Part shown: positions 1-64,000 of the stretch, one piece after another
Layout of the letters: every line of letters begins with the position of its first letter
Numbering within the stretch: position 1 is the first letter of the stretch
Assembly: GCF_900100855.1 (NCBI RefSeq)
Contig: NZ_FNCB01000001.1
Location: forward strand, 1-64,000
DNA from: Idiomarina zobellii
GTDB taxonomy: Bacteria > Pseudomonadota > Gammaproteobacteria > Enterobacterales > Alteromonadaceae
Direction: 5' to 3'
DNA length: 64,000 bases
Notes under the pieces: generated by a model
Database searches by the model: none
Seen by the model: only the letters and a program-made list of their open reading frames with translations
What the model was told of the DNA's origin: nothing
Translations under genes and position numbers: made by a program

Positions 1-149
1 AACCGGGTCAGGATGTTGTTGACGGTTGAGCGACCGATGTTCAGCGTTAATGCTATTTGCCGATCAGTCATCCGCCGCTCAAACTTCAAACGAAAAATGT
101 CCAGATAAGTCCGCATATCCGTCCTCGCTTTTTTCTTTGCTTTAGTCAT
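1..149 (-). CDS. istA: IS21-family transposase IstA, N-terminal part
   Basis: Reading from the ATG at 149 towards 1 gives about 49 residues: a basic start followed by DIFRLKFERRMTDRQIA and then LNIGRSTVNNILTR. This is the N-terminal helix-turn-helix of IS21-type IstA, which binds the terminal repeats before the DDE catalytic domain. The gene continues beyond the left edge, so it is unknown whether the transposase is intact. It is transcribed away from the restriction operon. Confidence 0.8.
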   Translation of the reverse strand, partial: MTKAKKKARTDMRTYLDIFRLKFERRMTDRQIALTLNIGRSTVNNILTR

Positions 150-214
150 GGTTGCCTCGGCTCACAGATAAAAACTCTGTTATGCCGAAACTCGAAAAGC
201 GAGGGAAGAAAAAC

Positions 215-327
215 TTGTCCGGATGAGACCGAAACGGTTGTCCGGACGACGCCGAAATCACTGTCCGGATGATACCGAAATGCTTGTCCGGCTCAGACCG
301 AAATCAATGTCCGGATGACCCCGAAAT
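215..327. repeat. Five tandem IS21 terminal repeats
   Basis: Five copies of a unit of about 20 bases, TGTCCGG followed within a few bases by CCGAAA(T), start at about 215, 238, 261, 284 and 307 at a period of about 23 bases. The middle bases vary and the two conserved blocks do not. They lie between istA and the outer edge of the element, where IS21-family elements carry their repeated transposase sites. Confidence 0.85.
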
Positions 328-334
328 ACGCACA

Positions 335-421
335 CAAAAGAAAATTGAACATTTGAAAGCTGAAAAGAAAGCTCTAATGCAGCAGCTCCTTACGGGAAAA
401 CGAAGAGTTAGTATCAGTTAA
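335..421 (+). pseudogene. hsdS: hsdS 3' remnant: last 28 codons of type I restriction specificity subunit
   Basis: From 335 the plus strand reads in frame QKKIEHLKAEKKALMQQLL, then TGKRRVSIS and a stop at 419-421. This is the typical coiled C-terminus of HsdS (conserved helix, then LMQQLLTGKRR). The remainder of hsdS is replaced by the IS, so the gene has been interrupted 28 codons before its end. The next gene begins 13 bases later, so hsdS was the upstream member of this operon. An HsdS protein without its C-terminal dimerisation helix, or none, is predicted. Confidence 0.85.
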
Positions 422-434
422 ACAAGGAGGTTTT

Positions 435-2288
435 ATGAGCAAATTAGAAAACAAAATCGAAGCAAGACACCGTAATCTTTACGACGTTCTCAACCAGCAA
501 AAGTATACAGTAGACTATTTCCAGCGCGAATACAGCTGGAGCGAAAAACATATCGAAGAGCTTGTAACTGATTTAACGTCTGCATTTTTGAGTGAGTACA
601 CTCCAGGCGACAAGCGCGAACAAGGCGAGCAATACAATAATTATTATCTAGGCCCATTTGTCGTCAGTAGCAAAGATGGAAAGCGCAGCATTATCGATGG
701 TCAGCAACGTTTAACCTCACTGACGTTATTTTTAATTTATCTAAACAATTTACAAAAAGAGCTCGGCTATAACGAAGTAATTGAACCCCTAATTTTTTCA
801 GAGCTTCGAGGCAGTAAGTCCTTTAATATTACGGTGGAAGAACGTACCCCTTGCCTTGATAGCCTCTTCAATCACGGCGAATTCATACCCTCTGATGATA
901 CATCAGAATCAACTCGTAATATGGCAGAGCGTTATCAGGATATAGTTAGAGCTTTTCCTGATGAGCTCAAAAGTGATGCTTTTCCATTTTTTATTGACTG
1001 GCTACAGTTAAACGTAATCATGGTTGAAATTATCGCTTATTCTGATGAGAACGCTTACACGATATTTGAGACTATGAACGACAGAGGTCTTAATTTAACC
1101 CCTTCAGAAATGTTAAAGGGTTATGTTCTATCTCGTCTAGACAACCCCAATAAACGACACAAAGCCAACGAGCTATGGAAGCACTCCATGCTCAAGCTTA
1201 AAGCCTATGACAAAGATGAGGATCAGAGGTTTTTTCAGTCCTGGTTAAGAGCTAGATACGCAGACAGTATTCGACCAGGTAAAGCAGGCTCCAAAAATGA
1301 GGATTTTGAAAAAATAGGCACACGATTTCATAGTTGGGTGCGCGATAATCTACAAAAGGTAAATCTAGATACCAGCGATACCGAGACCTTTGAACGTTTT
1401 GTGCAGCAGGATTTACATTTTTACCTAAAGGCTTACCAACGCATCCTAGATGCGGAGCGCAAACTAACTCATGGCCTAGAGCCAGTTTATTACATAAAGC
1501 ATTGGGGCATCGCCCCTACTCTAAGCTTTCCTTTAATGCTAGCGGCATTAAACATCAATGACGATGAGGCGACAGTAACAGATAAGATAAAAACGGTAGC
1601 GACCTACATAGAAACCTTTGTTGTTAGAAGAGCAGTTAATTTTCGAAACTTCTCTGCCAGCTCCATTCGTTACACAATGTACAGCTTAGTAAAGGAAATA
1701 CGTAGTGTTGATTTACCGACATTAAAGCGCCTTCTGTCTCAAAGATTAACAGACATGAAGGAGTCGTTCGATGGTATGGATAAGTTTCGTATGCATGGTC
1801 AAAATAAGCGCTTTGTTAAATTTTTACTTGCTCGTATGACTGCATGGTGTGAACAGCAAGCAGGTATGAGTACGGATTTCGATACGTATTATCAACCTAA
1901 AACTGGCAAGCCTTTCGAAGTAGAGCATATTTGGGCTGACAAATTCTCCCGACATAAAGACGAATTCGAACAGGAACATGAGTTTCAAGCTTTTCGTAAC
2001 CGCTTAGGTGATTTAGTACTGCTACCCCGTGGTACTAACCAGTCATACGGAGATTTACCATTCGAGCAAAAACAGGCTCACTACATTAAAGAAAACTTAC
2101 TTGTTAAGTCACTTTGCCCTTTAGCCTATAAAAACAACCCAAACTTTTTGCTCTTGACCAATAAGTTAGAGCTACCTTTTTCAGCTCATATAAATTTCAA
2201 AAAGGAAGATATTAAAAAGCGGCAAGCACTGTATTGCGAAATATGTAAATCTATATGGCCTGAGGATTTAACACTTAAAACAACTTAA
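435..2288 (+). CDS. GmrSD-like DUF262/DUF1524 nuclease
   Basis: A 617-residue protein with an N-terminal DUF262 domain (FQREYSWSEKHIEEL at about 30-44, DGQQR at about 88-92, the nucleotide-binding ParB-like motif) and a C-terminal DUF1524 HNH-type nuclease domain (VEHIWADKF at about 495, then NRLGDLVLLPRGTNQ). This is the architecture of single-chain GmrSD and BrxU-type enzymes, which use nucleotide hydrolysis and cut modified phage DNA (family knowledge). AAGGAGG at 424-430 sets the start. It follows the hsdS remnant by 13 bases and precedes the ATPase by 23, in an operon with restriction genes. Base composition is visibly more AT-rich than in hsdR. Target specificity cannot be read from the sequence. 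Confidence 0.85.
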   Translation: MSKLENKIEARHRNLYDVLNQQKYTVDYFQREYSWSEKHIEELVTDLTSAFLSEYTPGDKREQGEQYNNYYLGPFVVSSKDGKRSIIDGQQRLTSLTLFLIYLNNLQKELGYNEVIEPLIFSELRGSKSFNITVEERTPCLDSLFNHGEFIPSDDTSESTRNMAERYQDIVRAFPDELKSDAFPFFIDWLQLNVIMVEIIAYSDENAYTIFETMNDRGLNLTPSEMLKGYVLSRLDNPNKRHKANELWKHSMLKLKAYDKDEDQRFFQSWLRARYADSIRPGKAGSKNEDFEKIGTRFHSWVRDNLQKVNLDTSDTETFERFVQQDLHFYLKAYQRILDAERKLTHGLEPVYYIKHWGIAPTLSFPLMLAALNINDDEATVTDKIKTVATYIETFVVRRAVNFRNFSASSIRYTMYSLVKEIRSVDLPTLKRLLSQRLTDMKESFDGMDKFRMHGQNKRFVKFLLARMTAWCEQQAGMSTDFDTYYQPKTGKPFEVEHIWADKFSRHKDEFEQEHEFQAFRNRLGDLVLLPRGTNQSYGDLPFEQKQAHYIKENLLVKSLCPLAYKNNPNFLLLTNKLELPFSAHINFKKEDIKKRQALYCEICKSIWPEDLTLKTT

Positions 2289-2311
2289 AGGATAAAATAA
2301 AAAGGACTTAT

Positions 2312-3841
2312 ATGAACATCAAGGCGAGAGTCTCTGGACTGATTAGTGATATTAGCGAGGGAATGTATGAGCGAGAGGAAATCATTGCACTCGCTCTACT
2401 CGGTGCGCTATCCGGCCAAAATACATTCCTCCATGGACCTCCGGGAACAGCTAAGAGCTTAATATCTCGAAGAATTGCCAGTGCGTTTGGTGAGCATTCC
2501 TATTTTGAATATTTAATGAACCGGTTCAGTACGCCAGAAGAGGTTTTTGGTCCGGTATCAATCAAAGAGTTAAAGAACGACAACTACATACGTAAAACGA
2601 ACCGGTATCTGCCAACGGCAGAATTTGCCTTTCTTGATGAAATTTGGAAGTCTAGCCCTGCAATTCTAAACGCTCTGCTTACCGTCATTAATGAACGAAC
2701 CTTTCACAATGGCAACACGTCAGAAAGTGTTCCTCTAAAAGCTCTCATTGCGGCATCCAATGAGACGCCTCCTGAAAACCAAGGCCTGGAGGCACTTTAT
2801 GACCGATTCATAATCCGATTGCATGTGCCACCAATTAGTAAACTTGAGCACTTCGAAAAGCTTATCAACTCCAAACCGTCTAGGGCTAAAGTAAAAGTTG
2901 ATGACAGTATTAAAGTGACTACCGCTGAATGGGAAGGTTGGCGAGAAGACATTCATAACGTGAAGCTGTCGCGAGAAACCTTAACAACCGTCCATTTAAT
3001 TAGGGAACAGCTAGCGAGTAAGTTCGATCAACTTGGCATTTACGTTTCCGATAGACGTTGGCAAAAAGCTGCTCTTTTGCTGAAATCATCGGCCTTCTTT
3101 AACGGTAGAACAATGACAAACCCAAGTGACAACTTGCTGCTATCACATTGTTTGTGGACAGAGCAAAAACACCGGTCGGATGTAATGCATATTGTCCATC
3201 AGGCCATAAAAGACACCGGTTTAATTCATGAAAAAAATATTGCAGCGCTAATTCAAGATAAAGAACGCATCGAGAAAGAGATCCAGCAAAAGCTGTTCTA
3301 CCAAGAGGATGTGTTTAAAGAGATAATCGTAAACAATGAACCCCACCTAGTCTTGCAAGTTCCTGATCCTGAACATTACAACCATGGTAAAAAACAGCCT
3401 CACTCACGTACGGTCCTTATTCCTCGTAAAATGTATAAGACCAACTCAGTTCTCGAACCGACTGACCGTTACGGCAATGTTCTTCATCTTTTTCGATGTA
3501 ACTCAACTGATGAGGGAAGCTTTGAGTTTTTCTCCCAAAATAGTGACTTTGAGACTTACATAGCTACGCCTGACGTACGAATTAAAAAAGGCAGTAAGCG
3601 TAACGATGTAAGTGACCAACAAGTTGAACATTGGCGTTCATTAATTTTTGGCGTAAAAGATCAGCTTGAAAGCTGTATAAACGATATAAAACGTCGCGCA
3701 GAAAATTTACAGAGCGAACTAAACTCTGTTTTTATAATGCCCGAGAACGTTAAGTTTATCCATTTAGCTGTAACCGACCAGCTAGAGCATTTGAAGCTGC
3801 AACGCGAAGATTGTAATAAAATTGAAGCGTTATGCAGTTAG
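2312..3841 (+). CDS. RavA-like MoxR-family AAA+ ATPase
   Basis: A 509-residue AAA+ protein. Walker A is GPPGTAKS at 42-49 and Walker B FAFLDE at 105-110, followed by a sensor region ending AASNE and LEALYDRF. The block FEYLMNRFSTPEEVFGP is highly characteristic of RavA. The C-terminal half has no obvious motif, as expected for the LARA and triple-helical regions of RavA. E. coli RavA works as a hexameric ATPase with the VWA protein ViaA; here too the VWA gene follows directly, overlapping by 10 bases. Location inside a restriction operon suggests a defence or complex-remodelling role rather than the usual respiratory-complex role; that is inference. Confidence 0.85.
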   Translation: MNIKARVSGLISDISEGMYEREEIIALALLGALSGQNTFLHGPPGTAKSLISRRIASAFGEHSYFEYLMNRFSTPEEVFGPVSIKELKNDNYIRKTNRYLPTAEFAFLDEIWKSSPAILNALLTVINERTFHNGNTSESVPLKALIAASNETPPENQGLEALYDRFIIRLHVPPISKLEHFEKLINSKPSRAKVKVDDSIKVTTAEWEGWREDIHNVKLSRETLTTVHLIREQLASKFDQLGIYVSDRRWQKAALLLKSSAFFNGRTMTNPSDNLLLSHCLWTEQKHRSDVMHIVHQAIKDTGLIHEKNIAALIQDKERIEKEIQQKLFYQEDVFKEIIVNNEPHLVLQVPDPEHYNHGKKQPHSRTVLIPRKMYKTNSVLEPTDRYGNVLHLFRCNSTDEGSFEFFSQNSDFETYIATPDVRIKKGSKRNDVSDQQVEHWRSLIFGVKDQLESCINDIKRRAENLQSELNSVFIMPENVKFIHLAVTDQLEHLKLQREDCNKIEALCS

Positions 3842-5328
3842 AGCCAATCATACTTTCAGTAAAGCAAGTAACTGAAGCAGCGACTTCTAAAATAAACCCA
3901 AACTTGCCGAGCAGTGCATTTTTATTGAACCAGGTTGAAGAGCGCGGACTTATCTGGCGAACCCGTATTACTCATGAACTAAAAACCCAAGACCCATTTA
4001 TGCAAGAAGAATTTCTTGCAAAAAAATGGGCCGAAGACATTAAAAATGGTGATGTCAATCCAGTTAAGCTATCAGAAGCGGTAAAGCTTTTCATGAGCAC
4101 AGCTACTACTTTAGGCAATTCAATAAGCCTGTCATACTGGGATCAGCAAGCGACGCAATTTGAATCCGCTAATAATAACGATACAGAGGAACTGTTTACT
4201 GTCTCCAAGCTTTTAGATCTTGAATGGCAAAAGCTGATTGACGAAGCGCGATTGCAATGGCAACACGAACAGCTGGCAATAAAACGGGCCAAGTTCACTC
4301 AAGACATGTTTGAACTCATTAATAACGTCGAGATAGTGACTCAACACATTCAAACACTGGGTTTTGACCCTCATATTTATTTCAGTCCTCTTGCAACCGG
4401 CGAGCTCAAGCCGGGAGATATAGAGCTTATCAAACGTTGGTCCTCCTATTTAGAGGACGATGACGGCATAAAAAGGCTCTGCGAACTACTTGGAAGAATA
4501 CGCCATGATGAGGCTCGTGAGCGATTAGAATCTGTGAAGGTAAGTCATAATGTTGACATCCCTACCTCCAATTTAAACTCAAAAGAAGAAATAATTGGTA
4601 TCAAACTAGGCAACGACATCGAGAATGCGATACCGAGTGAGCTCGCTTTGCTTTCAGACCCGGACGCATCCTTACTTTTTGACCTTAAACTTATCGAATC
4701 AAGACTCATGTGCTTTGATCTGCAAGGGGCCGGCTTTATTTCTGAAGAGCGCGAGATTATCGAAGAGCATTTGGCTAACGAAGAAAAAGAGAATGGCCCT
4801 TTTATTATCTGTGTCGATACAAGTGGCTCTATGACTGGTGAACCTGAGGCTGTTGCAAAAGCAGTGACATTATTTATTGCTAGTACAGCCGAAAAACAAA
4901 AGCGAAGCTGTTATCTCATCAATTTCTCCAACGACATCCATTATTTTGATGTCGGCAAAGGCGTTGGTTTGGAATCGTTGATTGAATTTCTAAAAATGTC
5001 TTTTAATGGTGGAACCGATGTAACGCCAGCAATATCACACGCAATAAAAGTTATGTCGGAAGAAGTATATAAAGACGCAGATTTGTTAGTTATATCTGAC
5101 TTTATCATGGGGAATATACCGAAGCGTTTGGTGTCAAAAATCGAGAGACTGCAACAAAACGGAAACCAGTTTTATTCTCTAACCATCGCGTCTATAGATA
5201 AGAGTGAGCAATTGGGTGCACTTTTTGATGACGAGTGGGTATTTGATCCCTACACTAGTTCAGTAAAAGAATTAGTTAAGTTTAAACGAGAGCTTAACAG
5301 TAAGACACGGAGTCAGGCTAATGGCTAA
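3832..5328 (+). CDS. ViaA-like von Willebrand factor A protein
   Basis: A 498-residue protein with a long helical N-terminus and a C-terminal VWA domain. The MIDAS metal site is DTSGSM at about residue 330, with the supporting GGTDVTP near 392 and an SDF near 425. It is the expected partner of the upstream MoxR ATPase: the pair matches RavA-ViaA in order and size. Its start lies within the last codons of the ATPase gene and its last codons overlap the start of hsdR by 8 bases, so translation of all three is probably coupled. The substrate is unknown. Confidence 0.8.
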   Translation: MQLEPIILSVKQVTEAATSKINPNLPSSAFLLNQVEERGLIWRTRITHELKTQDPFMQEEFLAKKWAEDIKNGDVNPVKLSEAVKLFMSTATTLGNSISLSYWDQQATQFESANNNDTEELFTVSKLLDLEWQKLIDEARLQWQHEQLAIKRAKFTQDMFELINNVEIVTQHIQTLGFDPHIYFSPLATGELKPGDIELIKRWSSYLEDDDGIKRLCELLGRIRHDEARERLESVKVSHNVDIPTSNLNSKEEIIGIKLGNDIENAIPSELALLSDPDASLLFDLKLIESRLMCFDLQGAGFISEEREIIEEHLANEEKENGPFIICVDTSGSMTGEPEAVAKAVTLFIASTAEKQKRSCYLINFSNDIHYFDVGKGVGLESLIEFLKMSFNGGTDVTPAISHAIKVMSEEVYKDADLLVISDFIMGNIPKRLVSKIERLQQNGNQFYSLTIASIDKSEQLGALFDDEWVFDPYTSSVKELVKFKRELNSKTRSQANG

Positions 5329-8300
5329 CGCCCCAAAATTTCAGGAAGAATACGCTGCTAAAATACCCGCAATGACACTATTAGCCGGTTTGGGCTGGTC
5401 CTTTTTATCGCCGCAGGAAGCGCTGGCGATGCGCGGGGGTAAGCAAGACCGAGTCGTGCTGCGCGAAGTATTACGAGATGTGCTGAACAAGCGAACCTTT
5501 CATTACGCCGGTAAAAGCTATCCGTTGTCCGATAACTCCATTGATAACATCGTCTCGCACCTGTGCAGCCCTGCCCTAAATGAAGGCCTCCAGCACGCCA
5601 ACGAGGCGATTTACAACCATTTAATGTACGGTATTCCGGTGACGGAGTTCGTCGACGGGAAAAAGGTCACGCCCACCGTCTCTATCATCGACTGGCAGAG
5701 CCCGGACAATAACCAGTTTCACTTTACCGAAGAATACACGGTGACGCGTGCCGGAGGCTTTGATAGCCGTCGTCCTGATCTAGTTTGTTTTGTAAATGGT
5801 CTACCGTTGGTGGTCATTGAGGCCAAACGCCCGGATGGTAATTCGCAAAAAGGACCAACGATAAACGAAGGCATTTCCCAGAGTCTACGTAACCAGCGCC
5901 CTGACGAAGTCCCTCACCTGTTTGCGTATTCGCAACTGTTGTTGTCGGTCAATGGCATTGATGGGCGCTATGGCACCGTAGAGACCCCGGAAAAATTCTG
6001 GGCCGCCTGGAAAGAAGAAGATATCACCGACGCTGAAATGATGGCGTTGAAAAATAAAGCGTTGGATGATGCCACCCTGCAACATTTGTTCGATCACCGT
6101 GATAAGCGTGACCTGAGCTGGTATCAAAACCTGCTTGCCGGTGGTGAGTTGATGGTGACCGGCCAGGATAAGCTGCTGATAAGCCTTCTGTCTAAAGAGC
6201 GCCTGTTCGATATGGTGCGCTACTTCACTATTTTCGATAAAAAGATTGGCAAGATTGTCGGACGTTACCAACAAGTCTTTGGCATCAAGCGGCTAATCGA
6301 GCGTATTCAAAAGCGCAACAGCAAAGGCGGTCGCGAAGGTGGTGTTATCTGGCATACCACCGGCTCGGGTAAGTCCTTCACCATGGTGTTTTTATCCAAA
6401 GCGCTGATTTTGCACGAAGAGCTGAAGCAATGCCGGGTCATCGTTGTCACCGACCGTGTTGATTTAGAAAACCAGCTCTCGAAGACCTTTGCCTCTGGCG
6501 GCGAGCTGTCCAGTAAAAAAGACAAAGAGGCGGCCATGGCCACGTCGGGCAAGCGCCTGGCTCAGCAAATAGGTAAAGGCAATGAGCGCATTATCTTTAC
6601 GCTGATTCAGAAGTTTAACTCAGCCACCAAACTGCCGGAGTGTCACAACGACAGCCCCAACATTATTGTATTGATTGACGAGGGTCACCGCAGTCAAGGC
6701 GGCGAAAACAACATTCGCATGAACCAGGCATTGCCGAATGCGTCCTTTGTCGCCTTTACCGGCACACCACTGTTAAAAGACGATAAAACCACGAATAAAT
6801 TCGGACCCATTGTGCATGCCTACACCATGCAGCGTGCGGTCGAAGATAAAACCGTGACGCCCCTGCTCTACGAAGAGCGAATACCCGACCTGGACGTGAA
6901 CGAGCGAGCTATCGACGCCTGGTTCGAGCGTATGACGGACGGCTTAAGTGACGAGCAAAAAGGCGATTTAAAGAAAAAATTCAGCCGTCGCGGTCAGGTA
7001 TATGGCACTGACGAGCGTATTCAGCTTATTGCGTACGATATTGCTCATCATTTCGATAAAAATATCGATGAAGGCTTAAAAGGTCAGTTGTGCTGTGACA
7101 GCAAAGCCTCAGCTATAAAGTACAAAAAATATCTGGACGAAGTCGGCTTATTTGAATCAGCCGTGGTCATGAGCTCACCCGATACTCGCGAAGGCAATAC
7201 CTCGGTTGACGAAAAAACCATGCCGGAAGTCAGTAAATGGTGGAAGGAGCATGTAGGCTCATCTGATGAACAGAATTACACCAAAGAGCTGGTCGAACGC
7301 TTTGATAAAGACCCTAAGCTGAAGCTATTGATTGTGGTTGATAAACTATTAACCGGCTTTGATGAGCCAAAAAATACTGTGCTTTACATCGACAAGCCGC
7401 TTAAAGGTCACAACCTCATTCAGGCGATTGCTCGCGTGAACCGTCTGCACCCCGACAAGAAGTTTGGTCTGCTGATTGATTATCGCGGCATTCTGTCCGA
7501 GCTCGATACCACCATAAAGGAATATCAGGATCTGGCTTCACGTACCCAGGGCGGTTACGACATCGATGATATTGATGGTCTTTACCAGCAGATGAGTACC
7601 GAGTACAAACGCCTACCCCAGCTTTATAAAGAGCTGTGGGCGATATTTGACGGTGTTAAGAATAAATCAGACACCGAAGCGCTACGTCATGCCCTGTTGC
7701 CTCGTATGGAAGAAATAAACGGCGAAATGGTCGATAAAAACCAAAAACGCCGCGAAGACTTTTACGAAGCACTCACAGCCTTTGCCACTTGCCTTAAAGT
7801 TGCTCTGCAGTCGGCTACCTTCTTTGAAGATAAGAGCTTTTCCGATAAAGACCGTCGACAATACAAAGAGACGGTGAAACAACTGTCCAGTCTTCGTCAA
7901 ACCGTGCAACAGGATTCCGGCGAGCGTATCAGTTACGACGAGTACGCACAGGAAGTCAAAAAGCTACTGAACAAACATGTGGTCAGCGTTGGCGTCCGTG
8001 ATTCGGAAGGTGTTTATGAAGTCGGTAAAATGGGCCAGAAACAAGCACCTGAAGACTGGAGCGAAGATAAAACCCGCAACGAAACCGATATCATCAAAAC
8101 TCGCGTTACCAAAATGATTGAGCAAGAGCTCGGTGACGACCCTTACGCTCAGGAAGCCTTTTCTAAGCTATTGCGTGAAGCCATTGAAGACGCGGAAAAG
8201 CTGTTTGAGCATCCGCTGAAACAGTACATGCTGTTCCGTGAATTTGAGGAGCAGGTACAAGAGCGTCGCTTGGATGATATCCCTGAACGGTTGACCGGCA

Positions 8301-8599
8301 ACCATCATGCACAAGCCTATTACGGCGTGTTCAAAAAGCACCTACCTGAAGCGTTTACAGTCATGGATGAACAAGCGCAGGATAAATGGGTAGAGATTGC
8401 GTTTGATGTCGATAGCATCGTTAGCCAGTCCGTTGCGGAAAACTCGATTAACCCGAATAACATTGAAGCTGATATCCGTAAAAAGCTACTGCCGAAGATT
8501 TTTGCGGAATGCAAAGCCGTCGGCGGCGGTATCGAGCAGGCGAAAAAGATTGTCGAAGCCGTTGTGCAAGTTGTTCGTGTTGGGCAATTAGGTCATTAA
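5321..8599 (+). CDS. hsdR: Type I restriction endonuclease subunit R
   Basis: A 1092-residue HsdR. The N-terminal PD-(D/E)xK nuclease is visible as RRPDLVCF then VVIEAKRP at about 150-172. The SF2 translocase follows: Walker A TGSGKSF near 347, DEGH near 452, FTGTP near 479, and the motif VI region IQAIARVNR. Length and domain order are normal, so this subunit looks intact. It needs HsdM and HsdS to act; hsdS is disrupted at 335 and hsdM is not in view. GC content is visibly higher than in the three genes upstream, which suggests those were inserted into an hsdS-hsdR unit. Confidence 0.93.
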   Translation: MANAPKFQEEYAAKIPAMTLLAGLGWSFLSPQEALAMRGGKQDRVVLREVLRDVLNKRTFHYAGKSYPLSDNSIDNIVSHLCSPALNEGLQHANEAIYNHLMYGIPVTEFVDGKKVTPTVSIIDWQSPDNNQFHFTEEYTVTRAGGFDSRRPDLVCFVNGLPLVVIEAKRPDGNSQKGPTINEGISQSLRNQRPDEVPHLFAYSQLLLSVNGIDGRYGTVETPEKFWAAWKEEDITDAEMMALKNKALDDATLQHLFDHRDKRDLSWYQNLLAGGELMVTGQDKLLISLLSKERLFDMVRYFTIFDKKIGKIVGRYQQVFGIKRLIERIQKRNSKGGREGGVIWHTTGSGKSFTMVFLSKALILHEELKQCRVIVVTDRVDLENQLSKTFASGGELSSKKDKEAAMATSGKRLAQQIGKGNERIIFTLIQKFNSATKLPECHNDSPNIIVLIDEGHRSQGGENNIRMNQALPNASFVAFTGTPLLKDDKTTNKFGPIVHAYTMQRAVEDKTVTPLLYEERIPDLDVNERAIDAWFERMTDGLSDEQKGDLKKKFSRRGQVYGTDERIQLIAYDIAHHFDKNIDEGLKGQLCCDSKASAIKYKKYLDEVGLFESAVVMSSPDTREGNTSVDEKTMPEVSKWWKEHVGSSDEQNYTKELVERFDKDPKLKLLIVVDKLLTGFDEPKNTVLYIDKPLKGHNLIQAIARVNRLHPDKKFGLLIDYRGILSELDTTIKEYQDLASRTQGGYDIDDIDGLYQQMSTEYKRLPQLYKELWAIFDGVKNKSDTEALRHALLPRMEEINGEMVDKNQKRREDFYEALTAFATCLKVALQSATFFEDKSFSDKDRRQYKETVKQLSSLRQTVQQDSGERISYDEYAQEVKKLLNKHVVSVGVRDSEGVYEVGKMGQKQAPEDWSEDKTRNETDIIKTRVTKMIEQELGDDPYAQEAFSKLLREAIEDAEKLFEHPLKQYMLFREFEEQVQERRLDDIPERLTGNHHAQAYYGVFKKHLPEAFTVMDEQAQDKWVEIAFDVDSIVSQSVAENSINPNNIEADIRKKLLPKIFAECKAVGGGIEQAKKIVEAVVQVVRVGQLGH

Positions 8600-8602
8600 G
8601 CC

Positions 8603-9385
8603 ATGAACGTTGCGATACGTTTTGCTGATCAGGTTTCTGAGAAACATCAGCCATACGGGGATAAACTTAGCTTTTATTATTCCGACGAGCTGATTGAGTT
8701 TCAGCGCGTTGCCGCTAAAAGCCCTGATCGTAAAATTAAAATAAAGGTTTTGCCTGATTGCTCGGTAAAAGTTGCTGCTCCTGAAGACAGCTCCGATGAT
8801 GAGGTATTACGCGCTGCCAAAAAACGGGCGCGCTGGATTTACCAGCAACTACGAGAGTTTCGTAAGCAGCTAACGCACATTATTCCACGCCGTTATGTTA
8901 GCGGTGAAAGTCATTACTACCTGGGCAAGCAATACGTACTCAAAGTGCTGATAAAACCCGACCAAGCAGCTGGTGTTAAACTACTTCGCGGTCAACTTGA
9001 AGTGAGCGTGCGTGAGTACACTACTGAGCGTGTAAAGACAGCATTAGAATGCTGGTATAAGGTCAGAGCCAAAGACGTCTTCCACAAGCGTTTAGACGCC
9101 GTTTTAGAGCAAGCATTGTGGGTTGATAAGCGCCCTCCTCTGCGAATACTCACGATGCAAACCCAATGGGGCAGCTGTTCGCCTAACGGACGCATCACCT
9201 TAAACCCTCTGCTGGTTAAAGCACCCCGAGAGTGCATTGACTATGTCATACTGCACGAGCTTTGCCATATCGCTGAGCACAACCACAGCGAACGGTTTTA
9301 TCGGCTTATGGGACAGGTTATGCCGAATTGGGAACGTGTTAAGGGTCAGCTGGATCAGATGGCTGGGCGAATTTTTAATGGGTAA
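8603..9385 (+). CDS. YgjP/M48-like zinc metallopeptidase linked to hsdR
   Basis: A 260-residue protein that starts 4 bases after hsdR. The zinc motif HELCHIAEHNHSERF lies near residue 217 (HExxH plus downstream His), preceded by MQTQWGSCSPNGRITLNP, the signature of the YgjP/DUF45 (SprT-like) family. No signal peptide or membrane segment is seen, so it is cytoplasmic. Genes of this family are common at the end of type I restriction operons, but their substrate is unsettled; it may proteolyse a restriction subunit. Its final 38 codons and downstream sequence are duplicated at 11167-11347. Confidence 0.85.
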   Translation: MNVAIRFADQVSEKHQPYGDKLSFYYSDELIEFQRVAAKSPDRKIKIKVLPDCSVKVAAPEDSSDDEVLRAAKKRARWIYQQLREFRKQLTHIIPRRYVSGESHYYLGKQYVLKVLIKPDQAAGVKLLRGQLEVSVREYTTERVKTALECWYKVRAKDVFHKRLDAVLEQALWVDKRPPLRILTMQTQWGSCSPNGRITLNPLLVKAPRECIDYVILHELCHIAEHNHSERFYRLMGQVMPNWERVKGQLDQMAGRIFNG

Positions 9386-9448
9386 CCTGAACGTTATCGC
9401 TTTAGTGGCACACTAAATTTGTGAACCTAATTAGGTGGTGTAACCGTG
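9269..9448 (+). repeat. Imperfect direct repeat, copy A (end of peptidase gene plus downstream)
   Basis: This covers the last 38 codons of the metallopeptidase gene, its stop and about 60 bases downstream. Copy B is at 11167-11347 in the same orientation, with scattered substitutions that are mostly conservative at protein level. The HNH gene lies between the copies. Confidence 0.85.
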
Positions 9449-9495
9449 TTTTTGGAAACTACTTGTCAGCTCTTATCAGAAGCCATATTTTATGA

Positions 9496-11055
9496 CTATC
9501 CAAAGCGCTTGGATTTATTTTCCGCATGTTTCCGTGCCTTTATCGCTTCTTCTTTGGTGTGGAAAGTCCCTATGGTTTTTCCAGAAAGGTATGCGCGCCA
9601 CTTGCCTTCGTGTTGAGAGTCTTTGACTACGCCAGCGAAGCCAGTCGTGTTGCTTTTCATTAGGGGCTGATTTGCCATATTTTGTGCGTGGCTTACCAAT
9701 CTGAGGTTTGCGATCCTGTTATCCAGAGAGTTTAAATTGATATGGTCTATTTCGAGACCTGTTGCAGGCGGCCAGACACCATAGCAATAAAGCCACGCGA
9801 GATGTGAGGAATGATAATCTTTACCAAGCACTGTGCAATAATGATACCTGTTTCGCCGAAATCCACTAGGCTCAGCTTTTGTAAGTCTCGTGTTTAAGCC
9901 AGCATCACCTTTCCTTTTTAAGTTTCTTTGTCTAAGTGTAAAAATACCCGTGTGAGGATCGTAGTGAATGAGCTCTTTTAAAACTGCTTGCTTTTTAATT
10001 GGGTCTTTTTCACTTTGAAAGTAGTCCTCGCTTGGACAGGCTGCCAACCAGTTATCGATTCGCAAATCGTGTTTATCACCATTTTTACAAATTAAACCAT
10101 GATCTGGCTTTGGTCGACCTTCATACGACCAGATTAACTCTTGAGCTGTGTACCTGCGTGACTTGAAGCGCACCAATACAGGCTGCCCCTTTATGTAACG
10201 ACCAGCTCTTTCCCCAGCATACTGTGTGTTATGCTTTTTATCGCTTTTTGTCACTTCTTCACGCTTTCGCCAATGAAGTTTACCCCGCACCGCATCGTAA
10301 TAAAATGCTGCTCTAATTTCAGCGCCGTCAGGAAAAGGGTTTTTGATTGGTGTTTTACCTTTTTTAATTTTTGGTTTGTATTTTGAAGTGTTACGAGCGT
10401 TTTCTGCTTGAGTGACAACACGAAGATTATTGATTGAATTATTTGCTGGGTTTCTATCGATATGGTCGATGACAAGCCCTTCGGCTGGCAGTTCACCAAA
10501 CACGTATAACCATGCCCACCGGTGAGCCTTGCGTTCTTTATTGCAAATTTTAAAAATTTGATAGCCGTCATGATACCTAACACGAACAGGTTTACCGGCA
10601 TTTTTATTCAAAAAGCTGCGATCATTGGAGTTGCGTGGCCTTCTGAACTGCCATTTGAAAGTTCCTGTCCGTTCATTGTAATACACAAACTCCTTAATAT
10701 TGCTGGCATCAATTTTTACCGGGGTAACATCTTGTTCAGCCCAGTTAGCGAAAGATAAATCTGTATTGTCTCCATTCAAGCTGAAAATCCCTCTTTCAGA
10801 CGGTAGTTCGCCTTTCACTAGCACCCAGACTATTATTGCACCAGAAATTAGATGAAATTTTCTACTCTTTTTGCTCCAATACCTGAGACGAAGGCTACGA
10901 TCTTTTTCTAGGTAAAAAGTTACATTATCTCCGGCTTTATTTCTAAGATGATCTGTCTTCCACCGTAATTCACCAGCTGAGTCTAGATAAAATAAATTTT
11001 TTATCTCTAATGGCGTAGGATAAATACTGAGGTCAAGTTTCTTCACTAAAGTCAT
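9496..11055 (-). CDS. Four-module HNH endonuclease-like protein with AP2-like tail
   Basis: A 519-residue protein made of four related blocks. Each starts with a short strand pattern (YDPHTGIFTLR, YNERTGTFKW, YDAVRGKLHW, LDSAGELRW) and ends where an HNH_3 motif would be. Modules 2 and 4 keep the HNH core (VIDHIDRNPANNSINNLRVV near 193; EIDHINLNSLDNRIANLRLV near 433). Modules 1 and 3 lack the histidines. The tail (SNTTGFAGVVKD...KWRAYL...GTFHTKEEAIKAR) is AP2-like DNA-binding. Ordinary phage or homing HNH proteins have one such module. It converges on the peptidase gene and lies between direct repeats, so recent transfer is likely. Confidence 0.75.
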   Translation of the reverse strand: MTLVKKLDLSIYPTPLEIKNLFYLDSAGELRWKTDHLRNKAGDNVTFYLEKDRSLRLRYWSKKSRKFHLISGAIIVWVLVKGELPSERGIFSLNGDNTDLSFANWAEQDVTPVKIDASNIKEFVYYNERTGTFKWQFRRPRNSNDRSFLNKNAGKPVRVRYHDGYQIFKICNKERKAHRWAWLYVFGELPAEGLVIDHIDRNPANNSINNLRVVTQAENARNTSKYKPKIKKGKTPIKNPFPDGAEIRAAFYYDAVRGKLHWRKREEVTKSDKKHNTQYAGERAGRYIKGQPVLVRFKSRRYTAQELIWSYEGRPKPDHGLICKNGDKHDLRIDNWLAACPSEDYFQSEKDPIKKQAVLKELIHYDPHTGIFTLRQRNLKRKGDAGLNTRLTKAEPSGFRRNRYHYCTVLGKDYHSSHLAWLYCYGVWPPATGLEIDHINLNSLDNRIANLRLVSHAQNMANQPLMKSNTTGFAGVVKDSQHEGKWRAYLSGKTIGTFHTKEEAIKARKHAENKSKRFG

Positions 11056-11166
11056 TCCTATGATCTTTCTAAGCTATATGGAAAGATAGCAGTATATTTG
11101 TAAATCGCTAATGCAACGCAGCCTCTGTAGGAGAAGTTCAAACCACCCACGACAACCCCTTAACCA

Positions 11167-11283
11167 ATAGCTGAACACAGCCACAGCGAGCGATTTTATC
11201 GGCTGATGAGACAAGTTATGCCTAATTGGGAGCGAGTTAAGGAGCAGTTGGATCAGATGGCTGGGAGGATTTTTAGTGGTTAA
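11167..11283 (+). pseudogene. Duplicated 3' fragment of the metallopeptidase gene
   Basis: The frame opens at 11167 with IAEHSHSERFYRLM and runs 38 codons to a TAA at 11281-11283. It matches the end of the 8603-9385 product with four or so residue changes (for example N to S, G to R, G to E). No start codon or upstream part exists here, so it is a displaced fragment, not a gene. Confidence 0.85.
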
Positions 11284-11347
11284 CCTGAACGTTATCGCTT
11301 TAGTGGCACACTAAATTTGCGCTAGCTAATTAGGTGGTTTAGCGGTG
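11167..11347 (+). repeat. Imperfect direct repeat, copy B
   Basis: Partner of 9269-9448, beginning in the same codon and ending after the shared AATTAGGTGGT block, with one single-base length difference near 11320. The rest of the gene-free stretch 11056-11166 shows no recognisable element apart from the probable promoter region of the HNH gene. Confidence 0.85.
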
Positions 11348-11354
11348 CTTTTAT

Positions 11355-11380
11355 AAGGGGGAAGCACTTTCCCCCTTTCT
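11355..11380. terminator. Hairpin terminator after the cyclase gene
   Basis: A 9-bp stem (AAGGGGGAA / TTCCCCCTT) with a 5-base loop, pyrimidine-rich on the plus side. It sits immediately beyond the cyclase stop, between it and the duplicated peptidase tail, and could act in both directions. Confidence 0.6.
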
Positions 11381-11390
11381 TTCCTTTATT

Positions 11391-12431
11391 TTATTTAATC
11401 ACAATTGGATTAATAGGTGAGCCTGAGCCACGTTCCATTTTGAGCGGCGCTGCTGTAAACATAAAGGTATACTGCCCATCTTCAGCGCTGTCTTTTGCAA
11501 GGTCATCTAGCCAGTACAACTCACTAAGAACAACACCCAAATCCCGGATCAATGCTCCGTGAAGTGGTATCACGTAATCTTTTCCGTCAATAGTTTGCGG
11601 AACCAGTTCGACAGCAAGGTTATCCGCTGCAATCACTGGTATTTCCATATCATCAATCCAGTTGATTAGTTGTTTGCTATAACACAATCCGGGCTCTGTA
11701 GTTGCGCTCCATGGCGCGTCTGGTTCGTCCTGATAAAAGCGGCCAACGGAACCCGTTCTTATCAACAAAATGTCTCGTTTCTCGATTGTTACGTTTTGCG
11801 CTTCAGCTGTTTCTCGTAAATCATCAAGTGTAACGCAAGAGCTTGGTGCCAAACGGCTAGACTGACCGCCTTTGTGACTTCCAACATCCAATAAGACACC
11901 ACGACCAACAATGCCGTGCTCAGCAAGTTTGCCTACATCAACATGATCGTGCCCATGTACTGTACTATCGGCTGAAACGCCACCATAGACTTTATCGCCA
12001 TACCAAGCGTGACCTAATGCATCCATATGAGTCGTGCCTTGTAAATACATGAATACAGCATCGTCGGAGTACTTCACCCCACCGGCTAACTCATCAAGTT
12101 TATCCACAGAATACATACTTTCATCCTGTGTCATGAAATGCATGGCTGGCACTCTTCCAGGAAAGACAGGTCCGACTCCATGAGTAATCGGTAATTGCAG
12201 GGTGAATTTTTCACCTGTTTTTACAGCCTTAACGCCACGCAGTGCTTGTTCATCATCGAGGTAATTTAGTGCGCCAATTTGGTCATTCTCACCCCACTTC
12301 CCCCAGTTTTTCGGCATATCCTTTTGTAAATTTTCAATATCACTGCTTTGAGCAAAAGCCAGTGATGAAGAGCTTAGTCCCACAAGGGCGCTCAACACAG
12401 CGACAGATAAGATATTTTTGGATTTTTTCAT
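11391..12431 (-). CDS. Periplasmic cyclase-family metal hydrolase
   Basis: About 346 residues from the ATG at 12431, which has AAGGA upstream; an upstream in-frame start at 12476 is less likely because it precedes the signal peptide. The N-terminus (MKKSKN, hydrophobic core, AFAQ) is a Sec signal peptide. The conserved motif GTTHMDALGHAWYGD is the HxxTHxD metal site of the cyclase family (PF04199), which includes kynurenine formamidase and isatin hydrolase and hydrolyses cyclic amides or related bonds. It is the last gene of a sigma54-controlled operon with an aldehyde and an alcohol dehydrogenase, so it probably opens the substrate ring in the periplasm. The substrate is not identifiable. 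Confidence 0.8.
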   Translation of the reverse strand: MKKSKNILSVAVLSALVGLSSSSLAFAQSSDIENLQKDMPKNWGKWGENDQIGALNYLDDEQALRGVKAVKTGEKFTLQLPITHGVGPVFPGRVPAMHFMTQDESMYSVDKLDELAGGVKYSDDAVFMYLQGTTHMDALGHAWYGDKVYGGVSADSTVHGHDHVDVGKLAEHGIVGRGVLLDVGSHKGGQSSRLAPSSCVTLDDLRETAEAQNVTIEKRDILLIRTGSVGRFYQDEPDAPWSATTEPGLCYSKQLINWIDDMEIPVIAADNLAVELVPQTIDGKDYVIPLHGALIRDLGVVLSELYWLDDLAKDSAEDGQYTFMFTAAPLKMERGSGSPINPIVIK

Positions 12432-12466
12432 TGTTATTTTCCTTTTGTTGCTCGTAGTTTTACTTG

Positions 12467-13915
12467 TTAGTAACAAAGCTTGATGTACTTTGTTTCGAGG
12501 TACTCCGTAATGCCTTGTCGACCTCCTTCTCGGCCTAAGCCAGAGCTTTTAACTCCGCCAAAAGGCATCGCAGGATCTGAGATAACGCCAGTGTTAACGC
12601 CTACCATACCCACCTCTAACTCCGCAGCGAGGTCGTGGATCCGTTTCAGACTCTCGCTGTAAAAGTAAGCCGCTAAACCTGTATCCTGTGCTCTAAGTGA
12701 CGCAATGAGCGAATCTTCATCGCTATAGCGAACTAAAGGGGCGACTGGGCCGAAAACTTCTTCTTGAACACAGCGCATATCGGTTGTTGCTTCTGTGATC
12801 AATGTAGGAAGATACCAACGCTCCGACTCTGCCCAACGCTCGCCTCCATACACTATCTTGCCGCCTTTTTCTCTGGCATCTCTAACTAGTGCCTCCACCT
12901 TCTCCAGAGCCCGTTCATTAATGAGGGGACCTATATCGGTATGGGGATCACTGCCTAAGCCTAAGGAAAGTGCTTTTATTCGTTTTTCAAAAGCACTCGC
13001 AAAACGGTCATATAGCGAATCATGAACATAAAACGCATTCGCACAGACACAAGTTTGTCCGGCATTGCGAAACTTTGACTGCATCGCTCCTTCAACTGCT
13101 TTATCGATATCAGCATCGCTACAGACTATAAACGGGGCATTACCGCCCAATTCAAGCGAAAGGCGCTTAACGGTAGAGGCACAAGCTCGCATCAAGTGCC
13201 GCCCCACAGCTGTTGATCCAGTAAAGCTGAGCTTTTTAACCTGTTTGCTGGTGCACACTATGTCGCCTATAAGTTGTGCGTCACCAGTTACTACATTAAT
13301 CAGACCCGGAGGAACGCCGGCCAAAAGCGCCAGCTCTGACAATGCAAGTGCTGTAAATGGAGTCTCAGGTGCAGGTTTTATTATCATTGAACATCCTACA
13401 GCCAGAGCTGGTGCGACCTTTCGAGTTAACATCGCTGCTGGAAAATTCCAGGGAGTTATCGCAGCACAGACACCGACCGGCTCTGTAATTGTTTTCAACG
13501 ACTCACCCTCGGAACCATTGGGCATTGCGCTCCCGTTATCCTGCAACGCCGGTTGTGCGTACCACTTTACATAACTCGCCGCATAACGAACTTCTCCCAG
13601 GGCCTCAGCGAACGGCTTTCCTTGTTCTAGAGTAATGATTGACGCTAACCGCTCCTCATTCTCTTTTATCTTTTGGTACCAATTATTAAGTACTGCACAA
13701 CGTTCGTTTATCGAAGTCTTACGCCAACTATTGAAAGCACGCTCAGCAGTGGTAATCGCATAGCGAACTTGCTCCTCAGAGAGCTTTGGAACAGTGCCTA
13801 GCAGCTCTCCACTAGCTGGATTAAAAACCTTCAACGTATTGCTCCCGCTACACGGGATCCAATTTACGCCAATTAAGGCCGCCTGCTTTAAATCTACCTG
13901 TTTCTCATTCATCAT
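12467..13915 (-). CDS. Succinate-semialdehyde-type aldehyde dehydrogenase
   Basis: A 482-residue NAD(P)-dependent aldehyde dehydrogenase. It has TPWNFP near 154-159, the general base in LELGGN (Glu255) and the catalytic cysteine in GQTCVCAN (Cys289). The CVC arrangement is typical of GabD-like succinate-semialdehyde dehydrogenases. The start overlaps the activator gene by 11 bases (ATGATGAATGAG), so the two are probably coupled. Next to an iron alcohol dehydrogenase it would oxidise the aldehyde made from a primary alcohol; 4-hydroxybutyrate to succinate is one fitting route, but this is inference. Confidence 0.85.
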   Translation of the reverse strand: MMNEKQVDLKQAALIGVNWIPCSGSNTLKVFNPASGELLGTVPKLSEEQVRYAITTAERAFNSWRKTSINERCAVLNNWYQKIKENEERLASIITLEQGKPFAEALGEVRYAASYVKWYAQPALQDNGSAMPNGSEGESLKTITEPVGVCAAITPWNFPAAMLTRKVAPALAVGCSMIIKPAPETPFTALALSELALLAGVPPGLINVVTGDAQLIGDIVCTSKQVKKLSFTGSTAVGRHLMRACASTVKRLSLELGGNAPFIVCSDADIDKAVEGAMQSKFRNAGQTCVCANAFYVHDSLYDRFASAFEKRIKALSLGLGSDPHTDIGPLINERALEKVEALVRDAREKGGKIVYGGERWAESERWYLPTLITEATTDMRCVQEEVFGPVAPLVRYSDEDSLIASLRAQDTGLAAYFYSESLKRIHDLAAELEVGMVGVNTGVISDPAMPFGGVKSSGLGREGGRQGITEYLETKYIKLCY

Positions 13916-15281
13916 CTTGAGTTGGATTTCCCATCATTTTTGCTTTTAATCGTTGTTGTTTTTTTACTAATGTTGACTGGTCTATACCCAATGCTTGTGC
14001 CGCAGCTCGTGTCGTACCATGAACTTGGAGAGCCTCACTTATAAGCCTTAATTCAAGCTCATCCATCCGATGTCTCAACGAAAGCCCCTGCTTTCCTAGA
14101 AACTGCTCACCGATAAGTTCTCGAGGTAAATGAGCGGTCGTTATTAATGCTTGCTCACTGGTCACCACTAACCGCTCTACTAAATTTATTAATTCTCGAA
14201 TATTTCCAGGCCAATCGTAACGAGTAAGGCGCTCAACAACGCTCTGATGCCAACGACAGTCAAATTCATATTGTTGATTAAAATAACAAAGGTAGTGTTC
14301 CAATAGCGGCTCAATTTCCTCAGTACGCTCGCGAAGCGCAGGTAGCTCGATAGGTACCACACATATCCGGTAAAGAAGATCGGCCCGAAAGCGGCTCTCG
14401 GCAACCAGCGCCTTTAAATCGTGATGCGAGGCTGAAATGAGTCTAAAATTCGTCTGCCTGAATTCGGTCCCTCCGACCGGCAAAAAACGCTTCTCGGCAA
14501 TCACCTTCAATAGTTTTGCTTGCAACGACAGGGGTAAGTCGCCAATCTCATCCAGAAATAGAGTGCCGTTATTAGCCGCTTCAAGCAGCCCTGTTTTTCC
14601 TTTATTTGACGCACCAGTAAATGCGCCTGGTACATAACCGAATAGCTCTGCTTCCAACAGTGACTCGGGCATTGCGGCACAGTTAAGCTCAATAAAGGGT
14701 CCGCTACTGCATCGGCTATATTGATGAATAGTGCGTGCTAATAATGTTTTACCCGTCCCGGTCTCGCCTTGTAACAGTACTTTTGCCGCTGAGTTCGCTA
14801 CGCGCTTCGCAAGCTCGTAACATGCTTGGGTACGCGGGCTTACAATAAATGGCTCAGCCGGCCAGTCATGCTGTGCCGGACCGTATTGCTCTCGCACATT
14901 CAACAACTGTTCTAGTTGCTCTTCGGCACGCTTGGCTTGCAATAACTCGGTTACGTCTCGCACCGTTGTAACTACATATTCAATGCGTCCTCGGGCATCA
15001 ATCATCGGAGTGCCCGATACCAAAATTTTATGGTCATCGGTCAGAGCCTGTGTCAGTGTTACAGCGCGTCGCTCTTTCAATACTTCTAACGACACCGAAC
15101 GTGAAATGTAGCCGGCTTTAACCACTTCTGACATGTGCATGCCCTGCAAAGTGCGCTTTGGAATTCCTGTTATTCGCTCATAGGCTTTATTTACTGTGAT
15201 GGTTACTCCGTTCCCATCGGTAATGTAAACGCCATCACTCATGGCATCTAATACCCGTTGCAGGTTATCCCCGTGAAACAT
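13905..15281 (-). CDS. PAS-containing sigma54-dependent activator
   Basis: A 458-residue enhancer-binding protein: PAS sensor at about 5-115, AAA+ domain with Walker A GETGTGKT (172-179), the sigma54-contact loop GAFTGA (219-224) and Walker B LFLDEIGD (241-248), then a C-terminal helix-turn-helix ending LGIDQSTLVKKQQRL that resembles TyrR-type regulators. It lacks a response-regulator receiver domain, so the PAS domain probably senses a ligand directly. The gene lies in the operon it presumably controls, and its start shares one base with the permease stop (TGATG). Sigma54 promoters are at 17859-17874 and 18072-18087. Confidence 0.9.
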   Translation of the reverse strand: MFHGDNLQRVLDAMSDGVYITDGNGVTITVNKAYERITGIPKRTLQGMHMSEVVKAGYISRSVSLEVLKERRAVTLTQALTDDHKILVSGTPMIDARGRIEYVVTTVRDVTELLQAKRAEEQLEQLLNVREQYGPAQHDWPAEPFIVSPRTQACYELAKRVANSAAKVLLQGETGTGKTLLARTIHQYSRCSSGPFIELNCAAMPESLLEAELFGYVPGAFTGASNKGKTGLLEAANNGTLFLDEIGDLPLSLQAKLLKVIAEKRFLPVGGTEFRQTNFRLISASHHDLKALVAESRFRADLLYRICVVPIELPALRERTEEIEPLLEHYLCYFNQQYEFDCRWHQSVVERLTRYDWPGNIRELINLVERLVVTSEQALITTAHLPRELIGEQFLGKQGLSLRHRMDELELRLISEALQVHGTTRAAAQALGIDQSTLVKKQQRLKAKMMGNPTQDDE

Positions 15282-16633
15282 CAGCGTGTCTCCTTAGAAG
15301 GTGTCCGTAGACGCCAGCCATAAATCAAAAAACACAATAGAATCCCGGCAGCGAACGCCCAAGTTGCACCTTTTACTACCAAAATTGCGGCAATAACACC
15401 GGCAATTCCCAGATCGCGCTCGCTTTTGGCTTCCTGAATACCTATGCGTACACTGACGTAACCTTGGATCAATAGTGTCAGTGCCAGAGCAATCCCCAAG
15501 ATCGGTTGCACTAGACTAACGACTGGCAGTAGTAGTAAACCGGTATTGGTGCCCCAGCGAAACGATCCTGCGCCACCGAAGATGGAGTCCATCGCCTTGC
15601 GGCCTTTTTTAAAACGTTCAACAATTACCACATGCATTGCCGCCCATAGAGGTCCGCACATTGCTACGTCTGGTCCAATAATGCTCATACCAAAATTGCG
15701 AGCTCCAAAAATTATGTGAGCGCGATCAGGGCTATAATCAATTTTTTCATCCTGGCGAGCCTCATCAGCTTCATCCAAAATTGCCTTGCTCTGCAGGACA
15801 TCACCAAAAAGTACGATATAAGCCGCTAGCACCGTCGGAATTGCTGTAACAAACATCATTAATGGTGGCAGTCCAACACCGAAGAGCGTGTATTCTGTAA
15901 ACATCGTGACAAAATCTGGTGATGTCAGTCCCCACTCAATATCTGGCCAGGGAGCCTCACCAAACAGCGGTGCGACCACGATGGCAAGTGCAATGATGGG
16001 GAAAATTCCCAACTTACCTATCAGCGCTAATAACCAATGTTTATTTTGAATGGCTGCAAAGTGACGTGAAAAAATTAGGTAGAATGCAATACCAACCGCA
16101 ATGGATATTGTCATGGGGAAAGATTCAAAACGTCCCCCTTCTTCAAATACCACAGCAACAGCCGCTAAGCCGGCGCCCATAATGATGCCAGCCTTGATCG
16201 CGCTTGGAATATAATGAACAACTCGTCGGGCGATGCCCGAAGCACCCAATACCATGGCAAATGCGCCCAACATCATTTGAAAGGCGATTAGTGCATGTAC
16301 ACGACTCTCCCCCTCGGGAAAGGTTGAGACATACATCATTAACAAAGGTATTGCAGGAGTTATCCACCCTGGTACGACTGGATCACCAAGCAAATGGTGA
16401 AGCAAGTAAAATAGACCATTGATCAGGACGATCGCGAGTGCAGCTTCAAACGGCATACCCAGAAGCTCAGCCATTAATGAAATCGCGGCTAAATCTACCG
16501 CGCACATCAACAATCCCTGAAAGTAATCAGGCCACTCGAAGCGATAATGTAAAAATGGCAGCCTAATTTTAAATGGCCCTAATCCCCAAAATGGTGCTTC
16601 CGCGCCCGGTTTACGATGCTTCCATAACGACAT
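15281..16633 (-). CDS. Multi-pass permease, NCS2/SulP-like
   Basis: A 450-residue integral membrane protein with about a dozen hydrophobic segments and repeated glycine-rich helices (for example GLPPLMMFVTAIPTVLAAY and NFGMSIIGPDVAMCGPLWAA). It resembles the xanthine/uracil and benzoate permease folds (7+7 inverted repeat), but I cannot assign a substrate. The first 35 residues are cytoplasmic and polar. In the operon it would import the compound handled by the two dehydrogenases after the periplasmic hydrolase has acted. Confidence 0.65.
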   Translation of the reverse strand: MSLWKHRKPGAEAPFWGLGPFKIRLPFLHYRFEWPDYFQGLLMCAVDLAAISLMAELLGMPFEAALAIVLINGLFYLLHHLLGDPVVPGWITPAIPLLMMYVSTFPEGESRVHALIAFQMMLGAFAMVLGASGIARRVVHYIPSAIKAGIIMGAGLAAVAVVFEEGGRFESFPMTISIAVGIAFYLIFSRHFAAIQNKHWLLALIGKLGIFPIIALAIVVAPLFGEAPWPDIEWGLTSPDFVTMFTEYTLFGVGLPPLMMFVTAIPTVLAAYIVLFGDVLQSKAILDEADEARQDEKIDYSPDRAHIIFGARNFGMSIIGPDVAMCGPLWAAMHVVIVERFKKGRKAMDSIFGGAGSFRWGTNTGLLLLPVVSLVQPILGIALALTLLIQGYVSVRIGIQEAKSERDLGIAGVIAAILVVKGATWAFAAGILLCFLIYGWRLRTPSKETR

Positions 16634-16644
16634 GGCTCGTTTCC

Positions 16645-17808
16645 TCAGTAAACAGCAGTGTAAATAGCTGCAATATCATCCACGCTCAATTCCCGAGGAT
16701 TATTGCGTAACAGTCGAGTTACTCCATGAGCAGACTCAGCCAACTCAGGAATAGCTTCTCTTGGAATATCAAACTCGCGTAGCGTTTTAGGAATATTAAC
16801 CTGCTCACATAGCTGGGCCAGTCGCTCAACTACAAAGTCCCCAGCGTCTTCTTTTACCAAAGTGTTAGGAGCTCCCAACGCATAAGCAATATCAAGAAAT
16901 AGAGCTCGACAATTAGCGTAATTCCAACGCATCACTTCCGTAAACATAACGGCATTACTGACACCATGTGACAAGTGAAAACGTCCTCCTAAGGGGTATG
17001 CCAGTGCGTGGACGGCTCCAACTCCAGCATTCCCAAAGGCTAAGCCAGCCATAAGGCTGGCTGTAGCCATTTGCTCGCGCGCATTCATATCTTTGGGATT
17101 TTCATAGGCTTGTAATAGCGATTTGTTGATCATCGTCATCGCGCGTAATGATAATGGGCGAGTGAGCTCAGTGGAAAAATTGGATAAATAACTTTCAACG
17201 GCATGCACTAAGGCATCAACGCCGCTCGCAGCGGTGACGGCCGGTGGACAGCTCACGGTCAATTCCGGTGCCACAATGGCAACGTCAGGTAACAACTGGT
17301 TACTGACAATACCCTTTTTTAACTGCGCGTTTACGTCTGACAAAATCGCAATATTGGTCACCTCAGAGCCTGTTCCTGCTGTGGTCGGCAAACAGATAAG
17401 GGGAGTTTTTCTGGTGCGAACCTGATCTTCACCAAAGAGCGCCTCCAATTTTCTATCATCACCGATATAAACAGCGACGGCTTTAGCCGTATCCATCGCG
17501 CTGCCCCCACCTATAGCTATAATGCCGTCGCATTTACTTGCCATAAAACGGTGACGGCAGTCTTCGACTACATGTGTTTCCGGCTCAGCCGAAATATCTG
17601 AGTACAGTGTTGTACTGTCTGTAAAGGCATGTTGGAAGCTTTCTAAAATTGGTTCAATAACGCCAGAGCCCATTACTCCTTTATCGGTAACAATTAAAGG
17701 GCGTTTCATCATGAGAGCCTCGGCCTCTGCCGCCAATTGTGCACTTGCACCATATCCCGTCAGTAACCGTCGAGCGGTTTTAAATACTTGCACGCGTGTC
17801 TCAGTCAT
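16645..17808 (-). CDS. Iron-containing alcohol dehydrogenase
   Basis: About 387 residues from the ATG at 17808, chosen because AAGGGA lies just upstream; a longer start at 17841 is possible. It has the NAD site IGGGSAMDTAK, TTAGTGSEVTN and the metal ligands in GVDALVHAVESYLS and VHALAYPLGGRFHLSHG. This family (group III alcohol dehydrogenases) oxidises primary alcohols including 4-hydroxybutyrate. It is the first gene of the operon, directly behind a sigma54 promoter. Confidence 0.88.
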   Translation of the reverse strand: MTETRVQVFKTARRLLTGYGASAQLAAEAEALMMKRPLIVTDKGVMGSGVIEPILESFQHAFTDSTTLYSDISAEPETHVVEDCRHRFMASKCDGIIAIGGGSAMDTAKAVAVYIGDDRKLEALFGEDQVRTRKTPLICLPTTAGTGSEVTNIAILSDVNAQLKKGIVSNQLLPDVAIVAPELTVSCPPAVTAASGVDALVHAVESYLSNFSTELTRPLSLRAMTMINKSLLQAYENPKDMNAREQMATASLMAGLAFGNAGVGAVHALAYPLGGRFHLSHGVSNAVMFTEVMRWNYANCRALFLDIAYALGAPNTLVKEDAGDFVVERLAQLCEQVNIPKTLREFDIPREAIPELAESAHGVTRLLRNNPRELSVDDIAAIYTAVY

Positions 17809-17858
17809 TGCGTTCCCTTTTTTGTCGTTATTTTTTAACACTTTATTATCAATAACAC

Positions 17859-17874
17859 AGCAAACCCTGTGCCA
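17859..17874 (-). promoter_or_regulatory. Sigma54 promoter of the dehydrogenase operon
   Basis: On the minus strand the sequence is TGGCACAGGGTTTGCT, matching TGGCACR-N4-TTGCW in both -24 and -12 elements with exact spacing. It lies about 50 bases upstream of the ATG at 17808. Confidence 0.85.
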
Positions 17875-17957
17875 ACTTAGATTAAAAATTTAAGCCATTG
17901 TTTTTATTGCACTTAATTAATCACCGTACCACGAGAAATAAATCTAGCTTACTTTTC

Positions 17958-18008
17958 TGATGACTTTAAGCCATCAAAAAAAAGAGAAAATGATGAAATT
18001 ATTCATCA
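17958..18008. promoter_or_regulatory. Two palindromic activator sites between divergent sigma54 promoters
   Basis: Site 1 (17958-17976) is TGATGAC-N5-GCCATCA with one mismatch between arms. Site 2 (17991-18008) is TGATGAA-N4-TTCATCA with perfect arms. They share TGATGA half-sites and lie between the two sigma54 promoters, where a shared enhancer for the PAS activator would be expected. The binding protein is inferred. Confidence 0.6.
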
Positions 18009-18071
18009 AAATGATTTGGTTCGACTTTAAATATTTATATAAAAAACAGTGCCTTAAAAGTTTTCAGGCTT

Positions 18072-18087
18072 TGGCATAACCGTTGCA
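18072..18087 (+). promoter_or_regulatory. Sigma54 promoter of the porin gene
   Basis: TGGCATAACCGTTGCA: the TGGC and TTGCA elements are at exact -24/-12 spacing. It is about 52 bases upstream of the porin ATG. Confidence 0.85.
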
Positions 18088-18138
18088 GAGCTTATCTTGC
18101 ACATTCTTAATAACAAGAAAAAAACAGGGGAATACCAC

Positions 18139-19320
18139 ATGAAAAATAACGATAAGCTTAAACTGCGGGCTCTTACAACTACGACATTGGTCTCAACCAT
18201 GTTGGCAAGTAGTGCGGTTATGGCTCAGTCAGTTTCTGCACCGGAATGGGATTTTTCCTTTAACGGATACATAAATGCTCACGCTGTGTATGCGAGCTGC
18301 GATGACTCAGGGGCTACAGTAGCCGGCAACGCTTTGCTGTGCACAGGGGAAGATGCAACTTCCGTATCAAACGGTTATAGCCCTTCCAGTTTTCAATTTT
18401 CAGCGACGACCCAGGCTCAGGGCTTCGATTTAAAAGCGTTTCTTGCAATCGAGCCGGGCTCAACTGATAACAGCGCATTTAACGGGAACGGAGATAACCG
18501 TGCATATCGTGCTTACTTTACTGTCGGTAATGACGATGTAGGAACACTCAAAGTTGGTCGTGGTTATGGTGTGTTCGGTATTGATGTGGTGATTGAGGAC
18601 ATGGCGCTGGGAGGTGTTGGTGCACCGGCATCAATCCGTAGTCCATTAAACACAACCTTAGGCGCTGCCGGCTATGGTTATATTTTTGCAGATAGGTTAT
18701 CTCAAATCACTTACAGTCGGTCATTTGCTGACAACTGGCAAGCTGATATTGGTATTTTTCAACCTCTAGACTCAGTAAGCTTCGGAGGAAACGGCTATGT
18801 GGGTGATTCCGGCTCAGAGCGCCCAGGAGTTCATGGCCGCTTGCGCTACAATCATGATAACGGCTTTATTTCTACAACGTTTTACAATCAACATGTCACA
18901 ACCGATATCGGAGATTATAGCGCTAGAGGTGTCGATTTAACCGGCGCACTTCAATTGGATAACACTCGTATCTCCCTCTCACTATTTGATGCTAAGGGAC
19001 TCGGTTACTATGGGCTACTGATAGATGCTGCGGATGCTAACGGTACGCCGCGCGATAGCTCTGGTTGGTTTACCCAGGTAACGCAAACATTTGGAGCAAC
19101 TAAGGTTGGTTTGAATTATGGTGTATCAGAAGTAGATTTAGCCGGAATTGACCAGCTTAGTCAGGTAGAAAAACAAAGTAAATTTAGTTTGGGTGTTTAT
19201 CATACATTATGGCAAATGTTTACAGTGTCAGCAGAGCTGTCATCAATGGAAGCTGAGAGCCATAATAATGAGAGCATTGAAAACGAAGCTGTCAGTATTG
19301 GTTTCTCTTTATCTTTTTAA
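18139..19320 (+). CDS. Outer-membrane porin
   Basis: About 393 residues from the ATG at 18139 (AGGGGA upstream); the longer start at 18097 would precede the signal peptide. A signal peptide ends at about VMAQ. The mature part is rich in alternating strands and ends in a terminal phenylalanine (SIGFSLSF), the usual signature of a beta-barrel inserted by BAM. One CDDSG...LLCTG loop may form a disulphide. It diverges from the dehydrogenase operon and has its own sigma54 promoter, so it probably admits the same substrate across the outer membrane. Confidence 0.8.
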   Translation: MKNNDKLKLRALTTTTLVSTMLASSAVMAQSVSAPEWDFSFNGYINAHAVYASCDDSGATVAGNALLCTGEDATSVSNGYSPSSFQFSATTQAQGFDLKAFLAIEPGSTDNSAFNGNGDNRAYRAYFTVGNDDVGTLKVGRGYGVFGIDVVIEDMALGGVGAPASIRSPLNTTLGAAGYGYIFADRLSQITYSRSFADNWQADIGIFQPLDSVSFGGNGYVGDSGSERPGVHGRLRYNHDNGFISTTFYNQHVTTDIGDYSARGVDLTGALQLDNTRISLSLFDAKGLGYYGLLIDAADANGTPRDSSGWFTQVTQTFGATKVGLNYGVSEVDLAGIDQLSQVEKQSKFSLGVYHTLWQMFTVSAELSSMEAESHNNESIENEAVSIGFSLSF

Positions 19321-19373
19321 GCTCACCGAGGCGCTTATAACGCGCTGAACTTGAGATCTAGCTCAGTGTTCTA

Positions 19374-19466
19374 TTGACAGCCTCCCCCACCTAATGTCGG
19401 TGGGGGATTCCCGACGCAGCGGTTGCACACTAAACCGCATTAACCCCGCCCCATCCTCGATAGGAT
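19374..19466 (-). mobile_element. Solitary IS200/IS605-type right end with omegaRNA-like folds
   Basis: At 19374 the plus strand begins TTGACAG, then an 8-bp hairpin CCCCCACC-N7-GGTGGGGG (19384-19406) followed by ATTC. Read on the minus strand this is the usual end of IS605/IS1341-type elements, GAATCCCC(hairpin)GGAGG-TGTCAA. Two further hairpins precede it on that strand: GCGGTT/AACCGC (19419-19438) and ATCCT/AGGAT (19453-19466). This matches the right-end scaffold that yields omegaRNA in TnpB elements (family knowledge). No tnpA or tnpB is nearby, so it is a remnant or a small non-autonomous copy. Confidence 0.6.
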
Positions 19467-19504
19467 TACTTTGCGGCGTTTTGGATGGCTGCTTAATTAC
19501 GCTA

Positions 19505-21406
19505 TTATTTGTTTTGTTCGGCTTGCTGGCTTATTCGGCTAAACTTAATTCTTCCGTCTTTTCTGATATCAATAGTTTTATGATGTGACGCTCGCAGGTT
19601 TTTTAAAACGCTGTCGCGGAGCTTGTAAGTTGTGGGCTTTATTGGGAGCGACTTAATATCAAAACCAGCCACTTTGTCACCATTCGGGAAATGTATCGTT
19701 TGGCCCCTCCATCCTAGATTGCCAGAAGCTATATAATCTCCAACTAACAATTTGATCGTTTGACCAGCATAATGTTCGAGAGGCTTACCGTTGAACTGAA
19801 TATTGGTTGCTTGGGGTCGTCTATCTTGTTCGTAAGTCACTTCATAACGTAACGCATCCGAGAAGTGTAAAAAACCCTGATTAATAAAGCCGGTTAAATC
19901 GAGGCTTTCTTGCTCTGATGGCATAACTAGGCGTTGAGCGTTAGACTTTATAAGCTCTCTGAGTTGATTAGGCGTAAGCTCAATTAATTGAAGCGTGTCT
20001 GCATAGGGAATAACATTGTACCAATCAGAAAAAGTCGCCATTTCGCCCGGCTCAAAGCCGTTAACAATACTGGATGCATTGATTGCTGCCAAATCAGCGA
20101 TTTCATTATCTGTATTAACCGTTTGCATAACAGCATCCGTTATAAAGTTTGCAACTGCAAGCTCTGCAGTATAACGGTCAACCAGTATCGCATTTTTTGT
20201 TAGTGCTGAGTCATCAGGGATGCGCCCTAACGGCTCATTTAATACATCGTCAAAATCAGTGATGATAGGAGCAATGGACGTTTTATAAAACTCCTCACTA
20301 AAGCTTATAAGCGACGCGCTATTTTGCTTTAGAGAATGCAAAACGGTGTTGTTAGATATTACGACTTCTTTTGAGTCATGTCGCAAGTTCAGTTGAATAT
20401 CCCCAATGTAATCGCCCCACTGTCCAGCCTGAAATACCGGAACTCCACTGTAAATGTGCTCTTTATTAATCCCTGACTTATGCAGTGTATCGTGCGAATG
20501 ACCGCCGATGACAATAGCGGGAACCGACGCTTTTGCTAATAGCTCTGCGATGTCTTGATCGCCAACTTTTCCGCTTTGTTGATAGCCAATATGTGTCAGT
20601 GCGATAATGACATCAACCTTACCTTCAACAGCGGTCAGTATTTGGTTCATATTTTCCAGTTGCGGAGCAACTTTTAATTGCGGATCGTCAGCCAGGTTAC
20701 TTTTCGTATCTTCTGATGATGTTTGTCCAACTACCGCGACTCGCCACCCATTAATTACTCCAAGTAGCACAGAAGCGTAATCGTCAGCATCTAAATTTTT
20801 AGAAGCAACAAGATTTGAACTCAATAGTGGAAAATTGGCATCAGCGTTAATGGCTTGCTTTAGGATTTGGGTGCCGCGATCAAATTCATGATTACCCAAT
20901 ACTGCCGCATCAAGACCTGCCGATGAATAAGCGTGGTAGGCCAAGCTTTTTTTGAAAGATCCTGGACTGTAACCGAGTAATTCATCATATACGGCACCGG
21001 TATGATCATCTCCAGCGGATAAAAATAATACATGCTCTTTTTTTGAACTTGCCTCACGACGAGCCTTGCTGACATGGGCAGCTATGAGGCCAGTCACAAA
21101 GCGAACATCACCATCTTCTTTTTCTATTATGTGTTTGTTGTGTAAATCATTGATGTGGAAAATTCGTAGTTTTAAATGTTCTGATGGTTTTTTTGACGGC
21201 CAGTTATCGGGCCATCGTATTTCGAGATTTCCGGTTCTACCCGAAATAGGAGCAAGAGTGTAGGCTCGATCAAACGGGCTATTCTTGTGCAGTTCAAGTG
21301 GCGCTACCTGAATTACGTCCCTAGCGTGAGAGAACGCATCAGTGCTCACCAGTAGCAAACTCAAAAATACTGAATGTAAGATAAACAGGTGGCGCAACGT
21401 TTTCAA
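19505..21406 (-). CDS. Periplasmic 5'-nucleotidase/UshA-like phosphoesterase
   Basis: About 633 residues if translation starts at the TTG at 21406, which has AAGGAG at ideal spacing and leads straight into a signal peptide (KTLRHLFILHSVF...TDAFS); the longer ATG start at 21535 gives an implausible leader. The metallophosphatase domain carries HINDLHN, AGDDHTG, GNHEFDRG, ALTHIGYQ and GGHSHD, and the 5'-nucleotidase C-terminal domain follows. It would strip phosphate from nucleotides in the periplasm. It diverges from a TonB receptor gene; the pair may serve nucleotide or phosphate scavenging (inference). Confidence 0.85.
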   Translation of the reverse strand: MKTLRHLFILHSVFLSLLLVSTDAFSHARDVIQVAPLELHKNSPFDRAYTLAPISGRTGNLEIRWPDNWPSKKPSEHLKLRIFHINDLHNKHIIEKEDGDVRFVTGLIAAHVSKARREASSKKEHVLFLSAGDDHTGAVYDELLGYSPGSFKKSLAYHAYSSAGLDAAVLGNHEFDRGTQILKQAINADANFPLLSSNLVASKNLDADDYASVLLGVINGWRVAVVGQTSSEDTKSNLADDPQLKVAPQLENMNQILTAVEGKVDVIIALTHIGYQQSGKVGDQDIAELLAKASVPAIVIGGHSHDTLHKSGINKEHIYSGVPVFQAGQWGDYIGDIQLNLRHDSKEVVISNNTVLHSLKQNSASLISFSEEFYKTSIAPIITDFDDVLNEPLGRIPDDSALTKNAILVDRYTAELAVANFITDAVMQTVNTDNEIADLAAINASSIVNGFEPGEMATFSDWYNVIPYADTLQLIELTPNQLRELIKSNAQRLVMPSEQESLDLTGFINQGFLHFSDALRYEVTYEQDRRPQATNIQFNGKPLEHYAGQTIKLLVGDYIASGNLGWRGQTIHFPNGDKVAGFDIKSLPIKPTTYKLRDSVLKNLRASHHKTIDIRKDGRIKFSRISQQAEQNK

Positions 21407-21456
21407 AGTGCACTCCTTTTCATTAAGGGGATTAAGTTTTGCTCTATTAAACCGCA

Positions 21457-21540
21457 TTAATATGACAGTAAAAATACATTCCCTGTGACTTAAATATGTC
21501 ATCAAAATGACGCGAAAGCATACGTTAAATGTCATATTAA
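21457..21540. promoter_or_regulatory. Inverted-repeat operator region between nucleotidase and TonB receptor
   Basis: A perfect 11-bp inverted repeat, TTAATATGACA (21457-21467) and TGTCATATTAA (21530-21540), is separated by 62 bases. Between them lies a further dyad GTCAT-N4-ATGAC (21499-21512). Repeated TGTCAT half-sites in a divergent promoter region suggest a shared regulator, not identified. Confidence 0.5.
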
Positions 21541-21610
21541 GTTATTACTCTCTCGCACGCCTTTACAATTCATTCAATCGTAAAACAACCTGCTTCAGGG
21601 AGAGTAATTA

Positions 21611-23944
21611 ATGTCAATGTTTCGACCAAACGCGTTAGCTTTTGCAGTAACGAGCGCCCTGTTACTTGGGACGTCCTTCACCATTAACGCCCAAGAACAA
21701 ACAGATCAGCTTGAAACCATTATTGTGACAGCGCAAAAATCAGAGCAAAGCCTTCAAGAAGTGCCCGACGCAGTCTCTGTTGTCGAAGGAAGCGCACTGG
21801 ATCAACTTAATGTTGCAAATATATTTGACTTGAGTGATCAAGTACCCGGGCTTGTGGTATCGAGCGTGCAAGGCTATCGCCCCTCTGTATCAATTAGAGG
21901 CGTCGGCAATGAAATACCTGATAACGCTGGAACCAAGCAAGCTGTGGCATATCATATTGATGGTGTATTTATGGCCAATGATTATGCACTTTGGGCTGAC
22001 TTGGTTGATATTGATCGTGTTGAGGTCACTCGAGGCCCTGACGGAACCATTTATGGAAATAGTTCGACAGGCGGAGCCATTAACGTGCACACCAAAAAGC
22101 CTGACTTTATAAATGGTGATGGCTCAGTATCAGCAACAATGGGTCAGTACGACACGATGAACTTTCGTGGTGCTACCACATTGAAGTTAGACGACAATTT
22201 GGCAGTACGGTTCTCTGGATCTCACCGAGAGCATGACGGCTTCACAGAAAATAGAGCGCTTACTCATGATTATCGTTTAGACGATAAAAATGACACGACA
22301 GTTAGAGCACAATTACGTTGGCAACCCACTCAAGACTTCGATATTCAGCTTCAACATATGCAGTTCAGCTCAGATACAAACGGCCCTGCGCTGAAAGGTA
22401 ATTTCGACCTAATTAGCAATGATCCTCGCGTGGTTTACCATGATACCCGTGAGTACTATAAACTAGACATGGATATGACCAGCTTGCATATGCATTATGC
22501 TATGGACTGGGCTCAGTTACGCGGTATATTCAGCCAGCAAAACTATGACATGCGCCGTCGCCTGGATATGGATAGAAGCAGTTTGACTGCCAATGATCCA
22601 GCACCATTTCCTCTGTCTGATGGTGAAGAGCCGACAAGCTTAGGACAAGTTCCTATACCGGAATTTATCGGTAATTTGCGACAGGAAGATGAGTCCTATA
22701 CGGCTGAAGTCAACTTGATATCACCTGATGCAACGGCTGATTTAACATGGTTAGTTGGTGCTTTTTACCTTGATACTGAGATTTTCTCAAATACACGTAA
22801 TTTTTACGACGCCGGCAGAGATGGCAACCCAGTCAGTGAGGTTGTTGCAGGACCCAATGTGTTCGACAATAATGCGGATATTGATTTCATAAACTCTGAC
22901 TTCCGTAACTTTCAATCGTATTCAGTTTTTGGCCAAGTAAGTTATGCGTTAACAGACGCACTGCGTATGACGACGGGCTTACGTTATACTAATAACGAGT
23001 TTTCTGATGAGCGTTGCAGTTTAAACTGTGTTCCCACTCGCTCCCCTATCACCAGCACACCATCTGATGAAACTGATAACGTGACAGGGAAGTTTGCGCT
23101 GGACTATCAGTTCACAGAGCGAACTATGGGCTATGCATCTGTTGCAAGTGGCGTAAAACCAGCAGGCTCAAATAGCTCGACCGACACGCGATTTTTCCCT
23201 GAAAAATTTGATCAGGAAGAAATCATCGCTTACGAACTTGGTCTCAAAAATGATTTATTTGATAACCGGTTACGTCTAAATACCGCTGCTTTCTATTATG
23301 ATTACAGTGACTATTTATTTGAATCAAGTGGTATTGAACGCTTTAACTCAGGCGCATCAAACTTGCCTGAAACAGAAGTCTATGGCTTAGAAGTTGAAGC
23401 TCAAGCGAACCTTGGTAAAGGTTGGCGTTTAGATACCAACTTAACTTGGATGGAGTCAGAGGTTATTGAAGGGCGCGATGCAATCGATAGAGCCGAAGCT
23501 GAAAATGCTTCAGTCGGATTGATCCTAGATGGAGCCCCAACCGAGGCGATTAACGCCGCCCGCGAGGAAACTGCTGTTAACTTAACGGGTAACGAATTAG
23601 CGAAAACGCCAGATTTAGTCGGTAATATTCGCTTAAGCTATACACATCAGCTCAATAATGGGGCTACATTAAGATCATCATTGGGCTATACACACCGAGG
23701 TGACTATTTCGCTCGAGTCTTTAACTCTCCTGAGCGTGACGTCGTAGAAAGCTATGATATCGCTCATTTAAACGTGAATTACATTCCTTCACATGGTAAT
23801 TGGGATTTAGAGCTGAACGTGCGTAACTTATTCGACGACGACTCTGTTGCCTCTGTTCATACCGATACATACGGTGTGGGAGTGACTAGTAAGCAGTATT
23901 TAGCACCGCGTGTTGTGACACTTCAGGCTCGTTATTTCTTTTAA
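21611..23944 (+). CDS. TonB-dependent outer-membrane receptor
   Basis: A 777-residue receptor with signal peptide (to about INAQ), a TonB box (ETIIVTAQ near residues 35-42), a plug domain (SIRGVGNE, HIDGVFM, GPDGTIYG) and a 22-strand-type barrel ending in aromatic residues (VVTLQARYFF). It moves a scarce ligand across the outer membrane using TonB energy. No FecR or siderophore genes are near; the diverging nucleotidase suggests a phosphorylated or nucleoside ligand, but this is weak. Length is normal and the gene looks intact. Confidence 0.88.
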   Translation: MSMFRPNALAFAVTSALLLGTSFTINAQEQTDQLETIIVTAQKSEQSLQEVPDAVSVVEGSALDQLNVANIFDLSDQVPGLVVSSVQGYRPSVSIRGVGNEIPDNAGTKQAVAYHIDGVFMANDYALWADLVDIDRVEVTRGPDGTIYGNSSTGGAINVHTKKPDFINGDGSVSATMGQYDTMNFRGATTLKLDDNLAVRFSGSHREHDGFTENRALTHDYRLDDKNDTTVRAQLRWQPTQDFDIQLQHMQFSSDTNGPALKGNFDLISNDPRVVYHDTREYYKLDMDMTSLHMHYAMDWAQLRGIFSQQNYDMRRRLDMDRSSLTANDPAPFPLSDGEEPTSLGQVPIPEFIGNLRQEDESYTAEVNLISPDATADLTWLVGAFYLDTEIFSNTRNFYDAGRDGNPVSEVVAGPNVFDNNADIDFINSDFRNFQSYSVFGQVSYALTDALRMTTGLRYTNNEFSDERCSLNCVPTRSPITSTPSDETDNVTGKFALDYQFTERTMGYASVASGVKPAGSNSSTDTRFFPEKFDQEEIIAYELGLKNDLFDNRLRLNTAAFYYDYSDYLFESSGIERFNSGASNLPETEVYGLEVEAQANLGKGWRLDTNLTWMESEVIEGRDAIDRAEAENASVGLILDGAPTEAINAAREETAVNLTGNELAKTPDLVGNIRLSYTHQLNNGATLRSSLGYTHRGDYFARVFNSPERDVVESYDIAHLNVNYIPSHGNWDLELNVRNLFDDDSVASVHTDTYGVGVTSKQYLAPRVVTLQARYFF

Positions 23945-23965
23945 CATCGACTTATAGCAGCTCAG

Positions 23966-23990
23966 AGGCCACCTTAATCGGTGGCTTCTA
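23966..23990 (+). terminator. Hairpin after TonB receptor
   Basis: GCCACC-N6-GGTGGC followed by TTCTATCT, about 25 bases beyond the receptor stop. The T-tract is weak. The interval 24000-24145 shows nothing further. Confidence 0.5.
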
Positions 23991-24145
23991 TCTGAATCCA
24001 AACTGCTGAAATTAAACACATCTGTTTTTATGTCGTCGAATCGGACGACGAGCCGAGGCTAGCATTAAAACCGCCGCTTCCCTATTTATAAGAGGTCATA
24101 GAGAGGATTGCCACGTTGTTTATACTCGCACGCGACAATACATAG

Positions 24146-24313
24146 TCACATGTCGGCTGAACGATTATTCCGGCAGTTTTTTGAGTCAAGCCCTCTCGAC
24201 TTTAATCTATTTTTAGTTTTTTTCTTGTTGCCTATAAAGATTGTTGCAACACCAATCAATAAAACAAAGGGTGCCGCACCGATAAATACAGCTTGCAGCG
24301 TTGTCAGTTCCAT
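24146..24313 (-). CDS. Small single-pass membrane protein
   Basis: 55 residues from the ATG at 24313. A hydrophobic helix (LQAVFIGAAPFVLLIGVATIFIG) is followed by a strongly basic tail (NKKKTKNRLK). It follows another tiny membrane protein gene (24415-24534) on the same strand. Proteins of this shape occur as small accessory subunits of transporters or as type I toxins; neither is supported by a neighbour here. The ribosome-binding site is weak. Confidence 0.45.
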   Translation of the reverse strand: MELTTLQAVFIGAAPFVLLIGVATIFIGNKKKTKNRLKSRGLDSKNCRNNRSADM

Positions 24314-24414
24314 AGTTAATGTTCCGTGCACAAAGTTTTAAAGGTATATCGCGACCAATCCAAGTTCAATCCGAATAACCTCGCCTTTTTTCATGCGCTT
24401 CTCATACATTTGTG

Positions 24415-24534
24415 TCACTCATCACGATTTTCTTCCGTCAACTTCAATCGGTTTATACCCCATACACCGATAGTAAAAAATGCAATAAGCCCAAAGATCA
24501 ACAGAAGCAAAAGACCAATCTGTCCGGTTGTCAT
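24415..24534 (-). CDS. 39-residue membrane protein
   Basis: The ORF starts at 24534 after a strong AAAGGAGGGG. It encodes MTTGQIGLLLLL... with one hydrophobic helix, then the polar tail NRLKLTEENRDE. The excellent ribosome-binding site and clean topology make it likely to be translated. It precedes the 24146-24313 gene by about 100 bases and may be co-transcribed with it. No function is recognised. Confidence 0.55.
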   Translation of the reverse strand: MTTGQIGLLLLLIFGLIAFFTIGVWGINRLKLTEENRDE

Positions 24535-24868
24535 TATGCCCCTCCTTTATCTAATGCAAAAATCATTAAGTAAATTTAACGTCTCTAAAACTAGCATATG
24601 ACCATTTATTTTTGCTAAATTATCGGCGTTATATCATAATTAGAAATGCAGGCCACTTGGAATTTTGGCGCTGACAGTTACGAACAATTTTTACCATAGC
24701 ACCTACCAGTATTCGCTTCGTAAGAGATGACAAGCCAAACTAGTTATTCATGCAAAGAAAGAGTTTGAGCTTAATATAAGGAGCATGTCCATCTGCTTTT
24801 GAGAAACGAGTTTACCAGTCATACAGATGAGTCAGAACTGATCCAAGCAACACGAAAAGGTTAGGCAG
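24535..24868. other. Gene-free stretch
   Basis: AT-rich sequence in which I see no ORF with a ribosome-binding site, no tRNA and no clear repeat. It should contain the promoter of the tiny membrane genes (leftward) and of the 24869 ORF (rightward). Confidence 0.4.
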
Positions 24869-25036
24869 ATGAAATGTAAAAAGAAGCCACTGGGAAAACT
24901 AAGTCAAAAAAAGACGACTAAAGAGTACAGCCTCGATCAACTACTATCCAAAAGCTCTAAGTATGACTTTGTTTTAAGCGTTGAAGACAAACGCTGGCTT
25001 AACGGTTCTTTGGTCGAGGGAGAGAGCAAACGTTAA
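24869..25036 (+). CDS. 55-residue protein resembling the tail of a MazE/AbrB-type antitoxin
   Basis: The ORF begins after AAGGTTAGGCAG. After a lysine-rich start its body YSLDQLLSKSSKYDF...SVEDKRWLNG resembles the toxin-binding C-terminal segment of MazE-like antitoxins (YSLDELLAQC...EEDREWL). The AbrB DNA-binding half is absent, so it is either a free-standing neutraliser or a remnant. No MazF-like gene follows. Confidence 0.4.
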   Translation: MKCKKKPLGKLSQKKTTKEYSLDQLLSKSSKYDFVLSVEDKRWLNGSLVEGESKR

Positions 25037-25118
25037 TCAACGACAAACAGGAGTTTTCAGATATCAGAGATTGTAGCAACTTTTGCGTTTGCTTTAGCTC
25101 CAGTCCTATCAATATCAT

Positions 25119-25325
25119 TCACAGCATACTCTTTGTTTTATAACGAACGTAAATCTGATAATAACCAGGACTGACCTTGATGACAAAGAGGCCGTCGCTT
25201 TTATTGATAGCGTTATTTTCTTTTAGTTTTCTAATGTCCTCCAACAGTAATAAACCGCCATATTTGAGCTCCAAATATTTCAGTTGGTGAGCACCCAGCT
25301 TTTGGTCATCACCGACATGCTTCAA
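25119..25325 (-). CDS. Hypothetical protein of about 68 residues, possibly a remnant
   Basis: An open frame reading GDDQKLGAHQLKYLELKYGG and ending VRYKTKSML. It has only a TTG start (25325) and no clear ribosome-binding site. The sequence looks protein-like, but I do not recognise the family. It may be the end of a broken gene. Confidence 0.25.
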   Translation of the reverse strand: MKHVGDDQKLGAHQLKYLELKYGGLLLLEDIRKLKENNAINKSDGLFVIKVSPGYYQIYVRYKTKSML

Positions 25326-25647
25326 GCCAGCAGAGTTAGTAACAGAGTGTAAGGCGAGTCAATGGAAATCAGCAGGTGATGCACAGGACATTATGAATGG
25401 TTATAACCAGCTTTATGACACGCGCAAGGGTTGGCTAAAACTGCATAAAGATTCATCTGAGACAGCGTTTCCGGCCTTAATAATGACCAATTTAGTACAT
25501 ATTTTTTGTGACCATAGATTAAATTGACCACCCTGATTTACCTCTATGTACTTAAATTGCTCATTGCAGAAATTTGACTAAAAGCCAATATTTACAAGGG
25601 GTGTACATTAATGTAGATTAGTAAGAATTAAAGTGATATACCCGTAA
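25326..25647. other. Stretch with a degenerate reading frame
   Basis: From about 25356 the plus strand carries an open frame (KASQWKSAGDAQDIMNGYNQ and onward to a stop near 25527) without a start codon or ribosome-binding site, so it may be a gene remnant. The rest up to the tRNA fragment is AT-rich and shows nothing recognisable. Confidence 0.3.
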
Positions 25648-25697
25648 CTGCCTTGACATGGCAGAGGTCGGTTGTTCGAGTCAACTCGGACGCACCA
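25648..25697 (+). pseudogene. 3' fragment of tRNA-Val(GAC)
   Basis: The fragment begins with a 5-bp anticodon stem CTGCC/GGCAG around the loop TTGACAT (anticodon GAC), then variable loop, T-arm (GGTTG-TTCGAGT-CAACT), acceptor strand CGGACGC, discriminator A and encoded CCA. The 5' acceptor strand and D-arm are missing. Such displaced tRNA 3' ends mark an attachment site of an integrated element whose other end lies at an intact tRNA-Val gene, here expected to the left. A decayed tRNA gene is the alternative. Confidence 0.75.
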
Positions 25698-25706
25698 CTT
25701 TTCTAG

Positions 25707-26300
25707 TTAAGCATAAGTTGCCGCAACACTTTTCAGTTCATTAATGAGTTGAGCTTTTGGGTTCACCAAAACATCATCGTTTATTTTAAGCACTACCGCT
25801 TTTAAAACATCGGTATTGCTCGTTAAATGCGCACGCACTCTAATAGTCTTTAGCTCGTCCAAAACCAGACGCCCTTTTAGAGATATGCGCTTTTGGGCTT
25901 TGCCTTCTGCAAGATCGCTGTCCAGATATTTAAGCAAACTGTCAGCCGTTTTTTCATTCTCATAAATTGTGTGAATAAAATACTTAATAAGTGCCGCTGA
26001 AAAGTCTGTACTCGCCCCAAGAGAGCTACTCGCCAAATTCAGTATATCTACCATATGAGCAGGAACTCGACTCTCAATAGGTTTCTTCCTTGCGTCTAAC
26101 TGTTTTTTTATTGCAGGCACCGATTGTTGGGGTATTACCGCAACCCGGTCACACTTGTCACACACACCAACCAAAACATTTTTAACTAGACCATGGCCGT
26201 CACTAAAAGGAACATCACGCAAGCCGAATGTTGCTGTTTCTAGCGACTGGCACGATTCACACATGACTTTCTGAGTGTCACCAACTTTAAAAATTTTCAT
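25707..26300 (-). CDS. Zinc-ribbon protein resembling an MqsA-type antitoxin
   Basis: 197 residues. The N-terminus carries two CxxC knuckles (MCESCQS and GVCDKCDR) with RDVPFSDG between them, like the zinc domain of YgiT/MqsA antitoxins. The C-terminal two thirds is helical and lacks the MqsA XRE helix-turn-helix; the last part resembles a short DNA-binding or dimerisation fold that I cannot name. It lies 9 bases downstream of a 98-residue gene, giving the toxin-then-antitoxin order seen in mqsRA. It also starts directly beside the tRNA-Val fragment. Confidence 0.5.
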   Translation of the reverse strand: MKIFKVGDTQKVMCESCQSLETATFGLRDVPFSDGHGLVKNVLVGVCDKCDRVAVIPQQSVPAIKKQLDARKKPIESRVPAHMVDILNLASSSLGASTDFSAALIKYFIHTIYENEKTADSLLKYLDSDLAEGKAQKRISLKGRLVLDELKTIRVRAHLTSNTDVLKAVVLKINDDVLVNPKAQLINELKSVAATYA

Positions 26301-26309
26301 GTTTCCACC

Positions 26310-26606
26310 TTAATTGTGAACACTAATGAATATGCAGCTAGGTTCGACGAAGTACCACTTGATATACCAACTCTTACCGTCATAAACGGTTTTCACGATG
26401 TGAACATCAATGTCAGCAGAAATGTGGTGTGGGCTGCATTCATACTCATTCCCACGTGCTCTAGCGACGATACTAATTAACTCGTCGATCGATAACTCCT
26501 CGATTAGAAGTAAATTCTTAACATCAATATCACCGCGCGACTCATGCAATATATTTCCGCTCTGCAAACACTCCAGTATTTGCTTTTTTACTCTTTTAAA
26601 CCCCAT
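26310..26606 (-). CDS. 98-residue putative toxin, MqsR-like in size and order
   Basis: A small protein starting MGFKRVKKQILECLQSGNIL and ending in beta-rich sequence (DVHIVKTVYDGKSWYIKWYF...CIFISVHN). Size, the N-terminal helix followed by a strand-rich end, and the position before a zinc-ribbon gene fit a MqsR/RelE-fold RNase toxin, but the sequence similarity is weak. The two genes are almost certainly one operon. Confidence 0.45.
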   Translation of the reverse strand: MGFKRVKKQILECLQSGNILHESRGDIDVKNLLLIEELSIDELISIVARARGNEYECSPHHISADIDVHIVKTVYDGKSWYIKWYFVEPSCIFISVHN

Positions 26607-26866
26607 TCAGCACCCAATGTACGACAATAATCGTACGTTTTAAAGTTTTTATTCAGAACAATTACAAAAGGAGTGAATCAGTTTAACTGTTTAAGGAAAC
26701 TACTAGTGCTGAATACGCAATAACATCAAGCTATGTCAGAGCTCTCTTACCAACCCAGTTTCTATACAACGCTCAATAAATTCAAACACCCGTTTATTTT
26801 TCTTTTACGCATACAAGCCACAGCGTTATGCTAACGGCACATAATAAAGACGTAATAAGGAAGAAT

Positions 26867-27865
26867 ATGACAACTTACAAAGCGATTAATTTGGTTAAGC
26901 GTCCGAATCCGGGTCCAGTCAGTGCGGATATTTTTGAGGTGGTTGAAAAAGAGCTACCAACAGTTAACGACGGTCAGTTTTTAATTAAGCAAACTCACAT
27001 GTCGTTAGACCCGGCCATGTTTGGCTGGATGAGCCCCGATACCGAAAGTTACATTCCGCCGGTGGAGCTAAATACCGTGATGCGCAGCTCCGGCGTTGGC
27101 GAAGTGGTAGAAAGCAAGCATCCGGATTTTGCCAAAGGCGACCGTGTGATGGGTATGATGGGCTGGCAGCAATATGCACTAAGCGACGGACAAGGCATTA
27201 ATAAAGTACAGGCCGACGTGCCTGACGAAATGGTGTTATCCGTTTTTGCCCTACCCGGCTTAACCGCCACACAAGGTTTATTTAACGTCGGCAAGCCCAA
27301 GTCAGGCGAAACTCTGCTGGTTACAGGAGCCGCTGGCTCAGTTGGCTCTATCGTCGGACAATTAGCCAAAGCCGATGGCTTGCGTGTAATTGGCGTGGTT
27401 GGCAGTGACGAAAAAACCGATTGGATAACCAACGAATTAGGTTTTGACGGCGCTATAAACTACAAAACCGACGACTTAGACGCCAAGCTGAAAGAGCTAA
27501 CGCCCGAAGGCATTGACTTGTACTTTGAGAACACCGGCGGCCCTATTCAGCATCATGTAATGCAGCACATGAATGCCCACGGCCGGATTGTGGTCTGCGG
27601 CATGATAGCCGACTACGACAAAGCCGAACCAGCGCCCGGCCCAAGCTGGATTCCTATAATTAAAAAGCGTTTAAGCATTCAGGGCTTCACCATGCCGGAT
27701 CACTTCCACCAAGTGCCTAGCCTGCTGGAAAAACTCACCCCGTATGTCATGAACGGCAAAATTAAATACCGTGCGCACACGCTGGAAGGTCTGGAGTCCG
27801 CTATTGACGGCCTGAACCTGTTCTTTAACGGTGATAATAAAGGTAAGTTGTTGGTTAAGCTGTAG
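26867..27865 (+). CDS. curA: CurA-like NADPH-dependent 2-alkenal/curcumin reductase
   Basis: About 332 residues from the ATG at 26867 (AAGGAAGA upstream); an ATG at 26828 lacks such a site. It is a zinc-independent medium-chain reductase: GAAGSVGSIVGQLAK is the NADPH-binding glycine motif, then VIGVVGSDEK and NYKTDD. Family members reduce activated carbon-carbon double bonds. Its last 18 or so codons plus downstream sequence recur at 28599-28702. Confidence 0.85.
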   Translation: MTTYKAINLVKRPNPGPVSADIFEVVEKELPTVNDGQFLIKQTHMSLDPAMFGWMSPDTESYIPPVELNTVMRSSGVGEVVESKHPDFAKGDRVMGMMGWQQYALSDGQGINKVQADVPDEMVLSVFALPGLTATQGLFNVGKPKSGETLLVTGAAGSVGSIVGQLAKADGLRVIGVVGSDEKTDWITNELGFDGAINYKTDDLDAKLKELTPEGIDLYFENTGGPIQHHVMQHMNAHGRIVVCGMIADYDKAEPAPGPSWIPIIKKRLSIQGFTMPDHFHQVPSLLEKLTPYVMNGKIKYRAHTLEGLESAIDGLNLFFNGDNKGKLLVKL

Positions 27866-27910
27866 CCATTACCAGAGCGAAATGCGCATTCGTTTCAAAT
27901 AATAGTAACG
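27809..27910 (+). repeat. Direct repeat copy A (end of curA)
   Basis: The last part of curA and 45 bases beyond. It matches 28599-28702 in the same orientation with scattered differences, including a stop-to-Trp change in copy B. Confidence 0.8.
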
Positions 27911-27941
27911 GGTGCGCATACTCTCTCGGGAAAGTTAGCGT

Positions 27942-28382
27942 CTAACCCACCCTCTCCCAATGATTATGTATTTCTTGCAGCAATATTTTTTCTTCCGCTT
28001 GTCGGGCTTCAACATCAGCCAATAAGTCTAAAAAGTAGCTAACAGGGTTATTCTTATATCGACTCTCAGCATACAAAGAGCGCAGAGCTGCATCTGTTGT
28101 TCTGGGAATAACCGATTGTCCTTTTTCATATCGTGCAATAGTTTGCTCGCTTACGCCAAACCGTTTCCCAAGTACTTTTTGTGAAAGATTAAGCTCTACT
28201 CTTAAAAACTTGAACTCGCTTTTAGACAGTGACTTTTTATTAGCAGTAATGCTTTCAGCTATCGCTTGGTGTAAGCCGTCAATATCCTCAATGCTTGTGC
28301 ATTCTTCGCCACCGATAATCGCAGCAGTGTAACCATTTTTGAGATAAACATTCGGCAGTCCGCTTTCAGTGTAATGATACAT
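27942..28382 (-). CDS. XRE-family transcriptional regulator
   Basis: About 146 residues from the ATG at 28382 (AGGGGG upstream). The N-terminal part (YHYTESGLPNVYL...GEECTSIEDIDGLHQAI) is the conserved region that precedes an XRE helix-turn-helix (LNLSQKVLGKRFGVSEQTIARYEKG). The family resembles MqsA/HigA-type antitoxin regulators, but no toxin gene adjoins it. A large palindrome 70 bases upstream is a likely autoregulatory operator. It converges on curA and lies between the curA repeats. Confidence 0.7.
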   Translation of the reverse strand: MYHYTESGLPNVYLKNGYTAAIIGGEECTSIEDIDGLHQAIAESITANKKSLSKSEFKFLRVELNLSQKVLGKRFGVSEQTIARYEKGQSVIPRTTDAALRSLYAESRYKNNPVSYFLDLLADVEARQAEEKILLQEIHNHWERVG

Positions 28383-28450
28383 ATAACCCCCTAATGAGCC
28401 CAAACAATAACAAGAACTGACAGTGGTGAGTTATCTTACCTGGCGAAAAC

Positions 28451-28478
28451 TATCAAAATGATAGCTATCATTTTGATA
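28451..28478. promoter_or_regulatory. 28-bp perfect palindrome, probable operator of the XRE regulator
   Basis: The half TATCAAAATGATA is followed by GC and its exact reverse complement. Each half is itself a dyad, TATCA-N3-TGATA, so four TATCA half-sites are present. It sits upstream of the XRE gene. Confidence 0.75.
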
Positions 28479-28598
28479 CCCTCCCTGTGCGTTGTCAAAT
28501 TGTTTCAGAACCAAGAAGAGAAGAATAATTGATGGAGTAGCTTCTGGTTTCAATTTACGACACGTCGCACAGCAAAGTTAGTCCATATCCGAAGTAAA

Positions 28599-28702
28599 AG
28601 GCCTAAACCTGTTCTTTAGTGGCGATAATAAAGGTAAGTTGTTGGTTAAGCTGTGGCTGGCATTAAGGATTCTATATGCATTCGGTTTGAGCAATAGTGA
28701 CA
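28599..28702 (+). repeat. Direct repeat copy B, displaced end of curA
   Basis: It encodes GLNLFFSGDNKGKLLVKLW in the frame of curA, without start or upstream part, then matches the region after the curA stop (ATTCG...AATAGTGAC). It stands just before the parDE genes. Confidence 0.8.
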
Positions 28703-28756
28703 TATGAGCAACATTGGTGTAAATTTGCATCAATATTGCTCACACAGGTAATAATC

Positions 28757-28987
28757 ATGAGTAGACAAAGTATTACGTTAACCGACAAAAACGAAGCTTG
28801 GTTGCGTTACCAAGTAGAAGAAACCGGCGAATACAACACGAAAAGCGAGCTGATTAATGACTTAGTGCGCAGGGCTCGACGCGTTGAGGAAATCAACAAA
28901 AAGCTTGAGGCCTCTGAAAACAGTGGGCTCGTTGAGCAGTCACCTGAAGACATGCTTAAAGAATTCAAGTACCGAATAAAACGATAA
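28757..28987 (+). CDS. parD: ParD-family antitoxin
   Basis: About 76 residues from the ATG at 28757; earlier in-frame starts lack a ribosome-binding site. SRQSITLTDKNEAWLRYQVE and the spaced KSELINDLVRRARRVE are the ribbon-helix-helix and helix of ParD (CC2985 type). The toxin gene follows after 2 bases. Confidence 0.88.
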   Translation: MSRQSITLTDKNEAWLRYQVEETGEYNTKSELINDLVRRARRVEEINKKLEASENSGLVEQSPEDMLKEFKYRIKR

Positions 28988-28989
28988 CC

Positions 28990-29277
28990 TTGAGTTCTTA
29001 CAAGCTTACAGCCAATGCCAAAGAGGATCTTTACCGTATTTATGAGTACGGTGTTACAACTTTTGGTGAACAGCAGGCAGATACTTATTTTGCTAGATTA
29101 ACAGATGCATTCGCGAACATTGCATACAATCCTTTGCTCTACCCTGCTGTTGATCACATCCGACCTGGCTATCGTCGTTGTCCGTGCGGTAGTGACAGTA
29201 TTTATTATCGAATAAAAGCAACGCATGTTGAGATAGTCGCAATAATTAAAGGTCAAAATGTTGAAGTTTGGCTTTAG
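28990..29277 (+). CDS. parE: ParE-family toxin
   Basis: 95 residues, starting at a TTG codon two bases after the parD stop. YKLTANAKEDLYRIYEYG and IYYRIKATHVEIVAII are the ParE/RelE-fold hallmarks. ParE toxins poison DNA gyrase; ParD neutralises them and represses the operon. The unusual start and coupling keep toxin output below antitoxin. Confidence 0.88.
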   Translation: MSSYKLTANAKEDLYRIYEYGVTTFGEQQADTYFARLTDAFANIAYNPLLYPAVDHIRPGYRRCPCGSDSIYYRIKATHVEIVAIIKGQNVEVWL

Positions 29278-29326
29278 GCCGTCCCTGAATCAAAACTTGA
29301 ACAAGATAACGCTTTCAAAAATGCAA

Positions 29327-31030
29327 CTATCCCCACTCCGCCAACTGCTGAATATCTTTTATACGGTCACGCTGCAGAGAAAATGCCTCAAAAACATCGC
29401 TAAAACTTCGGTTATTATGGCTTAGGTTCGGCAGTGCCAAATTAGCTTGCGTAAAGAATTCTCTGTGGCTGTCGCTCCAGCCTTGTTGCCACCAATGCAA
29501 GATGAGTTCGCGCGAGGATATCAGCTTGTCGCTGCTTGGCAGGCGGTCAGATTTATTGGCGTTTACCGCTGTGCGGGTGGGCAGTAAGTTCCATAAGTCG
29601 TTATTGGGCCAGCGGGCAAACGGAAATGCGTGATCAACGGCATAATCGCTGGGTTTTATTTGTTTTCCAGACCAACAGCAAGCAACCTCGTCGTTTGCGA
29701 GTAGTTCATTAACCCGACTGCGAACACGGTTGGTGCTGCGGGTATCGTCTTTCCAATCCAAGGCCTCTAAATAATCGTTGCGGTTAAATTGTTGCCGGTT
29801 GACTTCATAACTGTGCATCAACGCCGCCCACTCATTCATCAGCGCCGGCTCTATCCATACGCTAAAGCGGGTTAACGAATCCCAGATGTGTTTGGGTACA
29901 TAAAAGGTCCCGAGCGAAGCTAAAAAAGGCAGATCCATTGTCAGGCCGCTTGTTGGCTTGTTGGTACGATTCAACTCAACCTCAAACACGGCCGTATTGC
30001 TACCGGGCAAGGTGGTGTAAGTAGCCGGGTTCTTTTTAATGGTGGCGGCGATGTCTTTCAGTGTCTGATAAAGCGGTAACGCCTGCTCGGTGCCGCTGTA
30101 GTACGCGCCAATAGCGTAATCGGCCGCGGTGGTATGTTGCAATAACTCCCAACCCCGTGGCTGCACAAAACCCAATCCCGCCGAGGTGTTGTTGTTTTGG
30201 TGCATGCCGTAATGGTCAATTAAGGGTTTATAGAGCTTTAACCAATACAGCGCCACCAGTCCCATGGGTAGTGCGACGTGATCTTCGGTTTGATCCAACA
30301 CCGCACCGGGATGGCCTTCGGCGATACGCAGCAAACTTCTTAGCAGCGCGATTTTGTAAGTCGAGGTTTTCTTGTCATTAACCACGATGTTGCGCAGCAG
30401 CGGAAAGGCGCCGGTACCGTCATCGGGTAAGGTGAGCAGGACGGTTTGCCAGCTGACATCGCCACGGCCAAGCTCATCAGTTTGTTGTTCGGGCGTCAGT
30501 AACTGATAGGTTAAGCCAAAGCGACTCGCTAATTGCGCCAGTTCGTCGGCGGAAACCTCGTACATAGTGCGCTCGTCGTGGCAGGCGCCGTGACGTAGCG
30601 AAATCACTAACTTGCCGTTAGGTTTTAACAACGAGCTTAACTTACGCAGGCTGCGTTCGCGCTGCGATGACGGAATATGCATCCACACGGCGCTAAGCAG
30701 AATAAGGTCAAATTTGGTTTGTAGTGCAAACACCTGGCTGAGATCGGGCAGGCTGTCGTTAAGCCAATGCACGGGTTTACCCACGGTATAACCTTGCGCG
30801 ACTTCGCGAATGCCCTCAGCAGGTTCTACAGCCACCACATTTAAACCTTTGGCGGCCATAAAGCCGGCATCACGCCCCGAACCGGCACCGACATCCAGCA
30901 CCATGCCCTCTTTTGGTAATTGATCGAGCCAATCTTTATGCACCGACTCAACAGGCACGCTGTTGTAGTTGTCCGCCAGGGTTTCAGCATTCTGCGAATA
31001 ATAGCTGATGTTTTTATTGTGGTATTTCAT
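29327..31030 (-). CDS. SAM methyltransferase fused to HNH endonuclease
   Basis: About 567 residues from the ATG at 31030; a TTG at 31057 is an alternative and neither has a strong ribosome-binding site. The N-terminal class I methyltransferase has VLDVGAGSGRD near 42-52, an acidic VAVEP strand and an LLSAVWMHIP motif. The middle 200 residues are unassigned. The C-terminus has CCWSGKQIKPSDYAVDH, then NNDLWNLLPT and NANKSDRLPS, a complete HNH nuclease of the restriction type. Modification and cutting in one chain, next to a WYL regulator, points to phage defence. It is not a known type IIG layout, where a PD-(D/E)xK nuclease usually leads. Confidence 0.75.
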   Translation of the reverse strand: MKYHNKNISYYSQNAETLADNYNSVPVESVHKDWLDQLPKEGMVLDVGAGSGRDAGFMAAKGLNVVAVEPAEGIREVAQGYTVGKPVHWLNDSLPDLSQVFALQTKFDLILLSAVWMHIPSSQRERSLRKLSSLLKPNGKLVISLRHGACHDERTMYEVSADELAQLASRFGLTYQLLTPEQQTDELGRGDVSWQTVLLTLPDDGTGAFPLLRNIVVNDKKTSTYKIALLRSLLRIAEGHPGAVLDQTEDHVALPMGLVALYWLKLYKPLIDHYGMHQNNNTSAGLGFVQPRGWELLQHTTAADYAIGAYYSGTEQALPLYQTLKDIAATIKKNPATYTTLPGSNTAVFEVELNRTNKPTSGLTMDLPFLASLGTFYVPKHIWDSLTRFSVWIEPALMNEWAALMHSYEVNRQQFNRNDYLEALDWKDDTRSTNRVRSRVNELLANDEVACCWSGKQIKPSDYAVDHAFPFARWPNNDLWNLLPTRTAVNANKSDRLPSSDKLISSRELILHWWQQGWSDSHREFFTQANLALPNLSHNNRSFSDVFEAFSLQRDRIKDIQQLAEWG

Positions 31031-31138
31031 GTTCCATAATGTGCTTGGTTTTTGCAAAGCTGTAAAGGGGACTGAGCCGTTTTAAATCCAACTGAGCCTC
31101 ATAACAGCCCCTATCTTCCAGAACCGGAGCTTTGCATA

Positions 31139-32152
31139 TTAACGCCCGTAGAGTTTTAGAGTATCTCGCAGCTCTTCAACAACACTGTCACGCAATGCTT
31201 TGGGCTCTAATACGTGTATTTGTGCGCCCATAGACTTCACCCACCAGTGCAGTTGCCAGGAGTCGATAACGGTTGCGGTCAGTATATGAGTTTCGCCGTC
31301 GGCCGTTATTTGCTGGTCGTCACTAAGCGGTGTTTCCGTTAAGTGCATGGCTAGGTTGTCGTTAATGCGGGCTTTTAGTTTTAGCGTGTTGCCGTCAGAA
31401 AACTGCAACGCACCCTTCTCTAAATAGCGTTTTAAGGTGAAGTTTTCAGGCGTTTTGGCGTGTTTATCTTCCCGAGGTACGGCCTCACGAATGCGATGCA
31501 AGGCAAACAATAACGGGTCGTCGTAAGGGTCAACACAGGCCACTAAATAGGTGCTGACGCCACGTTGAACTATAGCCAGCGGGTGTAAGGTGTAGTCTTT
31601 TACTGTGTCGGGCTGTGAGCCGGGCTGATAACTCACATCGACACACTGGTTATGCAGCAACGCCAGTTGTACGTTATTTAACACGTCGTCGTTAATTGCC
31701 GGTGCTTGTTGCTGCAATGTTGCCGGAACATAGGCCACTTTGCTTTGCCAGCTGCCCAGCGACGCGCCCTGATGCAACTTGGTGAGTTTGTCTTTCGCCT
31801 GGTTTAATCGCGGCGCAATAGACTTAAGCACGGTATTGGGCACTAGTGGCTTCAAAACTTTCTCAACCATGGTCAGCGACAGCGCTTCAGCGGCTGAAAT
31901 TGCCGGCATATCGGCACCAGCCCCTTCCATCCAGTGCCAGCCGTAGGGTTTACCTTTGTCGTTGCATTCCAGTGCGAATGACTGCGACAGCTGGTCTAAG
32001 TCGCGTTCAACCTGCCGCTTAGACACTTCAAAGCCTTCGTCGTTAAGCTGCTGACAAATGTCTTTGGCTGTTATTCCCGGTGGTCTTGTCGGCAGCAGCT
32101 TCAGTAACTCCCACTGCCGTACCAGTGTTTGACGTGACCCTTGTGAAGACAT
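31139..32152 (-). CDS. WYL-domain transcriptional regulator
   Basis: About 337 residues from the ATG at 32152; the upstream Met at 32170 overlaps the AAAAGGAG ribosome-binding site, so the shorter start is right. The N-terminal winged helix (ITAKDICQQLNDEGFEVSKRQVERDLDQL) is followed by the WYL domain (YTLHPLAIVQRGVSTYLVAC, then FALHRIREA) and a C-terminal extension. WYL repressors such as CapW and BrxR control defence operons. The gene is 109 bases upstream of the methyltransferase-HNH gene on the same strand, so the two probably form one unit. Confidence 0.85.
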   Translation of the reverse strand: MSSQGSRQTLVRQWELLKLLPTRPPGITAKDICQQLNDEGFEVSKRQVERDLDQLSQSFALECNDKGKPYGWHWMEGAGADMPAISAAEALSLTMVEKVLKPLVPNTVLKSIAPRLNQAKDKLTKLHQGASLGSWQSKVAYVPATLQQQAPAINDDVLNNVQLALLHNQCVDVSYQPGSQPDTVKDYTLHPLAIVQRGVSTYLVACVDPYDDPLLFALHRIREAVPREDKHAKTPENFTLKRYLEKGALQFSDGNTLKLKARINDNLAMHLTETPLSDDQQITADGETHILTATVIDSWQLHWWVKSMGAQIHVLEPKALRDSVVEELRDTLKLYGR

Positions 32153-32204
32153 GGCAAGCTCCTTTTGCAATTAACAATAGGTTTTAGCCTACCAGAAAGT
32201 ACGC

Positions 32205-32762
32205 CTATGCAATAATCCAGCTTCCGCCTACACAGCTCACATTAGGTAGCGCTAAATAGTCTTTATAATTGGCTTCATTAATGCCACCGGTTGGACAAAA
32301 GCTGATGCCGGGCAGTGGTGCTGCAATGGACTTTAACAGCTTAACGCCGCCCACCGCTTCGGCTGGAAAGAGTTTAAACTCGCTATAGCCATGCTCTATT
32401 CCAACCATTGCTTCGGACACTGTCGCTACGCCCGGAATTAAAGGAATGCCGCACGTTTTACCTGCTTGCAGCAGTGCGGGGGTTGCACCGGGGCTTATTG
32501 CGAACTGCGCGCCTGCGGCAACAACTTGTTGCAACTGCTCTTCGTTCAACACGGTTCCTGCACCAACTAAGGCTTGTGGCAAGCGGCGGCGCATTTCTTC
32601 TATCGCCTTAATCGCAAGCGGTGTACGCAAGGTTACTTCGAGCACTTCAAAGCCTTGCTCGTATAAATTGGCACCGACTTCCACGGCTCGCTCAACGTCA
32701 TCGACCGTCATTACCGGAATAATGGTAGCGCGTTCAAAAATATCCTTTGCTGTTAGTGACAT
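32205..32762 (-). CDS. eda: KDPG aldolase, C-terminally shortened
   Basis: 185 residues; the family is usually about 205-213. It has the Schiff-base lysine in EFKLFPAEAVGG and the substrate residues Glu42 and Arg46 in EVTLRT. It cleaves 2-keto-3-deoxy-6-phosphogluconate to pyruvate and glyceraldehyde-3-phosphate. Translation ends abruptly at VGGSWIIA, where homologues continue with a loop and final helix of about 25 residues. The stop is 52 bases from the start of the WYL regulator gene, so the defence island probably cut the gene. Activity may persist because the active site is complete. It is one base from glk. Confidence 0.88.
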   Translation of the reverse strand: MSLTAKDIFERATIIPVMTVDDVERAVEVGANLYEQGFEVLEVTLRTPLAIKAIEEMRRRLPQALVGAGTVLNEEQLQQVVAAGAQFAISPGATPALLQAGKTCGIPLIPGVATVSEAMVGIEHGYSEFKLFPAEAVGGVKLLKSIAAPLPGISFCPTGGINEANYKDYLALPNVSCVGGSWIIA

Positions 32763-32763
32763 T

Positions 32764-33777
32764 TTACTTTTCCTTGGTTAACTGACGTTGTTGTAAGCGT
32801 TGTTTCAGATATTGTGCAACGCCACGCATGCCGGCATGTTCAGCGGTAATGACATAACACGGAATGGACTCGGCGAGGTTGCAGAAACGGCCTTTTTGCT
32901 CGAATCGAGAGCGGAATTCAGACGCCGCCATCATCGGTAATAGCTTTGGTACAACACCGCCGCCAATATAAACACCGCCACGCGTATTCAGTGTTAATGC
33001 GAGATTGCCGGCAAAGCTGCCCAAGCTGGCAAAAAATTGTTCAACCGCTTCTGTGGCAATGGCGTCACAACCACTGAGGGCGCGCGCACCTATCGTCTTT
33101 GCTCTTAACGGCGGAACGGCGCGGTCATGATACGCCGCTATGGCCTGATACAGGTTTTCCAGGCCGGGACCCGATAAAACACGCTCGGCGGACACTCGTC
33201 CTTCAAAACGGTGCGCTAAAAACTCGTAAATAACCCGTTCTTTCTCGTTAATTGGCGCCCAGTCTACGTGACCACCCTCGCCCGGCAACGGCATAACATC
33301 GCCGTTTGGCAGGGTAATTAAATGACCAACCCCTAGTCCGGTACCTGCGCCTAATACGGCTTTGGGCGCGTCGTCTTGCTTTTTGCCGCCACCTATTTTC
33401 TTCTGCTCTTTTTTATTGAGCGTGACTAAACTCATGGCAGCTGCGGCAAAGTCATTTAGCACAATAAAACTCTTAAGCCCTAGCGCTCGCTTGGTGCCCT
33501 GTACCGAAAACTGCCAGTGATGATTCGTCATCTGAATGGCGTCTGACTCAGCCGGACAGGCAATAGCGATGGCGACGTGTTCTAACGGCACATCCTGCTG
33601 CTCGCGATACGCAATCATAGCGTCGGTCAGATTCAGGTAGTCCGCACAAGGGAATACCTGAATACGGTCTAACTCGAAAGTGTCTAAATTAATGCGGCCA
33701 AATCGGGCGTTTGTGCCACCGATGTCCGCGACTACCGCGAAACCATCGATAATTGGCGTATGTTCGCTACTCACCAT
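32764..33777 (-). CDS. glk: Glucokinase
   Basis: About 337 residues from the ATG at 33777, which overlaps the edd stop by 11 bases; a much longer upstream frame is a chance extension into edd. It has [31 protein letters not shown] and GEGGHVDW, the ROK-unrelated bacterial glucokinase pattern. It phosphorylates intracellular glucose, matching the MFS glucose transporter nearby and feeding zwf. Confidence 0.88.
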
Positions 33778-35602
33778 GCTCTTTGTCGTCCTTAAATAAC
33801 ACACTAGCGCCCTGCTCGGCACCACTAAAACTGGCGCGTAGATTACCAAATAATTCACGTCCCATGCCAAAGTGGCTGTCAGTTAAATCAATTTTTTCTG
33901 GTTCGCGCTGTTCAAGCTCGTTGCTATCGACTAACAATTCCAGCTCGCCGGTTAAAAAGTCGAGCTTAACCATATCGCCGTCTTTAACCTTGGCAATCAA
34001 GCCGCCATCGACAGCTTCCGGCGTTACGTGGATAGCTGCCGGCACTTTACCTGAAGCACCCGACATGCGGCCGTCAGTCACCAACGCCACCTTATATCCA
34101 CGCTTTTGCAATACGCCCAGTGGCGGCGTCAATTTATGCAACTCCGGCATACCAATAGCCTTGGGGCCCTGATATTTGACCACAACCACACAATCTTTAT
34201 TTAGGTCGCCGGCGTTAAATGCCGCATCCAGATCGTTTTGGTCGGTAAATACAACCGCGGGTGCCGTTATAGGCTCGGCTTGTTCAGGCAATGACGAGGT
34301 TTTGATAACAGCACGCCCCAGGTTGCCGCTTAATACTTTTAAACCACCATGGTCGCTAAACGGATTACTGACTGGGCGCAGCACGTCCTCGTCCAGTGAT
34401 TCTTTATTGATCTCAACCCAATTTAACTTACCGTCCTCGCCCAGTTCCGGCTTCTTGGTGTAGAGATCCAGTCCATGACCAACGACCGTTTCCACGTCGT
34501 TATGCAACAGACCCGCATCGCGTAGTTCGCGCGTCAGGAATGCCATGCCACCGGCACGCTGGAAGTAGTTGATGTCAGCCTGACCATTGGGGTAAACACG
34601 CGTCAGCATCGGCGTGACATCTGACAAGGCTTCAAAGTCACTCCAATTGATATCGTATCCCGCCGCCTTAGCAATGGCGACTAAGTGCATCGTGTGGTTA
34701 GTCGAACCACCCGTCGCTAACAAACCGACAATACCGTTTACCAGTGTTTTAGCGGTTACAATTTCGCTGATCGGACGGTAATCACTGCCCAAGTCGGTAA
34801 TACGAGTCACGTGCTGAGCGGCTGCACGGGTCAGTGCTTCGCGCAAGTCGTTACCCGGATTAACGAACGAAGCTCCAGGCAAATGCAGGCCCATCAACTC
34901 AACCACTAACTGATTGGAGTTAGCCGTGCCATAAAACGTGCAGGTACCAGCCGTGTGATACGAGGCCGACTCGGCATCGAGTAGTTCCGCTTTACCAACT
35001 TTACCCTCGGCATACAATTCACGAATACGGGCTTTTTCGCTATTGGGAATACCCGATGGCATAGGCCCCGCCGGTACGAAGATAAACGGCAAATGACCAA
35101 AGCTCAGTGCGGAAATAAGCAATCCCGGTACGATTTTATCGCATATGCCCAACATTAAGCCGCCATCAAACATGTTGTGCGACAAGCTCACCGCACTGGC
35201 CATGGCGATCACATCACGGCTGAGTAGGCTCAGATCCATGCCCGGCTGGCCCTGCGTTACGCCGTCGCACATAGCCGGCACGCCGCCCGCTACCTGTGCA
35301 ACACTGCCTACTTCACGTATCGCCTGTTTAATTTTATCAGGATAATCGTGGTACGGCTGGTGCGCCGACAACATATCGTTATATGCCGTGACGATACCAA
35401 TGTTGGCTTTGGTCAGACTGCGCAGCTCTTGTTTGTCGTCTTTACCACAGGCGGCAAAGCCATGGGCTAAGTTACCGCAAGACAATGCGCCGCGATGCGG
35501 CCCTTGTTTGCGGGCTTTTGCCATGCGTGCCAGGTAATCTTTGCGACTGGCCGCGCTGCGTTTTTCGATACGCTCGGTAACGGCGGCTACTGTTGGATTC
35601 AT
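33767..35602 (-). CDS. edd: 6-phosphogluconate dehydratase
   Basis: 611 residues, full length. Contains [31 protein letters not shown] and [18 protein letters not shown] (as TDGRMSG), typical of the IlvD/Edd family with an iron-sulphur cluster. First committed enzyme of the Entner-Doudoroff route, making KDPG for Eda. A pair of palindromic repeats separates it from pgl. Confidence 0.93.
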
Positions 35603-35638
35603 AATTGCTCCTGATCTTTTTGGGTCGCTTGCGTGCGA

Positions 35639-35703
35639 GTAGCTTGCGCCTCAGGCGCAAGTTACATGGCTATCTGGTAGCTTGCGCCTCAGGCGCAAGC
35701 TAC
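35639..35703. repeat. Two REP-like palindromic repeats between edd and pgl
   Basis: Copies at 35639-35665 and 35677-35703 both read GTAGCTTGCGCCTCAGG and continue to the mirror half; each forms a nearly perfect 13-bp stem. The second contains the pgl stop codon. REP-type hairpins often stabilise upstream mRNA or attenuate downstream expression. Confidence 0.75.
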
Positions 35704-36395
35704 GCTGCGTAGTAAACCTCAGTGGGGACTTGCTGCTGGTGCAAGAATTCACCGATAGGCAAAATAGCCTTTCCACTCTCTTCGACCTGTTTAAACACTT
35801 GCAGCTTGTTTTCGCCACAAAAGTGCAAATAAATATTGCGACTGTTCATGATACGTGACTTGGTTAAACTAACCCGTGCATACGGCGCCTTAGTTGGCTG
35901 CGTTGCAATAACCGCATCATTAGCCGTTAAGCCTTGTTGCAGCTCGGCGCAATCCGGAAACAGCGAAGCGGTATGACCATCATCGCCCATACCTAAAATA
36001 ATCACGTCAAACTCAGGCAGTTCGTTTAACTGTTCAGACAAAACAGGGGCTGCATTCTGAGCCTTTTCATGACCCGTATACAAGCTAATATAATGCGCTT
36101 TAGCCGCTTTGTTTTTTAATAGCACGGTCTTGATTAGCTTATCGTTGCTGTCATTAGAGTCGGGTAATACCCAACGCTCATCGGCCAACATAATGGTCAC
36201 GTGCTTCCAGTCGATGTCAGTTCGGGATAACTTTTCGAATAAGGGCTTAGGTGTATTGCCACCTGAAACCACGAGATAGGCATGCCCGCGCGCTGCGATA
36301 GCATCACTGAGTTGCGCACTAACGCGTTGACAAAGCTGTTCAGAAAGTTGTTCGTTACTGGCAAAGGTTTTCACTGATTTGTCCTCGTTATTCAT
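35700..36395 (-). CDS. pgl: 6-phosphogluconolactonase
   Basis: About 231 residues from the ATG at 36395; an earlier ATG at 36422 would overlap the zwf end. LVVSGGNTPKPLF, ADERWV and GMGDDGHTASLFP are the family signature (DevB type). It hydrolyses the lactone made by Zwf. It is the second gene of the zwf operon. Confidence 0.9.
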   Translation of the reverse strand: MNNEDKSVKTFASNEQLSEQLCQRVSAQLSDAIAARGHAYLVVSGGNTPKPLFEKLSRTDIDWKHVTIMLADERWVLPDSNDSNDKLIKTVLLKNKAAKAHYISLYTGHEKAQNAAPVLSEQLNELPEFDVIILGMGDDGHTASLFPDCAELQQGLTANDAVIATQPTKAPYARVSLTKSRIMNSRNIYLHFCGENKLQVFKQVEESGKAILPIGEFLHQQQVPTEVYYAA

Positions 36396-36409
36396 CTTTT
36401 TTAATCTCT

Positions 36410-37879
36410 TTATTCGTCCCATTCACGACCATCTTGTGCCAACAGACTCACCGAAGCGACCGGACCCCAGCTTCCCGCAGGGTATGGCTTAGGTGACTCG
36501 TCGGTGGTCTCCCAGGCAGCAATAATGCCATCAATCCAATTCCACGCTTGTTCGACTTCCTGGCGATGCACGAATAAGTATTGATTACCGTGCATCACTT
36601 CCAGTAATAAGCGCTCATAGGCATCCGCGATACGCCTTTTTTTGAAGGTTTCGTCAAAGCTCAAGTCCAGGGTGGTCGCTTTTAGCTGCATCTGCTTACC
36701 CAGCCCCGGTATCTTGTTGATCATCTCAACTTCTACACCTTCGTCGGGCTGTAAGCGGATAACCAGTTTATTAGGGGGTAAGTCCGGCAGGGTTTCATGG
36801 AAAATATTATGCGGCTGCTTTTTAAAGGTTATTACCACTTCGCTGCGTTTTTCCGGCATACGTTTACCGGTGCGCAAGTAAAAAGGCACGCCAGACCAAC
36901 GCCAGTTATCGATATGAGCTTTTAACGCCACGAATGTCTCAGTTTCGCTGTTTTCTTTCGCGCCTTCTTCTTCGAGGTAGCCGGGCACCTTTTTCTCGCC
37001 GGAGAAGCCTTTGGCATACTGCCCGCGCACCGTCATTTGCTGACTATTGCTGGCATTAATCGGTCGCAGGGCTTTTAATACTTTGAGCTTTTCGTCACGA
37101 ATGCTTTCCGCATCGAGTCGCGACGGCGGCTCCATCGCTATTAACGACAGCACTTGCAGTAAGTGATTTTGTACCATGTCGCGAAGCTGACCTGCGTCGT
37201 CGTAATAACTCCAGCGCCCTTCAACACCGACCTGCTCAGCCGCCGTTATCTGAATGTGGTCGACCGCATGATGGTCCCAGTTGTTCGAGAATAGCGAATT
37301 TGCGAAGCGCAACGCTAACAGGTTGAGTACGGTTTCTTTACCCAAATAATGGTCAATACGATAAATTTGGCTTTCGTTAAAGTAGCGTCCAACCTCTTCA
37401 TTAATGTCTTTTGAAGACGACAGATTGTGACCAATGGGCTTTTCTAAAATAACGCGGGTAGGCTCTTCAGTTAAGCCGACATCGTGCAGCCCCTTACAAA
37501 TAGTGGCATAAAGCGCAGGCGGCGTGGCCAGGTAAAAGATGCGCTGATGCTGTTTTTGCTCAAGGCATTGCTGCAGCGATTGATAACTCGCGTTATCCGA
37601 GAAATCCATACAGACATACTGAAAGCGCTTACAGAAGCGCGCCATCGAATCATCGTCGCGCTCGTTTTCCGCCACAAATTGCTTCAGCACGTCGCTTACA
37701 CGCTCGGTAATTTGAGCCGCCGGCATGTCTTCGCGGGCGACGGCAATAATGCGGCTTTGTGGTTCGATAAGTTGAGCACGTTCCAGCTGATACAAGGCCG
37801 GGATTAACTTACGCCGGGACAAATCCCCAAGCGCTCCAAAAAGCACCATGTCACAACAGTTCGGGCAATCATTTGGCAT
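36410..37879 (-). CDS. zwf: Glucose-6-phosphate dehydrogenase
   Basis: 489 residues. GALGDLSRRKLIPALYQL is the NADP-binding motif and RIDHYLGKE the substrate and catalytic motif. First enzyme of the pathway and first gene of the operon. The promoter region shared with hexR has two HexR boxes, so it should be repressed by HexR and relieved by KDPG. Confidence 0.94.
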   Translation of the reverse strand: MPNDCPNCCDMVLFGALGDLSRRKLIPALYQLERAQLIEPQSRIIAVAREDMPAAQITERVSDVLKQFVAENERDDDSMARFCKRFQYVCMDFSDNASYQSLQQCLEQKQHQRIFYLATPPALYATICKGLHDVGLTEEPTRVILEKPIGHNLSSSKDINEEVGRYFNESQIYRIDHYLGKETVLNLLALRFANSLFSNNWDHHAVDHIQITAAEQVGVEGRWSYYDDAGQLRDMVQNHLLQVLSLIAMEPPSRLDAESIRDEKLKVLKALRPINASNSQQMTVRGQYAKGFSGEKKVPGYLEEEGAKENSETETFVALKAHIDNWRWSGVPFYLRTGKRMPEKRSEVVITFKKQPHNIFHETLPDLPPNKLVIRLQPDEGVEVEMINKIPGLGKQMQLKATTLDLSFDETFKKRRIADAYERLLLEVMHGNQYLFVHRQEVEQAWNWIDGIIAAWETTDESPKPYPAGSWGPVASVSLLAQDGREWDE

Positions 37880-37931
37880 TGCTTTTGTCCACTTTCAGTT
37901 GAATGGTTTGAAATCGTTTTTCATTAATTTT

Positions 37932-37946
37932 TGTAATTTTACTACA
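37932..37946. promoter_or_regulatory. HexR box 1
   Basis: TGTAATTTTACTACA fits the HexR consensus TGTARTwwwAYTACA completely. It lies 53 bases upstream of zwf. Confidence 0.85.
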
Positions 37947-37994
37947 TTTCTATTCACACTTTAGCAACGTTTAGGTTAGCATGGCAAATATTAA

Positions 37995-38009
37995 TGTAAT
38001 TAAATTACA
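37995..38009. promoter_or_regulatory. HexR box 2
   Basis: TGTAATTAAATTACA is a perfect palindrome and a full consensus HexR site, 34 bases upstream of the hexR start, consistent with autoregulation. Confidence 0.9.
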
Positions 38010-38042
38010 AAAACGAACAACACTTTGTTGGAGCTTTTGCCC

Positions 38043-38888
38043 ATGAATATAGTGCAAACGGTGAAGGATCGCCTGTCAGACTTGAGTAAAAATGAATATA
38101 AGGTGGCGCAGCAGGTATTGCTCGATCCTGAAGCTATTATTCATGTATCGACGGCGACGCTGGCTAAACAGGCCAATGTCAGTGAGCCCACCATTAACCG
38201 CTTTTGTCGCCGCATTGGCTGCAAGGGCTTCCCTGACTTTAAGTTGCAGCTAGCACAGCAACTGGCTAAGGGCGCCTCGTACGTTAACTCGCAAATTGAC
38301 GATGACGATAACGTATCCACGGTTACCGACAAGATATTTTCGTCGACACTTTCTGCGCTTGCCAATACCCAGCGCACACTGGACCACGCGGCCATCGAAA
38401 AAACCATTAGTTACCTAAAGGATGCTCGCAAGATCTCGTTTTTCGGATTTGGCGCATCAGCATCGGTCGCTCATGACGCACAGAATAAGTTCGCCCGTTT
38501 TACCACGCCGGCGATTTTCTCTGATGATGTACTGGTACAAAAAGTCGCAGCGCTAAACAGCTTGCCGGGCGACGTTATCGTTTGCTTTAGCCACACCGGA
38601 CGTACCAAAGCGCTGTGTGAAATTGCGCAGCTGGGCTATGACAATCAGGCCACGGTTATTGGCATCACTGCCAAAGGCAGTCCCCTGGCTAAGTACTGCC
38701 ATGTCGTGGTGAGTACCGAAGTGCCGGAAGATACCGACCAATATATGCCTATGGCATCGCGAATTGCGCAAATGGTGTTGATTGATGCCATCGTCGCCGG
38801 CTTCGCGCTTGCCCAAGGCGAAGAAATTAAACAGCAGTTAGCCCGGGTTAAAGCCGGGCTCAAAGATTCACGTTTTCCACCGCAGTAA
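38043..38888 (+). CDS. hexR: HexR, RpiR-family repressor of central carbon metabolism
   Basis: 281 residues from the ATG at 38043 (GGAG upstream). The N-terminal RpiR helix-turn-helix (STATLAKQANVSEPTINRFCRRIGCKGF) is followed by a SIS sugar-phosphate domain (KISFFGFGASASVAHDAQNKF, then VIVCFSHTGRTKAL). HexR senses KDPG. Its operators lie in the divergent promoter region with zwf, and gap follows 12 bases later. Confidence 0.93.
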   Translation: MNIVQTVKDRLSDLSKNEYKVAQQVLLDPEAIIHVSTATLAKQANVSEPTINRFCRRIGCKGFPDFKLQLAQQLAKGASYVNSQIDDDDNVSTVTDKIFSSTLSALANTQRTLDHAAIEKTISYLKDARKISFFGFGASASVAHDAQNKFARFTTPAIFSDDVLVQKVAALNSLPGDVIVCFSHTGRTKALCEIAQLGYDNQATVIGITAKGSPLAKYCHVVVSTEVPEDTDQYMPMASRIAQMVLIDAIVAGFALAQGEEIKQQLARVKAGLKDSRFPPQ

Positions 38889-38900
38889 GAAGGATTCATT

Positions 38901-39911
38901 ATGACCATTAAAGTCGCAATTAACGGTTTTGGCCGTATCGGAAAAAACATCGCCCGCGCTATCTTTGAAAGTCAGCGCAATGATCAGTTTGAGGTTGTCG
39001 CCATTAACGATTTAGGCGCCCCTGCCACGTTGGCACATTTATTAAAGTTTGACACCGTGCATGGCCAGTTTAATGCTGACGTTCGTGCCGACGAAAACGC
39101 CATCTATATTAATGACCACAAAATTAATGTTTATGCCGAGCGTGACCCTAAAAATTTACCCTGGCAGCAATTGGGCGTAGACGTGGTGATGGAATGCACC
39201 GGCTTATTTACTAATCGTGACGGCGCCGGACAACACCTGACAGCGGGAGCTAAAAAAGTAATAATTTCAGCGCCGGCAAAAGACGTTGACGGTCTGTTCG
39301 TGTATGGTGTTAACCATCAGGATATGAAGCCTGATATGTCTATTATTTCTAATGCGTCTTGCACCACCAACTGTTTGGCGCCGATTGCTCAGCCGCTTAA
39401 CGAAGCCCTGGGTATTGAAAGCGCACTGATGACAACGGTTCACTCATACACCAATGATCAATGTCTGCTGGATGCCTACCACAGTGATTTACAGCGTGCC
39501 CGTGCCGCTGCGCAGTCAATGATCCCATCAAAAACCGGTGCAGCCGCAGCCATTGGTAAAGTTATTCCAGAGCTTGATGGCAAGTTCGACGGCCTTGCTG
39601 TGCGGGTTCCAACACCCAATGTGTCACTCGTAGACCTTAGTTTTATTGCCAATCGCGACACCAGCGTTGAAGAAGTCAACAAAATTGTACAGCAAGCGGC
39701 TGCAAAATCGCCTCTGAGTGCTGTACTCGATGTTAACGAGTTACCTTTGGTATCGACGGACTTTAACCACAACCCCGCATCCAGTGTTTTTGATACACAC
39801 CAAACCCGGGTCAACGGACGTTTAGTTAAAGTGATGGCTTGGTATGACAACGAATGGGGCTTTAGCAACCGTATGCTGGACAATGCAGCACATTTGATGT
39901 CGCTCAGCTAA
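38901..39911 (+). CDS. gap: Type I glyceraldehyde-3-phosphate dehydrogenase
   Basis: 336 residues. [13 protein letters not shown] is the NAD-binding motif and SNASCTTNC carries the catalytic cysteine near residue 154. It is co-transcribed with hexR, so it is probably the HexR-controlled Gap that uses the glyceraldehyde-3-phosphate made by Eda. Full length. Confidence 0.93.
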
Positions 39912-39918
39912 GTCATTT

Positions 39919-40092
39919 GGACAGTGGGATCTGAGCGTCAACTACGACGTGACCGATAAGCTGACGGTATTCTTTGAAGGGATTAACCTGAATAACGAAA
40001 CCGAAGAAGGTTACGGCCGTTACGAAGAGCAATTCTTATTCGCTCGCCAGTATGGCCCTCGTTACGCTTTAGGTGCGCGCTATACCTTTTAA
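39919..40092 (+). pseudogene. C-terminal remnant of a TonB-dependent receptor
   Basis: In frame from 39919: GQWDLSVNYDVTDKLTVFFE and onward to ARYTF and a stop at 40090-40092, the usual last two strands of a TonB receptor barrel. Nothing of the other 700 or more residues is present, since gap ends 7 bases before. It faces a broken glucosidase gene, so a sugar-utilisation locus has lost its receptor by deletion. Confidence 0.85.
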
Positions 40093-40134
40093 ATAGCGCT
40101 TTTAAACACCTTCCCTGGGGTTTTAAAAAGCAAT

Positions 40135-40170
40135 AAAAAAGCGCCGATGCATCACATCGGCGCTTTTTTT
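40135..40170. terminator. Bidirectional terminator
   Basis: GCGCCGATG-N5-CATCGGCGC preceded by six A and followed by seven T. It lies between the receptor remnant and the glucosidase pseudogene and can serve both strands. Confidence 0.88.
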
Positions 40171-40186
40171 ATGCTGCCTTGATGAG

Positions 40187-41663
40187 TTAGTTTAAGCAAA
40201 CCGTTTTAGCGGCTTCTGCTTGCTCAGCGACTAACCGTATATCACGAATACTAAAGCTCAGGTTACCGGCATGAGAAAGACTAAATACCTCGCCTACTGC
40301 GGCGGTATCTAAGCCAGCGTCTTGCAAACACTGCAGCGATAACGACAAGGTCGCCCATTCGCCGGGTTGCGCTTGTTGCAGTTGTTGCTGTACATCAATT
40401 TTGACCTGACACTCACCGGATAGGCAGTTCATCTGCAAATACACAGGCTGCTTAGGTAAGTGATCAACTTTGTAGGAAAGAGTCAAGGCACCAATCTCAC
40501 CGGCAAACGCGCGTAAATCACGGCTAAATGGACTAATAAAGCTAAAACCAGCCATACCAGAACCATCAAATACAAATTCGCGGGCGTCTTCTTGTACCTG
40601 GTCATCGAAAGTGGTGCTAAACAGACTATCGATTTCCTGCACACTGCTGGTTACCGCAGTACGCTGCTCTTCGTTAAAGATCTGAAGCTGCCACGGGCTC
40701 TGTGGCGCACGGTCAAAAATAGCCATCTCGGCGAGAGCATCCTGATCAGCAAAGTCAGTCGGCAAATCATTAGATAACGTGCTTTCATCGCCATAGCTCA
40801 AGCCAAAACCGAGCTCTAACAAGGGCTCATAACCATCTTGATCAGCATTTAATCGTCCCTGCGACGGGTCAGCCGGCCACGAGAAAGGCAGTTTACCGGT
40901 AATGGGATAACGTGCTTCGCCACTTTCGTCAGCAACGATAACATCGGCAACGCCCTGCCCTTCAGAGCCCGGTAGCCAAGCCGCCACAAAGGCGTCAGAT
41001 GCATTTAGTTCCGGGTTAACGTACATAGGACGTCCACTGATGAACACCGACACCACAGGAATACCCTGTTCCTTTAAGCTTTCTAATAACTCTTGGTCAC
41101 CCGGGTTATTACGCTGACAGTCTGCGCACCGGCTTGCAAACCACCTACGTAGCCTTGTGCATGGTAATCAAACAGTTCTTGCTCACCAATTTCGGCATTG
41201 CCCTGATCGATGCCGTCTGTTGTTGCACCGTCACCAATAAAGTGTTTTACCGTGCTTATGACATGACGTTCATCCAGAAAGTTTTTGGCAACATCGCCCT
41301 GTAAACCTTCCACGATAGCGGCAGCATAGTCATGCACGATCTGCGGGTTTTCGGAGTAGCTTTCGTAGGTACGGCCCCACCGCCGTTAAGGTAGGAGCCA
41401 AAGCCATATTTACGCATATCTTCGACGGTAATATCGCGAATTTCCGGCTGGATCATTTGCGCGACTTTTTGCTCCAGCGTCATTTTAGCCAATAGCTCGT
41501 CAATACGTTGTTCCATTGCCGGTTTTTGCTTAACCGGCAAGTTTAACTTAGGCCAAATCTCATTTTCTGCAGCAGCCGATGGCTGCTCATTAGAGGCAGG
41601 CGAACAGCCCACCGCGGTTGATAGTGCAAGCGCAATAGCGGTTGTAAGGTAAGCGCGCTTCAT
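40187..41663 (-). pseudogene. Broken GH3 beta-glucosidase
   Basis: Starts at 41663 with a lipoprotein-type signal ([20 protein letters not shown]) and MEQRIDELLAKMTLEQKVAQMI, typical of GH3 exo-glucosidases. One base appears to be missing in a G-run near 41376: the reading shifts from SYLNGGG to RTYESYSENPQIVHDY in the next frame. After GLQAGAQTV (about 41110) the frame jumps directly to NPGDQELLESLKEQG, so the stretch with the catalytic nucleophile and most of the second domain is deleted. The C-terminal part (41056-40187) is open. The enzyme cannot be active. Its start overlaps the transporter stop (ATGA). Confidence 0.88.
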
Positions 41664-42931
41664 GATTCCGACTCCTGTTTAACCGCAGCTGATTTAAGCG
41701 CTTGCGGCTTGTAGCCACGGAACCCATAAAAAGCAATGTACACGTAGCACAATAACGGCAAAATAAACGCTAACTGGACACTGGTTGCATCAGCAAGAGC
41801 GCCCTGCAGCAAAGGTATAATTGCGCCACCAACAATAGCCAGACACAAAATGCCTGAGCCCTGGCTGGTGCTCTCTTTCAGATTCTGTAACGCCAGGCTG
41901 AAAATAGTCGGGAACATAATCGAGTTACACAAACCGACAAATAACAATGACCACATAGCCAAAGCGCCACTCGTATTAATACTGGTGGCAACTAAAATAA
42001 CCGCGATAGTCGCGTTAAATAGCAACACTTTGTTACCGGCGAATTTCTGCATCACCGCAGCACCGATAAAGCGCCCGACCATAGCTCCACCAAAGTACCA
42101 GGAAATATAGTGCGAAGCCTGCGACATAGACATATTGCCAATATCAGATTGCGACAAATATATTGCCAGGAAACTGCCGATAGCCACTTCGGCACCGACA
42201 TACACAAAAATACCAATGGCACCCAGTACCAAGTGACGTTGTCCCCAGGCACCGCCTTTGGTCGGTAATGGTGCGGCAGCATCAACTTTACCCATATTCG
42301 GTAATTTCAATGCGACAAAAACAATCGCCATAATCACCAAAGCTGCGGCCAGAATAAAATACGGTGTTGAGACAGTATCTTTGCTCACACCCGTTACCTC
42401 AGGATCTGCCACTCCACCAAAGATAAGCCACGCACCAAATAGTGGCGCAACGGTGGTACCAAGAGAGTTGAAGGCCTGTGTCATGGTCAAGCGGCTTGAC
42501 GAGGTTTCCTCAGGACCCAGGCGGGTTACATAAGGGTTAGCAGCAACTTGTAGTATGGTTACGCCCGACGCCAGAATAAAGAGCGCTAGCAGGAATAAAC
42601 CATAGATTTCGAGCATGGCAGCCGGATAAAACAGTACACACCCTGCCCCCGCTATTAGCAGTCCGGTAACGATACCCATTTTATAACCAATTTTACCCAC
42701 CATCAGGCCGGCCGGAATTGAGATAATAAAATACGCACTAAAAAAGCAGAATTGAATTAGCATCGACTGGGTATTATTCAGCTCGAATAACAGCTTTAAA
42801 TAGGGTATCAGAATGTCGTTGAGGCTGGTGATGAAGCCCCAGATAAAGAACAGCGAAGTGAGCGCGGTGAGAGCAAAACGGTAATTGTTATCGCTTCCGC
42901 CCACGAGCGCCGAGGTTTGCGGCGTTGTCAT
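41660..42931 (-). CDS. MFS glucose/galactose transporter, FucP/GluP family
   Basis: 423 residues and about 12 hydrophobic segments. [19 protein letters not shown] and [21 protein letters not shown] are characteristic of the FucP/GluP sugar:proton symporters. AAGAGGGA precedes the start. A LacI-type operator lies 58 bases upstream and the regulator gene diverges from it. Glk and the Entner-Doudoroff enzymes would use the imported sugar, so this part of the locus remains useful although the glucosidase is dead. Confidence 0.88.
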
Positions 42932-42988
42932 AAATCCCTCTTGTCTTTTTTATTTTTTTGACGATGGCGTAAAGACCATCTAGTATGA

Positions 42989-43002
42989 TGTAAGCGCTTT
43001 CA
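42989..43002. promoter_or_regulatory. LacI-family operator
   Basis: TGTAAGCGCTTTCA is the classical LacI/CcpA-type site with the AGCGCT core. It lies between the transporter gene and the LacI regulator gene. Confidence 0.85.
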
Positions 43003-43041
43003 TTTGTAACGCACTTTATAACATAGTTTATGGGTTTAGCA

Positions 43042-43200
43042 ATGGAAAACCACCTTTTTATAATGACTACGTATGCAACCCCATGTAGTGGCAGACTAAA
43101 CCCGGCACTGGCCTCTTTACTTGTCGCCTTTGTCATGCGCGGGTACACTTTAACTCAGTCCAAAATACAAGAAATTAATCAACTGTTAGCCCAACGCTAG
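43042..43200 (+). CDS. Possible 52-residue protein
   Basis: An open frame from ATG 43042 (MENHLFIMTTYATPCSG...) to TAG 43198, ending 30 bases before the LacI gene. A hydrophobic middle (PALASLLVAFVM) and helical end (SKIQEINQLLAQ) look protein-like. No good ribosome-binding site is seen and the family is not recognised, so it may be chance. Confidence 0.3.
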   Translation: MENHLFIMTTYATPCSGRLNPALASLLVAFVMRGYTLTQSKIQEINQLLAQR

Positions 43201-43230
43201 CTGAACGGTTAACACGGAGTAAAACAATCA

Positions 43231-44229
43231 ATGGCGACAATATACGAGGTATCTAAACTTGCAGGTGTATCGCTGGCAACCGTATCTCGCGTTTTAAATA
43301 ACAATACTCCAGTTAAAGAAGAAACCCGCCTTAAAGTTTTAGCCGCAATGGAAGAGCTGGGGTATCAGCCCAATTCAGTAGCCCAGTCATTAGCATCGAA
43401 CCGTTCAAATAGCATTGGCATACTTGTCCCCGAGCTCAATGGTCCCTTTTTCGGAACGTTGTTGAGTGATATCGAAAACAGTTTTCGACAAGCAGGAAAG
43501 CACGTCATTATTGCCGCCGGACACAGTGACGAAAAACTAGAAAAAGAAAGCATTAGCTTTTTACAAAGCCGAAATTGCGACGCCTTAATTCTGCACGTTG
43601 AAGCGGTTACCGACGAATACCTTGTTGAACTGATGGAAAAAAAGGTGAAATTCGTCCTTATCAACCGCTTCGTGCCGCAGCTCTATGATCGCTGCATAAC
43701 ACTAAACAACCAGCATGGTGGGTATTTAGCGACACGCCATATGCTTGAACACGGGCATCAAAATATAGGCTATATTTCAGGTCCGATATGGAAACACGAC
43801 GCAGAGCAGCGTTATAAAGGCCATTTACGCGCCTTAACTGAGTTTGGCATTCCCCATTCAGAGCAATTATTTTATGAAGGCGATTATCACGAAGAAAGTG
43901 GTGCACTCGGAACAAAGGCGCTTTTGCAGAAGGCCTCTGAAATAACCGCGATTGTCTGCGCCAACGATGAAATGGCCGCAGGTGCCTTAACAGCCGCCCG
44001 CGAGCTAGGACGCTCTCTACCTGACGGTCTGTCAATTATCGGCTTCGATAATGTGAACTTTTCACACTATACCTTTCCCAAGCTAACCACCATTAACTAT
44101 CCAATGGGTGAAATGGGAAAAATGGCCGCTCAGCTTATTTTAAAACGTGTTTATCAGCAAAATAATAGCTCTATTCAAACGGTCTTTGAGCCGCATTTGA
44201 TAGAGAGAGACTCTGTCTCACGTCCATAA
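43231..44229 (+). CDS. LacI-family sugar-responsive repressor
   Basis: 332 residues. The N-terminal helix-turn-helix ATIYEVSKLAGVSLATVSRV and hinge helix are followed by a periplasmic-binding-protein-like domain (SIGILVPELNGPFFG, VCANDEMAAGAL, IIGFDNVNF). Intact. It diverges from the MFS transporter and pseudogenised glucosidase and probably represses them at the 42989 operator, responding to glucose or a glucoside. Confidence 0.9.
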   Translation: MATIYEVSKLAGVSLATVSRVLNNNTPVKEETRLKVLAAMEELGYQPNSVAQSLASNRSNSIGILVPELNGPFFGTLLSDIENSFRQAGKHVIIAAGHSDEKLEKESISFLQSRNCDALILHVEAVTDEYLVELMEKKVKFVLINRFVPQLYDRCITLNNQHGGYLATRHMLEHGHQNIGYISGPIWKHDAEQRYKGHLRALTEFGIPHSEQLFYEGDYHEESGALGTKALLQKASEITAIVCANDEMAAGALTAARELGRSLPDGLSIIGFDNVNFSHYTFPKLTTINYPMGEMGKMAAQLILKRVYQQNNSSIQTVFEPHLIERDSVSRP

Positions 44230-44323
44230 TTCATTTCAGTTTTCATTAACAAACCGTAAAGAATTTCACGAACCCTAAAAAACCGCTAAGCTTGTATCAA
44301 AACCCGAACTAAAAAGCAGGCTT

Positions 44324-44935
44324 ATGAAAAAAATACTGAATTACTTCTTGAAAGGCTTGGCGATTTTACTGCCGATAGTTATTACCGTTTACCTCATCCG
44401 TTGGTTGCTGGTAACTATTGAACAATCGCTAAAGCCTGTTTGGATGGCACTAGGCGGAGATGCCTATTATTTTCCTGGCCTTGCCTTTATTAGCTTCCTT
44501 ATCCTTGCCCTGCTCGTCGGCTTTAGTTCACGTTGGAGCCTGTTCAATTCTATTTGGCAATTGCCGGGCAAACTCATGAACAAAATGCCGCTTCTACGCA
44601 GCTTATATGGCACGGTAAATGACGTATTTGAAATGATGTCAGGTAAAGACTTCGCCGATGAGTCCGTCGTGATGGTAACTCTACCGAACAGTAACACTAA
44701 GCTTATTGGTATAGTGACGAAGAAAAGCGGTAATAACGATGACAAGTTATCGGAAATTCTCGAAGACGAGCAAGTCGCCGTCTTTTTACCGATGAGTTAT
44801 AACGTTGGTGGCTACATGATCATGGTGCCGAAAGACTGCGTTGAATCGCTCGACATGAAGCCGGCAGAAGCCTTGCAGCTGACTATTAGCGCTGGTATTG
44901 GCAAGAACCATAAAAAAAGCGGCGCTAACTCATAG
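44324..44935 (+). CDS. DUF502 membrane protein
   Basis: 203 residues with two N-terminal hydrophobic segments (residues 7-30 and 48-67) and a soluble domain containing LPGKLMNKMPLLRSLYGTVND and VFLPMSYNVGGYMIMVP, the DUF502 pattern. Function is not established. It stands alone; the terminator hairpin includes its stop codon. Confidence 0.85.
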   Translation: MKKILNYFLKGLAILLPIVITVYLIRWLLVTIEQSLKPVWMALGGDAYYFPGLAFISFLILALLVGFSSRWSLFNSIWQLPGKLMNKMPLLRSLYGTVNDVFEMMSGKDFADESVVMVTLPNSNTKLIGIVTKKSGNNDDKLSEILEDEQVAVFLPMSYNVGGYMIMVPKDCVESLDMKPAEALQLTISAGIGKNHKKSGANS

Positions 44936-44945
44936 CGCCGCTTTT
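44915..44945. terminator. Terminator overlapping the end of the DUF502 gene
   Basis: AAAAGCGGCGCT-N7-AGCGCCGCTTTT, a 12-bp stem. The gene's TAG stop lies in the descending arm. It can also stop katG transcription arriving from the right. Confidence 0.85.
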
Positions 44946-44967
44946 AATTTCACCAATTTAACCTTAC

Positions 44968-47226
<2,259 letters not shown>

Positions 47227-47468
47227 TTATTACCTTTTTGTTAAACACCAGTTTGGGCGCAAATAATAATAGACCAAACCAGCAATTTCGGTAGGCTCAA
47301 ATAGATTCGAAAAATAGATTGGGGTAATCGGGAGGTTCTTATTTACTCGGGTTGCCTTATCAATTGTTAAGAAAAAATAAATATGGAGGTAAAAGTATCA
47401 GGCTGCGTATATATCTATAGATATGGGTGACTAAGAAGTGAGGAACCGCGTATCTACTTGAGGACTAA

Positions 47469-48644
47469 ATGCTCTCTTTAGCCAGCGTTGCGTTATTTAG
47501 CCAGTTAACGCTTCAGCAGCCTCAGGAGGACAAACCTAGGAATCCTGATGGCTGCTCATTCTCGCAAGTCGAATTTACTACTGACTTTGCTGCAGGACGC
47601 TTGCATCATTGCGAACAGGATAAGGACGGTGAATTTAAGCTTTATTTGAAACCGGAAAAAGAAGATATCAACCCCAGTCCCTGGTACGCTTTTGCTGTTG
47701 AAAACATGGCCGATGAGAGCAAGACCTTTACTATTACTTTGTTTGCCAACAAAGGCATTTCAAGGTACAAACCGAAACGCAGCAGTATAGGCGAAGACAT
47801 GTGGCACCCTATCCCTTTCTCAGAAGGAGACGGATGGCTAAAGTTTGAAGTCACTCTGCCAGCAAAAGAAAAAGAAATTATTGCCGGACAGGAAATTATC
47901 GATAACGTCCATTATATAGAATGGCTAAGTAGTTTAATTAAAGAGCCTGAACGCTCAAAGGTTATCTCTCTGGGGGTATCAAGCGAAGGAAGAAACCTGG
48001 CAGCATTAGAGCATACGGTTACTTCAAGTAATAAATGGCTGATACTGATTGGCCGTCAACATCCACCAGAAGTGACTGGCGCAATTGCTCTTCTCCATTT
48101 TGGTGAGTTGCTATTTAGTGATGAAAAATACGTTTCTGACTTTCGTAAGCAATACAACATTTTACTCGTCCCTAATATGAATCCCGATGGAGTTTATCAC
48201 GGCAATTGGCGCTTAACCGCTGCTGGTGTTGATATGAACAGGGACTGGAAGAACCAAACTCTGCCTGAAACCCAAGCCCTGGCTAAATACCTAACAAAGT
48301 TAACTAACGACGGCGGTCGAATTGAGTTTGCCATTGACTTTCACTCTACTCATCGCAATGTTTTTTATACGATACCTAAAGACTACGAACCCAGCTCTGG
48401 TGTGCCCTTAAGAAACCCTCAGCGAGTCTATAACTGGATTGAAGAAATCGCTGAAATGGTCGACTCTGTAGAGCTTGAATATCAGCCGGGTGCACACCCT
48501 GACAGCGGTGTTTTTAAGCAGTTCATCACTGATAAGTTCGCGGCTCATGCAGTCACTTACGAAGTCAGCGACAGCGAAGATCGTGACAATATTAAACGCG
48601 TTGCTGAAGCAGCCTTAATTTCCTTAATTAACCGCTTAAATTAA
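47469..48644 (+). CDS. M14-family zinc carboxypeptidase
   Basis: 391 residues starting after GAGG. The short hydrophobic start may be a weak signal peptide. A beta-rich domain (about 25-140) precedes the catalytic domain with zinc ligands in GRQHPPEVTGA (HxxE) and DFHSTH, and the catalytic glutamate in TYEVSD. This resembles AGBL/cytosolic-carboxypeptidase-like M14 enzymes of bacteria, which remove C-terminal residues. Likely a peptide-scavenging enzyme; substrate unknown. Confidence 0.83.
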   Translation: MLSLASVALFSQLTLQQPQEDKPRNPDGCSFSQVEFTTDFAAGRLHHCEQDKDGEFKLYLKPEKEDINPSPWYAFAVENMADESKTFTITLFANKGISRYKPKRSSIGEDMWHPIPFSEGDGWLKFEVTLPAKEKEIIAGQEIIDNVHYIEWLSSLIKEPERSKVISLGVSSEGRNLAALEHTVTSSNKWLILIGRQHPPEVTGAIALLHFGELLFSDEKYVSDFRKQYNILLVPNMNPDGVYHGNWRLTAAGVDMNRDWKNQTLPETQALAKYLTKLTNDGGRIEFAIDFHSTHRNVFYTIPKDYEPSSGVPLRNPQRVYNWIEEIAEMVDSVELEYQPGAHPDSGVFKQFITDKFAAHAVTYEVSDSEDRDNIKRVAEAALISLINRLN

Positions 48645-48745
48645 AGGTTTCGTAAAAGCCATTGAAGCTTTTATCGAGCGGCTCTAACTTTATTCATAAC
48701 AACGGAAACACGTTGTATTTAGCAACCAACCACTAAGGAAGTATC

Positions 48746-49354
48746 ATGAAAAAGACAATCATTGCACTCGCTTTAATTGGGACTTCAACAGGCGCTTTAG
48801 CTGATTCTCCTAACTGGGATAAAATTCAGGCAACTTATATCGAAACCGATATAGAAACACCGCTTGATGAAGACATTTCTATGGATGGTTACGCCGTATC
48901 GGGCTCTCTTTCGCTTAGTGACTCCGTTTTTGTTCTGGCAAACTTTGACTCAGTGGGTGACGAGTCAGACTTTGGTGATGTTGACTTGGACTCTCTGAAT
49001 GCCGGTCTAGGCTTTAACCATGGCATTACCGACTCTACTGATATCTTCGCGACTGTAACGTATGAGAAAATAGAGCTTGTTGGTTCTATTGATGCTATTG
49101 GCTCAGAGTCATTTGACGAATCTGGCTATGGTGCAGGGCTAGGTATACGCTCTATGATAACCGACTTTTTCGAACTCTCTGTCAAAGCTGACTATCTGGA
49201 TATTGACGATGAAAACGCCATTCGCTATGACGCTTCAGCGTTTTTTCATTTAACCAACAACTTGTCACTTGGTGTTGGTTACAAACTGTATGATCTAGAT
49301 GAAATTGATCAGGATATCGATACTATAGGTGCGAGCGTTCGTTATAGCTTCTAA
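48746..49354 (+). CDS. Outer-membrane beta-barrel protein
   Basis: 202 residues with signal peptide (MKKTIIALALIGTSTGALA) and about eight amphipathic strands ending SVRYSF, typical of small OmpA/OmpX-like barrels. It is very acidic, with loops rich in Asp and Ser (GDESDFGDVDLDSLNAG), as expected in a salt-adapted organism. Function unknown. Confidence 0.75.
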   Translation: MKKTIIALALIGTSTGALADSPNWDKIQATYIETDIETPLDEDISMDGYAVSGSLSLSDSVFVLANFDSVGDESDFGDVDLDSLNAGLGFNHGITDSTDIFATVTYEKIELVGSIDAIGSESFDESGYGAGLGIRSMITDFFELSVKADYLDIDDENAIRYDASAFFHLTNNLSLGVGYKLYDLDEIDQDIDTIGASVRYSF

Positions 49355-49364
49355 CCCCCTATAA

Positions 49365-49392
49365 GCTGGCGGATAAAGGATTATCCGTTAGC
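49365..49392 (+). terminator. Hairpin after the barrel gene
   Basis: GCTGGCGGATAA-N4-TTATCCGTTAGC, a 12-bp stem with two G-T pairs, directly after the stop; no T-run follows. Confidence 0.5.
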
Positions 49393-49554
49393 TTCCCCCA
49401 GCCTTCCTCTACTCTAATTTGAAAAACAATTCTAATTTTCTACCGATCTAACTTTAAGATATCTCCGTAGCTTCCTATACTCTACACGTGAATTTAAAAT
49501 TAGCTTTAAATTCAAATGCGTATCAGCGCCTATTTTTAATAAAGGGGAAGCTAA

Positions 49555-51249
49555 ATGACCAAAAAAGAAGAAGAGGTACTGCGCGGCGACAAGGATTTAG
49601 AACGCGAGCGCCAAGCAGATGATCCCATGATTCCCAATGGTGAAGTTAACCCCATCAATACAGACTATCAGGTAGGACAAGACAACGTTGTCATGAAAAT
49701 AGGTCCATTTGGACTCGATTTTCATAACCGCGTTTTTGCTATTTCGGGCTTAGCCATTGTGGCTTTCGTATTCATTACGTTAGCTTTTCAAAATCAGGCT
49801 GGCCCAATATTTACGAATACCAAAGATTGGTTAACGGCTAACTTAGATTGGTTCTTTATTAGCGCCGCTAACATCTTTGTTATTTTGTGTCTGGTATTGG
49901 TGGTTTCACCGCTAGGCAAAGTTCGGATAGGGGGCACAGAAGCCAAACCTGACTTTTCCTATCTCGGCTGGTTTTCAATGCTGTTCGCAGCCGGCATGGG
50001 TATTGGTTTAATGTTCTATGGCGTTTCAGAGCCCATAACTCACTTCAGTACAGCCTTAGGAGGCACTGAAACCGGATCTGACGGGCTTCGTACCGATTGG
50101 GCTCCACTTGGTGGCGCAGAGGGTGACGAGGCGAAAGCGGTTGCTTTAGGTATGGCTGCAACAATATTCCACTGGGCACTGCACCCGTGGGCTATTTACG
50201 CGGTTCTGGCTTTAGGTCTTGCTATTTTTTCTTTCAACAAAGGTTTACCTTTAACCATTCGCTCTATTTTCTACCCTATTCTGGGTGAGCGAGTTTGGGG
50301 CTGGCCAGGCCACATCATCGATATTGTTGCTATTTTGGCAACTCTGTTCGGCTTAGCTACATCGTTAGGTTTAGGCGCGTCGCAGGCAGCCTCAGGCTTT
50401 AACTTCCTGTTTGGCTGGGACGAAGGTAATACAACACAGGTATTGTTGGTCATAGGTATCACTGCCGTTGCTTTAGTGTCAGTACTCGCCGGTCTTGAGT
50501 CAGGTGTACAACGCTTATCTCAAATCAACATGACATTGGCAGCACTATTAATGCTGTTCGTTATCATTGTTGGGCCTACTGTCGCAATTCTGACAGGCTT
50601 CGTTGACAACCTTTACAATTACATTGTGAACTTACCTGCTCTGTCTAATCCAGTTGGACGAGAAGACTTAAACTATTCACAAGGCTGGACGTCATTTTAC
50701 TGGGCTTGGTGGATAGCGTGGTCACCGTTTGTCGGTATGTTCATTGCCCGCGTTTCGCGTGGTCGTACAGTACGTGAGTTCTTGGTTTCAGTATTGCTGA
50801 TTCCTTCACTCGCCTGCGTATTCTGGATGAGCGTTTTCGGCACAGCCGCTATTGAGCAGTTCCTGGCTGGCGCAGAAGAAGTTGCTAACGTCGACCTGTC
50901 ATTGCAGCTATTTGTGATGTTAGAAGGTTTACCTTGGACAGGCATTACCTCATTCATCGGTATTATACTAGTTATGGTGTTCTTCATTACATCGTCTGAC
51001 TCTGGTTCGTTGGTTATTGATACCATCAGTGCAGGCGGTAAAGTCGAAGCACCTGTACCACAACGTGTATTCTGGTGTACCTTTGAGGGGCTCGTTGCAA
51101 TTGCCTTGATACTTGGCGGCGGCTTAGTGGCTCTGCAAGCCATGGCAGTATCAGCAGGCCTACCGTTTACTATTGTGCTTTTAGCAGCATCCGTGGCTTT
51201 AGTCCAAGGCTTGCGCTCTGAGCCAAGAGTTGGTAAAACCACAAAATAA
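49555..51249 (+). CDS. BCCT-family betaine/choline/carnitine transporter
   Basis: 564 residues with about 12 hydrophobic segments. The diagnostic stretch WAWWIAWSPFVGMFIARVSR and SRGRTVREF are present. The N-terminal 55 residues are polar and charged. It imports trimethylammonium compounds with sodium, for osmoprotection or catabolism. It is followed after a terminator by the DUF294 and exonuclease genes. AAAGGGGAAG sets the start. Confidence 0.9.
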   Translation: MTKKEEEVLRGDKDLERERQADDPMIPNGEVNPINTDYQVGQDNVVMKIGPFGLDFHNRVFAISGLAIVAFVFITLAFQNQAGPIFTNTKDWLTANLDWFFISAANIFVILCLVLVVSPLGKVRIGGTEAKPDFSYLGWFSMLFAAGMGIGLMFYGVSEPITHFSTALGGTETGSDGLRTDWAPLGGAEGDEAKAVALGMAATIFHWALHPWAIYAVLALGLAIFSFNKGLPLTIRSIFYPILGERVWGWPGHIIDIVAILATLFGLATSLGLGASQAASGFNFLFGWDEGNTTQVLLVIGITAVALVSVLAGLESGVQRLSQINMTLAALLMLFVIIVGPTVAILTGFVDNLYNYIVNLPALSNPVGREDLNYSQGWTSFYWAWWIAWSPFVGMFIARVSRGRTVREFLVSVLLIPSLACVFWMSVFGTAAIEQFLAGAEEVANVDLSLQLFVMLEGLPWTGITSFIGIILVMVFFITSSDSGSLVIDTISAGGKVEAPVPQRVFWCTFEGLVAIALILGGGLVALQAMAVSAGLPFTIVLLAASVALVQGLRSEPRVGKTTK

Positions 51250-51257
51250 CCGACCAC

Positions 51258-51290
51258 GAGCGACACCTCTGGGTGTCGCTCATCTTTTTT
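51258..51290 (+). terminator. Terminator after the BCCT gene
   Basis: GAGCGACACC-N4-GGTGTCGCTC then ATCTTTTTT. It separates the transporter from the downstream pair, or attenuates read-through. Confidence 0.88.
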
Positions 51291-51301
51291 AAGGTGCTTA
51301 T

Positions 51302-53158
51302 ATGGAAGCTGAGCACGTCGAAATTCTGAACTTCTTACGCAAGTACTCTCCTTTTAACGAGTTACCTGAAGAAGAACTTCAAATAGCGGCAAAAAACACC
51401 TCTGTCGCTTACTTCAAAGCAGACACTCAAATTCTTGAGTTCAACCAGCATATTGACGCACTCCATGTTGTCAGAAGCGGATCGGTTGAAACTTACCACA
51501 AAGACGGATCACTGTTTAATCGATTAGATGAAGGTGGTTTTTTCGGCGAGGCGGGTCTACTGCGGAAAGGTCGAGTGCGCTTTCCTGTGAAAACCATTGA
51601 AGATACACTGCTGTATTACATTCCCGGCGACTTATTTAATCGCTTTTATGACGAGTACGATGCTTTTGCCGACGCTGTTGAAGTTGAAGAGCAGCGCCGT
51701 GTCAGTCATGCGGTAAAAGAACATGAGAGTCGTAACCGAACATTATCAGCCCGTGTTGAAACGTTAATTACTCGTGAGCCTATTGCGATAAATAAAACCG
51801 CGTCAATACGCGAAGCTGCTTGTCTAATGACGGACGAGAAAGTGTCATCATTACTCATTTATGACGACGAAAAGCGTGATATTCCGGCCGGCATAATCAC
51901 TGACAAAGATTTACGCAAACGCGTACTGGCAGTCGACAAAGACGCCTCCGACCCAGTCGCCGATATTATGTCTGAGAACCTGGTGTTCGTGCAGCACAAC
52001 AATCGAGTGTTTGAAGCATTTCTAACTATGCTGCGCACCAACTTGCACCATTTGCCAGTACTGCGCCAATCCAAAGTTACTGGCGTTATTGCTTTATCTG
52101 ATGTAGCTCGACATGAATCCCAAAGCAGTTTGTACATCGTTTCCAGTATTTTTAAACAAACCAGTATTGAAGAGCTTTCACAGTTAGTCCCTGACGTACA
52201 TAAAAGCTTTGTGCGTATGGTTGAAGAAGACGCTAATTCACGCATTATTGGCTCCGCTATGGCGACTATTGGTCGTAGCTTTAAACAGCGACTACTGGAG
52301 TTAGCCGAGGAGAAATACGGACCACCACCAGTGCCCTACTGTTTCTTAGCACTGGGTTCTATGGCTAGAGACGAGCAAACCGTGGTGACCGACCAGGACA
52401 ACGCAATGGTGCTCGATGACAGCTTTGACCCTAAACTACATGATGAATATTTCTTAAATATCGCGCAATTTGTTTCCGATGGTCTAAACGCCTGTGGTTA
52501 TACCTATTGCACCGGCGATATTATGGCGACAAACCGTAACTGGCGTCAGCCTTTATCAAAATGGAAGCAGTATTTCACGGACTGGATAGAAAACCCCTCA
52601 CCTGAAAAACTGCTGCATTCGTCAATTTTTTTTGACTTAGACGGTGTTAGTGGTGAAATGCGTTTTGCCAAAGAGCTCAACCAGCTCATTCGTAAAAAAG
52701 CGCCTAAGCACAAGCGCTTTCTGGGCTCTATGGCACGTAACGCGTTAAACCGTACGCCACCACTCGGTTTTTTCAAAGATTTTGTCATGGAAAAAGACGG
52801 CAAACACCGGGACAGCATTAATACAAAGCGCCGTGGAACCGGTCCTGTCGCTGACTTAATTCGTGTACATGCTTTGGCGATTAGTGCTCAACGTCAAAAC
52901 TCATTTGCCCGCCTCGAGGAAATTATTGACGCTAATATATTGCCAAAAGGTCGTGGTCCCGACTTACGCGATGCGCTGGAATTGATTTCTATGGTGCGCA
53001 TTCGTCACCAGGCTCTGGCATTAGAAGCCGGTGAATCACCGGATAACAACGTGGCACCGGAGGACTTGTCTGATTTTGAGCGTAAAAATTTAAAAGACGC
53101 TTTCCAAATTCTCAGTAACGCGCAGAAATACCTGCGTTACAAATATTCTGGAGGCTAA
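51302..53158 (+). CDS. cNMP-binding/CBS/DUF294 nucleotidyltransferase-like regulator
   Basis: 618 residues. Domains in order: cyclic-nucleotide-binding fold (about 15-130, GEAGLLRKG), a CBS pair (about 155-275), a DUF294 nucleotidyltransferase-like domain with GSMARDEQTVVTDQDNA (the GS and DxD motifs of GlnD/GlnE-like enzymes) and a DUF294 C-terminal helical domain. It may modify or sense a regulator in response to adenylate or cyclic nucleotides. It is paired with an exonuclease 2 bases downstream and follows a transporter, a conserved association in this order of bacteria; target unknown. Confidence 0.85.
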   Translation: MEAEHVEILNFLRKYSPFNELPEEELQIAAKNTSVAYFKADTQILEFNQHIDALHVVRSGSVETYHKDGSLFNRLDEGGFFGEAGLLRKGRVRFPVKTIEDTLLYYIPGDLFNRFYDEYDAFADAVEVEEQRRVSHAVKEHESRNRTLSARVETLITREPIAINKTASIREAACLMTDEKVSSLLIYDDEKRDIPAGIITDKDLRKRVLAVDKDASDPVADIMSENLVFVQHNNRVFEAFLTMLRTNLHHLPVLRQSKVTGVIALSDVARHESQSSLYIVSSIFKQTSIEELSQLVPDVHKSFVRMVEEDANSRIIGSAMATIGRSFKQRLLELAEEKYGPPPVPYCFLALGSMARDEQTVVTDQDNAMVLDDSFDPKLHDEYFLNIAQFVSDGLNACGYTYCTGDIMATNRNWRQPLSKWKQYFTDWIENPSPEKLLHSSIFFDLDGVSGEMRFAKELNQLIRKKAPKHKRFLGSMARNALNRTPPLGFFKDFVMEKDGKHRDSINTKRRGTGPVADLIRVHALAISAQRQNSFARLEEIIDANILPKGRGPDLRDALELISMVRIRHQALALEAGESPDNNVAPEDLSDFERKNLKDAFQILSNAQKYLRYKYSGG

Positions 53159-53160
53159 TT

Positions 53161-53898
53161 GTGCTGTATTTGCCGCCAGACGCCGAGAATAAACAAGAGA
53201 AAAGCGCAGTAAACTGGCCGGAGCGTTTTCAGGAGCTTGCAAAAACAGCGAAGCATCCTGCGCTTAAACGCTATTATGAAGTTGGCATAGCTAGCGCAGA
53301 CACTTCTATTGACAACGTACCAATGGTTGCTGTCGACTTTGAAACTACTGGTATGAATCCAGACAAACACGGAATTATCAGCATCGCTGTGGTACCTATG
53401 ACACTCAGTCGAATAGACATGAGCAAAGCACAACAGTGGGTAGTAAAGCCCCGGCGTTTGCTCACTGAAGAGTCAGTTACTATTCATGGCATAACGCACA
53501 GCGAGATAGAGCAAGCACCAGATTTGGCTGAAATCATTGATCCATTGTTAAACGCTGTTGCAGGCAAAGTTTGGGTCGTCCATTACAATGGTATTGAGCG
53601 CCCTTTTTTACAAGGTGCTTTTGAAGAGCGTTTGAACGAAACCATCCACTTCCCAGTCATAGATACCATGGAAATTGAGGCACGCTTTCATCGCCAAAAA
53701 CGCAGTTTGTGGGATAAGTTAACCGGCAAAAAGCCTGTTTCTATCCGTTTGGCTGACAGCCGGGAGCGTTACAATCTGCCTTTTTACGCCCCCCACGACG
53801 CCATGACCGACGCTCTTGCCTGCGGCGAGCTTCTTCAAGCACAGGTTGCCCACCACTTTGCTGCTGAGACCGCCATTGGCGATATTTGGTTGCCTTAG
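53161..53898 (+). CDS. DEDDh 3'-5' exonuclease, DnaQ/PolC type
   Basis: 245 residues from a GTG start with GGAGG upstream, 2 bases after the DUF294 gene. AVDFETTGMNPDKHGII supplies the Asp and Glu, VHYNGIERPFL the next motif and HDAMTDALA the His and Asp; all acidic residues and the histidine are present. It is homologous to the proofreading fold but lies outside the polymerase. Its stop overlaps the cyclase gene stop by 4 bases. Confidence 0.88.
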   Translation: MLYLPPDAENKQEKSAVNWPERFQELAKTAKHPALKRYYEVGIASADTSIDNVPMVAVDFETTGMNPDKHGIISIAVVPMTLSRIDMSKAQQWVVKPRRLLTEESVTIHGITHSEIEQAPDLAEIIDPLLNAVAGKVWVVHYNGIERPFLQGAFEERLNETIHFPVIDTMEIEARFHRQKRSLWDKLTGKKPVSIRLADSRERYNLPFYAPHDAMTDALACGELLQAQVAHHFAAETAIGDIWLP

Positions 53899-54878
53899 GA
53901 CATTTTTATCTGAGAGCGCCCGGCAGATTTTGCTCGATATAGAGCATCATCTGCTTGGCGCATGATATTCCTTAACGGAGTGCTAACTGGTTGTGATGAC
54001 ACTCCAATGCTCGTCGTGCATTGCAGTGTGTCTTTAAAATACAGGGCTTTCACGTTACTAACCGCTTTATAGACTAGGTTTGCAAAGTCTTCTTTTTCGC
54101 GTTTCTGGGTTTCATGGAAAGCGATAGCAAACTCTTCACCGCCCATACGCCCCACCACAGTGCCATCACCGGAAAATGAAAGAAGCTTTTGCCCGATTGC
54201 CGCTAGTAACGTATCACCAGCTTCATGCCCATAGCTATCATTAATGTCTTTAAAGTAGTCCAGGTCGAGAATCATTAACCCCAAACTAGATGAATTAGGG
54301 AGACTTTTTCGTAACTTGTCCGCATACATAAAAAATGCACGGCGATTATACAGTTGAGTTAAGCTATCCACTTCTGCGAGTACTTTTAACTCTCTTTGTG
54401 CTTCTCGCAGCTCTTCTTCCACCGTTTTTCGTTCAGTAATATCTGCTGCCACTTCTAGCCTCACTTGGCGTCCGTCATGCCAACGGATCAAGCGGTCACG
54501 ACATTGGTACCAGCAATTATTACGTGTATTTTTAAACTCCCAAAGATACGTATCACCACTTTTCGGGAGTAAAGGGTTAGTACAAAAATCACAAGGCTTT
54601 TTTTGACCTTTCTGTAAAACCTCAAAGCAACGCTTGCCTTTAACATCATCGAACTGGTTTACGCCGCCAATATTCTTTAGCGCATACTTGTTCATAAAAA
54701 GCAGTTCGTGAGTTTCAACGTCAGATACGTACACAACGGCGTCGAGACTATCCAGAATATGTTGGAGATCGGAAATTTCGGTTACTGCACTTGGTATCAT
54801 AAGTTTACGTAAAAATACTGGCATGTGCCTTTGATTCATGTCAGGTTTTACTTTCTCATATAATTCAAAATTAAACAT
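53895..54878 (-). CDS. PAS-GGDEF diguanylate cyclase
   Basis: 327 residues. A PAS domain (about 35-145) with a cysteine cluster (KRCFEVL, KPCDFC, NNCWYQC) may bind a metal or sense redox. The GGDEF domain has DSLTQLYNRRAF and an intact active site GGEEF. It makes cyclic-di-GMP. No inhibitory-site RxxD is obvious before GGEEF (RMGGEEF). No transmembrane segment. Confidence 0.9.
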   Translation of the reverse strand: MFNFELYEKVKPDMNQRHMPVFLRKLMIPSAVTEISDLQHILDSLDAVVYVSDVETHELLFMNKYALKNIGGVNQFDDVKGKRCFEVLQKGQKKPCDFCTNPLLPKSGDTYLWEFKNTRNNCWYQCRDRLIRWHDGRQVRLEVAADITERKTVEEELREAQRELKVLAEVDSLTQLYNRRAFFMYADKLRKSLPNSSSLGLMILDLDYFKDINDSYGHEAGDTLLAAIGQKLLSFSGDGTVVGRMGGEEFAIAFHETQKREKEDFANLVYKAVSNVKALYFKDTLQCTTSIGVSSQPVSTPLRNIMRQADDALYRAKSAGRSQIKMS

Positions 54879-54895
54879 TATCCAATGGTCTAAAA

Positions 54896-55504
54896 ATGAA
54901 AAATATCGTTTTTCTTACGTCAATTGCCGTCGCAAGCTTTGCACCATTTACCAGCTCTGCTCAGGTAATTAAGCCTGCACCGCAGGTGACTACCCAGGCT
55001 CAAGCTGAATTTTTTGAGGCAATTAACCAGCACTGTGGCAACTCATACGCTGGCGAAGTAACAGTTGATACCCCTTCAAGTGAGGGCTTTGAAGGCCCGT
55101 TGATTATGCATGTGCGCAAGTGCGGCGATGCGAAAATTGAAATTCCTTTTCATGTTGGCGATGACCATTCGCGCACCTGGATTTTAACGCAAACAGGGTC
55201 TGGCATTAGCCTTAAACATGATCACCGCAAACCCGACGGCAACTATGACCCGCTAACTATGTATGGTGGTCATACGGTCGACAAAGGCTACCCGACTGCA
55301 CAGTCGTTCCCGGCTGACGCCTACTCAAAAGAATTATTTATTGAATTGGGTGTGCCGCAGTCGAATACCAATATTTGGCAAATGTATATTCACGACGACA
55401 CCTTTACCTACCGCTTAATTCGCGAAGGCAGAGAATTTCGGGTGGATTTTGATTTAACAGAAACCGTTGATACTCCCCCTACTCCATGGGGCTATGCGGA
55501 CTAG
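54896..55504 (+). CDS. Secreted protein of unknown function
   Basis: 202 residues with signal peptide (MKNIVFLTSIAVA...TSSAQ). Two cysteines, in NQHCGNSYAG and VRKCGDAKI, may form a disulphide. The remaining sequence has short beta-strands. I do not recognise the family. It diverges from the diguanylate cyclase gene by 17 bases, so the two promoters overlap. Confidence 0.65.
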   Translation: MKNIVFLTSIAVASFAPFTSSAQVIKPAPQVTTQAQAEFFEAINQHCGNSYAGEVTVDTPSSEGFEGPLIMHVRKCGDAKIEIPFHVGDDHSRTWILTQTGSGISLKHDHRKPDGNYDPLTMYGGHTVDKGYPTAQSFPADAYSKELFIELGVPQSNTNIWQMYIHDDTFTYRLIREGREFRVDFDLTETVDTPPTPWGYAD

Positions 55505-55521
55505 GTTTGAAAAACACTAAT

Positions 55522-55553
55522 AAGAAGTCGCGCCTAAGCGCGACTTCTTGAAT
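55522..55553. terminator. Bidirectional terminator
   Basis: AAGAAGTCGCGC-CTAA-GCGCGACTTCTT, a 12-bp stem with a 4-base loop, between the convergent secreted-protein and prpF genes. Confidence 0.9.
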
Positions 55554-56732
55554 TTACAGCACGTCACCCGGAATACGCACGTTACCTTCCATTAAAACGC
55601 GCGCGCTGCGGCTCATAATAGCTTTTATAGCGGTCCACTGGCCGTTGACTTGCTTACATTCGGCGCCAACCTGTAAGGTGCCTGAAGGGTGGCCGAAATT
55701 AACCATGGTGCGATCGTTCCCGCCAGCCGCCAGGTTAACAGTAGTACCCGGAATGGCTGCGGCAGTTCCGATAGCCACTGCGGCTGTGCCCATCATGGCG
55801 TGATGCAGTTTGCCCATCGACATAGCACGCACCAACAGATTCACGTCACTGGCGGCAATTTTCTTACCACTGGAGGCGATATAGTCTTTCGGCGGCGCGA
55901 CAAACGCCACTTTCGGCGTATGCTGGCGATTAGCTGCATCTGAAACGTCGTCTATCAAGCCCATTTTTACTGCACCGTGCGCACGAATGGTTTCGAAACG
56001 CTCCAAAGCTGCCGGGTCGCCGTTAATAGCTTCCTGCAGTTCGGTGCCATCATAGCCAATTTCTTCTGCATTCAGGAAAATGGTCGGAATACCGGCGTTA
56101 ATCAGTGTTGCTTTTAGGGTGCCGATACCCGAAACGTCTAAATCATCGATCAGATTACCGGTCGGAAACATCGACTCACCATCAGCTGATGGGTCCATAA
56201 ACTCTACGGGCACTTCCGCTGCCGGGAAGGTAACACCATCCAGCTCAAAATCACCGGTTTCCTGCACTTCACCGTTGACCATAGGCACTTTATTGACGAT
56301 AGTTTTGCCAATATTGGCCTGCCAAATACGGACTTCGCAAACCCCGTTTTCGGGGATGCGTTCAGGCGCTACCAAACCATTCGCAATGGCAAAAGGGCCT
56401 ACCGCTGACGATAAGTTACCGCAGTTACCACTCCAGTCGACAAATGGCTTGTCTATGGACACCTGACCAAACAGGTAATCCACGTCATGATCCGGCTGTT
56501 CGCTTTTAGAAACGATAACCGTTTTACTGGTGCTGGACGTCGCGCCGCCCATACCATCGGTATGCTTGGCGTAAGGATCCGGGCTGCCAATGACACGCAA
56601 CAAAATGGCATCTCGCACCGCCCCCGGTTGCTGTGCTGCTTCAGGCAAGTCCTGCAAACGGAAAAATACGCCCTTTGAGGTCCCGCCACGCATATAGGTG
56701 GCGGGAATTTTGATTTGTGGCTTAAACGCCAT
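55554..56732 (-). CDS. prpF: 2-methylaconitate cis-trans isomerase
   Basis: 392 residues. MRGGTSKGVFFRLQDLP near the start, DGMGGATSSTSK, and WSGNCGNLSSAVGPFAI are the PrpF/DUF453 signature. It works with AcnD, converting the trans isomer of 2-methylaconitate so that 2-methylisocitrate can form. Last gene of the operon. Confidence 0.94.
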   Translation of the reverse strand: MAFKPQIKIPATYMRGGTSKGVFFRLQDLPEAAQQPGAVRDAILLRVIGSPDPYAKHTDGMGGATSSTSKTVIVSKSEQPDHDVDYLFGQVSIDKPFVDWSGNCGNLSSAVGPFAIANGLVAPERIPENGVCEVRIWQANIGKTIVNKVPMVNGEVQETGDFELDGVTFPAAEVPVEFMDPSADGESMFPTGNLIDDLDVSGIGTLKATLINAGIPTIFLNAEEIGYDGTELQEAINGDPAALERFETIRAHGAVKMGLIDDVSDAANRQHTPKVAFVAPPKDYIASSGKKIAASDVNLLVRAMSMGKLHHAMMGTAAVAIGTAAAIPGTTVNLAAGGNDRTMVNFGHPSGTLQVGAECKQVNGQWTAIKAIMSRSARVLMEGNVRIPGDVL

Positions 56733-56744
56733 AGCTCAAACTCC

Positions 56745-59342
56745 TTAGCTTGCTTCCGCTTCTAAAAAGTCCTGTGCAAAGCGCTGTAATACACCACCAG
56801 CCTCGTAAATAGAGACTTCCTCTTTGGTATCCAGCCGACAAATAACCGGTACTTGCTGTGACGACCCGTCCTTACGGTGGATAGTCAGCTGCAATACAGC
56901 CCCCGGTGCCGGCGTACCTTTAACGTCAAAGGTCTCGGTACCATCGATGTTTAAGGTTTTGCGCGTAGTGCCCTCTTCAAACTGCAGTGGCAATACGCCC
57001 ATACCAATTAAGTTGGTACGGTGAATACGTTCAAAACCTTCGGCAACAATAACTTCAACACCCGCTAAGCGAACACCTTTCGCTGCCCAATCGCGCGATG
57101 AGCCCTGACCGTAATCAGCGCCGGCCACGATAATCAGCGGCTGCTTATTGTTCATGTAGTGCTCAATAGCTTCCCACATGCGCACGACTTTGCCTTCCGG
57201 CTCAATCCGCGCCAGCGATCCCTGAATCACGTCACCATTGTCGTCACGTACCATTTCGTTAAACAACTTCGGGTTAGCGAAGGTGGCACGCTGTGCGGTT
57301 AAATGATCGCCGCGGTGGGTAGCATAAGAGTTAAAGTCTTCTTCCGGCACGCCCATTTTAGTCAGGTATTCACCTGCAGCACTGTCAGCCATAATGGCGT
57401 TGGACGGTGACAAATGATCGGTAGTGATGTTATCACCCAGTACCGCCAACGGACGCAGACCGGTTAACGTATTCTCTGCGGCTAACTCACCTTCCCAATA
57501 AGGGGGACGACGAATATAAGTGCTCATTTCGCGCCAATCATACAGCGGATTGTTTTTCTCGCCGTAGTCGACACTCAGATTGAACATGGGGTCATAGACC
57601 TTGCGGAACTGCTCAGGCTTAACGCTCTCTTTGACGATACGGTCAATTTCTTCATCGCTCGGCCAGATATCTTTAAGCGTTACCGGGTTACCATCGTGGT
57701 CATACCCCAGCACGTCTTTTTCGATATCAAAGCGGATAGTGCCGGCAATCGCATACGCCACAACCAACGGCGGCGATGCCAAAAACGCCTGCTTAGCATA
57801 CGGATGAATACGTCCGTCAAAGTTTCGGTTACCCGACAATACCGCGGTTGAGAACAGATCACGGTCGATGATCTCTTGCTGAATTTTCGGATCCAGCGCG
57901 CCACTCATACCATTACACGTGGTACAGGCAAACGCCACCACACCGAAACCTAAATCTTCCAGTTCCGGCAATAAGTCAGCTTCTTCCAGGTACATTTTGA
58001 CGGTTTTAGAGCCCGGTGCCAGAGACGATTTAACCCAAGGCTTACGCGTTAAGCCTAGTTTATTAGCGTTACGCGCAATCAAACCTGCTGCAATCATGTT
58101 GCGTGGGTTACTGGTATTGGTACAACTGGTAATCGCCGCAATAATCACCGCACCGTCAGGCATTTTGCCCTCTTCCGGCTGTTCAATATGCTTGGCTACG
58201 CCACGCTCACTGAGTTCAGCTGCCGGCAATAAAGCATGCGGATTAGACGGCCCTGCCAGGTTACGCTCGACTTTTGACAAGTCAAAACGCAAGACTCGAC
58301 CGTATTCGGCAGTTTTCAGGCTATCGCCCCACAAGCCGGTTTCTTTAGCAAACTTCTCGACCAACTCCACTTGATCGTCATCACGACCGGTTAGTTTCAA
58401 ATAGTCGATAGTTTGGTTATCGATGTAGAACATTGCTGCGGTGGCACCGTATTCCGGTGTCATGTTAGATATAGTGGCACGGTCGCCAACAGTCAATGCC
58501 TCTGCACCTTCACCGAAGAACTCAAGGTAGGCGCCAACCACTCGTTCGCGACGCAAAAACTCAGTCAACGACAACACTAAATCGGTGCCGGTAATGCCCG
58601 GACGCAATTTGCCCGTGAGTTCAACACCTACGATATCAGGCAGGCGCATATAAGAGGCGCGCCCCAGCATCACACTTTCGGCCTCCAGACCACCTACACC
58701 TACAGAAATAACGCCTAACGCATCAACCATCGGCGTGTGGCTGTCCGTGCCGACACAGGTATCAACAAAAGCGATGTTGTCACGAACCTGCACCACCGGC
58801 GACATTTTCTCCAGGTTAATCTGGTGCATAATGCCGTTGCCCGGTGGTATCACATCGACGTTTTTAAACGCCGTTTTAGTCCAGTTAATAAAGTGGAAAC
58901 GGTCGTCGTTACGGCGATCTTCAATGGCGCGGTTTTTCTCAAACGCGTCTTTTTCGAAGCCGGCGTGCTCAACCGCCAGTGAATGATCAACAATCAGTTG
59001 CGTAGGCACGACCGGATTCACTTTAGCCGGGTCACCGCCTTTTTCGGCGATAGCATCACGCAAGCCAGCTAAATCAACCAACGCCGTTTGCCCGAGAATG
59101 TCGTGGCAAACGACGCGAGCCGGGAACCACGGAAAATCGTGCTCTTTTTTGCCGTAAATCAATTGCTCTAACGACTGCGTTAAAATATCCGGCGGACAAC
59201 GGCGTACCAGGTTTTCTGCCAGTACCCGTGAGGTGTACGGCAGTTTGTCGTAAGCGCCCGGTTCTATATCTTCAACGGCTGCTCGAGTATCAAAATACTC
59301 GAGCGTCGTGCCGTCTAGTTTTTTACGATATTCATTGTTCAT
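56745..59342 (-). CDS. acnD: Iron-sulphur 2-methylcitrate dehydratase
   Basis: 865 residues from the ATG at 59342, two bases after the prpC stop; the longer frame would overlap prpC. The cluster cysteines are in TSCTNTSNPRN and CTTCNGMSG. AcnD-type residues such as FQREV-lacking N-terminus and CVGTDSHTPM are present. It is an oxygen-sensitive 4Fe-4S dehydratase of the propionate pathway; PrpF makes it functional in vivo. Confidence 0.92.
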   Translation of the reverse strand: MNNEYRKKLDGTTLEYFDTRAAVEDIEPGAYDKLPYTSRVLAENLVRRCPPDILTQSLEQLIYGKKEHDFPWFPARVVCHDILGQTALVDLAGLRDAIAEKGGDPAKVNPVVPTQLIVDHSLAVEHAGFEKDAFEKNRAIEDRRNDDRFHFINWTKTAFKNVDVIPPGNGIMHQINLEKMSPVVQVRDNIAFVDTCVGTDSHTPMVDALGVISVGVGGLEAESVMLGRASYMRLPDIVGVELTGKLRPGITGTDLVLSLTEFLRRERVVGAYLEFFGEGAEALTVGDRATISNMTPEYGATAAMFYIDNQTIDYLKLTGRDDDQVELVEKFAKETGLWGDSLKTAEYGRVLRFDLSKVERNLAGPSNPHALLPAAELSERGVAKHIEQPEEGKMPDGAVIIAAITSCTNTSNPRNMIAAGLIARNANKLGLTRKPWVKSSLAPGSKTVKMYLEEADLLPELEDLGFGVVAFACTTCNGMSGALDPKIQQEIIDRDLFSTAVLSGNRNFDGRIHPYAKQAFLASPPLVVAYAIAGTIRFDIEKDVLGYDHDGNPVTLKDIWPSDEEIDRIVKESVKPEQFRKVYDPMFNLSVDYGEKNNPLYDWREMSTYIRRPPYWEGELAAENTLTGLRPLAVLGDNITTDHLSPSNAIMADSAAGEYLTKMGVPEEDFNSYATHRGDHLTAQRATFANPKLFNEMVRDDNGDVIQGSLARIEPEGKVVRMWEAIEHYMNNKQPLIIVAGADYGQGSSRDWAAKGVRLAGVEVIVAEGFERIHRTNLIGMGVLPLQFEEGTTRKTLNIDGTETFDVKGTPAPGAVLQLTIHRKDGSSQQVPVICRLDTKEEVSIYEAGGVLQRFAQDFLEAEAS

Positions 59343-59343
59343 A

Positions 59344-60468
59344 TTAACGGTCACCAATAGCTGGAACTGGACGCGCCTCTGGACCGGTGTAGTCCGCAGA
59401 CGGACGAATAATACGGTTGTTAGCACGCTGTTCTTTAACGTGCGCGGTCCAGCCGGTTACCCGCGACATAACAAAAATTGGCGTAAACAATTTGGTTGGA
59501 ATGCCCATGTAGTTGTAGGCAGACGCATGGAAGAAGTCCGCATTCGGGAACAACTTCTTCTCGCGCCACATGACTTCTTCACAGCGTACAGAAACATCGT
59601 ACAAACGGCTATCGCCGACTTCTTCAGATAGTTTCTTAGACCATGCTTTGATGATGTCGTTACGCGGGTCAAACTCTTTGTAAATCGCATGACCGAAGCC
59701 CATGATTTTTTCTTTACGCTCTAACATGCCCATCAGCGTTTGCTCGGCATCCTCCGCGTCTTTCATGTCTTCGATAAGTTCCATTGCTGCTTCGTTAGCA
59801 CCACCGTGTAGTGGACCACGTAACGAACCAATCGCGCCGGTAACACATGAATGAATGTCAGATAGTGTCGAAGCACAAACACGCGCAGTAAAGGTCGACG
59901 CATTAAATTCGTGCTCTGCGTACAAGATTAGCGAAGTATTCATCACGTCAGCGTGCAGCTGTGAAGGCGTTTTGTCGTGCAATAAACGCAGGAAGTGCGC
60001 GCCGATTGACTCTTCTTCTGAGTCCGTATCGATACGAACGCCGTCGTGAGTAAAGCGATACCAATAAAGCACGATACCCGGGAACGTTGCTAAGAATCGC
60101 TCAATGTGGTCATCGGCTTCGTCGAAGCTCTCTTCTGTTTCCAGGTTACCCAGCATTGAACAACCGGTGCGCATCACATCCATCGGGTGCGCTGATTTTG
60201 GAATACGCTCTAGTACGTCTTTGACTTCCTGTGGCAATACGCGCAGTGACTTTAAGCGTTTGCGGTAGTCGTCAAGTTGCGACTGAGTCGGCAATTCGCC
60301 TTTTGCCAGCAGGTACGCCACTTCTTCAAAGCTGACTTTTTCGGCAAGCTCTTTAATGTCATAGCCGCGGTAGGTTAAGCCTGAGCCGCTTTTACCAACT
60401 GTACATAGTGCCGTTTCGCCGGCTGATTGTCCGCGCAAACCTGCGCCACTTAGTTTCTTCTCTGCCAT
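59344..60468 (-). CDS. prpC: 2-methylcitrate synthase
   Basis: 374 residues. Citrate-synthase fold with catalytic histidines in GPLHGGANEAAM and GFGHAIYK, and the Asp in the VRCEEVM-FFHASAYN region. It condenses propionyl-CoA with oxaloacetate. Second enzyme gene of the operon, 22 bases after prpB. Confidence 0.94.
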   Translation of the reverse strand: MAEKKLSGAGLRGQSAGETALCTVGKSGSGLTYRGYDIKELAEKVSFEEVAYLLAKGELPTQSQLDDYRKRLKSLRVLPQEVKDVLERIPKSAHPMDVMRTGCSMLGNLETEESFDEADDHIERFLATFPGIVLYWYRFTHDGVRIDTDSEEESIGAHFLRLLHDKTPSQLHADVMNTSLILYAEHEFNASTFTARVCASTLSDIHSCVTGAIGSLRGPLHGGANEAAMELIEDMKDAEDAEQTLMGMLERKEKIMGFGHAIYKEFDPRNDIIKAWSKKLSEEVGDSRLYDVSVRCEEVMWREKKLFPNADFFHASAYNYMGIPTKLFTPIFVMSRVTGWTAHVKEQRANNRIIRPSADYTGPEARPVPAIGDR

Positions 60469-60490
60469 GATTTTTCCCTTCTTAATTTGT

Positions 60491-61369
60491 TTATTTTTTA
60501 AATAATTGGTCGAGTTTTTCTTCGAAGTCGTGATAGTTCAGGAATTCATACAATTCCGCTCGCGTTTGCATATCATCGACAACCTCTTTCTGGTCGCCGT
60601 TCGCTAAAATACTATTGTAGACATTCAGTGCCGCTTTGTTCATAGCTCGGAAAGCACTTAATGGATAAAGCACAATTTCTACGCCCACATCGGCCAGTTC
60701 TTGCTTGTTAAACAGCGGCGTCGCACCAAACTCGGTAATATTGGCCAGTACCGGCACATCTAGTGCATCAGTAAAGGCTTTGTAGTGTTCCAGCGTGTGC
60801 ACCGCTTCGGCAAAAATTGCATCTGCACCTGCATCTACACAAGCTTGTGCGCGCTCAATAGCAGACTCGATACCTTCCTGCTGGAACGCGTCAGTGCGCG
60901 CCATAATGTAGAACTGATCATCAATACGCGCATCAACAGCCGCTTTGACACGGTCAACCATTTCGCCCTGGCTAACTATTTCTTTGTTTGGACGGTGGCC
61001 ACAGCGTTTCTGCGCAACCTGATCCTCAATATGAAAACCTGCGGCGCCGGCACGGCTCATTTCTTTTACCGTACGAGCAATGTTGAATGCGCCACCCCAA
61101 CCGGTATCGGCGTCCACCAACAGTGGCAAGTCGCTGGCACCGGTAATACGACGAATGTCTTCACATACGTCGTTCAACGAAGTCATTCCCAAGTCAGGCA
61201 AGCCAAAAGACGCGTTAGCCACGCCAGCACCTGACAAGTACAACGCTTTATGACCGACTTTTTCAGCCATCATGGCTGTGTAAGCATTAATGGTACCGAC
61301 AATTTGCAGTGGGCTCTCGTCGGCTACGGCTTGGCGCAGTTTCGCACCTGGGCTTTGTAATTGACTCAT
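60491..61369 (-). CDS. prpB: 2-methylisocitrate lyase
   Basis: 292 residues. [14 protein letters not shown] carries the catalytic cysteine of the ICL/PEPM family; [12 protein letters not shown] binds magnesium. It cleaves 2-methylisocitrate to succinate and pyruvate, last step of the cycle. Its start overlaps the regulator gene by 4 bases (ATGA). Confidence 0.94.
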
Positions 61370-62064
61370 GATACTTCCTTATGTGCTTGTAGTTTTGTTT
61401 CAATGTTTTTGCGTGATGCACTGATATGGCGGCGCATCAACAAATCGGCAAGTTCGCCATCGCGGTTCGCAATGGCGGTAATAATCGCTTTGTGTTCATC
61501 AAAAGCACGCGACACACGCGGACCATTCATACCAAGCTGAACACGGTACATGCGAACTAAAAAGTAAAGCTCGTCGCAGAGCATATTAATTAAGTACTGA
61601 TTTTTACTGGCAAGAATAATGCGGTAATGAAAATCGACATCCCCCGCCTCTTGATAATAACTTTCGCCTTCACGCACCCGCTGATTTTCCAAATGTTGCT
61701 CTAACAGTTTAGACAAGGCATCAATTTCGTCATCGGCCATTTGTTCCGCTGCAAGACGACAAGCTAACCCCTCCAGCTCTTCACGTATTTGATACAACGC
61801 AATTAAGCCTTCATAGGTTAATGTGACAACGCGAGCTCCTGCATTCGGGGTACGCTCAACCAAGTGACAACGCTCTAGTCGCGCTAATGCTTCACGCAAT
61901 GGTGCCCGGCTAACATTAAACTGTTTAGCAAGACCCGCTTCACTAATTTTACTGCCGGCGGCAATATCGCCTTCAACAATCGCTTTTTGCACCGCAACAA
62001 GAACACGATCGGCTGACGTGACGGGTGATCTGAATGAGTACGACTGATCGTAAAAAGTCTGCAT
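61366..62064 (-). CDS. prpR: GntR-family (FCD) regulator of the methylcitrate operon
   Basis: 232 residues: winged helix ([20 protein letters not shown]) followed by an FCD ligand domain with the metal-binding histidines. It is the first gene of the operon and overlaps prpB. This is the GntR-type PrpR typical of Shewanella and relatives, not the sigma54-type PrpR of E. coli. Two identical operators are immediately upstream. Confidence 0.88.
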
Positions 62065-62094
62065 ATATTATTTAAATAAGTAGAAAATACTTGG

Positions 62095-62166
62095 TTGTCG
62101 ACAATCTACACAGGGTAGTCTAAATAACCACGTTTTTCAATTCCAAAACAATCGCATTGTCGACAA
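62095..62166. promoter_or_regulatory. Two PrpR operators
   Basis: TTGTCGACAA occurs at 62095-62104 and 62157-62166, exactly 62 bases apart start to start, both in ATT/AAT-rich context. They flank the promoter region between prpR and the MHYT gene, so PrpR probably autorepresses and may affect the divergent gene as well. Confidence 0.8.
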
Positions 62167-62235
62167 TTTAAGCACTCCTGCACTTGGGGAAATTTGGCTT
62201 AGCAATGCCGTTTAATGATCTGATAAGATGCTTTT

Positions 62236-64000
62236 ATGAATGACGTTTTAATGACTTTTTTTGATCTGGGGCAGTACTCACAAGCTCCGCTACCCGGCAA
62301 TTACAATTATTGGCTTGTTGCCCTGTCCTACCTTGTTGCTTTTATAGCGTCATTTACCGCGTTAAAGATATTTGAGCGTGCTCATCGTCATCGTTCAGTC
62401 AGCCAACAGCGAACCTGGACGCTTATTACCGCAATTGTTGCCGGTATTGGCGTCTGGAGCATGCACTTTATAGGCATGATAGCGTTCCAGTTGCCTGTGG
62501 TGGTTTCACACAGTATTGGATTGACTCTGGCCTCGATAGCCCCGGCTATTATCGGCAATTACTTTGCCTATTCTTTGCACCTGTCCGCAGACAAACTGGC
62601 TAGTTTCAAAAGAGTACGCAACCAGGTTTCAAGCAAAACAAACATTCTTTCGGGCACTATTTTAGGTGCCGGTATTGGACTAATGCACTACCTGGGCATG
62701 GAAGCTATGCAGTTAAATGCAGAGCTACTTTACTCGCCCTATTGGTTTGCGACTTCCATAGTTATTGCGGTGGCTCTAGGTATTCTTGCCATGAGTACTT
62801 ATAGCCGCTCGAACACCATTCGCGGCGCCAAAAGCGAACTTCGAAAAATACAGTTTGTCACTGCGCTGATTATCGCTGCCGCTATTAGTGGTATGCACTA
62901 TGTTGCGATGCTGGCCGCTCGCTTTTACGCAAATGAAACCACCATTAGCTTAACAACCGGTGCTCAACACCAACATTTATGGCTGATTTACGCTATTGTC
63001 ATTGCCGTCGCACTTATCGCGCTTATCTCCTGGGTTTCATCAGTCATTGATAGACGCTTTCAACATAATTACCGAGCCATACGTCAGTCAGACAAGCGCA
63101 TTCGGGAGCTAGCTTTCAACGATGCACTAACAGGTTTGCCGAATCGCCGCTCTCTTTTGGACTACTTATCTCAACAGCAGCAGGAAATACCTGAAGACGA
63201 ACACCTTGTTCTATTTTTGCTCGACATCGACAAGTTCAAAGTTCTGAATAACACGCTTGGACCGACCCTGGGCGATTTACTGTTGCAATCAGTCACTCAC
63301 AGACTCGAGCGCGTCAATTTAAACGTGCATATGGTTGCACGCCCCAGCTCTAACGAGTTTGCCGTGGTTGCCCGGGTGCGCAAGAGCAATAATCCGGTAC
63401 AGGCGCAGTCGCACGCGCTGAGCATGGCTAAAACACTGCAACAAGAGCTGCAAGCGCCCTATTCATTAAAAGATTACCGTCATCAGTGCTCAATGAGTCT
63501 TGGTGCAACAGTTATCAGCGACTTAACCAAATCGTCAGAAGACATACTGGTTCAGGCGGCATTAGCCTTAGCCGAAGCAAAACGCAATGGCATGGGCGAA
63601 ATTCGCTTATATCACCCTGAAATGGCCGATGCCATTGAAAAGCGAGTGAAGCTTGAGTCAGATTTACGCCATGCGATAGAAACGCGCACCGGCTTAGAGC
63701 TTTATGTGCAGCCCCAGCTTAATGAAAACCGAACTGTTATTGGCGCAGAGGCCCTTATTCGTTGGCATCATAGCGAGCGGGGAATGGTCTCTCCTGCGGA
63801 ATTTATTCCGCTGGCCGAGGAAACCGGTCTTATTATTGGTCTGGGTGACTTAATTAATGAGCAAGCCTGCCAAATTATTCGTCAGTGGCAACAGCTGGGT
63901 TTAAACGACTGGGTTCTTTCTATTAATGTCAGCGCACCGCAGTTTCAGCAACTGGACTTTGTCGACAAGCTAAACAGCCTGTTGAAGCATTACGAAGTGC
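62236..64000 (+). CDS. MHYT-GGDEF-EAL cyclic-di-GMP protein, partial
   Basis: Starts at the ATG at 62236 and runs past the right edge (588 residues seen). The N-terminal MHYT membrane sensor has three copies of the motif (WSMHFIGM, MHYLGME, GMHYVAM) in seven hydrophobic segments and probably senses a diatomic gas. The GGDEF domain is degenerate (PSSNEF in place of GGDEF), so no cyclase activity is expected. The EAL domain begins with an intact GAEALIRW. It is therefore probably a phosphodiesterase. Confidence 0.88.
   Translation, partial: MNDVLMTFFDLGQYSQAPLPGNYNYWLVALSYLVAFIASFTALKIFERAHRHRSVSQQRTWTLITAIVAGIGVWSMHFIGMIAFQLPVVVSHSIGLTLASIAPAIIGNYFAYSLHLSADKLASFKRVRNQVSSKTNILSGTILGAGIGLMHYLGMEAMQLNAELLYSPYWFATSIVIAVALGILAMSTYSRSNTIRGAKSELRKIQFVTALIIAAAISGMHYVAMLAARFYANETTISLTTGAQHQHLWLIYAIVIAVALIALISWVSSVIDRRFQHNYRAIRQSDKRIRELAFNDALTGLPNRRSLLDYLSQQQQEIPEDEHLVLFLLDIDKFKVLNNTLGPTLGDLLLQSVTHRLERVNLNVHMVARPSSNEFAVVARVRKSNNPVQAQSHALSMAKTLQQELQAPYSLKDYRHQCSMSLGATVISDLTKSSEDILVQAALALAEAKRNGMGEIRLYHPEMADAIEKRVKLESDLRHAIETRTGLELYVQPQLNENRTVIGAEALIRWHHSERGMVSPAEFIPLAEETGLIIGLGDLINEQACQIIRQWQQLGLNDWVLSINVSAPQFQQLDFVDKLNSLLKHYEV

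Follow-up and report, generated by a model that had tools for sequence, protein, structure and literature searches.

A GmrSD-type nuclease and a MoxR-VWA pair in a variable cargo slot of an Idiomarina zobellii type I restriction operon

In the TgvAB system of Vibrio cholerae VPI-2, genes of the GmrSD family lie between the hsdS and hsdR genes of a type I restriction system, and the two DUF262 proteins that they encode are both needed, according to the excerpts of its published account (PMC11411939). The RptR-DarTG2 island carries DarTG2 at the same position, with an M48 gene among its conserved neighbours (PMC12255303, in part), and the GmrSD-like genes of HEC-05 and HEC-06, reported from Hma gene clusters, likewise sit within operons of defence genes (Payne et al., as cited in PMC11411939, in part). 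A core of MoxR and vWA proteins near variable effectors, with a bpMoxR domain, is found in the MoxR-vWA ternary conflict systems (PMC7159879 and PMC12839542, in excerpt). In CoCoNuT superoperons, restriction systems share one operon with HEPN, RtcR-type CARF and VWA genes, although the VWA protein is of the TerY type, the core is McrBC, and no MoxR-VWA pair appears in the parts of the source examined (PMC11090510).

The locus described here lies in a stretch of 64,000 nucleotides from Idiomarina zobellii, hereafter the window, whose first 332 nucleotides are the end of an insertion element (strand unassigned) that splits hsdS. Because contig C21, and with it the window, begins inside this element, hsdS is represented in the window by no more than its 3' tail of about 30 codons (333-421, plus strand, stop at 421, read from the sequence). 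Following on the same strand are genes for a GmrSD-type nuclease combining DUF262 and DUF1524 (435-2288, 617 aa), a RavA-like MoxR AAA+ ATPase (2312-3841, 509 aa), a ViaA-like VWA protein (3832-5328, 498 aa), the type I restriction subunit HsdR (5321-8599, 1092 aa) and, downstream of hsdR, a YgjP-type metallopeptidase (8603-9385, 260 aa; YgjP-like match, 2e-58). An earlier note on this DNA had described the run from the hsdS tail to hsdR as co-directional with junctions of 13, 23, -10 and -8 bases, which the open reading frame coordinates reproduce exactly, and domain matches bear out its family assignments, where 'like' denotes likeness only. Most of hsdS (264-1412) and hsdM (1405-2922) were located on the minus strand of contig C3 (locus L017), as reading frames with Methylase_S and N6_Mtase matches, and thus all three type I genes are accounted for. 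HsdR scores 492 bits against TIGR00348, above the cut-off, and 1389 bits against REase_I of PADLOC, and possesses HSDR_N, SWI2_SNF2 and T1R_D3-like domains with the expected motifs.

The insertion element, presumably IS21-like, has its first 329 window nucleotides repeated at positions 14-342 of contig C29, and a stretch 82% alike to its end is found at C3:268-350 and at three further places. The terminal sequences of its two ends start alike, a 6-bp target duplication marks the insertion site in hsdS, and joining the flanks from C3 and the window yields a single in-frame hsdS of 379 aa. This copy of the type I system is therefore probably not a working enzyme, and the strain probably carries out neither methylation nor restriction with it, judging from the interrupted gene. 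GmrSD and the MoxR-VWA pair could remain active despite the broken hsdS, provided that they are transcribed; a promoter scan was uninformative, with 11 sites against 14.1 expected.

The nuclease gene resembles the V. cholerae arrangement in its position, but here a single DUF262 gene and a MoxR-VWA pair take the place of two DUF262 genes, and the cargo also differs from that of the RptR-DarTG2 island. Matches to PF03235 (GmrSD_N, 2e-33) and PF07510 (GmrSD_C, 4e-9) fall in one protein, and a pattern search based on the motif list QR, DGQQR and FxxxN in the excerpted PMC11411939 located FQR at residue 29, DGQQR at 88 and FxxxN at 211. Possible elements of the H...N...H/N nuclease motif, read from the sequence rather than from a residue-by-residue alignment, are EH at 497 and asparagines at about 523-538. 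The nearest PADLOC models are those of HEC-05 and HEC-06, HEC-06 in particular, a difference being that these were described in Hma gene clusters. GmrSD type IV enzymes cut DNA carrying sugar-modified hydroxymethylcytosine; the predicted target here is phage DNA whose cytosines are modified, and such an activity would complement type I cutting of unmodified DNA.

MoxR and the VWA protein share with RavA-ViaA of Escherichia coli the AAA core, the lid, a helix/beta/helix C-terminal layout, a VWA domain with MIDAS, and the gene order, but they fall far below the RavA and ViaA equivalog cut-offs, are divergent in C-terminal sequence and lie in a defence context. Against NCBIfam NF010054 (RavA), MoxR reaches 332 bits over residues 3-311 only (cut-off 681), and the VWA protein reaches 230 bits against NF008230 (ViaA; cut-off 500). 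Domain matches in MoxR comprise bpMoxR (5e-53), AAA_5 and AAA_lid_8, with Walker A at residue 42 and FLDE at 107. Unlike in the ternary conflict systems, where a beta-propeller or iSTAND protein is the third component next to MoxR and vWA, no beta-propeller, iSTAND or vWA-fused peptidase was matched among the six genes scanned at 435-11055. RavA possesses a triple-helix domain broken by the beta-stranded LARA domain. The absence of a Pfam match past the lid, together with a model of the MoxR C-terminal part (A4) that matched no reading frame of 20 RavA-ViaA-type control loci, had suggested that MoxR lacks a LARA-like part, but this was rejected on structural grounds. RavA is the best PDB match both by sequence and by fold (Foldseek 5e-16, with alignments spanning 525-556 columns), and the predicted structure, confident in its C-terminal part although core residues 62-192 have pLDDT below 50, places helices at 310-328, 435-469 and 477-508 around strands at 337-424. 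As modelled, then, MoxR has the RavA layout, with a LARA-like beta domain inserted between the helices of the triple-helix domain. The VWA protein consists of a helical N-terminal part and a VWA domain (VWA_CoxE, 7e-9) with a complete MIDAS (DTSGS at 329, GGTD at 393, SDF at 422). It has no convincing PDB match by sequence, and its top Foldseek matches, from a model with a mean pLDDT of just 66.5, are NorD and MDN1-MIDAS. Neither protein of the pair matched PADLOC-DB 2.0.0.

A survey of 394 genomes found 34 HsdR places in 33 genomes, and same-strand reading frames fill 32 of the 33 hsdS-hsdR intervals that could be assessed, the empty one being L144 and L143 having been left out because it lies at a contig end. 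The interval is also empty in E. coli MB57 (L107). Its occupants elsewhere include RhuM, SMODS and SLATT (CBASS-like synthases are among the cargo), McrBC, KAP, AlbA, SIR2 with HerA, OLD-like, deaminase, GHKL and YhcG genes, and all of the 43 related loci examined have a YgjP relative downstream of hsdR. Between hsdS and hsdR lies a hypervariable cargo slot that holds mostly defence-type genes, and the locus described here shows the pattern of an embedded defence locus: same-strand non-hsd genes, absent in some relatives, between hsdS and hsdR. The arrangement does not reflect chance, as the MoxR-VWA pair (L097, L102) and GmrSD (L093) both recur in this position. We consider it probable that the locus represents a single configuration of a slot with exchangeable cargo in a horizontally moving hsdM-hsdS-[cargo]-hsdR-ygjP operon, with two independent cargos stacked in it and MoxR-VWA as a putative defence remodeller.

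ClpXP acts on a type I enzyme in restriction alleviation, and the pair might similarly be an accessory that assembles, activates or restrains HsdR or HsdMS, a role that we regard as unlikely. It would be consistent with the VWA stop overlapping the hsdR start in all three MoxR-bearing type I loci, but 13 of 43 loci show an overlap there (start codons picked by a simple rule), including 11 of the 41 with other or no cargo, which rules out the overlap as a special feature. The three embedded pairs form a weak clade (69/88) in one tree, whereas the window branches first (87) in another; the pairs may thus go back to a single old capture that type I systems have since retained, which would suggest a tighter association than that of mere cargo. 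The corresponding HsdRs do not follow suit, a single clade of the three being rejected (AU p 8e-71) in a tree of 28 rows from which the majority of less similar HsdRs were left out. The HsdR of L097 has counterparts 93-96% identical to it (L114, L093) that occur without the pair, the one of L093 being 96.1% identical with different cargo, and 8 of 11 loci of the pair's clade have no type I gene matched nearby.

We consider it quite unlikely that the pair is simply a housekeeping RavA-ViaA-type chaperone that hitch-hikes in the operon and plays no part in defence. Such a role would accord with RavA-ViaA models being nearest by sequence, with the MoxR fold closest to RavA, and with the link of RavA-ViaA to respiratory enzymes and the membrane (PMC10585395 and PMC9489729, in part). 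The pair nevertheless groups apart from the 19 control pairs obtained from the 20 control loci (bootstrap 100; MoxR 37-49% identical over the best stretch, VWA 28-34%), and its sequence places it in a sister clade of RavA-ViaA, with a C-terminal sequence of its own. Its distribution is sporadic: the pair is present in 1 of 246 genomes of the family, I. zobellii itself, and in 0 of 18 other members of the genus. Further searches were uninformative: a VWA alignment found no pair in viral contigs, a single-protein scan of genome contigs gave no match, and no MoxR C-terminal part turned up in plasmids. MoxR DNA of L097 likewise gave no information, as it matched 1431 of 5426 E. coli genomes, the matches listed all being ravA and none with 80% coverage.

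Most clade loci have defence-type neighbours, the settings being the type I slot, HEPN with McrBC, HEPN with Tgv-like genes, and TIR. Of the 11 clade loci, 7 matched defence references, as did 2 of the 19 controls (Fisher 0.004); once self-references are removed, the clade count falls to 5 of 11 (Fisher 0.068). The comparison is small and partly circular, and one control (L161) is itself HEPN- and DISARM-linked. As a rough contrast, neighbours matched at least 180 PADLOC families in 88 proteins at the 11 clade loci and at least 37 in 104 proteins at 11 of the 20 control loci. Three clade loci (L037, L045, L098) have no defence neighbour by reference matches or reading frame lists. HEPN, McrBC, Tgv-like or DISARM genes adjoin part of the clade as well as a MoxR-VWA group that is less closely related, and a HEPN ribonuclease recurs beside MoxR-VWA at four loci, in either gene order, with an RtcR-type CARF regulator heading two of them.

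The earlier note had proposed GmrSD, MoxR and VWA as one composite, and a search for their co-occurrence supports its reading only in part: MoxR-VWA does recur in type I operons (three loci) and in some other defence loci, but a fixed composite is not supported, two of the three type I loci lacking GmrSD. L097 instead holds YecA with MoxR and VWA, and L102 a 643-aa gene with the pair; one of these two loci is apparently the cargo of a CRISPR-type transposon, and their MoxR-VWA pairs are sisters in the tree. Conversely, an 85% identical GmrSD lies between hsdS and hsdR in Aeromonas caviae L093 without the pair (HsdR there is 76% and YgjP 65% identical to the window), and a 60% identical one in Pantoea L094 has no annotated defence gene nearby. 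Neither YecA nor GmrSD can be a dedicated partner of MoxR-VWA, as each occupies the slot without it. That an AAA+/MIDAS motor loads or remodels GmrSD within a single system is very improbable despite the close-packed, co-directional gene order and a MoxR-VWA pair with two DUF262 genes as neighbours in Pseudoalteromonas lipolytica L044 (in a different order, as part of a HEPN-MoxR-VWA triad, with no hsd gene among the listed reading frames), since GmrSD and the pair each occupy the slot alone, DUF262 genes adjoin the pair in only 2 of 11 clade loci (the window and L044), and related single-protein GmrSD enzymes work alone (PMC11411939, in part). Because GmrSD and the pair are separable, the slot takes many unrelated genes and overlaps with the hsdR start occur with other or no cargo as well, adjacency is weak evidence of a motor acting on GmrSD or HsdR.

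On the exchangeable-slot reading, the single-protein GmrSD and the two-gene MoxR-VWA module would be independent cargos stacked by happenstance, and cargo would be exchanged by recombination within the conserved flanks. By analogy with RavA-ViaA and NorQ-NorD, a MoxR hexamer would most likely spend ATP on remodelling a client presented by the VWA/MIDAS protein, and in this clade the client may be an effector of defence or else a protein of the invader. More tentatively, the mobile family sister to RavA-ViaA may serve as a defence engine that has so far gone unrecognised: its AAA+/MIDAS remodeller would activate an adjacent effector upon infection, and the family would have been captured by type I operons and apparently by one CRISPR-type transposon, RavA-ViaA itself being perhaps a domesticated relative.

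A literature search found no described system with MoxR or RavA and VWA inside a type I operon, in agreement with the earlier note. Within the literature searched, the novelty is thus a MoxR-VWA module, of putative role, in an already known embedding site. A guessed three-gene system gives way to a testable general rule, namely that this type I family has a defence-rich cargo slot between hsdS and hsdR, and the MoxR-VWA module becomes a putative defence candidate outside PADLOC-DB 2.0.0. The clients of RavA-ViaA are debated, and relatives that are linked to defence and have HEPN as a neighbour would offer a concrete client to test.

An earlier note had proposed that a GmrSD nuclease, a RavA-like MoxR ATPase (2312-3841) and a ViaA-like VWA protein (3832-5328), lying between hsdS and hsdR of a type I restriction operon, form a composite defence system. 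Its gene calls hold: the five plus-strand ORFs, the junctions between them and the hsdS tail were confirmed, and Pfam matches support the DUF262/DUF1524 nuclease (GmrSD; PF03235 and PF07510), the MoxR ATPase (bpMoxR, AAA_5 and AAA_lid_8) and the VWA protein (VWA_CoxE). Downstream of VWA are family matches to HsdR and a YgjP-like peptidase, whose gene after hsdR is an addition to the list. By pattern search, MoxR keeps its ATP binding and hydrolysis motifs, VWA its MIDAS, GmrSD the DUF262 motifs, HsdR the helicase and nuclease motifs, and the peptidase HExxH. PADLOC-DB 2.0.0 models match GmrSD (best HEC-06) and HsdR, and none matches MoxR or VWA. Directly past the operon, a 519-aa homing-endonuclease-like protein with two HNH_3 stretches is encoded on the minus strand (9496-11055).

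The interval between hsdS and hsdR, here called the slot, is a site of varied cargo. Searching 394 genomes of the order with the window's HsdR (E <= 1e-200) returned 34 places in 33 genomes, and the slot was surveyed in 32 fetched loci (L113-L144), the window and L097, leaving out of the count L143, where the slot meets a contig end. In 32 of the 33 assessable loci the slot contains ORFs of 70 aa or more on the same strand; the empty slot is that of L144, whose HsdR is the most distant of the set. A family scan of 20 cargo representatives, four of which came from loci chosen by hand (L104, L105 and two of L111), identified RhuM, SMODS with AGS_C, SMODS, SLATT, McrBC and its AAA partner, two kinds of KAP, AlbA_2/HATPase, SIR2_2, HerA, AAA_21/OLD-like, deaminase, GHKL, AAA_15, YhcG, DUF6161 and DUF6933, with one CSD-like protein below the cut-off and one representative without a family match. 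Further loci, selected by hand from E. coli, Klebsiella and Acinetobacter, contribute YecA, CSD, nucleotidyltransferase with SLATT, and NucS with Abi, and include another empty slot. The commonest occupant is a RhuM cluster (7/33); MoxR-VWA is present in two of the 33 slots (window and L097) and a window-like GmrSD in one (the window). The slot has already been named as a possible hotspot at which defence systems recombine (PMC12255303), and TgvAB is reported inside it (PMC11411939). Four E. coli and Klebsiella loci (L105, L106, L109 and L110, ~13677-17368) have a DUF262 unit of two genes, with a Tgv-like layout, immediately outside this type I operon; hhe comes next in three of them.

Loci in which the modules come apart leave the composite unsupported. 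In Aeromonas caviae KAM479 (L093), a GmrSD 85% identical to that of the window occupies the slot without MoxR-VWA, and the pair occurs without GmrSD in L097 (G1107: hsdS, YecA, MoxR, VWA, hsdR, ygjP, the contig ending within hsdS) and in L102 (G1158: hsdM, hsdS, a 643-aa gene without a Pfam or PADLOC match, MoxR, VWA, hsdR, ygjP). HsdR identity between L093 and L097 reaches 96.1%, yet the two loci differ in cargo; the HsdRs of the window, L097 and L102 do not group as a single clade (AU p 8e-71), whereas the MoxR-VWA pairs of L097 and L102 are sister to each other (support 100). GmrSD identity between the window and L093 exceeds that of HsdR (76%) and YgjP (65%), a pattern that a transfer of the cassette after the backbones had diverged would produce, although GmrSD may instead be evolving more slowly. 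L102 also carries a Cas8/Cas5f fusion and TniQ (719-4107) and, on the other side, TniB and an rve transposase (17327-19998); its entire type I operon, MoxR-VWA included, appears to be carried by a CRISPR-associated transposon of type I-F.

The pair itself, with the same divergent C-terminal part, was found in 11 loci (the window, L036, L037, L044, L045, L048, L095-L098 and L102), which form one clade against 19 control RavA-ViaA-type pairs and three Bacteroidota pairs (bootstrap 100). A model of the MoxR C-terminal part specific to this clade matches in 5 of 394 genomes of the order, in 2 of 75 in one family and, among the 246 genomes of its own family, only in its own genome; it matches no ORF of 20 control loci or 12 viral contigs, and the VWA alignment found nothing in 18 other members of the genus. 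The twelve viral contigs (L165-L176) hold a MoxR core relative, with a VWA match in nine and the clade's C-terminal part in none. In the MoxR structure model, from six sequences, the C-terminal half is mostly confident with a RavA layout, much of the AAA core falls below pLDDT 50, and the best fold match is RavA; the VWA model (mean pLDDT 66.5) is closest to NorD and the MDN1 MIDAS domain.

The type I slot holds the pair in 3 of the 11 clade loci. In L044 and L095 a HEPN_RiboL-PSP gene lies directly upstream of it; L044 also has two DUF262 genes on the downstream side, and L095 has McrBC upstream. L096 has a ThsB-like TIR gene divergent from MoxR, and L048 an AAA/PDDEXK_9 gene upstream. The gene upstream in L036 is Mrr-like by eye only, with no support from Pfam or PADLOC, and L037, L045 and L098 have no clear defence neighbour among the genes around the pair. 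When 96 reference proteins were compared with the neighbours, matches fell in 7/11 clade loci versus 2/19 controls (Fisher 0.004), or 5/11 versus 2/19 without self-references (Fisher 0.068). One matched control (L161; G566, 1273-12570) reads CARF/RtcR-type regulator, MoxR, VWA, HEPN, DrmA, DrmB. A plasmid of Vibrio halioticoli (L177, 4288-9519) has an RtcR-type CARF regulator, MoxR, VWA and a HEPN_RiboL-PSP-like gene in a row. This row, present in two hosts, suggests a MoxR-VWA-HEPN operon under RNA-damage or second-messenger control. In total, four loci have HEPN next to MoxR-VWA, and both gene orders occur among them; three plasmid records have a relative of this HEPN, one with the pair adjacent.

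The window is the beginning of contig C21 and opens with the end of an insertion element (positions 1-332); another copy lies on contig C29, and similar stretches occur on C3 and on three further contigs. Read in reverse, C3 carries hsdM and then hsdS as far as the element's other end (N6_Mtase, Methylase_S). Joined, the flanks give a single hsdS reading frame of 379 residues and show a duplication of 6 bp; from this fit we infer that C3 and C21 are adjacent in the genome, and because the element splits hsdS, the type I enzyme of this I. zobellii strain is probably inactive. The A. caviae hsdS (L093, 1009-8831) is likewise split, with several transposase-like ORFs by eye; thus hsdS may be a frequent insertion target, or its loss may be tolerated. 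Adjoining hsdM on C3 and pointing away from it is a gene for a 1929-aa protein (L017, 3222-9624), by eye fused tyrosine recombinases, which may be a mobile element carrying the island. Past the interrupted operon (L017, 10067-13781), a gene that looks SIR2-like by eye is followed by a 938-aa gene, possibly a two-gene defence system.

Both the slot and GmrSD inside a type I operon are already known. Mainly open literature on MoxR/RavA in connection with type I restriction, embedding, HEPN or RtcR, including passages of PMC7159879, PMC11090510 and PMC12839542, yielded no report of a RavA-ViaA-type pair in the slot or of its repeated company with HEPN. The nearest concept is that of the MoxR-vWA conflict systems described in PMC7159879.

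By sequence, the pair consists of an ATPase and a MIDAS protein, each with its motifs in place, in mostly defence-type loci. Pairs such as RavA-ViaA and NorQ-NorD are described as remodelling or maturing a client protein; the client of MoxR-VWA would be a defence effector, with HEPN, where present, the best candidate. There may be a special link between the pair and HsdR, since VWA overlaps hsdR in all three type I loci with the pair, but an overlap of hsdR with other cargo or with hsdS occurs in 11/41 loci too. The simplest reading of the MoxR-VWA pair within the type I slot is as a second line that is co-transcribed and independent, and the pair merits testing.
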